Assembly (NCBI GenBank): GCA_964019415.1
Contig: OZ025882.1
Span: 3,826,427-3,890,426, forward strand
Length of the DNA stretch: 64,000 bases
DNA from: Ianthella basta
Taxonomy: Eukaryota > Porifera > Demospongiae > Verongiida > Ianthellidae
Reading direction: 5' to 3'
Every line of letters begins with the position of its first letter. The stretch's first letter is position 1. Positions 1-64,000 of the stretch are shown one piece after another. Below the pieces are notes generated by a model. It was not told the DNA's origin, searched no databases, and worked only from the letters and a program-made list of their open reading frames with translations. The translations under genes were made by a program, and so were the position numbers.

Positions 1-299
1 CAAGAGAGCATCTGGGAAAAGGGTGGAGAGACAATTTCAAGCGACAATTTAACGTTAGACAGGACAGTAGGAAAATTTGATGTCTCAAATGCTTTAGCCC
101 GTGTGCAATGTCTATGGTCACCTCCTGCACAGGAAATACATCCAAGGAGTGTTCTTGAGGAGAGTCATTGCACACAGGACCACATCACACAGGTACGAAC
201 TGTATCTTGCCTTCACCAATGAAACACAATTCACTGATACTGAATACAAACAACTAGCATGCCATATACATATGTATGCACATATATGAGTGCACTTAC

Positions 300-3200
300 C
301 TCAAGTGCATACACAGGGCCTAAGCATCCAGAAAAGGCAGATGAAATCTTCTCTTGAGGGGTTTTGGCTTTACGATTGCACAGCAAGATCAATCCTTGCT
401 CAGTTCCTACCATGAATTTGGTAGGCTAGAGCAAAACAAGAAATACAGTGGCAAGATGACAAGCTGCTGCACTTCTCTACATTGGGATTTGTATTCTTGT
501 TCATACAACATAATTGTAGCATTGTAACCACTAGAATGTCCTGCATTTGGACAAACTCTACCACCACCAACTAAAAATGTACTAGCTTATTTGCTACCAG
601 CCTTGTATCTTTACATCTTCCACTGCACAGGATTCATGCACAATATCCTTTAACCGTTGCATCAAAGATACAATGAGGTAGTGGAAGGCCCAAATATGCA
701 GTGAAAGAATATACAGTATGTGACAATATAATGTTAACATTCCGTTTCCTTTTCATTTCATTTAAAGTGAACAATTTGACCGCTCTATGGTGCGTTGTAT
801 GGTCCGAAAGACAGAAAAAAGAACACTTTAGTCCATTTCCTTGTCGCTACATGGACCCAAATGTCTAGCTAGTTAGTCCCATGTAGCGACAAGGAAATTC
901 GGAATGCAGAGCGAATGTCATGGAAATGTGGTTCATCATGGTGTTGAGTTACTGTTGCTTGTTTCTATGCTTTTTCTGCTGGCCATTCCTAAATCCCTTT
1001 CAATTCTGAAGGAATTTTTATACACTAGTTTGTACAGTTTTTGCATATCCAAAGGACTATGGCTACATCAGATAATACCAGCGCTGACTAATACCCTTCC
1101 TTAAGTTAGATGAAGATTGTGCAGAGCATTGAGCACAGTTATGCCACTAGATGAAGCGGCTACTGTGTACGGTAATAACGGTATACGTAGCAGCGCAACA
1201 AAATGGCGACATTGGGGTATCTTTAGTACACGAGGATGACAAATTTCCTGCCCGCTCCAGCGCTGTACTTATCGGATTGGCACCGGCGCTCAGATCCTAG
1301 TCCTTGACTTAGGTACTTAAGTCCTCATGCACTGTTTAGGTGCATAGGTGACCTGCGTCGTGTGCTAGGAGCACACAAAAATTCGGTGGGAAGGAGAATA
1401 ATATGAAAAGAACAAATGGGGTATGAGCAGCCTAGGACGCTTTTCTCTTACGTGCACTCCAGGTTGCCTTTAGGTGCGCTGCCGTCTTTAATATATCCAA
1501 AGAAGCCTATCCATGGCATTTAATTGTTCGTTGCCACTGCCGTTTGGTCAGTTTCACTGAAGCGCACTAATACATTAAGATAGGAGACACCATTTTGAAC
1601 TGGGCACATTCCTAAATAGACGTCATGAACGTGACGTCTGATAACGCAGTCAAACTTGAGAATATCATGTGTATGAGTTGTGACACTCTACATCACTGTG
1701 CTCAGCATATGCACAGCACTTGCTACTCCTGCACCTCAACAGTTCTTTAGGCTCTGTCTTCAGTGCGTGCCTCTTTTGACTATGGGTGGTACAACACTGT
1801 GCCCTGATAGTCAGTAAGGTAGGCTGAACAGCCGCCTGTTGCTCCTGTGTTTGGTAAGTTCTGATCCAGCCCCTTAACGGCCCTCAGCTTTCCTCACCCA
1901 CACCACACACCTGCATACTCCAGGAGCCCATTTTACACCTCAACGTTGATGAGGGCACCTACAAAGCATAAATGTCCTCTGTCTTGCCAACGTCAGGCCA
2001 TCCTCCAATCCCTGGGCACATGGTATAAGTCATTAAGGCTGGAAAGCACATGGACCTGTCAGACTTGCAAAAGAAATCCCTCTGGGAAATGCAGTTTGAT
2101 GACACAGAGGAGAACGAGAACAAGAGGAAGAGGTTTTCAACCAAAACCACCCTGGATAGGTCAGTGGCCTTCGTCACATATATGGTTGTACCATCACACT
2201 TCAACCCATCCCGTGGCTTCACCCTGTCAACATGACTCCATTGTCTTAAACTTGGCTAGGTGTGTGGGTGAAGAGACCTGGTTTCACTATGACAAAGTAC
2301 TCCATCAGTCAGTAATGGTTAACCCTAACCTGGCCTAGCACAGGTGTGAACAGGGCATCTGTTTCACATCTACAGAGCACTAGCAAAGAGCACACCTATG
2401 CAGATTACTCTTCAGTAGAGGACACAACCCATCTCATGCATTTTCTGAGCCCAAATTACCTTGTGGCAAAGCTGGACATCAAAGAGACTCGAAGGATCTA
2501 CCTAGGTGACTGCAAATTCTTGGGTGTGCAATGGAGCAGACAGGGTATTGTTGATTACAAGTCCAACAACTCAATACCCTCCATCAACCAGATCATCTAC
2601 TTTTTTGTGATGCTTCCGGATCCTGAGGAAGTGGGCATGGGCTTCCCCATGCTGCTTTCAGGTCCCTTTGCTTAGTCAGGGCCGTCGGAGGCGGTACGGC
2701 CGGTACGGCCATGGCCGTACCACTTTTTGAACAGCTAGCAGTTTTTTTTAATTTTCAAAAGCAGTGTTTTTAGCTACTAAACCAGATAACCCCTACCCTA
2801 CCCTAACTATCCGTTGAGGAAACAAAGTAGCAATGATCTTAGGTTGTTAGCAGATGCAATGAAACAGGAGATATCAAGTAGGGTCCAATACTTCACGATT
2901 TGCAAGCACGCTCCTTTCTTCCGCCATGTGTTGTTACGTAATCGATTCAAAACGTAATAAAGATGGAGGCCAGCAGCGCGTACGTAGGCAATCGACCCAC
3001 ATCACCTGGCGCTACGAAGCATGGCTTGTAGCACCACACGTCAGCGAATCGCTATACCCTTAACGGTGATGTAACAATTCAAAATGGTCTCATCGTCGAA
3101 GCACGTGGACCTAAGAAACGCCGACAATATGTGACAAGCCTCATCAGCCTCGCGCAGGTTTTTAGTACCCTAAGCGTCAATTCGGTGTGAAGAAGATCGT

Positions 3201-6200
3201 TTCTCGAACTTTCCAAGAGAGCTGGTATACCAGGTGAGGATTTTGCATAATAGCTAGCAACTTTGAAATGCTAGCTAGCTAAATCAAAGTCTAGCTATTG
3301 TATCTAATATTTAGCTATATATACGTATGTGTAGCCTATGCATGGGCACGTATCTAGCTTCATGCAATGCTGAACGTTTAGTAAACATGATTTAGCTGCC
3401 TTTTGCTGTATATCACTGATATCATTGTGAAATCTATGTAACCCTCTTAAAACGACTTGCTGACTGATCGAGAGTGCATGCTCGGCTAGCAAAGGCATCA
3501 CTATTCTTGAGGCACAGATCCGTAGCAAACATTATCTGTATGATAATGAAAAGTAGTTAAAAAAATTTTCCGCTCGCTTCGCTCGCGACATTTTGTATCC
3601 TTCACCCAATGGCCTTACCACTTCTAAATTGCCTCCGACGGCCCTGTTAGTGACATTCCCTTCTCCTCTAATGCCCTCAAGAAGCTCCTCCCTCAGTGTG
3701 GTGGTAAGGTGTAGGGCAGGCAGGCTTATCCTCTGCCACTCAGATAACGCCCTAGTGGTGGTACAGGTGAACCCCTTGCATGCTTGTGACCCACAGGCAG
3801 CCCACCTTCTGCAGTACTTGGCCCTATTCCAAGCCCTTTTTAACTTTTGCCTGAGGCCTGCACACAGCTCAAGCAGGGCCACCACTGGAGCATACTGTAT
3901 AGCCAGAAATGTTTGCAATGATTATATTTTGTGATTTGTAGTGGAAATGAAGTTTGCAGATTTAAAGTTTGCAGTTTACTGAACATTTTATACTCATAAT
4001 ACAAAACGTTTTAGCGGATTCCTGCCAAAACCGCAAACCGCAAAATATAATACCTCACAAACACTTTCAGCTATATGGTACCTTCTGCCCCACAAACAGG
4101 CTTCTGTCTATTTGAGCACCCACCCAGAGGCCTCCCCTACACCTTTACCCATGCCTCCAAGTCTTAACTTATCTTCTCTGGTTCTAGACCCCGCTGGAGA
4201 TTTCTGCACTGTAGCACTTTTCGAGGCCTCACTCAACAAGGGTTGACAGTCTCCACTATCCAGTCTTATCTGGTGGGACTAAGGTATTCTAGTCTGCTGG
4301 AAAATACATCAGACATCTCCCCTTCATTACAGTCACCTCAGGAAAGCCAATGCACAGAAGCAGCCCTCACTAGTCTAACTTCCATCACCATAAGAATGCT
4401 GCCACAATTACTTTAGTCTGTCATTGCAGTCAACTCTCTGGTTGATGGCAATATCCTAACCTGGAAGGCCAGCTGCAGAGGTTTCTTTAAAGTTCTGTGC
4501 TGTGGCAAATTCCTCTGTTCAGATAGCAAACAGTTTGATCCTCAAACTCACCTGTCTCTCTAAGGCTGGTATTGCGAAGGATAAATCCCGCAGAAGATTC
4601 ACTTGCAGGTAAAGGCATCAGAGATGGCCCAGTTCTGTACCGGCTGAATCGTGGTCCTGGGAAGGATTGGACCAGTAACAGCTTTGCTGGACTACTTGAA
4701 CAGGTAGGGTGACCCCTCTTCATGAAGACAAGTCCCTCTGCACTGCCACAAGTTTGTAAGCTGCGTTCAGCATGCTCTGACCTCAGCAGGCCTTCAGGGA
4801 TCAGGATTCAATGGACAGTTGGTGCATTGGTGCTGGTGCTTCAGATAGCCAAGCCAGAGTGCTAGAGACAACAATTAAGTATGTGGGAGGTGGCAGAGCA
4901 TGGCCTATTGATACATCAGGCCCTCCGCATCAGAGCTGGCCCAAGTACCAGGAAGATTGGCCCACTGACATACAGTAGGTATACCTGCTCCCACCTCCCC
5001 AGAGTACCCACTTCCCATTTCAAGCCTATTTATCCATTACAAAGTGTCAGCTTGGTCACTTTGTTGTGTGCCTCTTGTTGGCCAAGAAATTAGTATATGA
5101 TTTCTAGTGTCCCACTGGGTACCAGAAGGGGGTGATCTCTTGCAGAGTTGAACTTAGAATTAGATTAGTCATTATCTAGGGCACAGTACAAAGGTCAAAG
5201 CTCACAGGTCCATGGTACATGTGTAGATCATGCCCAAATAGGCCCATGCCCCTTAACACCAAGCATGGTTTCTGTGCATGTACATACCCCTCCATGGTCC
5301 TCTACAGAGGAATATTAAAATTATACCTACATAGGAACAGACAGGGTAGGGGATCCCAGCCTGCATATAGCAGTATGGCTAGGCATTCTCAAGTTGAGCT
5401 AGAGAGGTAGATGTCAAATTATAATACGTTACACTATGATACTTGTACTATAGAAAATAGACCAATTAAAACTGTATACAGTTTTCTTTTAAGCCTTAAT
5501 GATTAGAGCAATTATAAGTACAATGCATGAATACGTAGTACACAAACTTTACATTTGAAGAGATTGTGTTTCTGTCAGATTGAACTTGCATACACAAAGG
5601 CTCAGTCATGATCTGAAGCTATTGCACGGAGTATCCCAGCTTATGGAACCCATTGAGAGCAATGTCTAGATGCTTTGCAATAGACTTCAACGCAGAGAAA
5701 CAAAATATTATACATAGCATACATGTTAGCCCCATGTTACTGGGAAGCTCAGTCCCCAACCCTCTATCAAAGGTTTCAAAAATTCAGCCCAGATCAAGTG
5801 CAAGTTAACCCGATCCATCCCAAATAACAAATCAGTTCAATAGAACTTGTAACTACGTATGCAATACAGCATGAGGTGTAACTCACCATGGTGGATTCAA
5901 AGTCCAAAGATATTCCTCCAAGTGACATGTCACTATCTTTTTGTTGGAGAGGCCAACTTTCCACAGGCTCAATGAGCTTCCTGATATCCCACAAGTACAC
6001 AACACCATCAGTGGATGTAGAAAACACATCAGTTCCTATGGAGTAATAGGAGAGTCCATTAGTGTACGCATATAGAATGTCACAATCTGTACAGAACTAT
6101 CCCTTTGACACTGTTTCTGAGTCAGTGTGCACAACCTGTTACCATATAATCAACTGTCACGATCATGACGTCTATTTAGGAATGTGCCATCACGATGCCA

Positions 6201-9200
6201 TAGACTGTTGGATTTGCAAGAGTTTCAAGTCCCCAGAGCAGCAAGTCATCCAGTGAAAGCACCCCTACCAAACTGTCAAAATGCTTTGCTGATGCTGCCC
6301 CTATATTGTTTTCGGATTTAGGTATTCGTATGGCTTCATGTTCACAATCAAGTATATATATTTCTGTCATTACAAATGGTGGCACTCATGTCTTTCTTTA
6401 CAAAGCTTAGAATCATCTCTAATGGCGTTTCACTGTCTCTCAATTGAATGAAAAGCATCAGCAAAGCATTTTGACAGTTTGGTAGGGGTGCTTTCACAGG
6501 ACTTGCAGCAGTATCACAGCCTTCCTTTGCCATACCTACCTCTATTCCTTGTCACGCAAGCTGCGTGAAACCAACTGCTTTAGTTTGCAAGCAAGTTTAT
6601 GCAACATTTCTTGCTTATATTTTAGCCTAGCTACGCATGCGCTGGCATGAATTGGTGTAGGAAGAACTCTACATCTTCCTATAATACTGAATCAAGCAGC
6701 AAATGTTCATTGTCATGGTTTGGGGCTGAGGAAAGGCTCAGACAATATGAATGTTTGCAATCTTGCTCACAGGAGTCACGTACACGCACGAAGAGTCCAG
6801 ATTGTGCCTGAGATTGCTGTCGACTGTCCTGGGCTACTTCTTCTTGAAATAGGGCATTCCTCCTACATCGCCGTTAGGGTGGAGAAATGGCCTTAAAGCG
6901 TGAAAACACGGCATGGCAAATTTCTTTGTATGTGCACCCATTTTAATTTCATAATTGGGAGCTGGCACCCAATTTAAACTTTGAGACTAATGGGTTAATA
7001 GTTGCATTTCTGACATTCCAATCGCATCTCCATACGTTAGCTTACTGTGCTCCAAGGCCAAATGTGCCTACCCTAAGCTATGGCAGGACCTTGTACTGCA
7101 TTCGTGTCCCTGGTATGACCCATATGTACGTAGCCAAGGAGCCATACGGTGGATTGGGCTTAATTGTTGGACTGCTTTCACGATTGAGTTGTTGCAAATT
7201 ATCTAAACACTTCTTGAGGATTGCCAGCACGCTTAAGCCATTTCTAGCATCCCTGCTGTCAAATGTAACAAATCGTGTACAGAACCAAGACAATTGCATG
7301 GACATGGCTGTCGATTGCACTCCCATTGCAGAAGCAGTCAACCTGTCAGTCTTGCAGTCCTGAAGTGACCAGTGAGGACTTGCTACCAGCTTCTAAGGAG
7401 TCACTTCACAGCAGCACTTGCTCAGTACTCCAGAATAGGCTTGATCTGCCTTGTAGCCAGCATCAGTGAACACTCGTACACCGGTGTTGTAAAAATTTAA
7501 TGCTTGCAAAACCTACCTAGATGCTGGGGAACAGTGGGGAACGGTCCATTTTCTGAAAGTCCTTGTCCAACTGTGCGCTCAGAAACAAAAAAAAACAAGC
7601 GATGCAACGTGTTTCTTGAAATATGTCTGCTCTTAGCTAACAGATAGGTTTAGCACAGCGTAAAACGTAACGTAATAGGCTTGTTACGTTTGCATGAAAA
7701 ATCAAACGTATGAAGTAACATTTTCAACGTAGGAAGCTCTGTAACTACATATAGTTGCAACCTTGTTGTTCTTCCTCTTTCAAGGCATGTTATATCACTG
7801 GGTTCAGCATGGATAGTTTGCCTACTTCTGCCTCTTACGTCCCACCTCCATCTCCAACCTCAGTGAGTTCGAGTCCTTCACATTCAGACAGTGACCAGAA
7901 GTCGTCAAGGGTGCACTTTCAGGCCAGGGATGACGTGTTGTTGCCCCGTGAAATTGAGGCAGTTGAGCATCCCTTTGTTCACGGCTCGTCTTGTTGGGAA
8001 GACATAGCAGCCACTTTACAGAAGGACTTCCCTATGAAATTCGTCACTGCCCGAACTCTAAGGGAGCATGCGACTAGTTTGATGGAGGCTTTTCTGAGTG
8101 CAGATGCAAGGCAGCATAAACAGAGTGGAACAGAGGAAGAGTTCAGAGAGAAGGAGCAGTTACTTGAGTCCCTTCGTGAGAAATTTGAGGAGAGAGACAT
8201 GACCAAGCACGCTGCTGCTGCTGCCAGGAAGAAGGAGAAGGAAGACACAGATAAAGGTGAACAACCGAGGCAGAATGCTCTTCTAACACTGAAGAGCAAA
8301 AAGAGCAGGCAAAACGATGGACCACCAGGAAAGTAGATGAAGCTAGATACGGAAAAGGTATGGAAGAAAAAAGGAGATGAAGGACGCAGAACTGAAGCTA
8401 CGGCAGAGGGAGCTGGAGTTAAGGGAGCGTGAGTTGGCACTGCAAGAGCAGAAGGCTAAGCAAGCTAATGCAGTTCAGCAACAAAGTATGGCCCAGATCA
8501 GCCAAATGCAGACACTTATGCAAGAGCAGATGCAGTAAATGACTCAATTCATTAGTTTTTTTTGCCAGGAAGTAGCTATACCCTGCAGAACTGTGTAACA
8601 AACATGCAGACAGTATGTATACCTTATATATGATTTGTGTAGCCTACACATGCAGTTTCTTGATTCCATGGTTGTGCCGAGACTTTTTCAAGATGGCGGA
8701 TATGTTGTGACATCACCGTGGATTCGTTCAGATTCGTTCAGATTGTTCAGAGTATCTCAGAGTATCCTCAGAGACAGGTATCGATGCCTCAATGCTGCCG
8801 ATGCAACGGTAGCGGGCGTTGTAACAAATGCATTTGCTACAAGTCGGGAAGACGTTGTACCGATTGTCTTCCCCATCGCGTGAATCGTTGCGAGAATCGC
8901 GCTGAACCAAATCATGATGAATCAGCAACACTCGGTGGTAGAACATGTCAGACAGCAGAGGAATTGGCCAAGGAAGACAGGCAGGCAGGTGATGGCTTTC
9001 AACTCGCGAGCCACAACGATCTCCCACATTTCAACACCACCAATCTCCCCAACTTTGTTTGGGGGGATACTGATGGGGAGACCCTCTCATCGCGTCTGAA
9101 GAAGGCGTATGAAGAGGTAGTAAGCTGGAAGCGAAACCTCTTTGAGGTCCCAAGGGGGAAGGCAGGAACTGACTTTGTCTCAGAAGTGACCCGACTGATA

Positions 9201-12200
9201 GAGGCTTACAATGACGCCACAGCACTAGAAAGCATTGCCTTGAAAGCAGTAATGGTGATGCCCAGCTTGTTACTTCAGAGGCCTCATGCCAGGTCCAGCA
9301 CCAAAGACAACATCCGGTGCTTGGAGGAAAGGCTGTCAAAATGGAAGAAGGGAGACCTTGATTCACTTGTCCACGAAGGTCGTACTGTCCAAAGTCAACT
9401 GAACACTCACCAGATTCAGCACCAAGATGAAGGGAGAACGGCAAGGTCCTTCGAAAAGTTGGTTTCTGCAGGCAATGTCAAGGCTGCAATGAGATTGATT
9501 ACTGAACATCAGGATAGGGGATGTCTACCTTTAGACAGCCTTCAACCTGATGGAAGGACAGTAAAGCAGCACCTTCAAGACAAACATCCACCAGGACGGC
9601 CAGCGATACCCTCAGCGATTAGTGACAGCCCTCCGGCCGCTGAACCCCATGAAGTAATTTTTGATCAGATAGATGGCCCCTTGATCCGCTCCATTGTCCA
9701 AGGAATGGATGGCTCAGCCGGACCCTCAGGGCTCAATGCGGGCAATTGGAAGAGAATGTGCTCCTCCTTCCGGAGAACCTCAGAAGATCTGTGCAAGTCC
9801 ATTGCCAGACTAGCCAGGAGATTGTGCACTGGATATGTTGACCCAGAAGGAATATCTGCCCTGGTTGCCTGCCGCCTCATAGCACTTGACAAATGCCCAG
9901 GAGTGAGACCAGTTGGGATTGGCGAGACATTGAGGCGTCTCATATCTAAGGCAGTCCTTCAGGTAGCAAGAGATGACATCCAACGAGTGGTGGGCTGTTT
10001 ACAGCTATGTGCAGGGCAGGAGGCAGCATGTGAAGCCGGAATACTAGCAATGAGGAGCCTGTTTGAAGATGGCACTGTGGAGGCTGTCCTTTTGGTAGAT
10101 GCTTCTAATGCTTTCAACTCCCTAAACAGAGAGGCTGCCCTTCGGAACACCCACATTCTCTGCCCCATACTAGCCCCAATGCTAACAAACACGTACCGGA
10201 GCCCAGCTAGACTGTTCATCGGGGGAGATCACATTCTATCGCAAGAGGGTACCACACAGGGAGACCCACTGGCTATGGCTATGTACGCCCTTGGTACCCT
10301 ACCCCTCATCCTGAAACTTCAGAATGATGTAACACAAGCCTGGTATGCTGACGATGCCACAGCCGGAGGAGAGATAACAGGCCTACGTAGATGGTGGGAA
10401 AAGCTCGAAGCAATTGGCCCACAGTATGGATACCACCCCAACCCAAACAAGACCTGGCTGGTGGTCAAACCAGAACATCTACCAGCAGCAGAAGAACAGT
10501 TCCAGGAAACAGGAGTGAAGATCACAACCCAAGGGCAGAGACATCTTGGGGCTGCAATTGGTTCCAGGAACTTTGTGGAGGACTTTGTCCGGGAGAAGGT
10601 CTTAGTTTGGGTATCCGAGATTGAGAAGCTATCAAGGATTGCCAGATACCAACCCCAGGCAGCACACACAGTCTTTACACACGGACTGATGCATAGATGG
10701 ACTTTCCTAATGCGTACAGTTCCAGGTGTGGAGGAATTGTTCCAACCATTGGAAGAGGTTATCCGCCATCAATTCCTACCGGCGTTGACTGGTAGAAAGG
10801 CTCTCAGTGATTCTGAGAGAGCGCTGCTGGCCTTGCCAGCAAGGCATGGAGGACTCGGCATCCCCATACCTACAGCAGCTGCCCAGCGCCAGTTCCTGGC
10901 CTGTTCTTCCATTAGTGCACCATTGGTGGAGGTCATCAAACAGCAGAACACGAACTACCCTATGGAAGTTCGCCTGAAACAGAGACACGCAAAGGCTGCC
11001 ATTCGCACCAACAACCGCAATGATGCCGCCGAAGAGGCGATGGCACTCAAGCCTAAGCTGTCCAATGCCCAACAGTGTGCCATGGAGCAAGCCAGCGAGA
11101 AGGGGGCCTCTTCATGGTTGACCGCCCTTCCGCTGGCGAAGTATGACTTCTGCCTCCACAAGCAGGCATTCAGGGATGCCTTATGCCTCCGATTTGGATG
11201 GACACCAACTCGACTTCCATCCCACTGCCCATGTGGAAAGCTATTCACTGTTGATCATGCCTTCAGTTGCCCTAATGGAGCCCTGCCATCTATCCGCCAT
11301 GACCGAATCCGGGACATCACTGCTAATTTCCTGACAGAAGTCTGCCCGAACGTTGGCCTCGAGCCCACTCTCCAGCCCCTGACTGGAGAGAGCTTCCCCC
11401 TCCGTAGTACCAATACGGAAGAAGGGGCAAGGCTCGACATCAAGGCCCAGAACTTCTGGGACAACAGCCAGAGAAGTGCCTTCTTTGATGTTAGAGTGTT
11501 TAATTCCTTTGCCCCCACCAACAGCTCATCCTCAACCAGCTCCACATATCGCAGACATGAAAGAGAAAAAAGGAGAGCGTATGAGCAGAGAGTCCTGCAA
11601 GTTGAACATGGAACCTTCACTCCATTGGTCCTGTCCTCAAGTGGTGGCTGGGGCCCCTCTGCCACAGTTGCCTTCAGAAGACTGGCTGGCCTCATCGCCA
11701 CCAAGCATGGACAATCCTACAGCACGACACTGAGTTTCATCAGATGCAAGATTGGATACTCACTCATACAATCAGGAATCATGTGCCTGCGTGGACCGAG
11801 ATCGTCATTCCATGCCCCTGCCAAGGCCATCAGCCTCGAGGAACACCCCCTGGACCTCATCCGCCAGGAGGTGCGCCTGTATTGACTGACCCAACCATCT
11901 TCATTCACCTCATCTATGCTATTACATTAACAAACACATACCTTACACATCACCTTTGTTATCGCCGTTATGTTAACTATTGTATACATTACATTCCAAA
12001 TCATTCTCTCATCAATGTCTAAAAAAAAAAAATGGTTGTGTCGTGTGTAGTACAGCAATCAATTACATATCCATTGCATACCAGTTCAAATAGTGACAAA
12101 CTTCATTCTATGCAAGCAATAAGAGTAAAAGATACATGCAAACTCATGCAGAAAGCAGGTTGCCGCAAGTACTCTGTAAGTGTAGGTGGATGTAGCTGAA

Positions 12201-15200
12201 AGTGATCACAAATGTTGTTCCCATAAACGCATGCATGAAAGTTTGTCAGGAGAGCAGCAGCAACATAATACCTTTCGACTGGCTGAAGAAGAATCTTGGT
12301 GTTCTTAATATCAAGAAATGCCCATAACATGGTGATTGCTCCAAATCCCCATTCAACACAAACACGGACTGCACTCATTTGACTGTTAAATGCAGACTAC
12401 TCAGGTGAAAAGCGAGCACCTTGAAATGGCTGTACAATCTGGGGGTGAATTGGATATGCAGGGTCGCCATAGAGGACCCAGCAGCTACCTTGCCTTCTAG
12501 TAATATGTTGCTCTGTTTGTAGTAGCAATCCACTCTCCTGTAGTATAGCAGCATCATGTCTGTGTCCTTCCACAGGCCCAAATAAATGCACCATAAATTC
12601 CAAATGGGGACAAAACAGTATAAAATTTTAAAGCGTTAAAACGTTTATGACCACTATAGAAAAGATGCCGATCTTGAATTGGTCTTGGAATGGGCCTGAC
12701 TGTTCCATCAATAAAGCCCCAGACTTGTGGCAATGGGCAGTGCCTCAGCACAGCTTCAGCACCCTCTTCAAGATGGGCATCGTCACGTGTGCATATTACA
12801 GTATGTAATGTTTCTATGCTGTGCTAAACCTCTCTAATATTAGTAAAATACACAGTAAAGAGCAGCCGCGTCGGCCATTTTTCAAACGCACATGACCTTG
12901 ACCGACCCCCTCTGAGTTGAGACCAAACTATACGACATTTCTCGACCATTGTCAGAAATAGTTAACTACTTCCGGAAAACGCGGGATGATGCAATTATGA
13001 GTAGGTAAACTGATTTGCTGCTGGCTCCTTGCCCAATCATTGGGATCTATAACACTTAAATGCGGACCAATCGGTGTCTCTGTAGATTTAGACCACTTGG
13101 CACTCAGGTGCTTCGCGCCTTTGTGCCTCATGCTCTAAATCTCAGAGACACCTCTTGGTCAGCATTTAACTATTACTTATGTACTCCTCAGTCACACTTA
13201 GTCCTCGTTTACTAAAAATTAATAGCAATTGAACTCTGCTTGTCTGGATTAGTCATATTGCTATGAATATAATTATGGAATGAGGCTCCCCAACTGCCAA
13301 AGTAAATTCCGCCAAATGCTAAAATTGCACCAACCATCCAAAATAAATTCCCGCCAAAATTTTCTACCCATACAGTATTTCAGGCTCTGTTTACATAGAG
13401 ACATCTTCGCCCGAATTCGTTTTTGCGACGTTATGATCACTTGACGTTTTCACATGTTTATACAGAAACGCTTTCTGTTTTGCACGGAAACGTTTCCAAG
13501 TGTTTGGCGACGAACAAGATGGCGACCGGCCATTGCAAAGAGCAGAAATCCTGTGACATTTTAGCCCGAATTCTTTGTCATGCCGCTATTAACACCTGTC
13601 ATTCACATAGTAACGTTCGAAGTGTCATTTATTGTTCAGCGACTAAGAAGATGATGACCCGCCGTGGCAAGCAGCAGGATTCCTTTCAGTGGAGTAACGA
13701 TGAAGTCGAGCTTCTATTGACATTTACGCACGAATTCAAAGTCAAGCAGTCCACTGACTGGGAGAATGTGAAGACACAGTACGCAGACATCCTCGCACAC
13801 CTTCGGGAACAGCTGCCTTCTGGAACAGCGGAAGCTTCTCAACTCGATAAGGATTACTGTCAGTTAACATATTACACCAACCATAATAGGTAGCCATGCG
13901 AAGTGTAATACTAAGATAGTAATGCTAAGATAGAACTATTTATATTTGATAACAAATTTGGGTGGAGATGTCTCTGCGTAAACACAGCCTCAAACTACGC
14001 ACAAGTGTATGTACATATACATAGAGTAGAAATACACGTGCACAAACATACCTTGTTTTGATGAAGGGAATATCACCTTGTGAATAGGGTCCTTGTGGCT
14101 CCATTCCACAGGTGTGACTTCAGTGGGGTACGAGCCCTTCCTGGTGTCAAATAGGGCTGCAGTACAGCAAAACACGTTTTACACGTGAACAGTTATTATT
14201 AAAGTTTGTACATTTACATGAGTGTTATATAAGGGTTTTGTGTGCATGTGGTGGCTGTGAGTAGTCCATCAAAAAACAAAGCTGGAAGCTATTCACATAG
14301 CTGGAATCTTCCAACTCTGGCTTACAACCAATATGTATCAGTGTATCTACTTTCTAGTCATTTGGCTCAGCATAATTACAAAAAGACATGATTTTAATTA
14401 ACGTATGATGTGTGCACAATGACATTACCACAAGTAATGTTCCAACACTGCAACCTACCCAATTGTCCATTGTAGCAGCCACCAACCAAAGTATGGGGAT
14501 CCTTTGGGTTGTACTCAATGCACAGCATGGGTGATGTTGGCTTCAGAGTCATTTCAGGATGATTGGGATTGCCTACAGCACAAAGCCAGTTAGGACACAC
14601 CAGCATTAGACATTATGGAATGCTTTCCAAATCTGATTATCATATCAGATGTCCTGTTTGTGACATCTATTTAGGAATGCTCCCGGTTCAAAATGGCGTC
14701 TCCTATCTTAATGTATTAGTGCACTTCGACGAAACTAGCCAAACGGTGGTGGCAAGAACAATTAAAGGCCATGGATAGGCTTCTTTGGATGTATTGAAAA
14801 CAGCAGGGTACCCAAAGGCAACATGGAGTACACGTAAGAGAAAAGCATCATAGGCTGCTCGTACCCCATTTGTTCTTTTCATAATAATTATTATTCTTAT
14901 TCTCCTTCCCACAGAAGTTTGTGCACTCCTAGCGCACAGCATAGGACACCTATGGACCCAAGTCTTATACAAGGACTTGCGCACGGACATGAAGGGCAAA
15001 TATCCGAGCACAGGTGGCAATCCAATAAGTATATACAGCTCTGGAGCGGGTAGAGAAATTGTCTTCCCTGTGTATTAAGATATCCCAATGCCGCCATTTT
15101 GTTGTGCTAGTATAAATAGTTAACAATTAGCACCATGATCATATTATGCACTCACTGATGTCCCAGATGTATGACTCTGGGTTCATCCCTGTTGGGAACT

Positions 15201-18200
15201 TCTGAAACTCCAAGATGGAGTAAGCAGCAGCCAGCTTGTGAGCACCATCAGGATACCATGAAATATGAGATACACTGCGCTTTACATCATGAGGGTCTCT
15301 GTCAGAAGAAGACAGCAAGCAGCTAACATTTCCACCATCTACGTAAACTTTGAATAACCAATAACACCATACCGTGATACCTACATATGTATGTATGTAT
15401 GTATGTACCTTAAAATATTAACAGTTTTTGCCGAAGGCACACTGTTTGAAGCACTTTCAGTGCCACCAAAGTACTCCTCATAAATATCCACAGCATTGTT
15501 CTGCTTGATAACATGCTCCATGTCCTACAAAACAAAGCATCATGATAAGCAAACGCATTTAACAGGGTAACCAGCACCATCAGGTCACCTGTGTAGATAC
15601 TGTAATTTTGAGACAAGTACTGTATAAGTATGTGATAGTCTGACTGAATACAACTCACTTTACCAAGGTTTGTGAGAGTCTGAATGTACACCTCATCTTT
15701 CTCAACCTTCTTCCTGTATCTAATGGTCTGCTCCACTTCAGCAGGATTCACATCCTTGGGCCATCCACCCTCAGTGTGGTTCATGCCACGATTCTCACAC
15801 TCAAATCGCTCCGTGTTCACCTAAAATAGCAAATGTGTGATTAGCAGTTAATGAACAAGTAGCAATTCTCAGTGATGCCAACGGAGGTTGGAACAATAAC
15901 TAACACCTATGTTCTCTGTACTTTCACACTGAGTACATATGCTAGCCACGGTAGACAATTCACACGGCCTGGGCACCACTGTATATGCATGCGAAGCGAA
16001 GGTACTGTCAGTGGAGGAGAAGCTATAGAAGTTGCGTACGCAAGCTCAGCACGCCCTGAAGCTCTTGAAGGAGAAGGGAAGCAGTTCCAGCAAGCGGACT
16101 AAGGACACCAGCAGTGGAATGCTGTCTTCCCACACGGTCACTGCATGCCCTTCTGCAAAGTTTGTTGCTCCCGTGTATTAAACATACCCCAATGCCACCA
16201 TTTTGTTGCATGCTACTGTAACAGACGTCACGTTCGTGACGTCTGGATACCCAGCACGAGTATTGATCTGAGGTAGATATAGGAAAGGATAGGATAGGAA
16301 ATCTTTATTAGTCTGGGGAACCAATAGCCAAAGGCTACTACAAAGGCACCCAGAAAGAACAACACAAATTACAAAGGAGAAAGACAGAAGAAGAAAAGAG
16401 AATAATGATTAAATGAATTTTAATGAATAAAGATAATAGAGATGTCAAGCAGAGTACACATGCAGTGTCAGTGGTTCATGTAAATAAGTGAACGGTTAAT
16501 TTGTGGTGTTAATGAAATCCTGGCATAGTCTGGTAAATAAATAATAGTCTTTGGTGTTACATATATGTGCTGGCAGTGTCCGCCAAAGTGATGCACTGGC
16601 AAAGCTGTAGGCTTCTGACCAAACAAAGTCTTGACTGGAGGGAGATTAAGTTGACAAATACAGGAGGATCGAGTTGTATAATGGGAGGAAGCAGAAGAGA
16701 AGAGCTATAGTCCTTGGATATGCAAAAAGTGTACAAACCAGTCCCGTGTAGCTACAAGGAAATTAGGAATGCAGAGCGACCTTCACAGAAATGCAGTTCA
16801 TCAGGGTGTTGAGTTACTCTTGCTTGTTTCCATGCTTTTTCTGCCAGCCATTCCTAAATCCTTTTAATTTTAAAGGAATTTTTATACACTAGTATACAAT
16901 GCACTACAACCAAATCCACCAAGTAAACAGCTTAATAACATAATGTAAATATACATTATATTGCAACTTGTAAAACTGTACTTTTCCCCAATTCTGCAGG
17001 TGTACTCTTGTCTCAATCACAATAATGTTACTCTCAGCTACAAAGCCACTTTGGCAGCAATGACAAAAGTGAGCGAGCAGCACAAGGTACCCCTTTGCCA
17101 CTGGATAGCCAAAGGACTGCCCTTCAATTTGTAGGAGACAATGTGGACAAGAAGAAGGGAGTTCGAGACATCAGGGCAGACCACCGAGCTGAAATGCAAC
17201 ACACATATAGTTTGCTGGCAGTCCAGAGCCATGTGCCTTCACCCACACCTTATGCTACTGCTTCAGTGCCTGGCTTTGCCTCCCTACTCCCTTCAGCTTT
17301 CCTTCCAACACCACATGACATCGCTGCAATCTGTGATAACCTTGTAGTCCTTGTCAGCCATGTCCTCTGCCAGTACATGAAGCCTCTCTTGTTCCTTTCT
17401 AAGGTGGTACATTCCACACCGATACTCAAGTGAAATGGCCAGGAAGTCTGAAGTTATTGTGCTTGATGTGCTACCCAAGAATGAGAACAAGAACACAGAC
17501 ATGCTGGATATCATGCAAACCATGCAGGGCTACCTTGGAGAGGAATTCTGTAAAAGTCACAGAGTCCTTTCAGGAGGCGATCAACTTACGTACATGTGAA
17601 AGGCAAACTAACTGTAAGAGGCGTGTGATGGATGGTGACACGCCTTGGGATTGCATCAATGTGCTTGAGCCTGTAACAGAGGACTGGCACGCACTGCTGT
17701 CTCTCTTCAACGCGTAAGTGAGGAACTTTTGCTATAATATTGCATGCATAATTTGGAGTGGCAAGGTACAGTGATCATGTGGGAAACTGACCCCAAAATG
17801 TCTGTACCATTCATATTTAGGTGGCCTGGAAGACACTGTTTGTAAACAGCTCAAGGGACAACGGCACCCTAGGGCACTTTTGCAGTCTACTTGGCAGGCT
17901 GCCTAATGCCAAAAATCTGAAGAAAGATTTCAATGTGTGCTTGAATGTCCTATTAACCACCGTAAAGGGCCACTTCATAGCCGCTGCATGTGATGTCCCG
18001 CGCATTAATAAACTGCATGAAGAGCCCGTGTCTCTTGCAGAAGTTAAGCAAGGGACTGAATTGTTGAAGAAATGCTACATCACAAAAGTAGCAAGAGAGG
18101 TTGTTCACAGGTGCTGTCTCTTTGGAGACAGCCTTTTGGATCAGGCAGTTCCAGATCAAAATTGCAAGGACCATGTCCACAATTATGCATACATCATGTG

Positions 18201-20347
18201 CCACTTTGGTTCATGCACGCTTGAGTTCATGGATGCCTGGTGTGGAGGGGATGGAGAACGCATCATCTGTTGCTGGGGTATCTTCATGCTTCATTTCTAT
18301 GCGGCCAAGCGTACTAAGTATGCACTACAAGCACTTCACTTGAAATTTCAGTTAGCATCACTCCCTCCTTCCCTTGCACACCAGCTGAGTGGAGTCACTT
18401 TGTAAACACTCATGGTGGCCTTGGACGTAACATTCCATGTGATCTTCACAATGAGCATACTAACAAACCTATGAAGGAGATCACTGTGAACATAAGGGCC
18501 AACCTCAAGGAATGTGCGCTGTCAAGAGCTGCAAGATCAATAACATCCCTCAAGCGCATCAGGGATGCTTTTTATAGGGAATCAGATGTCCTTGTTAGCA
18601 CAACTGTCCACAGCACCAGATCAGAAGAGGATGACATTAACAAAGTTGTGTCAGTAGTGGAATCTGAGAAGGTGCTTGTAGTGAAGGCAAAACATGCACG
18701 GTTTCGCAAGTTCCCAGCTATGCAATTCAAGCTGGACAAGCAGGCAATGATGATCTGGATTAAGCAAAAACATGGGCAAATGTCGAAATATGAAATGATG
18801 CAAGATGATGATGAAAGTACTTCGGAATCTGAAACAAGTGGTGAAGAGGATTAGAACATTATATAAATATAAATGCTCAAAGTTGGCAAGGGTGCCCCCT
18901 TGCCTACCGGGTATGTAATGTATGCAGAAAACACAAGTTTTGAATGCTTGTATTTACTAAGCCAAGCATGCTTTTGGATTCAAACTTGGAAATTTTACTA
19001 CTTACCACAAGGTCTACCAGTGCTGAAAAAATTGGATCACAAGTGCGCTTGGAAATTTTAGGTGGGCTCTATTTGGAATTATGAATATGTGCCTTTAAGA
19101 CTACATACATGTACAAGTACTCTTGACTGAATGCAGCTCACAGTGCAATCCAATCAGATTAGGGATACACATACAACATGCACATACATACGGATGTAAT
19201 TAGTTGCACCTCATGTCATGAGACTGCACCTCAGCAAAGTTCCAAACCACAACTACATGACTCGACATGAGGTGCCATGTGACATCATAGCATATCTGTA
19301 CAGTAGAACCTCCCTTATCCGGACCTCTTAGATATGGGTATCTCCCTCTACCGGGCAGGCAAAAAAGATCTTTTCAAAAAAGTTTCATAAAAAATTATTT
19401 GCAATTTTTTCTAAATTCTTTTTAACTATTTGTATGTACTGCATTACAGTACAGTACCATGTGTACTGTATTACAGCTTAATTGCAATTATTGTGATTAC
19501 ATTGCATTAAATCTGTATTGTTGGTATTTCAAAGATACAGGCAATTCTGAGTTATGGGCCCTGCCCGGTCCCATGGTGTCCGGTTAAGGGAAGTTCTACT
19601 GTATTATGATTAGGTTGCAATTGGTAAAGCTCAATGTATGGCAATGTGCCAAACCTACTTTAAAATTGACCCTATAGGATGAATCAACATGAAATTCGGG
19701 GAGAACACAGCTGACATATATCTCCAGGTTGAAACACCCTGCTCTCGCCTTCCCTTGTTTTAAGCTTCAGTATTGTTCCCCAAATTTCATGTTGATTCAA
19801 CCAACGCTGAGTCTCTTAATACAGGATGATCTCAAGTGCAGACAACGAACTTGGCAACATCGTTGTACTACAGAGTACCTGCAAGAAAGTGCTCCGACCT
19901 AATCTGTAGGGTAGAATGGGTTATTCCGCTCACTCTTGGCTCGCGAGAAGCAAGCGCCCAACTTCGCTGTAAGGTAAAAGCTGTAGCTAAGTGTTGCCAC
20001 TACCAGCCTTTCCTCCACTGTAGCTCATTTGGCGTTTTGTAGTAGATACCTGAACGCCTACCAGTGACTGGATCGCCACGGGTTACCTTACTATCTACTA
20101 AAGGACCACTACGCATATGATACCACACATCAGTAGGGCCTGCCATGCTGCAACGGCTACTGACCTCATGCTCAGAAAACTCAAAGGAGCACTGCAGTGC
20201 CAAGTCGCAGGGGTTTCGATCAATGAAGTCGACGCGCTCTTGAGGTTCTGGGATCACATCAGCTACTACCTCTGCAGGCTTGTCCGAAAAGTTGCACTGC
20301 CGTCCAAATTCGGCTCTCTTCTTGGTATACACGTAAGTAACTTCCAT
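300..20347 (-). CDS. DNAI2: Dynein axonemal intermediate chain 2 (outer arm), N-terminal part
   Basis: WD-repeat intermediate chain of the outer dynein arm of motile cilia; it helps anchor the arm to the doublet microtubule. Exons read in order on the minus strand: 20347-20165, 15820-15659, 15524-15409, 15298-15156, 14572-14459, 14156-14052, 6035-5887 and 425-300, all with GT-AG borders and frames that join. Family hallmarks are the start [15 protein letters not shown], the block [17 protein letters not shown], the WD piece [30 protein letters not shown] and MVGTEQG. These match the vertebrate DNAI2 order from residue 1 to about 310; the C-terminal third lies left of the window. The gene is stretched by three introns of 4.3, 8.0 and 5.5 kb that hold most of the transposons here, while the other introns are 0.1-0.6 kb. 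The start codon is fixed by similarity at the N-terminus. Confidence 0.93.
836..1100 (+). repeat. Dispersed repeat D1, copy 1, with palindromic edge
   Basis: Bases 833-856 and 877-902 form an inverted repeat around CTTGTCGCTACATGG. The stretch from about 877 to 1075 is clearly similar to 16741-16905, sharing for example GGAATTTTTATACACTAGT. It lies in a DNAI2 intron. No coding capacity is seen, so a nonautonomous DNA element is the likeliest reading. Confidence 0.6.
1185..1652 (+). repeat. Dispersed repeat R1, copy A
   Basis: About 470 bp that recur almost end to end, inverted, at 14625-15112. One edge starts with CAACAAAATGGCGACATTGG and the other, read inward, with GTTCAAAATGGTGTCTCCTA, so the edges are loosely inverted copies with a YY1-like AAAATGGCG core. 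The right edge runs into a palindrome GACGTCATGAACGTGACGTC holding two CRE-like TGACGTC words. It lies in the last DNAI2 intron of the window. Confidence 0.65.
2677..3646. mobile_element. Nonautonomous TIR element nested in the DIRS copy
   Basis: The ends are CAGGGCCGTCGGAGGC and its reverse complement, with inverted similarity continuing inward (GTGGTACGGCCAT on the left against GTGGTAAGGCCAT on the right). A 5-bp duplication TTAGT flanks it (2672-2676 and 3647-3651). The RT-RNase H reading on both sides belongs to one DIRS copy, which shows insertion after the DIRS element. No transposase is seen. The superfamily is unresolved: the CAGGG terminus is hAT-like but hAT makes 8-bp duplications. 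Confidence 0.72.
3921..4051. mobile_element. Short MITE with ATTATATTTTG ends
   Basis: The ends ATTATATTTTGTGATTTGTA and, inverted, ATTATATTTTGCGGTTTGCG enclose 131 bp with no ORF. It sits between the RNase H and recombinase pieces of the DIRS relic. The inner words resemble those of the MITE at 28444-29003 (CCGCCAAAA/CCGCAAA), so a distant family link is possible. Confidence 0.5.
6249..6500. repeat. Foldback repeat
   Basis: Arms of about 45 bp, beginning GTGAAAGCACCCCTACCAAA at 6255 and returning inverted at 6455-6496, enclose about 160 bp. It lies in the 8-kb DNAI2 intron, just upstream of exon 7 in the gene's direction. No coding capacity. Confidence 0.65.
7809..8538 (+). pseudogene. Myb/SANT-like protein, likely the accessory gene of a Harbinger transposon
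   Basis: An open frame to 8336 starts [16 protein letters not shown] (an upstream in-frame ATG exists at 7755). It then has a SANT-like helix region with [17 protein letters not shown] and CWEDIAATL, followed by an acidic stretch [17 protein letters not shown]. After two small frame changes around a poly-A run near 8370, the coding sense resumes as a glutamine-rich coiled coil ([20 protein letters not shown]) ending at 8538. Such Myb-like proteins are the usual partner of PIF/Harbinger DDE transposases. A Harbinger transposase relic lies convergently at 12103-12751, separated only by the retrotransposon at 8680-12031. The frameshifts suggest a dead copy. Confidence 0.6.
8680..8783 (+). promoter_or_regulatory. 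5' UTR / internal promoter of the retrotransposon with YY1-like site
   Basis: CAAGATGGCGG at about 8689-8699 fits the YY1 core (A)AnATGGCGG and lies within 20 bases of the element's 5' boundary. Bases 8720-8765 carry tandem GATTCGTTCA and AGAGTATCTC words. A related 5' region at about 54190-54205 (minus strand) also has AAAAATGGCGGT ahead of the homologous ORF start. Confidence 0.5.
8784..11885 (+). CDS. Retrotransposon polyprotein: Cys-rich finger, reverse transcriptase, restriction-like endonuclease
   Basis: The frame is open from 8718 (1055 codons). I favour the second ATG at 8784 because the homologous copy at 54140 starts MPTVPACC just before the same Cys cluster. Numbered from 8718: residues 26-62 hold a Cys-rich region ([16 protein letters not shown]). 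RT motifs follow: [10 protein letters not shown] (motif 2), LLVDASNAF with D461, QGDPL 514-518, YADD 543-546 and LGAAIGS. The C-terminus has [15 protein letters not shown] (837-851), RHD at 860-862, then LDIK (D907) and FFDVRV (D924). This CCHC plus PD-(D/E)XK-like order marks the restriction-like endonuclease of the R2/R4/CRE/NeSL/HERO side of non-LTR elements. There is no N-terminal APE nuclease. Clade within the RLE group is not resolved. Confidence 0.88.
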   Translation: MPQCCRCNGSGRCNKCICYKSGRRCTDCLPHRVNRCENRAEPNHDESATLGGRTCQTAEELAKEDRQAGDGFQLASHNDLPHFNTTNLPNFVWGDTDGETLSSRLKKAYEEVVSWKRNLFEVPRGKAGTDFVSEVTRLIEAYNDATALESIALKAVMVMPSLLLQRPHARSSTKDNIRCLEERLSKWKKGDLDSLVHEGRTVQSQLNTHQIQHQDEGRTARSFEKLVSAGNVKAAMRLITEHQDRGCLPLDSLQPDGRTVKQHLQDKHPPGRPAIPSAISDSPPAAEPHEVIFDQIDGPLIRSIVQGMDGSAGPSGLNAGNWKRMCSSFRRTSEDLCKSIARLARRLCTGYVDPEGISALVACRLIALDKCPGVRPVGIGETLRRLISKAVLQVARDDIQRVVGCLQLCAGQEAACEAGILAMRSLFEDGTVEAVLLVDASNAFNSLNREAALRNTHILCPILAPMLTNTYRSPARLFIGGDHILSQEGTTQGDPLAMAMYALGTLPLILKLQNDVTQAWYADDATAGGEITGLRRWWEKLEAIGPQYGYHPNPNKTWLVVKPEHLPAAEEQFQETGVKITTQGQRHLGAAIGSRNFVEDFVREKVLVWVSEIEKLSRIARYQPQAAHTVFTHGLMHRWTFLMRTVPGVEELFQPLEEVIRHQFLPALTGRKALSDSERALLALPARHGGLGIPIPTAAAQRQFLACSSISAPLVEVIKQQNTNYPMEVRLKQRHAKAAIRTNNRNDAAEEAMALKPKLSNAQQCAMEQASEKGASSWLTALPLAKYDFCLHKQAFRDALCLRFGWTPTRLPSHCPCGKLFTVDHAFSCPNGALPSIRHDRIRDITANFLTEVCPNVGLEPTLQPLTGESFPLRSTNTEEGARLDIKAQNFWDNSQRSAFFDVRVFNSFAPTNSSSSTSSTYRRHEREKRRAYEQRVLQVEHGTFTPLVLSSSGGWGPSATVAFRRLAGLIATKHGQSYSTTLSFIRCKIGYSLIQSGIMCLRGPRSSFHAPAKAISLEEHPLDLIRQEVRLY
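12103..12751 (-). pseudogene. PIF/Harbinger DDE transposase relic
   Basis: Three overlapping frames give one transposase sense. They read [20 protein letters not shown] (first catalytic D), then [17 protein letters not shown], then [12 protein letters not shown] (second D), and [16 protein letters not shown] (catalytic E). This is the DDE_Tnp_4 signature of Harbinger transposases. Frame changes near 12600 and 12390 break it. It ends 70 bp beyond the 3' duplication of the retrotransposon. The Myb-like ORF on the other side suggests one Harbinger element split by a later insertion. Terminal repeats of the Harbinger element were not located. Confidence 0.8.
13060..13175. repeat. Imperfect palindrome
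   Basis: Arms around GACCAATCGGTGTCTCTGTA and, inverted, GACCAAGAGGTGTCTCTGAG enclose about 50 bp. Probably a small foldback or MITE in the DNAI2 intron; no coding content. Confidence 0.55.
13285..13377. repeat. Fragment of the TACCGTATGG-type MITE family
   Basis: The stretch ending CCAAAATTTTCTACCCATAC, followed by AGTA, resembles the termini of the element at 28444-29003, whose end reads CTAAAATTTCCAGCCATACG. Only one end is recognised here. Confidence 0.45.
13381..13990 (+). mobile_element. TIR element carrying a Myb/SANT-like coding segment
   Basis: The left end CAGGCTCTGTTTACATAGAG and the inverted right end GAGGCTGTGTTTACGCAGAG bound about 610 bp. Inside, 13519-13893 (plus) is open and reads SANT-like: [20 protein letters not shown], then [15 protein letters not shown]. 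This resembles Myb/SANT-like proteins encoded by or derived from DNA transposons. No transposase is present, so it is either an internal deletion of a larger element or a captured segment. Position: DNAI2 intron, just upstream of exon 6 in gene direction. Confidence 0.6.
14625..15112 (-). repeat. Dispersed repeat R1, copy B
   Basis: Inverted relative to copy A at 1185-1652 and alignable by eye over nearly the whole length; shared words include GGAAGGAGAATAA, AAAAGAACAAATGGGGTA and CCAAAGAAGCCTATCCATGG. It has AAAATGGCGGCATTGGG at one edge and AAAATGGCGTCTCC at the other. It fills the short intron between DNAI2 exons 4 and 5. Confidence 0.7.
16020..16250 (-). repeat. Dispersed repeat R1, partial copy C with CRE-like palindrome
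   Basis: The piece with CAACAAAATGGTGGCATTGG (minus strand) matches the R1 left edge. It adds an outer palindrome CAGACGTCACGAACGTGACG, the counterpart of the palindrome on the right edge of copy A. This suggests R1 elements end in matching GACGTC palindromes on both sides. Confidence 0.55.
16276..16420 (-). mobile_element. LINE 3' end fragment with (TAGGA)n tail
   Basis: On the minus strand the text runs GGTGCCTTTGTAGTAGCC, TTTGGCTATTGGTTCCCCAG, then AATAAAGATTTCCTATCC and a short pentamer tail. The same TAGTAGCCTTTGGCTA motif occurs on the plus strand at 61966-61983, after a recognisable LINE RT C-terminus, which is why I call it a LINE 3' end. Confidence 0.5.
16705..16905 (+). repeat. Dispersed repeat D1, copy 2
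   Basis: Bases 16741-16905 match 880-1040. Bases 16705-16735 (AGTCCTTGGATATGCAAAAA) are the inverse of the flank found after copy 1 (TTTTTGCATATCCAAAGGAC near 1040-1058). The element therefore probably has these words as inverted termini. Confidence 0.55.
17041..18854 (+). pseudogene. Decayed gene for a DUF6589-domain protein (transposon-associated)
   Basis: Segments in order are [20 protein letters not shown] with [10 protein letters not shown] (17120-17220), [19 protein letters not shown] (17460-17520), SGGDQLT then [20 protein letters not shown] (17565-17700), and [18 protein letters not shown] (17820-17890). They continue with [20 protein letters not shown] and [18 protein letters not shown] (18434-18490), then an acidic tail to 18854. 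This is the DUF6589 order known from repeated genes of cnidarians, sponges and fungi. A GT-AG intron fits at about 17712-17820. Frames shift near 17430, 17585 and 18400, so this copy looks dead. It lies in DNAI2 intron 1, antisense to the host gene. A link to a specific transposon class is inference. Confidence 0.72.
19301..19601. mobile_element. pogo/Tigger-like MITE
   Basis: The ends CAGTAGAACCTCCCTTATCC and, inverted, CAGTAGAACTTCCCTTAACC bound 301 bp, flanked by TA on both sides (19299-19300 and 19602-19603). CAGT termini and TA duplication are typical of the Tc1/mariner-pogo group. No ORF inside. Confidence 0.8.
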
Positions 20348-20764
20348 CCTCCCGAGCAGCTGCCGCGGATCTTGTCCTGGTTGTCAAGGCTGTTGCTAAG
20401 GTGGAAATGTTCCGTTTTCACTTCCATTTCAACCTAAACTTGAAACTGAAAAAGTATTAAACTTAATGCGCATGCTCATTCACACACATCCGAACACGTG
20501 GTCAGAGCGGACAGGAATAGCACGTAGGTTTTTATTTTTTCACTTCATGGACTGTCTTCAGCTACGATGCAATTATGCATATGCCTTCGCAAACGATTTC
20601 TTTGAAGTTCACTGAGAACTCCTATATCTCAGTCGGACCAGTAGTGTCGGCTGCTAAGTTTTCCCTAGTAATGACCGTGTGTGTCCCCGGTGTAGTCATG
20701 TTGGGTTGCTTTCTGCCTACATGTGATGTGTGAGCCAGGCATCGTTTCTCTTGTTCCTTTAGCA
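20348..20764. promoter_or_regulatory. Shared head-to-head promoter region of DNAI2 and RPS2
   Basis: Only 417 bp separate the two start codons. The RPS2 ATG is preceded by TTTCTCTTGTTCCTTTAG then CA. That is a good 3' splice site and also a pyrimidine tract of the kind seen in ribosomal-protein TOP promoters. A 5'-UTR intron or a transcription start inside the tract are both possible. No TATA box is apparent. Confidence 0.5.
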
Positions 20765-23045
20765 ATGGCGGATTCTGCACCAGCCGGTGAAAGTCAAGGT
20801 GGTTTTGGCCGAGGACGGGGCCGTGGAGGCAGATCCCGTGGCCGAAGGGGTGGACGAGGAAGGGGAGGAGCTAAGGAAGCTAAGGATGTAAGGATCATTG
20901 TGCACAGCATACATAGTTTGATGGTAGGTGCTGAGGGGATGACTGATTGCTTGCACCTTACAGTGGATTCCCACTACCAAGTTGGGCCGTCTGGTCAAGG
21001 ATGGAAAGATCAGGCGACTAGAAGACATCTACTTGTTTGCCATGCCTATCAAAGTGAGCATTTGCAAGGAGGATTAGTAGCATGTGGTTTGTTTTAGTGG
21101 TAGAGTAGGTATTTCTTTAAGGTGTTACGAAATTTCCTGCAACAGCACACTTGCTTTTTATCTGTAGGAAACGGAGATCATTGACCACTTTTTGGGTACT
21201 TCCCTTAAGGATGAGGTGATGAAGATCATGCCAGTGCAGAAGCAGACTAGGGCTGGGCAGAGGACCCGCTTCAAGGCTATAGTGGCTATTGGTGATAGCA
21301 ACAGGCATGTGGGACTGGGAGTCAAGTGCTCCAAAGAAGTGGCCACAGCCATTAGAGGGGCCATCATGCTTGCTAAGCTTTCTGTCATCCCAGTGCGCTT
21401 GGGGTACTGGGGTAACAAGATTGGCCAGCCACACACTGTACCCTGCAAGGTAAAGTGTCAGTTTGTCTTTGGTTGGTTGATGATGACTCGTGCTATATCA
21501 GACAGCATGCTAGTGCTGTCTGTAGGGACGGTTGTTGTTTGTATGCTGTAAAATACAAACGGGAAGTAGTGCTGTTACCATGTAGGGCTAAAAGCCAGCA
21601 AAAAAGGCTACCCATGACAAAGTGTCAGTTGTATGACACTCGGGACTAACCTTACTTCCAAGTAAAACTGCACACTCCCGCTGAATAAGACCTGGACATT
21701 TTCTGCATTTCATCTTTTCTTCTTCTCTGACAGCAGTAGTGCATGAGCCATAGGGAGTACGAGAAAGCTATCACCACAGTACTATGCCGCATTCTACTGG
21801 CTGTATTCCTTTGTAGGTATGAAACCTCTACAAGCAAGTTTCACAAATTAAGGTTTCCTGGCCTTTGGGAGACATTGCTACAAGAGATACTCCATTTCAA
21901 GATGGCATTAGCAAATGCTTTGGCTACTTATACACATTCATTTGCCTAGTAGCCTCCTTCAAATTCATTAGCTTATCAACACCATCATGTGTCCGTTTGG
22001 AGGTGTGAACATGGCTAGTTTCGGCCAAAATTAGCTTGCGCACTATTTGAAGGACATTCACGGTCGTGCGTTTCCATGCCATTTATTACTGCAAGTTGGC
22101 TTCCAGTCGCCACGTCTGCATTCTTTTTGATGGGTTATAATTAGCATGGGCCCTAGATACTTAGCTAACTAAAACCTTAAGCCCCAAGGTTACGGAAATA
22201 GGGTAAGGGTAGTAACATCTATTATCATGGTATGTAGCTACAGCTACACACTATAAAAAGTACAGAAACAAGAAATAGTAAAAACATTGTACAAAAATAG
22301 CAAGGATGTAGGGATGGCATAGAAAAGGACAGAAGGTCCGGCTGGTCCTTTACGGTCCCCCATTTATATATATACCAGGTGCTGAAGGGGTTACCTTATA
22401 ATAATAGCAACAATAACAAAACAAGTAAAGGCTCTTACACAGTGGAGCATTAAACGTGGTCCCTACCTTCAAGGATGTAGGACTATAAGGTGTGACATTT
22501 TGCATATAGGGACCATGGTTAGTGCTCCACTGCATAAGAGCCTTTATTTGCTTCTGTCCTTTTTATGCCACCCCTACATCCTTACTATTTTTGCAGAAAA
22601 TTTTAATATTTATTTACATTGTGTGATCCTTCCTTCACAGGTGACAGGCAAGTGTGGGTCTGTACTGGTGCGCCTCATTCCTGCACCCAGAGGTACTGGA
22701 ATTGTGTCAGCTCCTGTACCAAAGAAGCTGCTTCAGATGGCAGGTGTTGAAGACTGCTGGACATGTGCTAGAGGTTCCACTGCCACTCTGGGCAACTTTG
22801 GTAGGTCCATGCATGCATGTTTCAGGTTTGAGTACATGGGTACATCATGGAACCTTGCTCTCTCTCCTCCTTTCCCTATAATTATAGCCAAAGCGACCTT
22901 TGCAGCCATGACCAAGACATACAGCTACCTCACTCCTGACCTCTGGGTTGACAGGCCACTGACCAAGCCACCCTTGCAGGAGTTTACTGACCATCTGGCA
23001 AAGCACCAGGCACCTGTGCCTGTGAAGAAGCCAGCAGCTTTCTAA
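20765..23045 (+). CDS. RPS2: 40S ribosomal protein S2 (uS5)
   Basis: Component of the small ribosomal subunit needed for decoding fidelity and 40S assembly. Five exons join in frame: 20765-20887, 20964-21053, 21168-21449, 22641-22800 and 22888-23045. The protein is about 271 residues. An N-terminal RG-rich tail ([20 protein letters not shown]) is followed by [15 protein letters not shown] and the S5 double-stranded RNA-binding block [19 protein letters not shown]. It continues with [36 protein letters not shown] and [11 protein letters not shown]. Start and stop agree with the family. The 1.2-kb intron 3 contains a foldback MITE. RPS2 introns host snoRNAs in some animals; none was recognised here. 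Confidence 0.97.
22288..22598. mobile_element. Foldback MITE inside RPS2 intron 3
   Basis: The left edge AATAGCAAGGATGTAGGGAT and the inverted right edge AATAGTAAGGATGTAGGGGT start arms that stay alignable for about 100 bp. The inner arms read AAAGGCTCTTACACAGTGGA against AAAGGCTCTTATGCAGTGGA. An 85-bp segment interrupts the left arm at about 22333-22417. The transcribed intron would form a long hairpin. Confidence 0.75.
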
Positions 23046-23205
23046 GTAACATAGTTCAACTGTAGTGTATTACAAGAGAATGTTGTGTCATTCCAGGAAT
23101 TTGAAATGGGGTGTCCACAAATGTCAGATTGCTAAAGTATTACATTGTTAGTGAGTATTACTTTAATATGGAAAGATGACAAAAGCATGTATAATGAGGA
23201 GAGGG

Positions 23206-26200
23206 TTACTGCCACTGCTGCTTTTCTTCCTTGGTCATGGCTCTCCACTGCTTGATACCTAATTTCACCAGCTCCTCATGTGAGGCCTCCATGTGGGCTT
23301 GTTGGAGCATGTGCTTGCTCTCACTGAACCACTTGCTGAATCCACTTGGCCCACTGAGCAGAGAGAGAGGACTACAAGTGGCACACAAGTTTGGTGGAGA
23401 TTGGTGCTGATTGAAATGAAGCGTTCCCTTACATAGTTTGGCACTATAAGTGCCACACAGATGGCTGAAAGAGCAGCCAAGCCCCAGTGTGGAATTACAC
23501 ATTGGGTTACATGCATCAGATACCCCACTCGCTAACTACCATATGCAGTAGAAACATCCATAAAACTTACCTGCCATTGGTCTGCTCCCTGGTGCTGTCC
23601 TGGTTGTCTCTATCCCGGGCTGTACTTGGAGCAGGCACAGGGACAGCTGGACAAGTTAGAAAGGACGTCTTGAGGTTCTGTTGCACCTGCACACAGCAAA
23701 CAAGGAAGGGTAGTATTGACTACATTCAAGTGTGTAAACATGATAATACTCAGATCTCATTGTGATTCGTTAGCACACCCTATGGACCTGAAGAGTATCT
23801 TCAGGAAAGATTGAATGAGAAATACTGCAGCTTCAAGAAAGGGGGTGAGGGGCGCAGGATGTTTTGGCTTGAGAGCCTTTGTTGCAGAAAAGCAGTTGAT
23901 AAAGGCTCTCGAGCCGAAACGTCCTGCGTCCCTCACCCCCTTTCTTGAAGCTGCAGTATTGCTCATTCAATCTTTCCTGAATCTACGAACGCAGCTATGA
24001 GCCTCTACCAAATTGAAGAGTATCTTATTTGCTCCAGATTTTAACCTGACAACCATGCAAACTCTTGTCGTTTCTGCACCACTGAAGACGATGTGAGATG
24101 CGATGTCCCATGAAAGACACAAGATCACTTGTGCTGTCATTCCTCCTAACCCTGTCTGGCGATGTTGAGTGTAGCCCAGGGCCTACTAAACCTAACTACA
24201 AGTGTCCTTGTGTTGGGTGCACCAAGCCAGTTCGTTCCAATCAGCACAGAATCGAGTGCTTGCAGTGCTTCAAGTGGACTAATTTGAAGTGCTCTGCTTC
24301 TACCACCAGTGACTATTTGTCCATGGATGGCCAGGGGTTTTGTTCTTTGTGTAACCCATTATCACCACGTGTAAGCCTTCAGTAGTGCTGTCACGACGAT
24401 AAGGCACTGACGAGTGAATCCAGACTGAATATGGGTGAGCTATTTGAAGAGATTGATTTTGGTGCAAGTCACTTGAACATTAGAAGTGTGCTACCAAATC
24501 TTAATGAACTCAGAGTTCTTCTGGAAAATGCGAATAGGCTGAGCATGGTGTTTGGTGAGTGAAACATGGCTCGTTGACTCAGTTCATGATTCAGAGTTGG
24601 AGATTCCTGGCTTTAGATTGTATAGAAAAGATAGAAATGTAGATAGAGGTGAAAGTGTCATTGTTTATTTAACTAAAGGACTAAAACGTGTAAGACAGCA
24701 TGATCTTGAGAGTGATAGGATAGAAATTTTGTGGATTGAGGTGAAGTCAAGGAAGAGAAATATACTGATTGGTAATGTTTACAGACCTCCTAGTGCTGAA
24801 GTGCAGCAGATAGACAATTTCGATGCTATGCTGGATAAGGTTGTGCAAGAGAAAAGACAACAATACTATTGGGAGACTTTAACTGCAATATGTTAAAACC
24901 GAACTCCTTTACTCACAAGCTTGAGATGGTGACAACAGAGTATGGTTTGGTGCAGATGGTAGAAGGGCCCACTAGGGTGACACAGACCACAGCAACACAA
25001 AATGACCTTTTCTACACTACTACTGATCCTGGGGTGATATTATCACATGGTCGCAGAGAGGTTGGCCTTAGTGACCACAGTCTGATTTTTGCAATGTTAA
25101 TGATGGTAATGAGAAGTCTAATGAGTGTATTAGGACTGAGTGCTGCTCCCTAGCAAGTCATGGATTCGCTTGACAACACTGATGAAAAAAATGGGATTAC
25201 TGGAAAGCGCTATTCCTTGATGTGTTCAACACTCATGCTCCTTTGAACAGGGCTCATGTTAAGAAGAAGACATTGCCATGGATTACTTGGGAAATAAGAG
25301 CCCTGATGAGAGCACATAACTAAGGATAAGGATATGTAAGTAAGCAAAAATTATCAAAGCAGCTAAAACAGTCACATGCAAGGGAAGTCCAACGTGGGGC
25401 ACCCAAGGGCGGTCCCTTGCATTGCTGCCAAGTTGCCCCGCTGGATGGCCACTGAGAGTCGCTGGAGCAAGTACCGGCTCACCAGTAGTCCCCATCATCT
25501 TGTGAGCCAGGTCTCTAAGGAACGACTCAGACTCGGGCCCAATCACCCCAAGTGTCTCCACCGCAACAGGGACAAAGAAGTAGTTGCTGTCAAGGTTAGC
25601 ATGTTGTTAATGGTTGTTTGAATTTTTGATATTTGCTCACAGCTACTCCATTCTATCACCAACAGCACTCTGTGACTACCATGCCCACTGTTCACAACCA
25701 ATTCAAAATTGCTCCAATTGTAAGTCAAACATAAATTTTAAACCATAGCTACAAACCCATGGGAGGGTTAGCCATGTGCTCCTGTCAGTAGCTCAACAGA
25801 AGACAGATGATGTGCAGCAGAGCATACTGTCAGTGTGCTCATTTGCATTATGAACTAGTACACCTTATTCAGGTATGAGCACACCTTTGTTAATAATAGT
25901 CAAAACAGTTGGTAATGCAAACTGTACTAAAATATATTCACCTACATTGATGTACGTACCTTTCACACAGAATCAATGCATGCACTCAGAACAAGAATCA
26001 AGATTCCTACACATTCTGCACCTTGCTACTCTGAGCATCTAAAGCTTCCCCTTTCTTCTGAGGCTCAGCCTTTGGGTCCTTTCTCTTCACCATCTCCTCA
26101 GTGGCCTTTGCCATGCTCTGCAACACACTCTCACCTCTAGTGCGTGATGCCCTTACAGACGTCTGTGTGGATACGTAAGCGTACACATAGTGTACACAGC

Positions 26201-29200
26201 TATACAACATTGGCAGTGACCTAATCTATACATTCAGTACAGTTCCAAGTGCAATGTTGGGTGCAGTCCCTCTGCTGCACTCAGTGTGATGGGGTAAATG
26301 AGCAATGGGTTTCTGCATTCAATCAATAAGCATTTGGCATGTACGTAGCTGTTACAAAAGAGAGTGTGCTCTAATAGCACCAACATTCCACACACCATTC
26401 TGAACTAGCTGCAAGTGTAAGAGCCATTGTGAACCCATTCCCAATGTAATCAATTACAGCAGTGTACCGACATATAGTGACACTTTCATGTTTACCTTAA
26501 ACGGGTTGGCAGGGACAAGTTGGGCAGATGTATCCTCTGGTTGACACATCTGCCCCATATCCTCTGCCTCCGTAGTTGCCAGTGCCTTGCCATTGCTGAA
26601 AGTCTTGGTCATACAACTCTGCAGTTGTCCCTCTGGTACGCTCATCGCTGAGAGGAAGAAAAGGAGCAGCACTATGCTCACTTTGTACACAATGTATCTA
26701 CCAGCTCCCTCAGTAATAAGTCCTTGAACTTGAACATATACGTAACACAAGGGTTATGTTATAGTGAATATGTTAGGCATGCTGAGTGGTGAATTACTAA
26801 TCTTCTTCTTTGGACAATCTAGCACACCGGTAAATCACTTCAATAACTTCAATCAATCTTTCATTAGTAATTCACAAGGGTTATGTGTCATCACTGTATT
26901 ACACAGGCACTAACGCATTACCTGAACTTTGCTAAACTAACTATCTAAGTGTGCACCCCAACAACAAGGTACACGCTGTAACTTGTGCATAGGAAGGAAG
27001 GATTCATAACAACAGTACCCTCTTCATCAACACAGCTAATGATCTGTATCTTATATGTACATCAACGTAACCAGGGCTGACTGACCCCTTGATAGCAGCA
27101 CTGACTGTGGTGCTCCAATAACAGCCTCAGGCTGATTCTGCAACTGATGTGGTCTCAAGGAGGAGGTTCTGCTTGCATTGAAGGGTCCATCTACCACAGA
27201 GTCTGATTCAAGGTCTGCTGCAAGCTCTCGCTCATCCTCCTCCTCCATGGCCTGGATAACACGGCTGATCCTCTCACTTAGGCCATGTAGTCGATGCTTG
27301 CTGGAATAGGTCAATGCCACTGACAACTGGAAGAAGGAAAGGTAAAGCTTAGTAATCAAAGTCCATCAAGACATAACATACAAAGTGATAGAAGAGTGCC
27401 AAAGCATACATCTATGCACTGTAACAGAGCCAGAGTACACACATGTTGCAATCAAAATGGCCTGTCAAACTTGCGGAACAACGAGCAACATCGCTTACAC
27501 ATTGTTGGTTTGGGAACATTTCTGCAACCTCCACAGCTCTCATTTGCCGACCACTCTTGCATGCAAGCTGTGGAAAATAGTCAGCACTGCTGCACACACG
27601 GCAACACACTCGAGGTACAGATGTTGCTGGACCAACTCACAGCAAACATTTTCATCAGACACTTTGCAATGCCTGTTGTATTAGCTGGCTGCAGTGTAGT
27701 TTGCCTCACAAACTCCTCTTCCAGCTTCCCTCTCTCCGAAGTGACATCACAGAGTGGGACTTGCAAAGGGAGGGTCATCATCATTGGCCGAGGGTGCAAG
27801 GAAGGATACTCAGCATCCTTGCACAAGATGCACCTAAATGTGATGTTGGGGGGGAAGGTTGAGTGATTACCAAATTCAATGGAATAGGTGCATAAAACAT
27901 ACATACACATCATACAATTGCCCATGAGTGTGGCACACAAATGATGTAAATAGGACATGATGTCATACTAGAACTTGTACAGTATCATTACCATAGCAAC
28001 AGTAATATACTAATTCCCCAATTCTAGACCAGACAACACAACAATCCCAAACTGCATTGCATCACACCTGAACTCATCTGGGTCACTTGACAGCTCAACA
28101 GCAAAGTAGGTATCATGCTTTGACTTCAACTGAGAAACAGGCAGAACCACACAAATGTAGCACGAGAAGCAAAGCAACCATGGAGTGGAGGGAGTGCATA
28201 CAACATGTCATCAGCACTGAGTATCTTGTGTAGGTGCTCCATAAGCACTGTGTATTAGGGTAACGTTACAGAGTAGCACAATTCAAGGAGTCCCTAGCCC
28301 TAACCCTATAAATATCAATGGTACACCAAATTACAGGAGACTGGAATAAGGTTGATACACTTAATGTGCACACCATGACCACAGACACATGCACACAGTA
28401 CTGTACACAAGATGAACCAGACACTTCCAAGTCACCTCTACTACCGTATGGCTGGAAATTTTGGTGAGAATTAATTTTGGCAGGAATTCATTTTAGCTGA
28501 TTGCTGAAATTACAGTATTTGGCAGAAATTACTTTGGTGGTTTGGCACAACCCTATGCCATAGGCCTAATGATATTCATAGCAAAATGGCTAATCCGGAC
28601 ACACAGAGCTCATCTGCAACCTGTGACCTCACACACAACCATACCACTCCAATGCAGAAACAGAACGCAGGCTGTCAAAATCTGCCAAAGTAAGTTACCG
28701 ACAATGATCTCAATGTCAGTCTTCACAGCAACCACATATACAATGCCGTTCGGATTGGATTCGGCTTCCTCACGCTCTTCTTCCACCTCAGGAGTCCAAA
28801 ACTCTGTGGAAACGTAGTGTCCTCGTGCTGCTGTCAGTTGTGGGCTCCATGCTAACGATTAATCTATAGGCCTGTCGCATCCAGGCATGTTAGGCAGGGA
28901 AATCTATATGATTGCACAAATTTTGGCAGAATATTGGCAGATTGCTCTCAAAACCGCAAATCCGCCAAAATAAAATTCCCTGCTAAAATTTCCAGCCATA
29001 CGGTATATCACAGGGTGATGATGTCATAATGTACTTGAGCACTGGGGCTGTTCATCAATGCAAATAGGGTTCTTACAGTATTGGCTAACCCTACCCCCCC
29101 CCCCCCGCCCTTGTTAACATTCCTGCATACACCCTTGTATGCTGATGTACACTATCAAACTAAGCACACCTTGATAAGCCCAGTATCACACTGTGAACAA

Positions 29201-32200
29201 TAACAAAGCTCCAATGATATCATCCCCATGTACACAATACAGGCACACCCACACAACTCTGCCAGGGACTGAGTAACTGAACTCATACCATCCAATGTAC
29301 ATAGACACTATACACCACATACATACAAGCACACACTGCGTGGTGGCCACAGTACCATGCATTGCTACATGGTGTCTGGTGTGGCACCTAAATGAGAAGT
29401 CACCATACATAACTATACAGATCCTACTAAAAGCAAACTTCAATAACACACACTGCCCTTGAGCACCTGGGCTGCATGAGTGGCTCAGTGAAGCATACCT
29501 TGTTGGTGCTCAGGACAGGCACCCAGTGGGCCCTGTTGGCTGAGGGTGCAACACGCAGTACTCCTTCTGAGTCATACGTTGCAAGGACACCAGATGCAGA
29601 ATATCCCAGCCACTTCAGTGTACCCTCTGTGTACAGATGAAAATGCTTAAGTATTCACTGATTACAACATGAGAAATGGAGCATTGGCATTGTACTGAAT
29701 TTATCATCAAGACAGTCAACTGATCAGCAGAAGATCACTGCAACAGCACTGTAACATGTGCATAGCTTCAAGGGAACTACTCTCCGACTTACTTGGGCTC
29801 AATGGTAAGACTGTGGGACCCAGGGACTTGGCAAGATCCATGACATTATACTCACAAAGATAAATCAATGGCCGTCCAAATAAATCTACATGTAAAGACA
29901 ATGAGTGTGGTACGCATGACAGGGTTTTCTGCAGATACATACATACATTCTGTACTGAAGCACAGCAGTGCATATGGTGTGGCTACAGCTTCAGGTTAAC
30001 TAGACATGGCAGTGCTTGACGGCGCCGTTCACTTCATTAGTCACACACATAACATATGTAGCACAAAAGCAAGATACTGCGCACACATTCAAGCCAAGCT
30101 GTCCAGGTTCACATCTTCCAATGTTAAGATAAGCATGCCCTTAAATAGCTACTTATGTGAGAGTGAAACAGAAGACCCCCGAAGAGCAGAAGGCAGTAGT
30201 ATACCATGTCCCTTTCAATGACTGCAGCAAGGTGTACATTGGCGATACAAAGAGTACTCTGAAGAATAGATAGAGTGGACAAGTGCAACAAGCTGTAAGG
30301 GAGACGAGAAGAATGGGGGAGCTGTGCATGTCCAAACCACTAACCACAGTATCGACTGGGAGGGAGTCCACAGTGCAGCATGAGGCTTCTAGAAGATAAG
30401 AACTATCAAGCAATGCAGATTCGTAATCATAAACAACTCCACCATTTTCTGGAAGGTTCCATGAGTAAAATGGCCACCACTGGCGCTTCCCTCGTCACCG
30501 TGTGACACAATATTCACAGGAATCATGTCTAAAAGGAGAGGATTTCGTATGGGTCGACGAGGAAATGAACTTCCAGGGCAGGAAAGCCATAGCTGCCACC
30601 TGCACTACTGGTAGCAACTAGCCAGTAGCTAACCTGAACCGGCATGGATATCTCCACAGGCAACACTGCTTCATTAGGTGCGTTTAACCGTTATTATGTA
30701 CCATTTCATAAGGTGTATCATGCAGTACCCCAGTAACTGTTGCCGAAATTAGAGGCCTATTCGAATTTTAGAGTCTCCCAAGGATTCAATATTTTAGAAT
30801 GTTTCAAGGCAAAACTGTGGAAAGTTTGCGAAAATTAGAGTTTTGATTCTGTAGAACATTTACAGCACTACACGATCTGCTCAAAGGTACCCCAAGTTCT
30901 GTGATGTAGTAATAAGCTGCTACAATATCACATCTACTAATATCAGTGCCAAACTATCCAGTGGCACTGCTACAGGCAGTGCTTGTCTACAAGTGACGGG
31001 TAAATCTATCCAAAGACAGAAAATTTAGGATAATCCCACACCCCACAGAAATCCTTTGTGTCCTGCTTACCTGGCCCACCCTGCAACACCACTGCCAGGT
31101 TCTGTCGGTAGCCTGCCATGGTCAGTATGGGACCATGAAGGCTGAGAAGACCTCTCTGCACCCCTCCAGTACTGAACAATCTGAGATTGAGGGTGCTAGT
31201 TGCTACTGCCACCCAGCCATTTCCTTGGGTAACTGCCTACACAGGAATACAGAAACATTGAGGCATATCACCACTTTAGTCAAAATATGGAAATACTAAT
31301 GCTAAAACGTACATTTAAAAGAAATTGTACCCCATTGCCATGGCAACAGACAGTATCTGGGCTTATTTATCTGGGCAGTCCCCCCTTTCACATGGCCACA
31401 CCAAACCAGTTTAGCACATTCACATGGGCACTTAAACCATTTTAAAAATGCTAAACTGGTTTACTTAAACATGCTGGGGAGCAACTTTAAGGTAAACAAG
31501 TTTGCTAAACCGTTTTAGAGGTGTAATAAAATGGCAACCACAGGAGTCACAGACTATTTTGGAGCGAACATGCGCCACAAACGCTGGTCTGGTGAGGACT
31601 GGCTTCTGTTCTTGACCCAAAGAAGCCACGTTGCATCATACTTTGAATGTTTCAATCAGCAATGATCACAGCCACAATTTTGCCTAATTTCTCCTCCTTT
31701 GGTCTTAAAAGGCTTGAGATCGTATTCACATCGCTTCCATCCTTCTTATCCTTCATCTAGGTGTTCTTCTTTGTCTACTGCAGCAAATCACCACAAAACA
31801 AAAGAACATTCAATCGCCACTATCTTAACCTCACACCAAATCAACTAAACAAACACAGGGCAATGATGTCATTGACCTTTAACCACTTCATGCCCATGTG
31901 AACATGATCGACTTAAGTTGCTTTTAAAATGCTTTCAAAATCAGCTTAAAGTTGGTCATGTGCAAGGGGGGAGTATCTGGTATCAAGAGTAGATAAGAGA
32001 TGAGTGTGCAACCGTGTATACCCAACCGTAACAGCATTTTTCTAATAGGACGCAGCAACACGTCACACGTGGGCATGGTAATGCTACTTAATATTCTGAT
32101 GTAATGGATGAATACTATTCGCTCGATCTGCCAGGCTGTATGCACTCGGCATCGATTGCGAGCCCTTCAGTTTGTTAGTCAGGAGTTACAACAGTGTCCT

Positions 32201-35200
32201 CTGCAGTGCCCGCGAGGAAGGACCAGGACAGCAAGCGTGGATTTGGGTCACAGCGCTGCTATCCACGGCTCCACGGCGCTCTCCTCGGAGTTTCACGGTG
32301 GCTACGCATTACGCTCTAGGCTCGATCTATCCAGGGAAGAGACTGGCATCAACCAGCTGGTCCTGGACATCGTTGAAACTCCCGACTAACAAACTGAAGA
32401 GCTGCGCAATCAATGTTGAGTACGTACAGACTGGAGGATCAAGTTAATGGTATTCATTCATTGCATCAGAATATTAAGTAGCATTACCATGCCCACTTGT
32501 GATGTGTTGCTACGTCATTTTAGAAAAATGCTGTTATACACGCAGGGATACGCGGTTGCATACTCTCATCTCTTATCTACTCTTGCTGGTATTCATCAGT
32601 ATCTGTATCTATCATTATCTGGGGTAATAAATCCCATGAAAGAGGGGTAATATTAGATGCTATACCCAGGAAGATGTGGTTTCTCATTGAAATGCAACAC
32701 ACAGCTAATAGAAACAAGACAGTCACTGCCTTGTTTTTTCTATTAGCTGTATGTGCCTTTGCCATGCTTGAAATTGCATGGTTGTTCCTGCATGTAGATG
32801 ATAGATTGCAACTTTGCCTCTTCACTTATGCAGCAATTCGGAAAAACATGCTATGGTTTGCACAGCGAACGGTTTTCTACATCACCCTTAATCTGGCAGC
32901 CATGTAGCTACACTGTTAAACAGGATGTAAGTAGCTACAATGCTAGATCGCACAGAATAGAACTAAAACATAGCTCACCAACCCAGCCAACGGATGCTGG
33001 TGTCACTGTTCGGACGGCAATGCCAGATCCTTGGGCTCTGCTCCCTCCCATTGTAGATTCAACAAACTGCTGTTCTACCGTATTACAGCTGTCAAATTTG
33101 TGCATCAAAGGTGGCCGATTCTTCCGCACGAGAGGACTGAAAGACAACACAGGCAGCTAGCTCGTTATCGAACAAACATACAGACTCAGAAACGATGCAT
33201 ACGGTACGGTGCACAGAAAAGGTAATGGTGAACCTAGAAAATGTACTGTTTTGTGCTTCCCCTCAACGTTTATCCATGAAACGTTAAGGCATTGCAGTTA
33301 ACGGTTCACGCTAAACCGTTAACGCTTACGCATGTTATTATCATTGATTGCGTAGCTATACACAAAACGCACCAGGATCTTTTTAGCCTATTTGCTCAGA
33401 CGGTGGACGGTGTAACAGGCTTCGAGTCACAAACGTCCCCAAACACAGAATCTCCGCAAGTAGACTGCCTGGATATGATAGCACGCCTTGCAAAAGGCAT
33501 TGACTGCCGGCATGGGCTCTTTAGTCATCGCATGAAAAGCACCCTAAGAACTAATGTCAACATCCATGCAGCAGCAGCAGAAGCAAGAAGGAGCTTGATA
33601 TGACAGCACTCCAGGGATACGGACTATTTCGGACCATGCACGTCTATGAGAGTGGCTTCCAGACTGAAAGCTGCTTCCCTCTTCCCAACCTCACCAGAAA
33701 TCAGGACCACTACATCATTCTACATACAGATCCACACTATTAGTATATACTTACACAGGCCTCTGTTTTCTTATGGCCAACTTGATATTGCACTCAGTTG
33801 TGTAGGAGCACTACAACTTAAAGTTGAAGGCAACAAACTAATGACCATGGCACACATTAGCACTGACAATATTGTATAATTATCCTGTACTTTTATGACA
33901 ACATTTACAGTCTATCTGTTTTCTCCTTTCTTGACTTGCACTACGTTATAGTAATATAATGTTTGAATACTCCAGTCATTGTCAATCTGTATGACACACT
34001 GACATACAACATGCTGGCTTTTGGCATGCACACGATGTCAGATAGGCCATAGATGATGTACTGGGTCTCACACAGCTGTCGTTTACGTGTGGGCTCCTGA
34101 ATAGCTATCATCGATGTGCTGGCATCAACATGCTGGCACTGGGTAGCCTTCGTGGGCGTGCCATAGCAGGAAAGCCTGCCAAAGGCGGACTTTCCTGCTA
34201 GTACATAAGAAATGAGAATTACAGGTCACAAGTATGTATGTAGCCATTCTGCACCTGTATATGTTCCCGTTTGTCCATTGTAACAGTCCACTCCTTAGAA
34301 GAGTCCCAGTCTTCAAAATGCACACAGTGGAGCTGGCTACTGCTATCATCATCACCTTTGCTTGCCAGGGCTAGGCTCCTACTTGTCAGGGAAGCCATCT
34401 CATAGTTGACTGGGTTGGCAATGGTCAAAGCATGGTAAGTGGCAATGTCATGAAACTCAACCTCCACAGTAGCAATGCTGCTGCTGTCACCATCATGGCT
34501 GCGAACAATCCCCACAGAATTGTACACCTGGTAGTCAAAGAGTACACAAGTAGTAGCATGAACTCTAGGGAGCAGACTATTGAGCAAATAGTGCAACATG
34601 TGTACATAAATCATACCATGAATCTGTTGGGGATTCCACGTGGTGTTTCCCCTATTTGGAAGGTTGGAAGCAAGGAGATTGATTCTGATATCCTGCGCTT
34701 CTTGCAGCTTTGTCTGGCTGTGGCTGTGTTACCCACATAGCTTTCTCCATCATCACTCATACTAGCTTGATCAACCATTGAGTGGTTCCTCTTCCTCTCC
34801 TCTTTGCAGCCCACCTCATCTGCACCAACTTCATCAAGCAGAGCATCACCATATACATCCAGGTCCTGCAGGATGTAGATGTACCAGCAGAGCTCGTGTC
34901 CAGCACAGGATCTGTGCCAGATATAGTGCAATCTATATATGTCAAATCTCAGGGAATGAACAGGAATTTGAAGTAGTTAACAAGAAAACCATAACATGTG
35001 GACTGTATGATTGTACTAGATGATTGTGGCTACCACTGATGGGTGTGCAATGAAAGGATGTTCTTGAGTGTAGAAATACATTGATAAACCATATATGTAC
35101 ATAATCAGGAACAAGTGAAGGAAGGTCAGAGCAATGAGGAACAGAAATGTAATTGATTTGGTGATAAGAGTTACGTATAAGATGAGTATATGTAGGTTGA

Positions 35201-38144
35201 AAGGAGATCATTGAAAGCAGTAACAGGTTTCATGGATCATCAGGATATGCACAGGGGACATGCAATGATTTCGTACTGTTTCAAGGCATAGGAAGCAGCT
35301 AGGCACGGGTGAATCCCTTCTACATGCTTATTGAATGGCTACTGAAGTACAAAGTGAGGAGCTTGTTAAGAGGGAACACCACCCACAACACATGAAGGGA
35401 TAGACTACATGGAAAGTCAATAATGAGATAACGAGATCATCTTGCACTGGCCATGCATTGTGTTCTAGGTGAACTGGATCAAGGATAAAACCCACAGGTG
35501 ATTCACTGACTGAACTAAGTGGTATATCACTTGGGAATCTAGGGAGGTCAACTTGCTGAGCTGTTGTTGCACATGTACTCAGCTGATGTGGTAGAGTCTC
35601 ATGTAGTTATGTCAATGATGAACTAGACAAGGAAGATTCAGAGCGTGACGCACAGCTTAGCTGTTTACATTCCAACAAAATGTCTGTTATTGTAACAGTC
35701 CTGGTGTTACAAGGGACTGTCCTATCAGTACACCACAGCATGATATGCATGCCAATACCAGGATGTGCTGTCAGCACATTGCATGGAAAGCAAACTCGTT
35801 GTAGAGCAGGGAAAGCCAACATCCAGCACTTCGGCATGGCATGGCTTGAGTGCTTACGTCAATATCACTTCCTTCTCTGAAATCGTCAGGGAAGTCCTCC
35901 TGCTCAGGGAAGTCCTCCTGCTCAGGGAAGTCCTCCTGCTCATTACCAATGTCTTCAGCCTTCACTTCCACCGGATAAAGCTGGTCTTTGGTGTCCATCA
36001 CTGTTAAACCTCCACTGACGTCAGAGGAGAATGCCATGCAGCACACAACACACTCCAGAGATACCCTGGGGAGCAAAACAAGTACTGTATCCTTGCCTAC
36101 TCTGATTGCTGAGTAGATAAAGGCTCATGTCTATCTTTCTGTGTCAGACATAGCACTAACTGTAATGTTACCTTTGCACCACTTGCAGCTGTGGGGCACT
36201 CCAGATCGTTACACTTGCATCAAGGGATGCACCAGCAAGGAGCCTCCCATTAGGTGACCAGCAGGCTAAACTGAATACCTGCACACACAGAAGGGGGGAA
36301 GCACAGGGCACATGTGTACTGTACGTACAGTACTTTGCATGCAGTGTATTTGCACCAATTGTTTGTCCCAAGACACTAACTGATCTGAAAAGAATGAATA
36401 AGTCAAACCATGCATGGACTGGACATTTGGAAGCCGTTCAAGACCAGTGCAAGTCACCTTGGGTTCACCAGAGCAAAGCAGTGTTGCTTTCTCTGTCCAG
36501 GTTTCATAGGAGAATAGTTTGATCCCATCCCTTCCACATGGAACAGCAAGTGCTAACCCACAATGGGCCTCCCATGCCATTCGTCCTAGAGGGTGATTGA
36601 AAGTTGCATCACTGAACTTGGAAAGGCAGCTGATAGTTTTGAGACACTCCTTCTTCTCCAGCAACCAAATCTTAAGAGTGCCATCAGCACTTGTACTTGC
36701 CTGCACAGAGAGATAAACCAGAAGACATGCACAGCCTGCCCAACTCATGCAGCGGTGGTCTTACTTAGTATAGCAGTTAAACGCAGGATCATGGTCAACT
36801 ACATGCAGTCAAGGGTTTCTGCATTTCTCCATTCACCAGCACAATATGGCCAATGCTTAGTGTACCAAAAGGTTTAGCAATTGACTACAATGATCTGACA
36901 ATATGACTATGCAAGCAGTGCAGCACTATAGCAGGTCAATACTCAGCTGAGCACATACACTAACTTGTCTATCTACTAGACAAATATTGGACATTTGTGT
37001 GGCTCTATTCAGTGGTGGATCTGGAATATGATCAGGGGTTCTAGTATGTAGATGTCCCCCGCATCACTTCCCTCCAACATTATATGAAGCATTGAGTTTC
37101 ATACTGAACAACAGCAGTTATTCATTTGTATCAGAGGGCACACATACATGTAGCAGCCCCATGGTCTATGGTGTGGCAGCAGAAGAGAATCAGTAAATTA
37201 ACTATCCTAGTATAGCACAGAGCTCTTACAAGGTATTTGCCTTTGGGTCCAAACTTGACTGACAGCACTGGGCCTACATGGCCTGAGAGTACTGCAACCT
37301 GCTGCATTGTCTCAGTGTCAGCCAGCTTGATGGAGAAGTCAGATGAAGCTGCCACAAGTGTAGTCTGAGAAAGGTTAACATCCATGTGATTCACTGCAGC
37401 ACTGAATCGAAGGAGTAAGCCAAGACCTTCACCCTGAAATAGTAAAAGGTTAATCTTAAAACACTGACTATTGCACCTTATTAAACACTGACTGTTGCAC
37501 CTTATTAAACACTGACTGTTGCACCTTATTAAACACTGACTATTGCACCTCATTAAACACTGACTATTGCACCTTATTAAACACTGACTATTGCACCTTA
37601 TTAAACACTGACTATTGCACCTTATTAAACACTGACTATTGCACCTTATTAAACACTGACTATTGCACCTTATTAAATTGCATGCCATTGAAGTACATTG
37701 ATCTAAACACACTACCACAGATATCCTTAATGGATTGCTCACATTGTGCCCAAACACTCGCACACCATTGTCAGTTGTCGTAAGAGCAATTGCGCCTTCT
37801 CCCTAAAGTACATAAAGAATGCACACCACACACAGTACACACTGTAGGCACACACATCTTAGCACAACACATTTCAGAGAAAGGCCACAAATTACACATA
37901 ATCCTCTCTTCAGGAGCGGCTTCTGCGTATTAATCCAGAGAACTTAATTACTGCACATAATACATACACTATTAGCAACCAACGTTGTCAAGTGCACAGC
38001 TGTCACATGCAACTCACATCATTGTGCTTCCATACAGCCACACATCGACCAGATGAAGAAGAGACATTCAACACATGATGGCATACCAAGTCTTCACTGG
38101 ATAATATCTTCACAGAAGAGTTACTATCACAGACCAATAGTTGC
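23206..38144 (-). CDS. WDHD1: WD repeat and HMG-box DNA-binding protein 1 (AND-1/CTF4)
   Basis: Trimeric replisome hub that links the CMG helicase to DNA polymerase alpha. Exons from 5' to 3': 38144-38018, 37802-37743, 37433-37230, 36700-36458, 36278-36172, 36065-35858, 34865-34617, 34527-34255, 31236-31071, 29885-29793, 29626-29499, 28129-28068, 27833-27641, 27567-27499, 27326-27086, 26647-26496, 26162-26022, 23686-23571, 23353-23206. WD repeats come first (TLVAASSDFSIKLADTET, ASTSADGTLKIW, ACWSPNGRLLAGAS). Next is an acidic linker, then the SepB domain (RFMVYNSVGIVRS, VEVEFHDI, WDSSKEWTV, RLFSTGGVQRGLLSLHGPI). The NPFK linker motif and a C-terminal HMG-like box (FSKWFSESK, EELVKLGIKQWRAMTKEEKQ) close it. 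The first coding exon, upstream of 38144, was not identified. The protein ends right after the HMG box, without the basic tail of vertebrates. Confidence 0.92.
23795..23990. repeat. Foldback repeat next to LINE relic
   Basis: Arms of about 75 bp start TTCAGGAAAGATTGAATGAG on the left (23800) and return inverted on the right to about 23980, meeting around 23890. The right arm runs into the LINE 5' fragment. It lies in the last large intron of WDHD1. Confidence 0.7.
24050..25153 (+). mobile_element. 5' fragment of an APE-type LINE (CR1/L2-like)
   Basis: At 24098-24385 an ORF holds SGDVECSPGPTKP followed by a PHD-like Cys cluster (CPCVGC, ECLQCFKW, CSLC). At 24552-25140, across one frameshift near 24880, the apurinic endonuclease reads VSETWLVDSV, then IPGFRLYRKDRNVDRG, LIGNVYRPPS, GDFNCNML and GLSDHSLIF. 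The RT is missing, so it is truncated or broken off at about 25300. It lies antisense in a WDHD1 intron. Confidence 0.8.
25283..25561 (-). mobile_element. Possible retroelement-derived ORF fragment
   Basis: The minus-strand frame METLGVIGPESESFLRDLAH with GTTGEPVLAPATL resembles a coding piece seen near the 3' parts of some invertebrate LINE-derived repeats (recalled pattern, not searched). It directly follows the LINE fragment, in opposite orientation. Confidence 0.3.
28444..29003. mobile_element. TIR element with TA target duplication and exon-like content
   Basis: The ends CCGTATGGCTGGAAATTTTG and, inverted, CCGTATGGCTGGAAATTTTA lie between TA dinucleotides, giving about 560 bp. The minus strand at 28690-28840 reads GHYVSTEFWTPEVEEEREEA and GIVYVVAVKTDIEIIV, followed by a GT donor at 28689. 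It looks like a captured exon. No transposase. Host: WDHD1 intron. Confidence 0.65.
30090..30470 (+). mobile_element. Penelope-like element relic (GIY-YIG endonuclease)
   Basis: The plus strand reads VKQKTPEEQKAVVYHVPFND, then CSKVYIGDTKSTLKNR, and after frame breaks HVQTTNHSIDWEGV. This is the GIY-YIG nuclease C-terminal domain typical of Penelope-like retroelements (VVYHVP and VYIG core, HxIDW). Stops and frameshifts show it is dead. No RT part was found upstream. It lies in the WDHD1 intron between exons 29885 and 31071. Confidence 0.75.
31375..31975. mobile_element. Nonautonomous TIR element
   Basis: The left end TCCCCCCTTTCACATGGCC and the inverted right end CTCCCCCCTTGCACATGACC bound about 600 bp. 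It contains a short plus ORF from 31531 (MATTGVTDYFGANMRHKRWS) that I do not recognise. It abuts the next inverted-repeat element. Confidence 0.55.
31976..32590. mobile_element. Long-TIR foldback element
   Basis: The left arm, starting AAGAGTAGATAAGAGATGAG, runs to about 32120. The right arm (32447-32590) is its inverse, with about 85 percent identity by eye, including ATTCTGATGTAATGGATGAA against ATTCTGATGCAATGAATGAA. The middle 32121-32440 is unrelated to the arms and is open on the plus strand (93 codons), without a recognised domain. Confidence 0.65.
35887..35942 (-). repeat. In-frame 18-bp tandem repeat in a WDHD1 exon
   Basis: Three copies of CAGGGAAGTCCTCCTGCT encode EQEDFP three times in the acidic linker after the WD repeats. 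The 18-bp unit keeps frame. The unit adds acidic and aromatic residues to a linker that is acidic in animal WDHD1. Confidence 0.9.
37458..37677. repeat. 24-bp minisatellite in a WDHD1 intron
   Basis: About nine copies of AAACACTGACTATTGCACCT plus TATT, nearly identical, lie in the intron between exons 37743 and 37433. Because the unit is a multiple of three, the minus strand stays open and reads LIRCNSQC repeated, contiguous with the flanking exon frame through the 3' splice site. Confidence 0.95.
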
Positions 38145-38665
38145 CTAAGAGAAGGGAAGATGGCTAAGCATCAATCCAAAGACTATGATCAATACCATAC
38201 ACGGAAGTGCATGCATTCCATATCATTCTATCAACTACTAGACTGTCTCTGCTTTACTATTGCCACCAGCGCACAGTGCACAAACGATCACAGTCCCGAA
38301 AGCACAGTCAACGGTCAAGTTTTCAAAGTTAATAACAACCTTTAGCACAAACAGATGTACAATTTCACATTAGTTAATGTCATCCTCGCCTGTGGTTCAC
38401 ATAAGGTACAAAATAGCCCCACGAGCTTGAAGGAGAAGCCATCATCCCCCGCGCGATCCCGCCATATGATGCATCACAGCATTGCGCTATGTGCTCACGA
38501 CTCACGTGACCACTGGCGCGCCATTTCCGCTACCTCCCGTGTGTAGACGTGTGGGAGTACAACAACACCCTCGTGATAATCAGCGGATCCCATTTCTCTG
38601 CGTTCGTGCGATAGTCCCTTCTGCCACACAGGGCAAGGCAGACGCAGTAGGTATCAAAGTACATC
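38145..38665. promoter_or_regulatory. Intergenic region between WDHD1 and the ORF at 38666
   Basis: About 520 bp, GC-richer at 38440-38560 with several CpG (CCCGCGCGATCCCGCC, CTGGCGCGCCATTTCCGC). It must hold the missing WDHD1 first exon or promoter; a minus-strand ATG near 38430 (MASPSSSWGYF) is one unproven option. Head-to-head layout suggests a bidirectional promoter. Confidence 0.45.
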
Positions 38666-39223
38666 ATGGCAGAATTGGTACTAATAATATCTGAAGAGAA
38701 TCGAGCCCTGTTCAGTTCACTCGCAGATGAGCTCAAGTCTTTGCGGCAGAGCGTGCTAGCAATGGGGATCACCTGCTGTTGTGTAGAAGGCGACTGTCCT
38801 TTCAAAGCTGAAGATACGGCTGCTGGCAGTCTGCGGCGCTGCCCGCCCGAACTGCCACCGCCCCGTTCACCGACTGCGACCTTACCTAAAGCGAAAGTCA
38901 GGAGCTGGTCCGTTACTCCACACAGGCATGGGGCCGCAGATACAGAGCAGCGACCAAGGCCAAAATCTGCCTTCCCGTATCTATTTGACGATATACCTCC
39001 ATACGAGTTGATCAAACAGAAGCAAGTGGATTCTGTCATTCAGAAGTACACTCAGTCCATCGACGATGAGTCAACTCTTCAGTACCAACTCACACCAATG
39101 GCATGGGAGAGTTGTGAAGAAGATCCAGATGATGAAGAAAACCGCTTAAACCACAAGGTTTTCGTGCGCCACAGCAGGGAGCGTACCAACATTCGACTGC
39201 GGAGATGTAGTAGTGGCAATTAA
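38666..39223 (+). CDS. Unidentified 185-residue protein, single exon
   Basis: A continuous ORF from MAELVLIISEENRALFSSLA to RLRRCSSGN, in a unique stretch next to the WDHD1 promoter. Residues 1-35 look helical and could pair. The middle is proline-rich (CPPELPPPRSPTATLP) and Ser/Arg-containing. Residues about 105-185 are acidic then basic (CEEDPDDEENRLNH, RHSRERTNIRLRRC). No signal peptide or membrane segment. I recognise no family. The absence of overlap with repeats, the length and the CpG-rich region just upstream argue for a real gene. It may continue through a splice near its end. Confidence 0.5.
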   Translation: MAELVLIISEENRALFSSLADELKSLRQSVLAMGITCCCVEGDCPFKAEDTAAGSLRRCPPELPPPRSPTATLPKAKVRSWSVTPHRHGAADTEQRPRPKSAFPYLFDDIPPYELIKQKQVDSVIQKYTQSIDDESTLQYQLTPMAWESCEEDPDDEENRLNHKVFVRHSRERTNIRLRRCSSGN

Positions 39224-41318
39224 ACTGCAAATACAAGAGGTATCGTATGTAGTGTATGCACGGTTAGCTACATGACATCGATTGATCCGTTAGCATTGGA
39301 CCTCTGACGGTTAACAGTGCATGCTTTGTACTTTTAATCACTTGATGCCGCTGATGATGACGTGTGCTTAGCTAATTCACCAGTCCACAGTACGTAATAT
39401 GTTGTTAGCTACGAGTCACAATTGGCCCAGGTGGACACTAGTGTGTAATGCATTCATTAGTCAGCTTCAGTGAAATTCACTATTAAACAAAAAATGGTTT
39501 CAAACGGGCAGTTCCAGTCCAACCAGATATTTTATATATTATAGTGATTTGTGTACTATAAGCAAACTATCCATGGTGCAAGTGATGGCAATGATAGGAC
39601 ATTGACAGTCTGAAGTTTAAGAAATTTTAAGGAGACTCGGTGTTTTGCATTCCCTTATCAGCTATACTGTGCTGAGTTCTAGAGTGTACCCTGACAGCTA
39701 ATGCACAGTGCATTTTGCTGATAACATGATGTAATATGGTCAGCCTTTACCCTCCTCCATACTGGCCCCTATTGATGAAGACACTAGAGTCCCTATAATG
39801 TTACGTTCCAATGTACATTTATGACTATGGCTATCCTCTCAGGTTATTAATTTGCCTTGGGCCAATTAACCCACCCCTATAGCCCATTTATGCTGCAATT
39901 GCAGGCTACACTGTGACAGCAGCATGGAGCTGCCTAGCCCTGTATAAAAGCCCTTTAGATTAATTGTGCAGGATCTCCTGCCCCCATTAATTGACTACAG
40001 ATGGCCTGGGGACAAGGCTAGGAGCTTCCCTAGATCAATAAGTATGATGATGATAGCTATCAGATGAAATCAGACCGATCCTGTCCCACTTTATATCAGT
40101 GTTACTTTGAACTTGCCTCCATGCACTCTACATAAGGCCCTAGCTAGTGCTATGTCAAAGAACACATCCCTCAGAGATTAGGTGTACATATCTAGCTTAT
40201 AAATTACTGCATGCATTCGTTGCTCTGCCTATCCTTAAAGCTCATGTGAAAGCTATAATGGCAGGCTCCTCACACATGAACACACGTACATTGAAATGAA
40301 CACAAAGCTAAGTCCCTGGTCGCAAGAAATTAAACTACCTTGTTTCAGCTGCAGCAGATCGCGCCTAGCCAACTTATGGGACCAAATCGGTGCATGCACT
40401 GGACATTACTAGCCATTATCTCCAACTCGCACTGCCTGCAGATCATAGCAAATCAATTACCACTGCCATCATGTAGTATCAGAACAGTACTACATCACAC
40501 TGGTGGGGGCCGGTGCAGTTTTTTGTACAATTTGTGCAAATTTGTTTGTACACTAGTAGACCTAAAAGTGACCCAAAGTTTGAACCTACTAATTAACGCT
40601 GAATGTAGTTAACCTCAGAACACTCTATGGACACTTAAATGGTCACATGTCTGTAATTCACATTAGATTGTGCAAATAGTGCTGTGGTTGCATCATATAT
40701 AGCATGGAACAATAACTTAATAATATAATTTTTGGTTTCTTGATGTAAATGAATGTATAGTGTAATGTGTATATTATCACATGTTCTTGACTGTTGGCTG
40801 AAGCGATGTACGTACTGGGAGGCTCGGTCTTACAATTTTACTTTTTCCCTATTCCTTTTTCCCCACCTTTAAGGCATGATAAGGGAGGTGAGCCATTATC
40901 CCAACTGTACGTATACATTCTGAACGTGCTGGCTAAAGTGTAACATCACTTCACTACAGGAGCATTTCATGCATCAACCACAGGAAGCTGTATTAGGTCA
41001 CTCCTTCCACAAGAAGTGCTTATCAATTCATGCACATATGAGAGGAGTGGTCACCGGTAAAAGCAAGAGAAGCTCCTACCTTATATGGGGTGGTTCCTCT
41101 GTCTTTATAGACCATCAGGCAGGTAGCTATAAGCATTGGAGAATGAGATATAAGTACCTCTTTAATCTCAACACCGCACTAGTAATGGGGTGTGCATTAC
41201 AGAGGATACTGTTATTACATCTTGTCAAAAGATTACAAAAACAAATAGTGTACATTAAAGGGTGGTTAGTAGCTAAGCAACTGTTACTTTCTAAATATAA
41301 ATTACACCACGCCAATAT
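39224..41318. other. Intergenic stretch without recognised gene
   Basis: About 2.1 kb between the ORF at 38666-39223 and the TAB1-A stop. I see only short ORFs with no domain. A segment at 39840-40050 ending in TATGATGATGATAG could be the 3' tail of an old retroelement, but that is weak. Confidence 0.4.
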
Positions 41319-42838
41319 TCAAATTGCATCATAATCTACAGAGGTATGAAGTCCATCAAAGTTCACGTATGCCTTTACACCCAGTTCTGCCTGCCGAGGA
41401 TCAAACCCACTGTTCTCAAATTCATCACCCATTTCGTCATCACTGTCAAACTCATAATCACTGTCAGTGTCTACTGATGGTACTTCTTCAGTGTTTGGAT
41501 TGGGATAGGGGAAGGAGCTGGGTGGGGCTTCAGCAGGGGCAGTGTCGATGACAACCTAAATGGACGTATGATGTGGATGACAAATAATTTGGGGATTAAG
41601 TTACAATGAAACATATGCATCACTTACCTCTGGTGCCTCTTGTACTACATCCTCTTTGAGTTGTGGGACGCTGACAGGGGGTACCATTGCCAGTGACCTG
41701 GGAATAGTTTCAGAATGCTCAAAGGGAAACCCCAGGTTTCGAATGAGCAGTGTTGTGTCATCAACTGAGCTACAATCCATTCTATCTCCAGCACTCTCCT
41801 TGTACTTTGTCTTGACCAAGCCATGCACTTTGTCAATCACAGCCCTGCTGAGGCCCGCAAGAGAAGAACTGAATTTCATCTCTTCTGTGATCATTCTCAC
41901 CACTGCCAAGTTGGCATCCTCACGACTATCAGCTGCACTGCTGATACCTCCATACAGCCCTTTGGACATTAGCACAAGGAATCCCTTCTTAATACTTTGC
42001 AAAGCAAATGGTCCACTCACGGATGGCTCGGCAGTGCCTGGATAACTCTTTGCAAGCCTACGTATACATAATGAACACCAAATTAACCACAGCACTGTTT
42101 ACAAGAAGCTCTACATTACCTGAGAAGACAGCATGGCTGAGACTATGTACTATCTGACAGTATCTGGTAACCCCTCCTGAATTTGGTCAATCATTGTATG
42201 TAACCTGAGATTGAACTATAACCCTTGTGTAGAGCACACAAGCCATGTTAGCCCATGTGGTCCTGATATGCACACTAAATGCAATTGTGTGTGTTCTACT
42301 CACACCAATGCTCTGCCTTGAAGGGTCTACAGATGGTTCCTCTCACCTTAGGGTATCTACATCTTGGTATCCATGCTTGACAAAGTAATCCCCAATGCTC
42401 CTGGTGTTCTGGTGCATGCCCAGGCGTTTTGAATGCAGCAGACAAGCCCTGTCCAAGCCAAGGTGCACTAGCCGAGTTAGCTCATCCTCATTGGCAACCA
42501 CATGATCTACACTCAGCTGGGACACCATCATATCGCACAGTTCATCCATTGTGCAAAGAAGCACCCTGGAGTTACCCACATTGGCCACATACAAGGAGTC
42601 GCCAACTATGAGAGCCAGTGCTACCGTAGTGCCTCCTCTGATAGCCTCTTCTATCTCCTGTAGTTTCTCAACATGGCGAGGGTAGTTATTTTGAGCTTCA
42701 GCAGAAGTGTACTCCTAGTGTGTGCATGCATGTGTGTGTGTGTAGGTGTGTGCACATGCATGTGTGCGGTGTGTGTGTGTGCATGTGTGCATGTGCGTGT
42801 GTGTGTGTGTGCATGCATGTGGCATGCATGTGTGTGTA

Positions 42839-42911
<73 letters not shown>

Positions 42912-44543
42912 GTGCATGTGTGGTGTGTGTGTGTGTGTGTGTGCATGAGTGAGAGGCACAGAGAGGATTAACTACAGATACATGAACACAATAGGTATAC
43001 ATGTCACAAGTACTCATTTAATCTAATGTATGTCCAAGTGTTTGACAAGAAATACAATAGTCTGTAGAATAGGTTATAATATATTCCTCCTACGGTGTCA
43101 TAATTGATTCATTGCTGAATAAGGGAAGCATGGGTGAATGACAGTTAAGTACTTCCATTCAACACAGCTGGCAGAACCTGTCTGGACCTAAGCTAGTGCA
43201 GCTACCAAATCATGCAGAAATGGTGTTGAGTAGTGGACCCATCTCTACACTTGGCAGCAACTTCACTTCACTTGGGATGGGTGAGTGGATGAAGAGCATT
43301 GAGGAGGAAGAAAGGCAGAATGTTACTGTCATGGCGTAAAAGTTCCCCCCACCGAAATGGTTCCGCCAGGCCAAAAACGGCAGAAAATTGCTGCCGTAAT
43401 GGTTCCACTGTAGTGACAATGTCCCTTTCATCTCTCGATATTCGATGTTGTGGTAGATCTTGAGCGCGCAGCGAAGACATGTCAGCTGAAATCGTCCATT
43501 CATTGAACAAAATTGTCCATTCATTGAACGAAATCGCCTATAAATCGAACCAAAGCACCCATCCAATGAACAAAATCGCCTTTTCATCAAACAAAACATG
43601 TTATCCTGCATTGAGAGTGCGTCCCAACTTGGGAAAGACTTCAGGGTACAAGTACATGACGAATCTGATGGTCAGTCCATGCTAGGGCTGGTGATTTAGC
43701 AGAGGGGGAACCATTTCAGTTGCTGCTTCGGTTCCACGGGGGGCCTAATTATGGGGGGCCCAATATTTTGCATGACATTACACCTGAGGATATTGCAACC
43801 CTGTTCATATGTTTAGTTGGACAAATGAAGTCATTTCAGTTTCAGCTAATTCCAAAACACCTCTCACCACATGAAGTCAAATACGTACACAGGGCAGTAC
43901 TCAATACAGTACATAGTGTACCTCCAGGTCTGCTCGTATGACTGCCCTCTGTGTCAAGTATGGATCCATGTCCTTGAAGAACAACCTATCAGTGCGAACA
44001 AAGGCTTCCACCAGAGCTGTTTTGACTGACTTGGGAGGACCTGGAAGCAACAAGGGATGCAGAAACAACAGATACTAAAGTAAACCATCAATGACAAGAG
44101 TATTGTATGGCTCAATTTGCTGTGTAGAACAATCAACCAACAGCTGGGTGCCAAAAACTAGCAATCCCCTCATTTGGGTGAAAGCAACATGATATAACAA
44201 GATGTTTGTCACATTGTGAGAACTATGATAGTCTCACAACACCCCATTGCACTACAGCATAGCCCTCTCTGAGTTCACAGGAATAAAGTGAGCTGATAGG
44301 GAAGAACATACCATGAAGGTCTGATGCCATCAGTAGCTCTGGTAGGCGCTTCAGTGCAAAGTCAGCTGCCCTCGAGCTGTCATGGCCATCCATCACAATG
44401 TACATCCTAATGTCTCCATTGACAATGACAGTATACCTGTCCTCTTGCAGCTTTTGTTCATGGCCAGAGTAGTAGGATTGATTCTGTACTGATGCCACAC
44501 TTGTTTGTTCACAGGGTACCGTTGACAACCCCCCATTCGCAGC
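41319..44543 (-). CDS. TAB1: TAB1-like PP2C-fold protein, copy A (pseudophosphatase-like)
   Basis: TAB1 binds and activates the kinase TAK1 in TGF-beta and innate signalling; its PP2C fold is inactive in vertebrates. Exons: 44543-44312, 44040-43922, 42657-42347, 42057-41628, 41555-41319; the first coding exon is not identified. The fold shows QEDRYTVIV and YIVMDGHDSSRAADFALKRL. Next come LVEAFVRTDRLFF, VGDSLYVANVGNSRVLL and VDHVVANEDELTRLVHLGLD. GPFALQSIKKGFLVLMSKGL and DDTTLLIRNLGFPF follow. The TAB1-specific sense (VANVG, MSKGLY like human MSEGLY, LLIRNLGFP like LLVRNFGYP) sets it apart from ordinary PP2Cs. The third metal Asp is Lys here. The C-terminus is acidic and ends AYVNFDGLHTSVDYDAI, comparable to the TAK1-binding YVDFAEF tail. 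It is divergent with copy B at 46385. Confidence 0.87.
42716..42950. repeat. (TG)n microsatellite in a TAB1-A intron
   Basis: About 235 bp of TG repeats with interspersed CATG words, in the intron between exons 43922 and 42657. Transcribed in TAB1-A as CA repeats. Confidence 0.97.
43490..43602. repeat. 21-bp minisatellite in the same TAB1-A intron
   Basis: Five to six diverged units such as AATCGTCCATTCATTGAACA and AATTGTCCATTCATTGAACG. The minus strand is open through the array with a heptad-length reading (RFCSLDG, QFCSMNG), as expected for a unit divisible by three. Confidence 0.85.
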
Positions 44544-46384
44544 CTGTGGTGCAAACAGACAATAATGCAGATCAAATGCTCATACAATGCCCAGGAGCAG
44601 AAATGGTCCTTGCTCATTACATGTGACCTGACCAAATGTAAGTTTCCTTTGGGGGACACAAGCAAAAGGGAGGACCAATACACAGCACGTGTGTCATCAC
44701 CACTCCGACACAAAACAGATAAGTGATTAGCCATACCATAAACCATACCCAGCTATGTGCTAACGGTGGCTGGTGGGTGCAGGCCAACAAAGATGGACAA
44801 CACCAACTATCAACGAAGAGGCTATGGCTTGGATATAAATGATGGCTAGAACATGCATGGAAGGAAAATTTCATGGATGACTATTTTGTTGAATGTCCTA
44901 TATCTGGGCCAAATGTAGATTTTCTTGGGACAATAGACATTTGTTAAATAGATGAAGATAAGCCACATCCATTAGACAATAGCAGAGTGTAGACAAGTAG
45001 ACAAAATATAACAAAGCTCTTGATAATACAATAATGGACACGTGCCCACGGTACAATGATGGTTATTATCACAGTCAACACTGGGATATGTAGCTTAGGC
45101 AAGTGCATTCTTAGAGAGTACAAAGCCTTGTGTCTCCACTCCTGAGGCTGGTGAGTGCACTACAGCCGCCCTTGCTGTGTACACTGCAAAAGGGACAATG
45201 ATAACTACTGTTTATGCAGAATGAGTGTAATCCAGACTATGAAATCGGTACACCATCTTGGTGACAGAAGGGAGAACAGCTATTCCATGAGCAACTTCTA
45301 TCGCTGTTTGTAGTATGTTTCACGAAGAATAGTACCATGTGGGGTACATGCTTGTGATGAAAACTTTCATGACGTATTCTCTATTCATGAAATTTGAATG
45401 GCATAATCACACATTATTGTTGCTCCTGGAGTCTAGCCAGTCAGGTACAGCCACCCCTTCTGCTATGCACAAGGGGTGGGGTCTGCTGCTTTGGCTTGTG
45501 CACCATGTGCAGTTGTAGTAGTCACAGGCCAATTCAAATACAAGGGAGGTGTGAAGTAGTTGTGGTGTCCATGGCTGCTCAAGGGCAAAAACAGACAGTG
45601 AAGTAGACCCAGCCTGCTCTTGTGCGGAAGGTCAGTAATACCTGTCTGACCATAGATAATAAATTATCTACTGTCTGACTAAAGTCACCCCACGTTTATT
45701 GCTACCTTTGGCCACTGTTTTCGCAATAGCAACAAATAATGGTGTTTCCTTTTGATAACATTCCTGAATCGTCCTATGTGGTCATTATTGGCATTTTGGC
45801 ATAAATACCTGATTCTATGGTGACATCTTATATGTGTCTACAGAACTGTATGTTCGATTCAGTACAACGGGACCAACAAAGCTACGTTCTGAACTAATAG
45901 ATACCACTTACATAACGGTTAAACTTAATGACTGACTAGTTCACTCACAACAGTCTCCTTGATTGGCATGTCTCACAAACTGGGAGAACCGTGAAGAAGC
46001 TGACGTAGCACGCAACTGGTGGAATGATTACGTAATTGACCTCGATTGCGTAATAATTGTGCACCGCACCGCCCGTCGCCAGCTACCAAGAATGTAGTCT
46101 GGCTCGCTAGACCGTCCCGTAAGCGCCGGTAGGCGTGGAAGGGAAGGGACGTCCCTCCCCTCGCAGCCCCAAGGCGCTTATTGGGACGGTCTAGCGAGCC
46201 AGACTACCAAGAATGTGACTGTACTCGTAAAGAGCTATTTGAGTCTACGAGCCCTTGGCATACGCATTGAGCCGCCTGCCGAAGTTTATTGCAAGGATAC
46301 TCGTAATACAAACCGTAAACATTGATAATTATTTTGTTGATAAACTGAGGAAGGGACGTTGTGAGGGGATGTCCCTGAATATTA
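44544..46384. promoter_or_regulatory. Intergenic region between the two TAB1 genes
   Basis: 1.84 kb between the head-to-head TAB1-A and TAB1-B coding parts. It must contain the missing first exon of copy A. It carries a 112-bp TIR element at 46095-46206, less than 200 bp before the copy B start codon. No other gene is recognised. Confidence 0.5.
46095..46206. mobile_element. Micro-MITE 1 with 9-bp target duplication
   Basis: 112 bp with perfect 24-bp ends TAGTCTGGCTCGCTAGACCG plus TCCC, flanked by CCAAGAATG at 46086-46094 and 46207-46215. TIRs plus 9-bp duplications suggest a Mutator-like origin. It lies in the promoter region of TAB1-B. Confidence 0.9.
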
Positions 46385-48659
46385 ATGAACAAGATGGCCG
46401 AGGGTGTACCCGGAAAGCTAGGTATAGAGTACAGCGCTTCGGAACTTGGCAATGCTAGATACGAGAGTGGAAAGGACCCCGTATCAATGCACAATATAGA
46501 GGACAAGTGTTTTGTGCTGTCGATGCCCCACTCTAAGGTATTCTGTGTTTTGGACGGTCACGATGGTGCCAATGCAGTGGAGTTCGTACATACTGAACTG
46601 AAGCGAATCTTCTCCTCTAAAAGCTGGGAGACGATAGCTCGTGGGAGGAGACGTGAACATATTGTACATGCTCTAAAAGAATTCTTTACCGTAGTAGACA
46701 GATTGTTTTTTGACGGCATGAGGGAATCTATTGACAGAAAAAAGCGAATACAAGACAGGTTACAAGTGAGTTGCAGGGAACTGGTATGGTCCTTATGCAA
46801 AGTGTTGGGGTCAACTGACTTTAACAGACACGACTATATTATGGCATAATGACGCCACTGGAATTAACCTATGAACATAGCGACCATAGCTGAGCTGGAG
46901 CTGGAAGGAGCACTAGTAGCATTATGATGAACACAAAACATAACCCTAGCCCTAACCCTATTTTACAGATGGCCTAGAACTAAGTTGTTATAGTGTGCAC
47001 CCAAGGCTAAGTTGTTGTAGAGTGTGCCCAAAGCTAAGTTCTTGAAGAGGCAACCGAAGCTAGCTTAATGATGTTGGGGTTGTCACAGAATGCTTCCGGT
47101 GACGTCATTATGCCATGATATAGTCGTGTCCGTTAAAGTCAGTTGATCCAAGTGTTGCTCGTATGGCTGTATTTTCTATTGCTACTTTGCCTGCTTGTAT
47201 CAGGTTGGCTAAGGCCTGCTGCACAGGAAATGGACCCCCTTTAGCTAACTCGAACCATTCACAATTGGTCTACTTAAGTGGGCTCAGGGTTACAATTAAA
47301 GTTGGTTGTTTTGCAGGGAGACCCATTGGCTACAAAGGTGTATGTTCATCACAATTTCAATATTATATCCATTTCCAGGTAGTAAGCTATCTAGTAATCT
47401 TATCATGAGTGTGCCATTTCAAGAGGTGGTATGCTGTCTCATGAGGCCATTTTAAGTAATCAACTTTCAGTAGGTGCACGAGAGTAGCTACTCCCATGCA
47501 GTGTACTAATGCCAGACATGTGGCTATTGGGGTGCCACGTGTGAGCTATTTGCAATAGTGGATTTTTGGGACCTACGTAGTGGAAGGGCATATAATCTCC
47601 CATCTAGTCTAGATTCACCTTCAGTCACTTATCTGGCTTGTGTTATTGCTTATATGATGGATAGGGACTAAACTCCTTTGAGGCTTTTCAGCGTTATCCC
47701 GATAAAGTTCGTAAACTGCAGCAGCTGGAAGTGAAGATCCAAGGTGGCAGCACAGCTTGCCTAGTCATTTTGTGTGGAGATGTGTTGTATGCAGCCAATG
47801 TGGGAGACTCCCGTGCACTACTGTACTATGAAAATGGACACTGTGAGCAGCTGACTGTGGACCATGACACGGACAATGATGATGAACTGAAGCGCTTGCA
47901 GTCACTGGGTCTTGATTATAAGGAGATTAAGAAGAACAAAAGAATTGGAAGTCACGAAAACACAAGATCATTTGGGGACTATAGCCTGAAAGAAGGCTAC
48001 AAGGATACAGATTCCCTTCAGTAAGTTCCCTGTGCATACTACAATGGCATCAATGAAAGTGAACGGCAGTGTACTATCTATATATGAGAATACACATTAA
48101 TACAGTGGGTTTAGGGTGGTACTGGGCTATGGGAGCATACTTTGGTCTGGTGTAGTTCTTAGTAACGCACACGGATGTATTTGCCTTGTTTACTACCTTG
48201 ACATGTACCCCTTCTCTGTATTGTGCATTGTCAGCGTGCATGGTCCAACATGTATGTACCATACAAACTATTCCTTTCATCCTCAGATCAGCCACCGGGC
48301 CGGTGGGGACAGCAGAGCCCTATATCTCAGAGCCACGTACATACCACAATTCATGGCGCTACCTTGTCCTAATGACAGATGGGGTGTACAAGAGTCTGGC
48401 CAGCGTGCTTGGCTCCAGCACTCATGGTGACTCTGTAAACAGCCAGCTTTTGAGCATCATCAAGCAGGCAGATGCAGAAAAGGACACCAGTGCTGCTATC
48501 TCTGGAGTAGTGCTATCGCGCATTGCTGTCATGCATGAAAGGACTTTCATAAGGTACATTCACTCTACAGACGTGGAACTACAACAGCTGGCAGTCCAGT
48601 GCTCCAAGAGGGATGACCTAACCCTGATTGTAGTAAAGCTGTTTCCTGCTTCTGAATAA
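46385..48659 (+). CDS. TAB1-family PP2C phosphatase, copy B (metal site intact)
   Basis: Three exons, 46385-46765, 47692-48020 and 48287-48659, join in frame to about 360 residues; an in-frame ATG at 46394 is an alternative start. The PP2C motifs are in order NIEDKCFVL, FCVLDGHDGANAVEFV, LYAANVGDSRALL, VDHDTDNDDELKRLQSLGLD, WRYLVLMTDGVYKSL and KRDDLTLIVVKLF. ANVGDSR, TDG and RDD are the canonical active forms, in contrast to copy A and to human TAB1. The GLD, IGSHENTRSFGDY and KEGYKDTDSL segments match TAB1 rather than other PP2Cs. There is no C-terminal TAK1-binding tail. Intron 1 holds a TIR element (46800-47160). It is tail-to-tail with UBE2S, with 151 bp between stops. Confidence 0.85.
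46800..47160. mobile_element. TIR element in intron 1 of TAB1-B
   Basis: The left arm with GGTCAACTGACTTTAACAGA and the inverted right arm with GATCAACTGACTTTAACGGA continue alike for about 60 bp (CACGACTATATTATGGCATA). The 240-bp centre has no ORF. The target duplication is not certain. Confidence 0.75.
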
Positions 48660-48810
48660 CTCTATTTTTATATACTTGCTTTATCAAGCTTAAGTTAACC
48701 TGTACATACTGTGTAATTCTAAATGTACATGATCGTGAAGTTGTAGCAAATAGCACTATACATACATCAACAAAGGGCATGGGTGAACACATAACACATG
48801 TACAGCACTA

Positions 48811-49701
48811 TTATAGACGTTTCAGTCCTTTTTTGTCTTTCTTCTTTTTCGCCGCATTCTCTACTTCTGTGCATTTCCTTTTGTTTGGTGCATCATTGCT
48901 ACTGCTTCCTTGGACATCCTGTGCCAGGTCAACAGGACCAGACTTTGCATGCACTGAAGTCATCATCTGTGCTCTCTTAAAGTACTCCTCATACTCTTCT
49001 TGGAGCAATCTACCAGCCTCTTCATTCAAAGCCGAATCAGGGTTGGGATAAATCAGCAGACATTTTACAGTCTGATTGCAATAGAGAAGAGTAAAGCACA
49101 CCATACACTCTGTACACCTTTTAAGGGTTTCAATAATAATATACTCAATAATTCTCATTTTTGTAATTGTGCATGTATCATGTTTAATATTCTTAGAGTC
49201 TCTCACCAGTAGAATGTGCTTGATGCCACTGTCAGGCTTCCAGTCCTTCTTCAGAGTGTTAACACAAATGGCACCGTTACTGGCCACATTGGGGTGGAAT
49301 ATTTTGGTTATGAAGAACCCTGTGCATCAATGGGACAAACAACATTAGCTCATACCTGCAGAGACCCAAGGAGACGTGCCACATTACTACTACTAATATA
49401 CCTTGGGGAGGAGAAGCTGGGAAATCATGGCCAAGCACTAACTTCATTCTGAAGGCTCCGCCTTCATATGGGGTATCCTCTATATAGAGATAATAACCAA
49501 AGGCATTCATCTTAATAGCTTGTGCAGGTTTGCAGTAGCATACCACATGCTACTGCACTCACTGGGTCCTTCTATAGTAGCTGAAATATTAGTCACATCT
49601 TCTTCTCCAATTATCACGGAAATTCCATCAAGAGGGCTTTTCATCAAATCCATTAATTCCTTTGACACCTGACGCAGAATGTCTGGTGACAAGTTCTCCA
49701 T
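48811..49701 (-). CDS. UBE2S: Ubiquitin-conjugating enzyme E2 S
   Basis: E2 that extends K11-linked ubiquitin chains on APC/C substrates in mitosis. Exons: 49701-49563, 49479-49402, 49319-49207, 49071-48811. The start [20 protein letters not shown] matches the UBE2S N-terminus; an acceptor 12 bp upstream means a few more N-terminal codons may come from an earlier exon. The UBC core shows [39 protein letters not shown] (catalytic Cys in ICVN), [16 protein letters not shown] and [20 protein letters not shown]. The long lysine-rich tail ends [12 protein letters not shown], the counterpart of the human APC/C-binding tail (RALRRL). It is head-to-head with PCYT2 and tail-to-tail with TAB1-B. Confidence 0.95.
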
Positions 49702-51535
49702 GTTAGATGATGCCTACACACAAATGAACAAGACTTCATTGGTAACTGCTATTACCACAGTTGGCATTAGCACCTGAGGATGACAATAAAGGTCAAGGTC
49801 TAATAAAGCAACTGCCTTTGATTCATGCATTACAAGACCTTGACCTACACTGTGTCATCCAAGGATGCTACACAGTGCAACACCTACCAGTTGTGGTCAA
49901 AATGTTATAGCGCTGTTCATAAGACCTTCAACCAATGGGATTCAAGGGAACCAGATTTGACTGTGGCTTGTCAATAGCATTACTAAGCTCAGATAAGTGT
50001 CAGAGACTGGCACACTCTTGATTGCTGGCCATCCTCAGATCTTGCATCCCTTCTAGGACTCCCTCACCTTCAGGTCAAATGTCTTATCCAGTATGCTGCC
50101 AAGTCTACCCTTCAGCTAGTCTAGCATGCTAGACCCATTCTGCCCCTGGCACAAGCGCCCCAAAGGTAGAGTGGGTCTAGCACGCTAGACTACCCTTTAG
50201 CTGATATCTCCAATAGTCGTGCAGCATCATGTATGCAAACAGCAGTTTTGCCATTACAGACACTGCTAAAGATGCCCCAGTGACCTACTCCACATGCCCA
50301 TGTGGTTGCCTCCTGCACTTTGGCAGAGACGCAGGACAGCCAGTAACCATCCCAAGTAGTGTCACCATCTGGATCAGCAATTCAAGAAAGTGTCATTCTG
50401 TCGGCCATTGATTCAAACATTGATGTTAGCTACATGCTACATACATTTAAGCTAGAACAAGTGTGTCAGAGGATCCCATTGGCTGGAAGTCATGTGATCA
50501 GCAGATTCAGCACTAATGCACAGCAAATACATTCAACAGCAACTCATTCACACTCGACATCACATGTTCAATTCACGCTACACTAGCTCACTGATAGTGA
50601 GATATAGAGCACTCTTCATAGCACAACATTGCAACTGCTCTTCACCAGGACACATACAAAGCCTGTGATAACTACAACACATAACACACATCTATCACAC
50701 ACAACACACAAAGCAGATAATGCATGTTACATCAAACAACCTTGTATTTAGAAATTCTTCAAAGGGAGGGAAAGGGCGGGGGCATAGCTGAGGTTCCAAG
50801 CATATATTGGGGGAAGAGGTAAGCATACCCCCCCACCCCACCCTGAATGCCCCTCTGTGTATATATGGCATAACTACACAAAATGCAATCTGTGCAACAC
50901 ATAGGATACAACAGTGGACACCCATCTACACGTCTTACATATTGTGCTATCAAGAACCCACTTTTTCAACATCTTTAATTCTAATACATGCATACTTAAA
51001 TGCATTAGTAGCTAGCCATAGTTACCCTACTACCTACAACACACACAACACATACAGTACAATGCATGCAACAAAATGAACGAAAGCGTAGCATTTAAGC
51101 CCTGAGAAAGAAACTCATCCCTAGCATTACACAAGCGGTAGCACACCACACCCAAAGTTGGTTACCTTGGGCTGGAACTGATGACTATAGCTAAACATTC
51201 CATGCCAACACAAAATGAGAAGGCCCTCGATTTTAGATAAAAGTCCACAGGGAAGACATAAACACTTACTGCCATTCTCTTTGAAAGTTGAAGGACTAGG
51301 GTGAGGTTAACGTAAAATGTTCAGAATGCCGATGCGGTCACTCGTTCGATCGCTAGTATAGGCTTCTCTGTTGAGAGAGGTAGGTTCGAATTAGCCAATC
51401 AGAAGCGCACATTGATTCTGCGTTTAGTTGCGTTTTATTCTTCACACTATATGATCTGATTCCAAAGGTGGAGAGCAGAATCGGTTTAACTTGATTGCAC
51501 AGGTCTCAACTTCAACTGCCGGGCTAACTGCAAGT
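49702..51535. promoter_or_regulatory. Intergenic region between UBE2S and PCYT2
   Basis: 1.8 kb between divergent start codons. It contains micro-MITE 2 (50117-50192) and otherwise AT-rich sequence. The 200 bp before PCYT2 hold the likely promoter. No further gene recognised; the short ORFs at 50229-51079 have no domain. Confidence 0.45.
50117..50192. mobile_element. Micro-MITE 2 with 9-bp target duplication
   Basis: 76 bp with ends TAGTCTAGCATGCTAGACCC and, inverted, TAGTCTAGCGTGCTAGACCC. Flanks are CCCTTCAGC (50108-50116) and CCCTTTAGC (50193-50201), a 9-bp duplication with one mismatch. The ends resemble micro-MITE 1 (TAGTCTGGCTCGCTAGACC). Confidence 0.87.
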
Positions 51536-57451
<5,916 letters not shown>

Positions 57452-60230
57452 TGCGCTGTACCACAACAGGCCTATAGGTACTGACATAGTGCAATATTTT
57501 TCTATGAAATTTGCCTATCCCATAGATGTAAATTACAATTTAATAGTATGCAAAGTGCATGCTTGTATTTTATTAGAAAAAGCTTTAAACTAGTATGTGA
57601 TTTAGAGCAAATTTAATGGTTTCAAGCAAGACGTGAACGAGCAATTCATACTGCTGCTTCAAACAAGAAGGGTTGCAGAAGAATATCATGTAATGGAGGC
57701 TCAAGAAGAAAAGGTTCATATATAGTCTATCTGGTGCCTTGTGAAAATCGGCTGCCACTAGCTCTGAACAGGTGAATACAAAAGGACCCTCAAGGTCAGG
57801 CTGGCAGATCAGAGTGAAGTGAACAACAGGATAATTGCAATGTGGTCAACACCAGCCACAGCTGCAGTACTAGTGATTAGGCTAATGCAAGGAGATTTGA
57901 AGATGATACCAGGATATACTGGGCGAGGAGAACAGGAGAACTACAGTTAGATAAATGAGAGTGGTGAGAAAGAGAGGAAGGTCAGGTAGTGATATTGCAA
58001 ATGAGCAGCTAGTGGAGGTAGACATGATGAAGTACCTATGGGGTCATGATCAGTAGTGCAAGCCAATTTGCATGTGGGAAGTTTGTCAATCTAAACTGGT
58101 GTCCATGACTCCAAATGGTCCCATAGGTCTTTTCTGGTGCCCAGTAGAAGGAAGAGAGGGTTGACAATACAAATTTGGGTCATGATGGCAATATGCAGCA
58201 ATTAATATATAAGGAGTGGAAGCAAGGCGGGTTTGCTATGCATCTATAAGAGTCATTGGAGGGATGAGCCAGGCAATTCCGGTGAGGAGAGAGCTGAGTA
58301 AGCAAACTAAGATTAAGGAGATAAATGCAACTGTGATGCTAGTCTTAATGTAGCTCTGGATGTGAAGCATGGGCAGTAAGAGTGAAGTCTAAGATCCAAA
58401 ACTTATACCCCCACCTGGTAAGATTTGTTAACAGAAATAATTAATGTTAGCTGACTTTGAGAAGGCCGGACTGTGAGCATTAACTCCAGCACTTTGACAG
58501 TTACTGTACTCATTCATGATACACATATGAGTACATTAGTAAATCACATGATTATATAGAAATCTAATAATTATGCTAAACTTTATATGTTACTTTATAG
58601 CTCACTCTCAGGGGCAGCCCTGATGAACGCACAATATCACTGTGTCTGGAATTATTTGCATGTACTGTATAGCACATTGGTACAGCACATTGTATTCATA
58701 CGATCCTTTGTGATGTACAGTACACTGTTCATCCAGAATCAGTTCACTGTTGATAGAGTACACACAAGTTTAAATGTCAATCTTGAAGCTGAAACTTAAG
58801 TTTGCCCTCTAGAAGTGACAAAGGCCAGAACAGGAACGGGGAGTAGAGGCCACACTTTCATTTTCACATTTCAGTGAACAAGGTCAGTATCAACAATAGC
58901 AATAGATGACTGTTGACCCACAATGGCAGTGCTTATGGTTAGGACTGTGCCACTTGGTGTATAGCATCAGCTAGTCTTCAGTACAGTCTGTGGTTATGAT
59001 GGAGACTAGCAGTAAAACAATCAGCTAAAAAAAGGAGACAATAAGGATAATAGGCTCACTTTAACTGCTAGGATTGTAACAGAACCTAATTACTTGCATA
59101 CACACTGTACCACAATACCTTTTTCAAGGGTGCTCTAACATTGACTTATCAAAGACTAAACCACATGGGGATGAAAGCAGTAAGTGAAAGAGCTAGGTTT
59201 GGCCTACAACAAAACTTATGAGATGAGATGAAACGGAGTTAAGATTGATCAGTGTGTTAGGGTCGATCCACTCACATTGTTGAGAGTTGAGACCCACAAC
59301 CCACCCCATGTAACACTTCTAGCCCTATCATCAGCACGAACATCAGATAATTGTCACCAGCAGGTTTCTAATAGTTAATACTGTTACACGTACACTTCTC
59401 ACATGCAGCTTAGCAAAGTCTCCAGGCCACCAACTAACATAATGAATAACAAATCTGGTAAGCATGCATTGTGTTTTAGTCATCTAGATATGGAAATTGG
59501 AATGGCATTTAGATCCTCATGATTTGTCAGATTCTGAGAAATATATGTATCAATATAAAATGTTTGTGATGGAGTCTAAAGTGGAATACAAAAATGCCAA
59601 AAGTGAGATCATCAGCAAAATAGAAAAGTATACCAGATGTGGACAGCGAGTCAAAGCAGCTCTATACATAAAGAGCACAGCATCTGTACAATCCCAGGTC
59701 ATTGTTCAACACAGAATGTTCATACACCCATTGTCTCTATTCTATCACAGGCTGTATGACATAGGTAACAGCAGCTCTAATTTGAGTTCAGCAAAATTGG
59801 TGGTCCACTTCTAACGCAATTGCTATGGTTTCATCTAAGTTGAGTGTAGAGTGTCCCCAACCTTCAGGAACAAACAGTAGATCTCCTGGACCTTGTACAC
59901 ACTCAACATACTGCAGGAATAAAGCAATAAGGACAAGGGAGACACAGCAGGTCCATCTACGTACGTATGTGCATAATCACCACACCTTGAAATGCACATT
60001 GCAAGCATGAATGTAAATCTGATATGGTCTACATTCACAAAGAAACCTTGCCAACGGAATTTATATATAATTCAGTTTGTCTGTTTGTTTGTTCGCTTTT
60101 GGCACAAACACTACGGAACAGAACGTCACCAAACTCTCAGAGATTATAAAGTGGGGCTCTAGAAGTGTCCTTCAATTGAAATCGCACATCTTGTGGTTCC
60201 TAAAGAGATATCCTTCAATTTCTAGTTTTT
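57452..60230. other. Repeat-rich stretch without recognised gene
   Basis: No host exon is recognised. A 105-codon ORF at 59497-59814 (MEWHLDPHDLSDSEKYMYQY) has no known domain. It may belong to the gag part of the DIRS relic that follows, but nothing supports that beyond position. Confidence 0.35.
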
Positions 60231-60239
60231 TGTTCGCAG

Positions 60240-61420
60240 CTGATGGCCAGTCATTCAGTGATTCTGGTTCCCAGTGCAGAGGTCTCATACCTCAGTCAAC
60301 GCACTCTATGCCTCGCTGGCAATGCTTCAGAGCTCACCTCCCAAATGATCTGCCAACCAATCATGGAAAGAAGTTGGCTCTGATGACTTCCATCAGCCCA
60401 GGATACCCTATTAGAAGAGGACTTCCAATTCTCCCTCACCAAAAGGGTCAAACAGGACACGACACTTTCCAAGAGATTCTCCATAACCAAACACCACCAA
60501 AAGGGGAAAGATGCCCTGCCTCTTCCTGCCATAAGTGACCAAAGGCAGACCATTTTTTCAAGAGGGCTCTCCTACCAGGTATGGGGACAGACAGGGCAGA
60601 AGTCTTTCCCATATAGTCAGAGCCTCACAAATGAATCCCCATTTCCCCAATTACTGCAGCTGGAGACCAGGCCCTGCAGTCCTATCAGTACGTTGATGCT
60701 CTCTCAATTACATGGCACGGACACTTCCCTAGAAGCAGTAGAACATTGATCTCCTATTCGGCTCCTATCAAAACATGCTAGAATTCCAGGACCTGCTCCG
60801 CCACTTTGAAATGGGTAAGCAGAATCAAACTATCAACACACTCTGATCAGCTACGTATCTCTATGACAAGCAAGGAGACATTGGTTTCCTGCTTCCTGAA
60901 AGGTATCTTCATCTCCCACCCTCTGGCCCCTACATACAATACCATGTGGGATGAGGACATTGTCTTGTGTCCCACATCAGAGACATGGAATACAACAATC
61001 AGTTATTCTTCCAATCATTGACTACAAGTTAGCCATACTGATGCCCTTGACCAATGCTCATAGGTGTTCTGATCTAGCAGCCTTAGATCTGACATACTGT
61101 ATCACTCTTACCTCTCTTACCTCTTATCTACTCTTGCTCTTACCAAGGGAATGGGGTTAAAATTTGTCATTCAGATGGATAAAAATGAGATGCAGTGGCC
61201 TGCCAGCCTATATACAGAAGCCTCTTATTCAGCCTTTTTGGTAGTTCCAAAGCTGTGTCCAGTTTGTACACTTCAATGTTATGAGAAGAGATTAGTTACT
61301 GTGTGGGCCACTACTGCCAGAACTCCACAGAAGCCAATGTTCATTTCAGTTCAGAGAACTCACAAACCAGTCATGGCAGTTACAATTGGTCATTGGATGA
61401 AATGCCCATGAAGTCAGCTG
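60240..61420 (+). mobile_element. DIRS/Ngaro-like relic with tyrosine recombinase
   Basis: Across several frames 60880-61410 reads LKGIFISHPLAPTYNTMWDE, then LTNAHRCSDLAALDLTY, GVKFVIQM-like text, CPVCTLQCYEKRLV and KPMFISVQRTHKPVMAVTIG followed by HWMK. This is the catalytic half of a DIRS-type tyrosine recombinase. Upstream at 60240-60750 a gag-like low-similarity region precedes it directly, so RT and RNase H seem deleted. Dead copy. Confidence 0.65.
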
Positions 61421-61439
61421 GAATGAACACAGACAATTT

Positions 61440-62020
61440 TCAAGCATATTCCACATGTGGTGCATCTATGTAAATCAAGAAGGTTTCTTGCAGTCTTCAT
61501 TTTATTTGAAGGCTTTCTTGGTTGCTTCCTCGTTCTCTTCTTATACTACATATATCTTAAGTCATATGTTACCTTCTTTTGCTTACTGTAATGTTGTTTG
61601 GTCTGGCCATCCGAAAGAGGAAGCTCTGGAAACATTGCTGAACTTTGGTTGTAAACTTGTCCTTTGCCTATGTTGCGACCATTCTGCTTCTGCTGCATGT
61701 ACGGAACTTGAAATGACCACTCTTAACTTGAAACCTTCCCCCTACTTCATTTGGCCAGAAGACAAACAATTTTGGAGGGGCATCTTTGTAGCAGAATCTT
61801 CCGGATGGCATCTCTGGAATTTTCAACATTTGCCCATGATTTTTCTTATTACTACTGCTACTTGAATCAACTGCATCAATTCATAAACCAAACTACATAC
61901 TGCTGCTCCTTTGCTTGTATTGTATGTGTGGCTATACTTCTTTTTCCTTTTCTTGCTGCCTTTGCAGTAGCCTTTGGCTATACGCTCCACAGGTAGAATA
62001 AGATTCCTGATCCAGATCCC
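61440..62020 (+). mobile_element. LINE RT C-terminus and 3' end fragment
   Basis: The plus strand reads YILSHMLPSFAYCNVVWSGH with EEALETLLNFGCKLVLCLC, a typical post-RT segment of CR1/Jockey-like LINEs (YCNVVWS). It is followed by CTTTGCAGTAGCCTTTGGCT, which matches the inverted fragment at 16276-16420, marking a shared 3' end. Confidence 0.6.
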
Positions 62021-62409
62021 TGAAGCCTGTTTTTCCATTGTTACAGACACTATCTATAATTGTCTTGTGGAAGAATATTATACCTGGGAAATGTTCACCG
62101 TGCACCAGCCATCTGGAGAGGCCTGAGGAAGTGTGGTGTATGTCTGTACACTCACTGTAAGTTTACTATGTACTCCTGAATGAAATAAACATGCTCGCTG
62201 TTCTCTGTGAATATAGATTGCGGTTTCATTGTAATTGCTTGTTTGATTAATACTTGTGTTGTTTCAGCTGTGTGAGTTTCAGGTGAGCCTACATGTTACA
62301 TGTAAGGACAGGACAGTATCAGTCCAGACAGAGTATAGGCTTAACCAGCAACACTGAAAGGCATAAGACCAACCAATGCAATATATAATAAGCATGCTAT
62401 ATATCTCAC

Positions 62410-64000
62410 CTCAGTGGCGTCTTTGAACTGCCAGTACAATGGATGTATCTTGCTGTAGAATGCCTCCCCTGGCGGCACTAGAAACCACCTGCAGTGTACA
62501 TGGTATACACCTACCATCATAACTTCTCTGCACATCATACTCGCTGTCATCCAACTTACCTCTTTCTACCATATATAACTGCATTAAATGCCGGGCAGTG
62601 AAAATGGAAAGGAGCTCCTGAACCTGCCAAAAACATCAAACAATGACTTTGATGCCAAAGTGCTTGAGTAACAGCTACAGTATAGTAGCACATAAGCTGG
62701 CAGTTCATACTTGCAGCACTCACCTGGTGGTCCCAAAATGAACTGAGGGACAATAACAGTTGAGCATTGCCAAACATGGAGCACCTCTGCAGCAAAGGAC
62801 AAAGCCATTAGTGGCTGAGTACTGAACTGATAAGTGTCTGTCAAATTATAAAGGGTGAATAGATTGTGATTGCCTTCTGAATCACAACAATTCAGTTATG
62901 AAATACTGTATGTTTTTCACACAATCAGTGACATGTGACTTCACTCCTTCAAGGCAGCACTGCTCACCATTTTAGCCAAATTTCTTAGTACCATTACTAA
63001 TACAGTAAACGATAGTGTACACTCTAGCACCACAACAGACCACACCAATAGCAGGCCAGTAAATAGCATACAAAGCTACCCTGTGGTGCTCTACCTGGGA
63101 GAAAGTAATGCCCAGTGAACTCCTCCTTTAGTATATGTGGGTCAAAGACGTACAAGGGTGCAGCAATACCCGTCCCATTTATTCTTAAAGTGTTACTGTA
63201 TTCATCCATGTACTGAACAAACTCCTGGACAGTGGAGTATCCATGGCTTTCTCCAAAAATATCCCCGTAAGGAATACTGCCACCCTGCAGGGAAGGCCAT
63301 GAGTGCGGGTATGGTCTATACAATGTTGAGGAGGTCATTAACCTTGGTGGTACCGTCCACATCTTACAAATATTTCTGTACATTATACTTACCAGCACAT
63401 CAATGTCTCCCACAGCCTGCAAAAGATTGCTTCTCTTGAAGTCTTGCCATAGCCTCCATTTTTGTGTGGCTCCTTTGATTACCACTGGAATGCTGCATTA
63501 GGTGAGGCACAGAAATCCTAACATATTCATGACCCTACATATGTGACATCAACTGCACTCTGCAATGAATCAGTGCTAAAGTACGTTTGACACACAAATG
63601 GTTACCTACCTCAGGTCAACAAACAATTTACGAAATGTTTCTTTCCCCAACTGAGAGATGTGAATCTGTGGTAAGCCACATTGCTCATGTGCTATGTCAA
63701 ACACATTACTTGTCCTCCATCCACTGGTAGCAACCTGGGGTTGTGTACAATACAGGTAGATATTACATAGGCAGTATCATCCATAGCATTGGCACGGATC
63801 ATCAACATGAAACATATGTCCATGCAAGTGACACAAAGATCCACCTGCAATCCCATTCAAGAGTATGTCTACTCTAAACAGCCATTGCCACTCACTTCCA
63901 TGTTGATATTCAGAAATGACTGAGAAACCAAATCTAGGAAATTAGCTGTTCTTGTCCACTTATTGTCAATCTTCACAGCAGCAGAAATACATTGCAACAA
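62410..64000 (-). CDS. JmjC-domain protein, JMJD8-like (N-terminus beyond window)
   Basis: Exons found: 64000-63896 (open to the right), 63734-63610, 63492-63393, 63284-63095, 62786-62724, 62623-62560, 62488-62410. They read KIDNKWTRTANFLDLVSQSF, then HISQLGKETFRKLFVDLSIP with VVIKGATQKWRLWQDFKR, GDIDVLGGSIPYGDIFGESH, STVQEFVQYMDEY, and QFILGPPGSGAPFHFHCPAF followed by NAVIYGRKRWFLVPPGEA. The last block matches the JMJD8 core (GVPFHWHGP, VIYGRKRWFLYPP). The iron ligand is HFH, as in JMJD8, instead of the usual HxD/E. The C-terminal exon with the third His was not found with confidence; a spliced piece at 62127-62083 (PDGWCTVNISQ) looks related but lacks the His. Confidence 0.8.

Follow-up and report, generated by a model that had tools for sequence, protein, structure and literature searches.

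A cluster of three TAB1-family PP2C genes in Ianthella basta with one metal-complete member predicted to be active

TAB1 carries a p38-binding stretch after its PP2C domain and a C-terminal TAK1-binding motif. In the excerpt of PMC8622459 considered here, the protein is described as a pseudophosphatase, and a table in the same excerpt agrees with the changes of human TAB1 at D60, H62, D239 and D282 (PPM1A numbering throughout) given below. According to an excerpt of PMC3517549, the core Toll pathway has been reported in Amphimedon, with TAB1 appearing in a table. A comparable history, with an enzymatically active ancestor and an animal pseudophosphatase, is outlined for PHLPP in PMC12002173; PHLPP likewise belongs to PP2C but to another family, and its active state is dated to before the metazoan ancestor, while the metal-complete member described here occurs in an animal. 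Among the open-licence matches listed, as judged from titles and abstract openings, no report of an active TAB1 was found, and prior mention elsewhere is possible.

The window analysed here is the whole 64,000-nt stretch at positions 3826427–3890426 of its contig, and the genome searched comprises 209 Mb in 96 contigs. As proposed in an earlier note on this DNA, two genes lie head to head, copy A on the minus and copy B on the plus strand with start codons 415 bp apart, and the interval 41319–48659 highlighted there has the stop codons of A and B as its two ends. However, the two-protein module that had been suggested, and with it a simple A/B pair, is rejected, as a third TAB1 gene, copy C, lies about 17 kb from B in the same cluster. 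Together, these neighbouring copies, all within 26 kb, are the TAB1-family genes found in the genome by a PP2C family search and a search with B. The latter, scoring the best candidates, gave 10 matches, three each to B and C and one each to A and to a PDP-, a PPM1H- and a PPM1A-type gene (names that are our readings, with PPM1A as the one checked against solved structures), and no fourth TAB1-type locus was among these 10.

Copy A encodes 468 aa in six exons, beginning with a putative exon 1 of seven codons including the start codon (45949–45969), recognized solely by its ATG, donor site and reading frame. Exon 2 (44312–44543) holds the equivalents of E37, D38, D60 and H62 and is followed in the gene model by exon 3 (43922–44040), while exon 4 (42347–42714) contains NVGNSR and the block RSIGDYFVKHGYQDVD in common with TAB1. 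Exon 5 (41628–42057) encodes MSKG, SVDD and a PVSVP stretch, and exon 6 (41319–41555, gene model) an acidic C-terminal tail and the stop codon. Copy B encodes 369 aa in three exons, with the equivalents of E37, D38, D60 and H62 in exon 1 (46385–46765), NVGDSRA and the block RSFGDYSLKEGYKDTD in common with TAB1 in exon 2 (47665–48020), and MTDG, KRDD and the stop codon in exon 3 (48287–48659). The 404 aa of copy C are likewise encoded by three exons, on the minus strand and 1.4 kb past the window edge (local 7606–7184, 6560–6193 and 5846–5423, local 7606–5423 corresponding to window-equivalent 67606–65423). All introns in the gene models of A and B are GT-AG, and for C GT-AG splice models only were used. 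Pairwise identity among the three proteins is 37–38%, and two introns are common to all of them (alignment column 179, phase 0, and column 368, phase 2), copy A having three beyond these.

All three copies bear the Pfam PP2C domain and are nearer to TAB1 than to the other PP2Cs with solved structures. Copy A matches human TAB1 at 2.6e-56 and mosquito TAB1 at 6.3e-39, compared to 1.8e-7 for the best non-TAB1 structure, PPM1K; the corresponding values are 1.6e-36, 6.8e-28 and 1.1e-8 for B and 4.5e-36, 2.1e-17 and 7.3e-6 for C. Human TAB1 (PDB 2j4o, 5nzz and 8xi8) likewise contains a PP2C domain by sequence, and its LGLD...TR.GDY..K.GY.D block is also present in the cluster. The mosquito protein (PDB 2irm, listed there by molecule name), which we take to be from Anopheles, falls into the same clade. 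PPM1A and PPM1K have the metal aspartates and the general-acid histidine in common with B, but B possesses the TAB1 block, has lysine at D243 and lacks the canonical R33, and its match to them is far below that to TAB1. In a tree of ten rows and 318 columns, comprising five TAB1 rows (A, B, C, human and mosquito) and five other PP2Cs, the TAB1 clade has a support of 100/98, and this branch is retained in all six re-runs at bootstrap values of 91–100, including one without mosquito and one without C. Moreover, AU rejects each of four placements of B elsewhere, i.e. with the two PPM1A rows (p 0.0006), with PPM1A plus PPM1D (p 0.0002), with PDP (p 0.005) and with PPM1H (p 0.007). The TAB1-family identity noted earlier for A and B thus holds by structure matches and tree, and B as a PPM1A-type gene, the grouping regarded there as speaking against this identity, is rejected by both and by AU, in a set that represents the PPM1A/1G type by PPM1A. 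A tree in which B branches nearer to the outgroups than the other four TAB1 rows is not rejected by AU (p 0.302), which fits B as the first branch of the clade. Searches for other TAB1s in further contig collections yielded 31 loci out of 144 pattern matches, with titles pointing to bacteria, and none out of 46 in viral contigs, and so provided no relatives for a denser tree.

For comparing the metal sites, seven metal or general-acid positions were checked (E37, D38, D60, H62, D146, D239 and D282), position 282 being taken from the PDP-, PPM1H- and PPM1D-type rows since the human PPM1A row stops at 278. Copy B keeps all seven, displaying HNIED, LDGHDG, NVGDSRA, MTDG and KRDD, whereas copy A (LQED, MDGHDSS, NVGNSR, MSKG and SVDD) shows a degenerate site. 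In the latter, the loss of the third aspartate described earlier (MSKG) corresponds to D239K, while a second one, D146N (GDSR to GNSR), had been overlooked. Copy C has lost D146 only, again to asparagine, and keeps D239. Human TAB1 deviates at five positions (D60N, H62Y, D146T, D239E and D282E), of which D60, H62 and D282 are kept in A, and mosquito TAB1, with a degenerate site like that of A, differs by E37R, D60S, D146N and D239S. Hence, the replacement at D239 varies among TAB1s (K, E or S). When six sites are drawn at random from the alignment of B with human PPM1A (58 of 254 positions identical), the probability that all are identical, as found for E37, D38, D60, H62, D146 and D239, is 1.2e-4. 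In contrast, of the 41 columns defined by agreement among four or more of the five active-type rows, B conserves 29, A 28, C 26, human 24 and mosquito 23, so that overall conservation does not single out B, but the metal positions do.

Copy B is filed as a TAB1-clade member and not as a TAB1 pseudophosphatase, while copy A is predicted to be one. The M3 metal site is reported as required in the consulted parts of PMC5390078 and PMC13142519, so that C, lacking the M3 aspartate D146, may be a weak or inactive paralogue even though D239 is kept. The description of B's metal motifs in the earlier note stands as far as ED, DGHDG, TDG, RDD and NVGDSRA are concerned, but at D243, an M3 ligand in PPM1A, B has lysine, as does human TAB1. 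We consider it fairly probable that the cluster combines a scaffold (A), a metal-intact and probably active phosphatase (B) and a D146-less paralogue (C). Copy A would then be a TAB1-type pseudophosphatase scaffold, and B a TAB1-clade PP2C that retains its metal centre and may act close to the same kinase pathway.

That B is a working metal-dependent Ser/Thr phosphatase is put no higher than probable because the phosphate-contacting arginine is absent at its canonical spacing: the place of R33 of PPM1A, four residues ahead of E37, is taken in B by methionine, and the arginine offered by a gapped alignment lies ten residues further off than this spacing. According to the excerpted review PMC13358185, mutating the phosphate-coordinating arginine suffices to abolish activity. 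With this residue and D243 gone, B might also be a pseudophosphatase, binding metals without phosphate turnover, and all three proteins would then be scaffolds or competitors, an account that we hold to be rather unlikely. This objection is softened by PPM1H, where K88A at the site equivalent to R33 lowers activity more than 20-fold (PMC8567228, in part), and by the PDP-type gene of this genome, which has asparagine there. Indeed, the R33 position is N or M in the other PP2Cs of this genome and D243 is replaced by E, E and N in its PDP-, PPM1H- and PPM1D-type genes, respectively, although these are themselves known by sequence. Furthermore, B keeps E37, H62 and the five aspartates, whereas A and the TAB1s of human and mosquito have lost them to varying degrees, a pattern suggestive of selection on the metal site. 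The trio offers a natural series, with metal-intact B beside partly eroded A and nearly intact C, for asking which residue losses inactivated the enzyme and whether the scaffold of the TAK1 pathway was originally a phosphatase.

How the trio arose depends on the rooting. The ten-row tree, in which three of the outgroup branches are long, unites A with the TAB1s of human and mosquito (81/86) and B with C (58/19), and the re-run with all rows gives 76/83 and 61/52, respectively. With all outgroups in, the root thus separates (B, C) from (A, human, mosquito), as expected if B and C belong to an old lineage of paralogues that diverged from TAB1 proper before animal diversification and is missing in human and mosquito. 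The association of A with human TAB1 is also seen without mosquito (87/88), and the A-human-mosquito grouping without C (67/81). However, when PDP, PPM1H plus PPM1D or all three are dropped, A joins B and C (bootstrap 83, 75 and 84; B with C at 95, 89 and 97), so that in the six re-runs A sides with human (and mosquito) in three and with B and C in three. This shift of the root, the low values for B with C when all rows are included and the coverage of this animal genome alone for losses elsewhere leave the old lineage somewhat short of an even chance. A roughly even chance may be given to A, B and C as lineage-specific duplicates, the pseudophosphatase state of A, human and mosquito having arisen separately from an intact ancestor, in line with the reduced-outgroup trees, three genes within 26 kb and the different replacements at D239; AU, moreover, does not reject A, B and C together (p 0.397; A with B alone, p 0.066). 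Because the position of the root depends on the outgroup, the trees do not decide between ancient paralogy and lineage-specific duplication, and the earlier idea that B reveals the scaffold's enzymatic ancestor is not demonstrated by them. With either rooting, an ancestor of the three copies with an intact metal site is the simpler assumption, as regain of several aspartates in B appears less likely than repeated loss. A further step, at present quite tentative, would be that a working TAB1-clade phosphatase persists in an animal beside a TAB1 pseudophosphatase and that TAB1 activity was lost more than once; if true, the enzymatic state of the scaffold would have been preserved in a present-day genome. 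In any case, the observation stands in the form of three TAB1-family genes, one of them metal-complete and of predicted activity.

The C-terminal tail ascribed to A was confirmed, extending about 109 aa beyond the PP2C domain, while B ends eight residues after RDDLTLIV and C has no tail comparable to that of A. Human TAB1 and A can be aligned over the PVSVP stretch after the domain, MVPPVSVPQ of A corresponding to RVYPVSVPY of the putative p38-binding stretch, and 31 of 5000 shuffles were as good. A TAK1-binding motif in the tail of A is not upheld, since 1006 of 3000 shuffles did as well as KAYVNFDGLHTSV, the segment of A that best matches the human TAK1-binding stretch. No clear TAK1 gene was seen among the candidates scored exon-wise (139 of 1138, 150 of 620 and 150 of 363), a procedure by which split genes are hard to see; the kinases among them reached at most 41% identity, and a link of A to TAK1 therefore rests on homology. 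One match from the TAK1 searches (C20) looks MLK-type by reading.

At gathering scores, Rfam gave no match within the 64-kb window, and a silicatein query of the genome retrieved cathepsin-like genes but no clear silicatein. The 415 bp that separate A and B at their start codons (45970–46384) could possibly serve as a shared promoter for the co-expression considered earlier. This region contains a repetitive, MITE-like element (46094–46207) with perfect inverted ends of 25 bp (46094–46118 and 46183–46207), the 112-bp core of which gives 82 match rows genome-wide on both strands, corresponding to 41 distinct places.

A third gene of the TAB1 clade, copy C, lies on the minus strand past the window end (positions 5423-7606 of stretch L009, equivalent to 65423-67606 in window coordinates), and among the metal-site positions checked (E37, D38, D60, H62, D146, D239 and D282 in PPM1A numbering) the aspartate D146 is the only one lost. 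Elsewhere in the Ianthella basta genome, a PP2C match on contig C14 (L018, G000:C14:5367267-5367515) reads LATEQLW at the DG position of active PP2Cs and, judged by its sequence, looks like PHLPP. Two further PP2C matches, G000:C23:4417752-4418081 and 4430823-4431152, have the same score with 13 kb between them and perhaps represent a recent duplication.

The intergenic region between copies A and B harbors a MITE-like element (window 46094-46207) with perfect inverted ends of 25 bp, which is matched at 41 places in a genome search; at some of these only the two ends are matched, spanning about 0.8-1 kb.

Immediately downstream of copy B, a ubiquitin-conjugating enzyme match (PF00179, 2.7e-15) is found at 48811-49326 on the minus strand. 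The plus strand of the window carries a 1073-aa open frame (8664-11885) that weakly matches the reverse transcriptase family (PF00078, 2.9e-6, under the family cut-off), a DUF6589 match (17821-18405, 3.3e-17) and a match to the C-terminal domain of ribosomal protein S5 (22386-23045, 2.3e-20). On the minus strand, a frame with a WDHD1-type WD40 match (37131-37802, 2e-18, under its cut-off) also crosses a run of 24-bp tandem repeats. Outside the window, the cathepsin-like frames L075-L077 (G000:C6:3129855-3135951) show an altered catalytic region, for example QGEIGDSI, and are possible pseudopeptidases.
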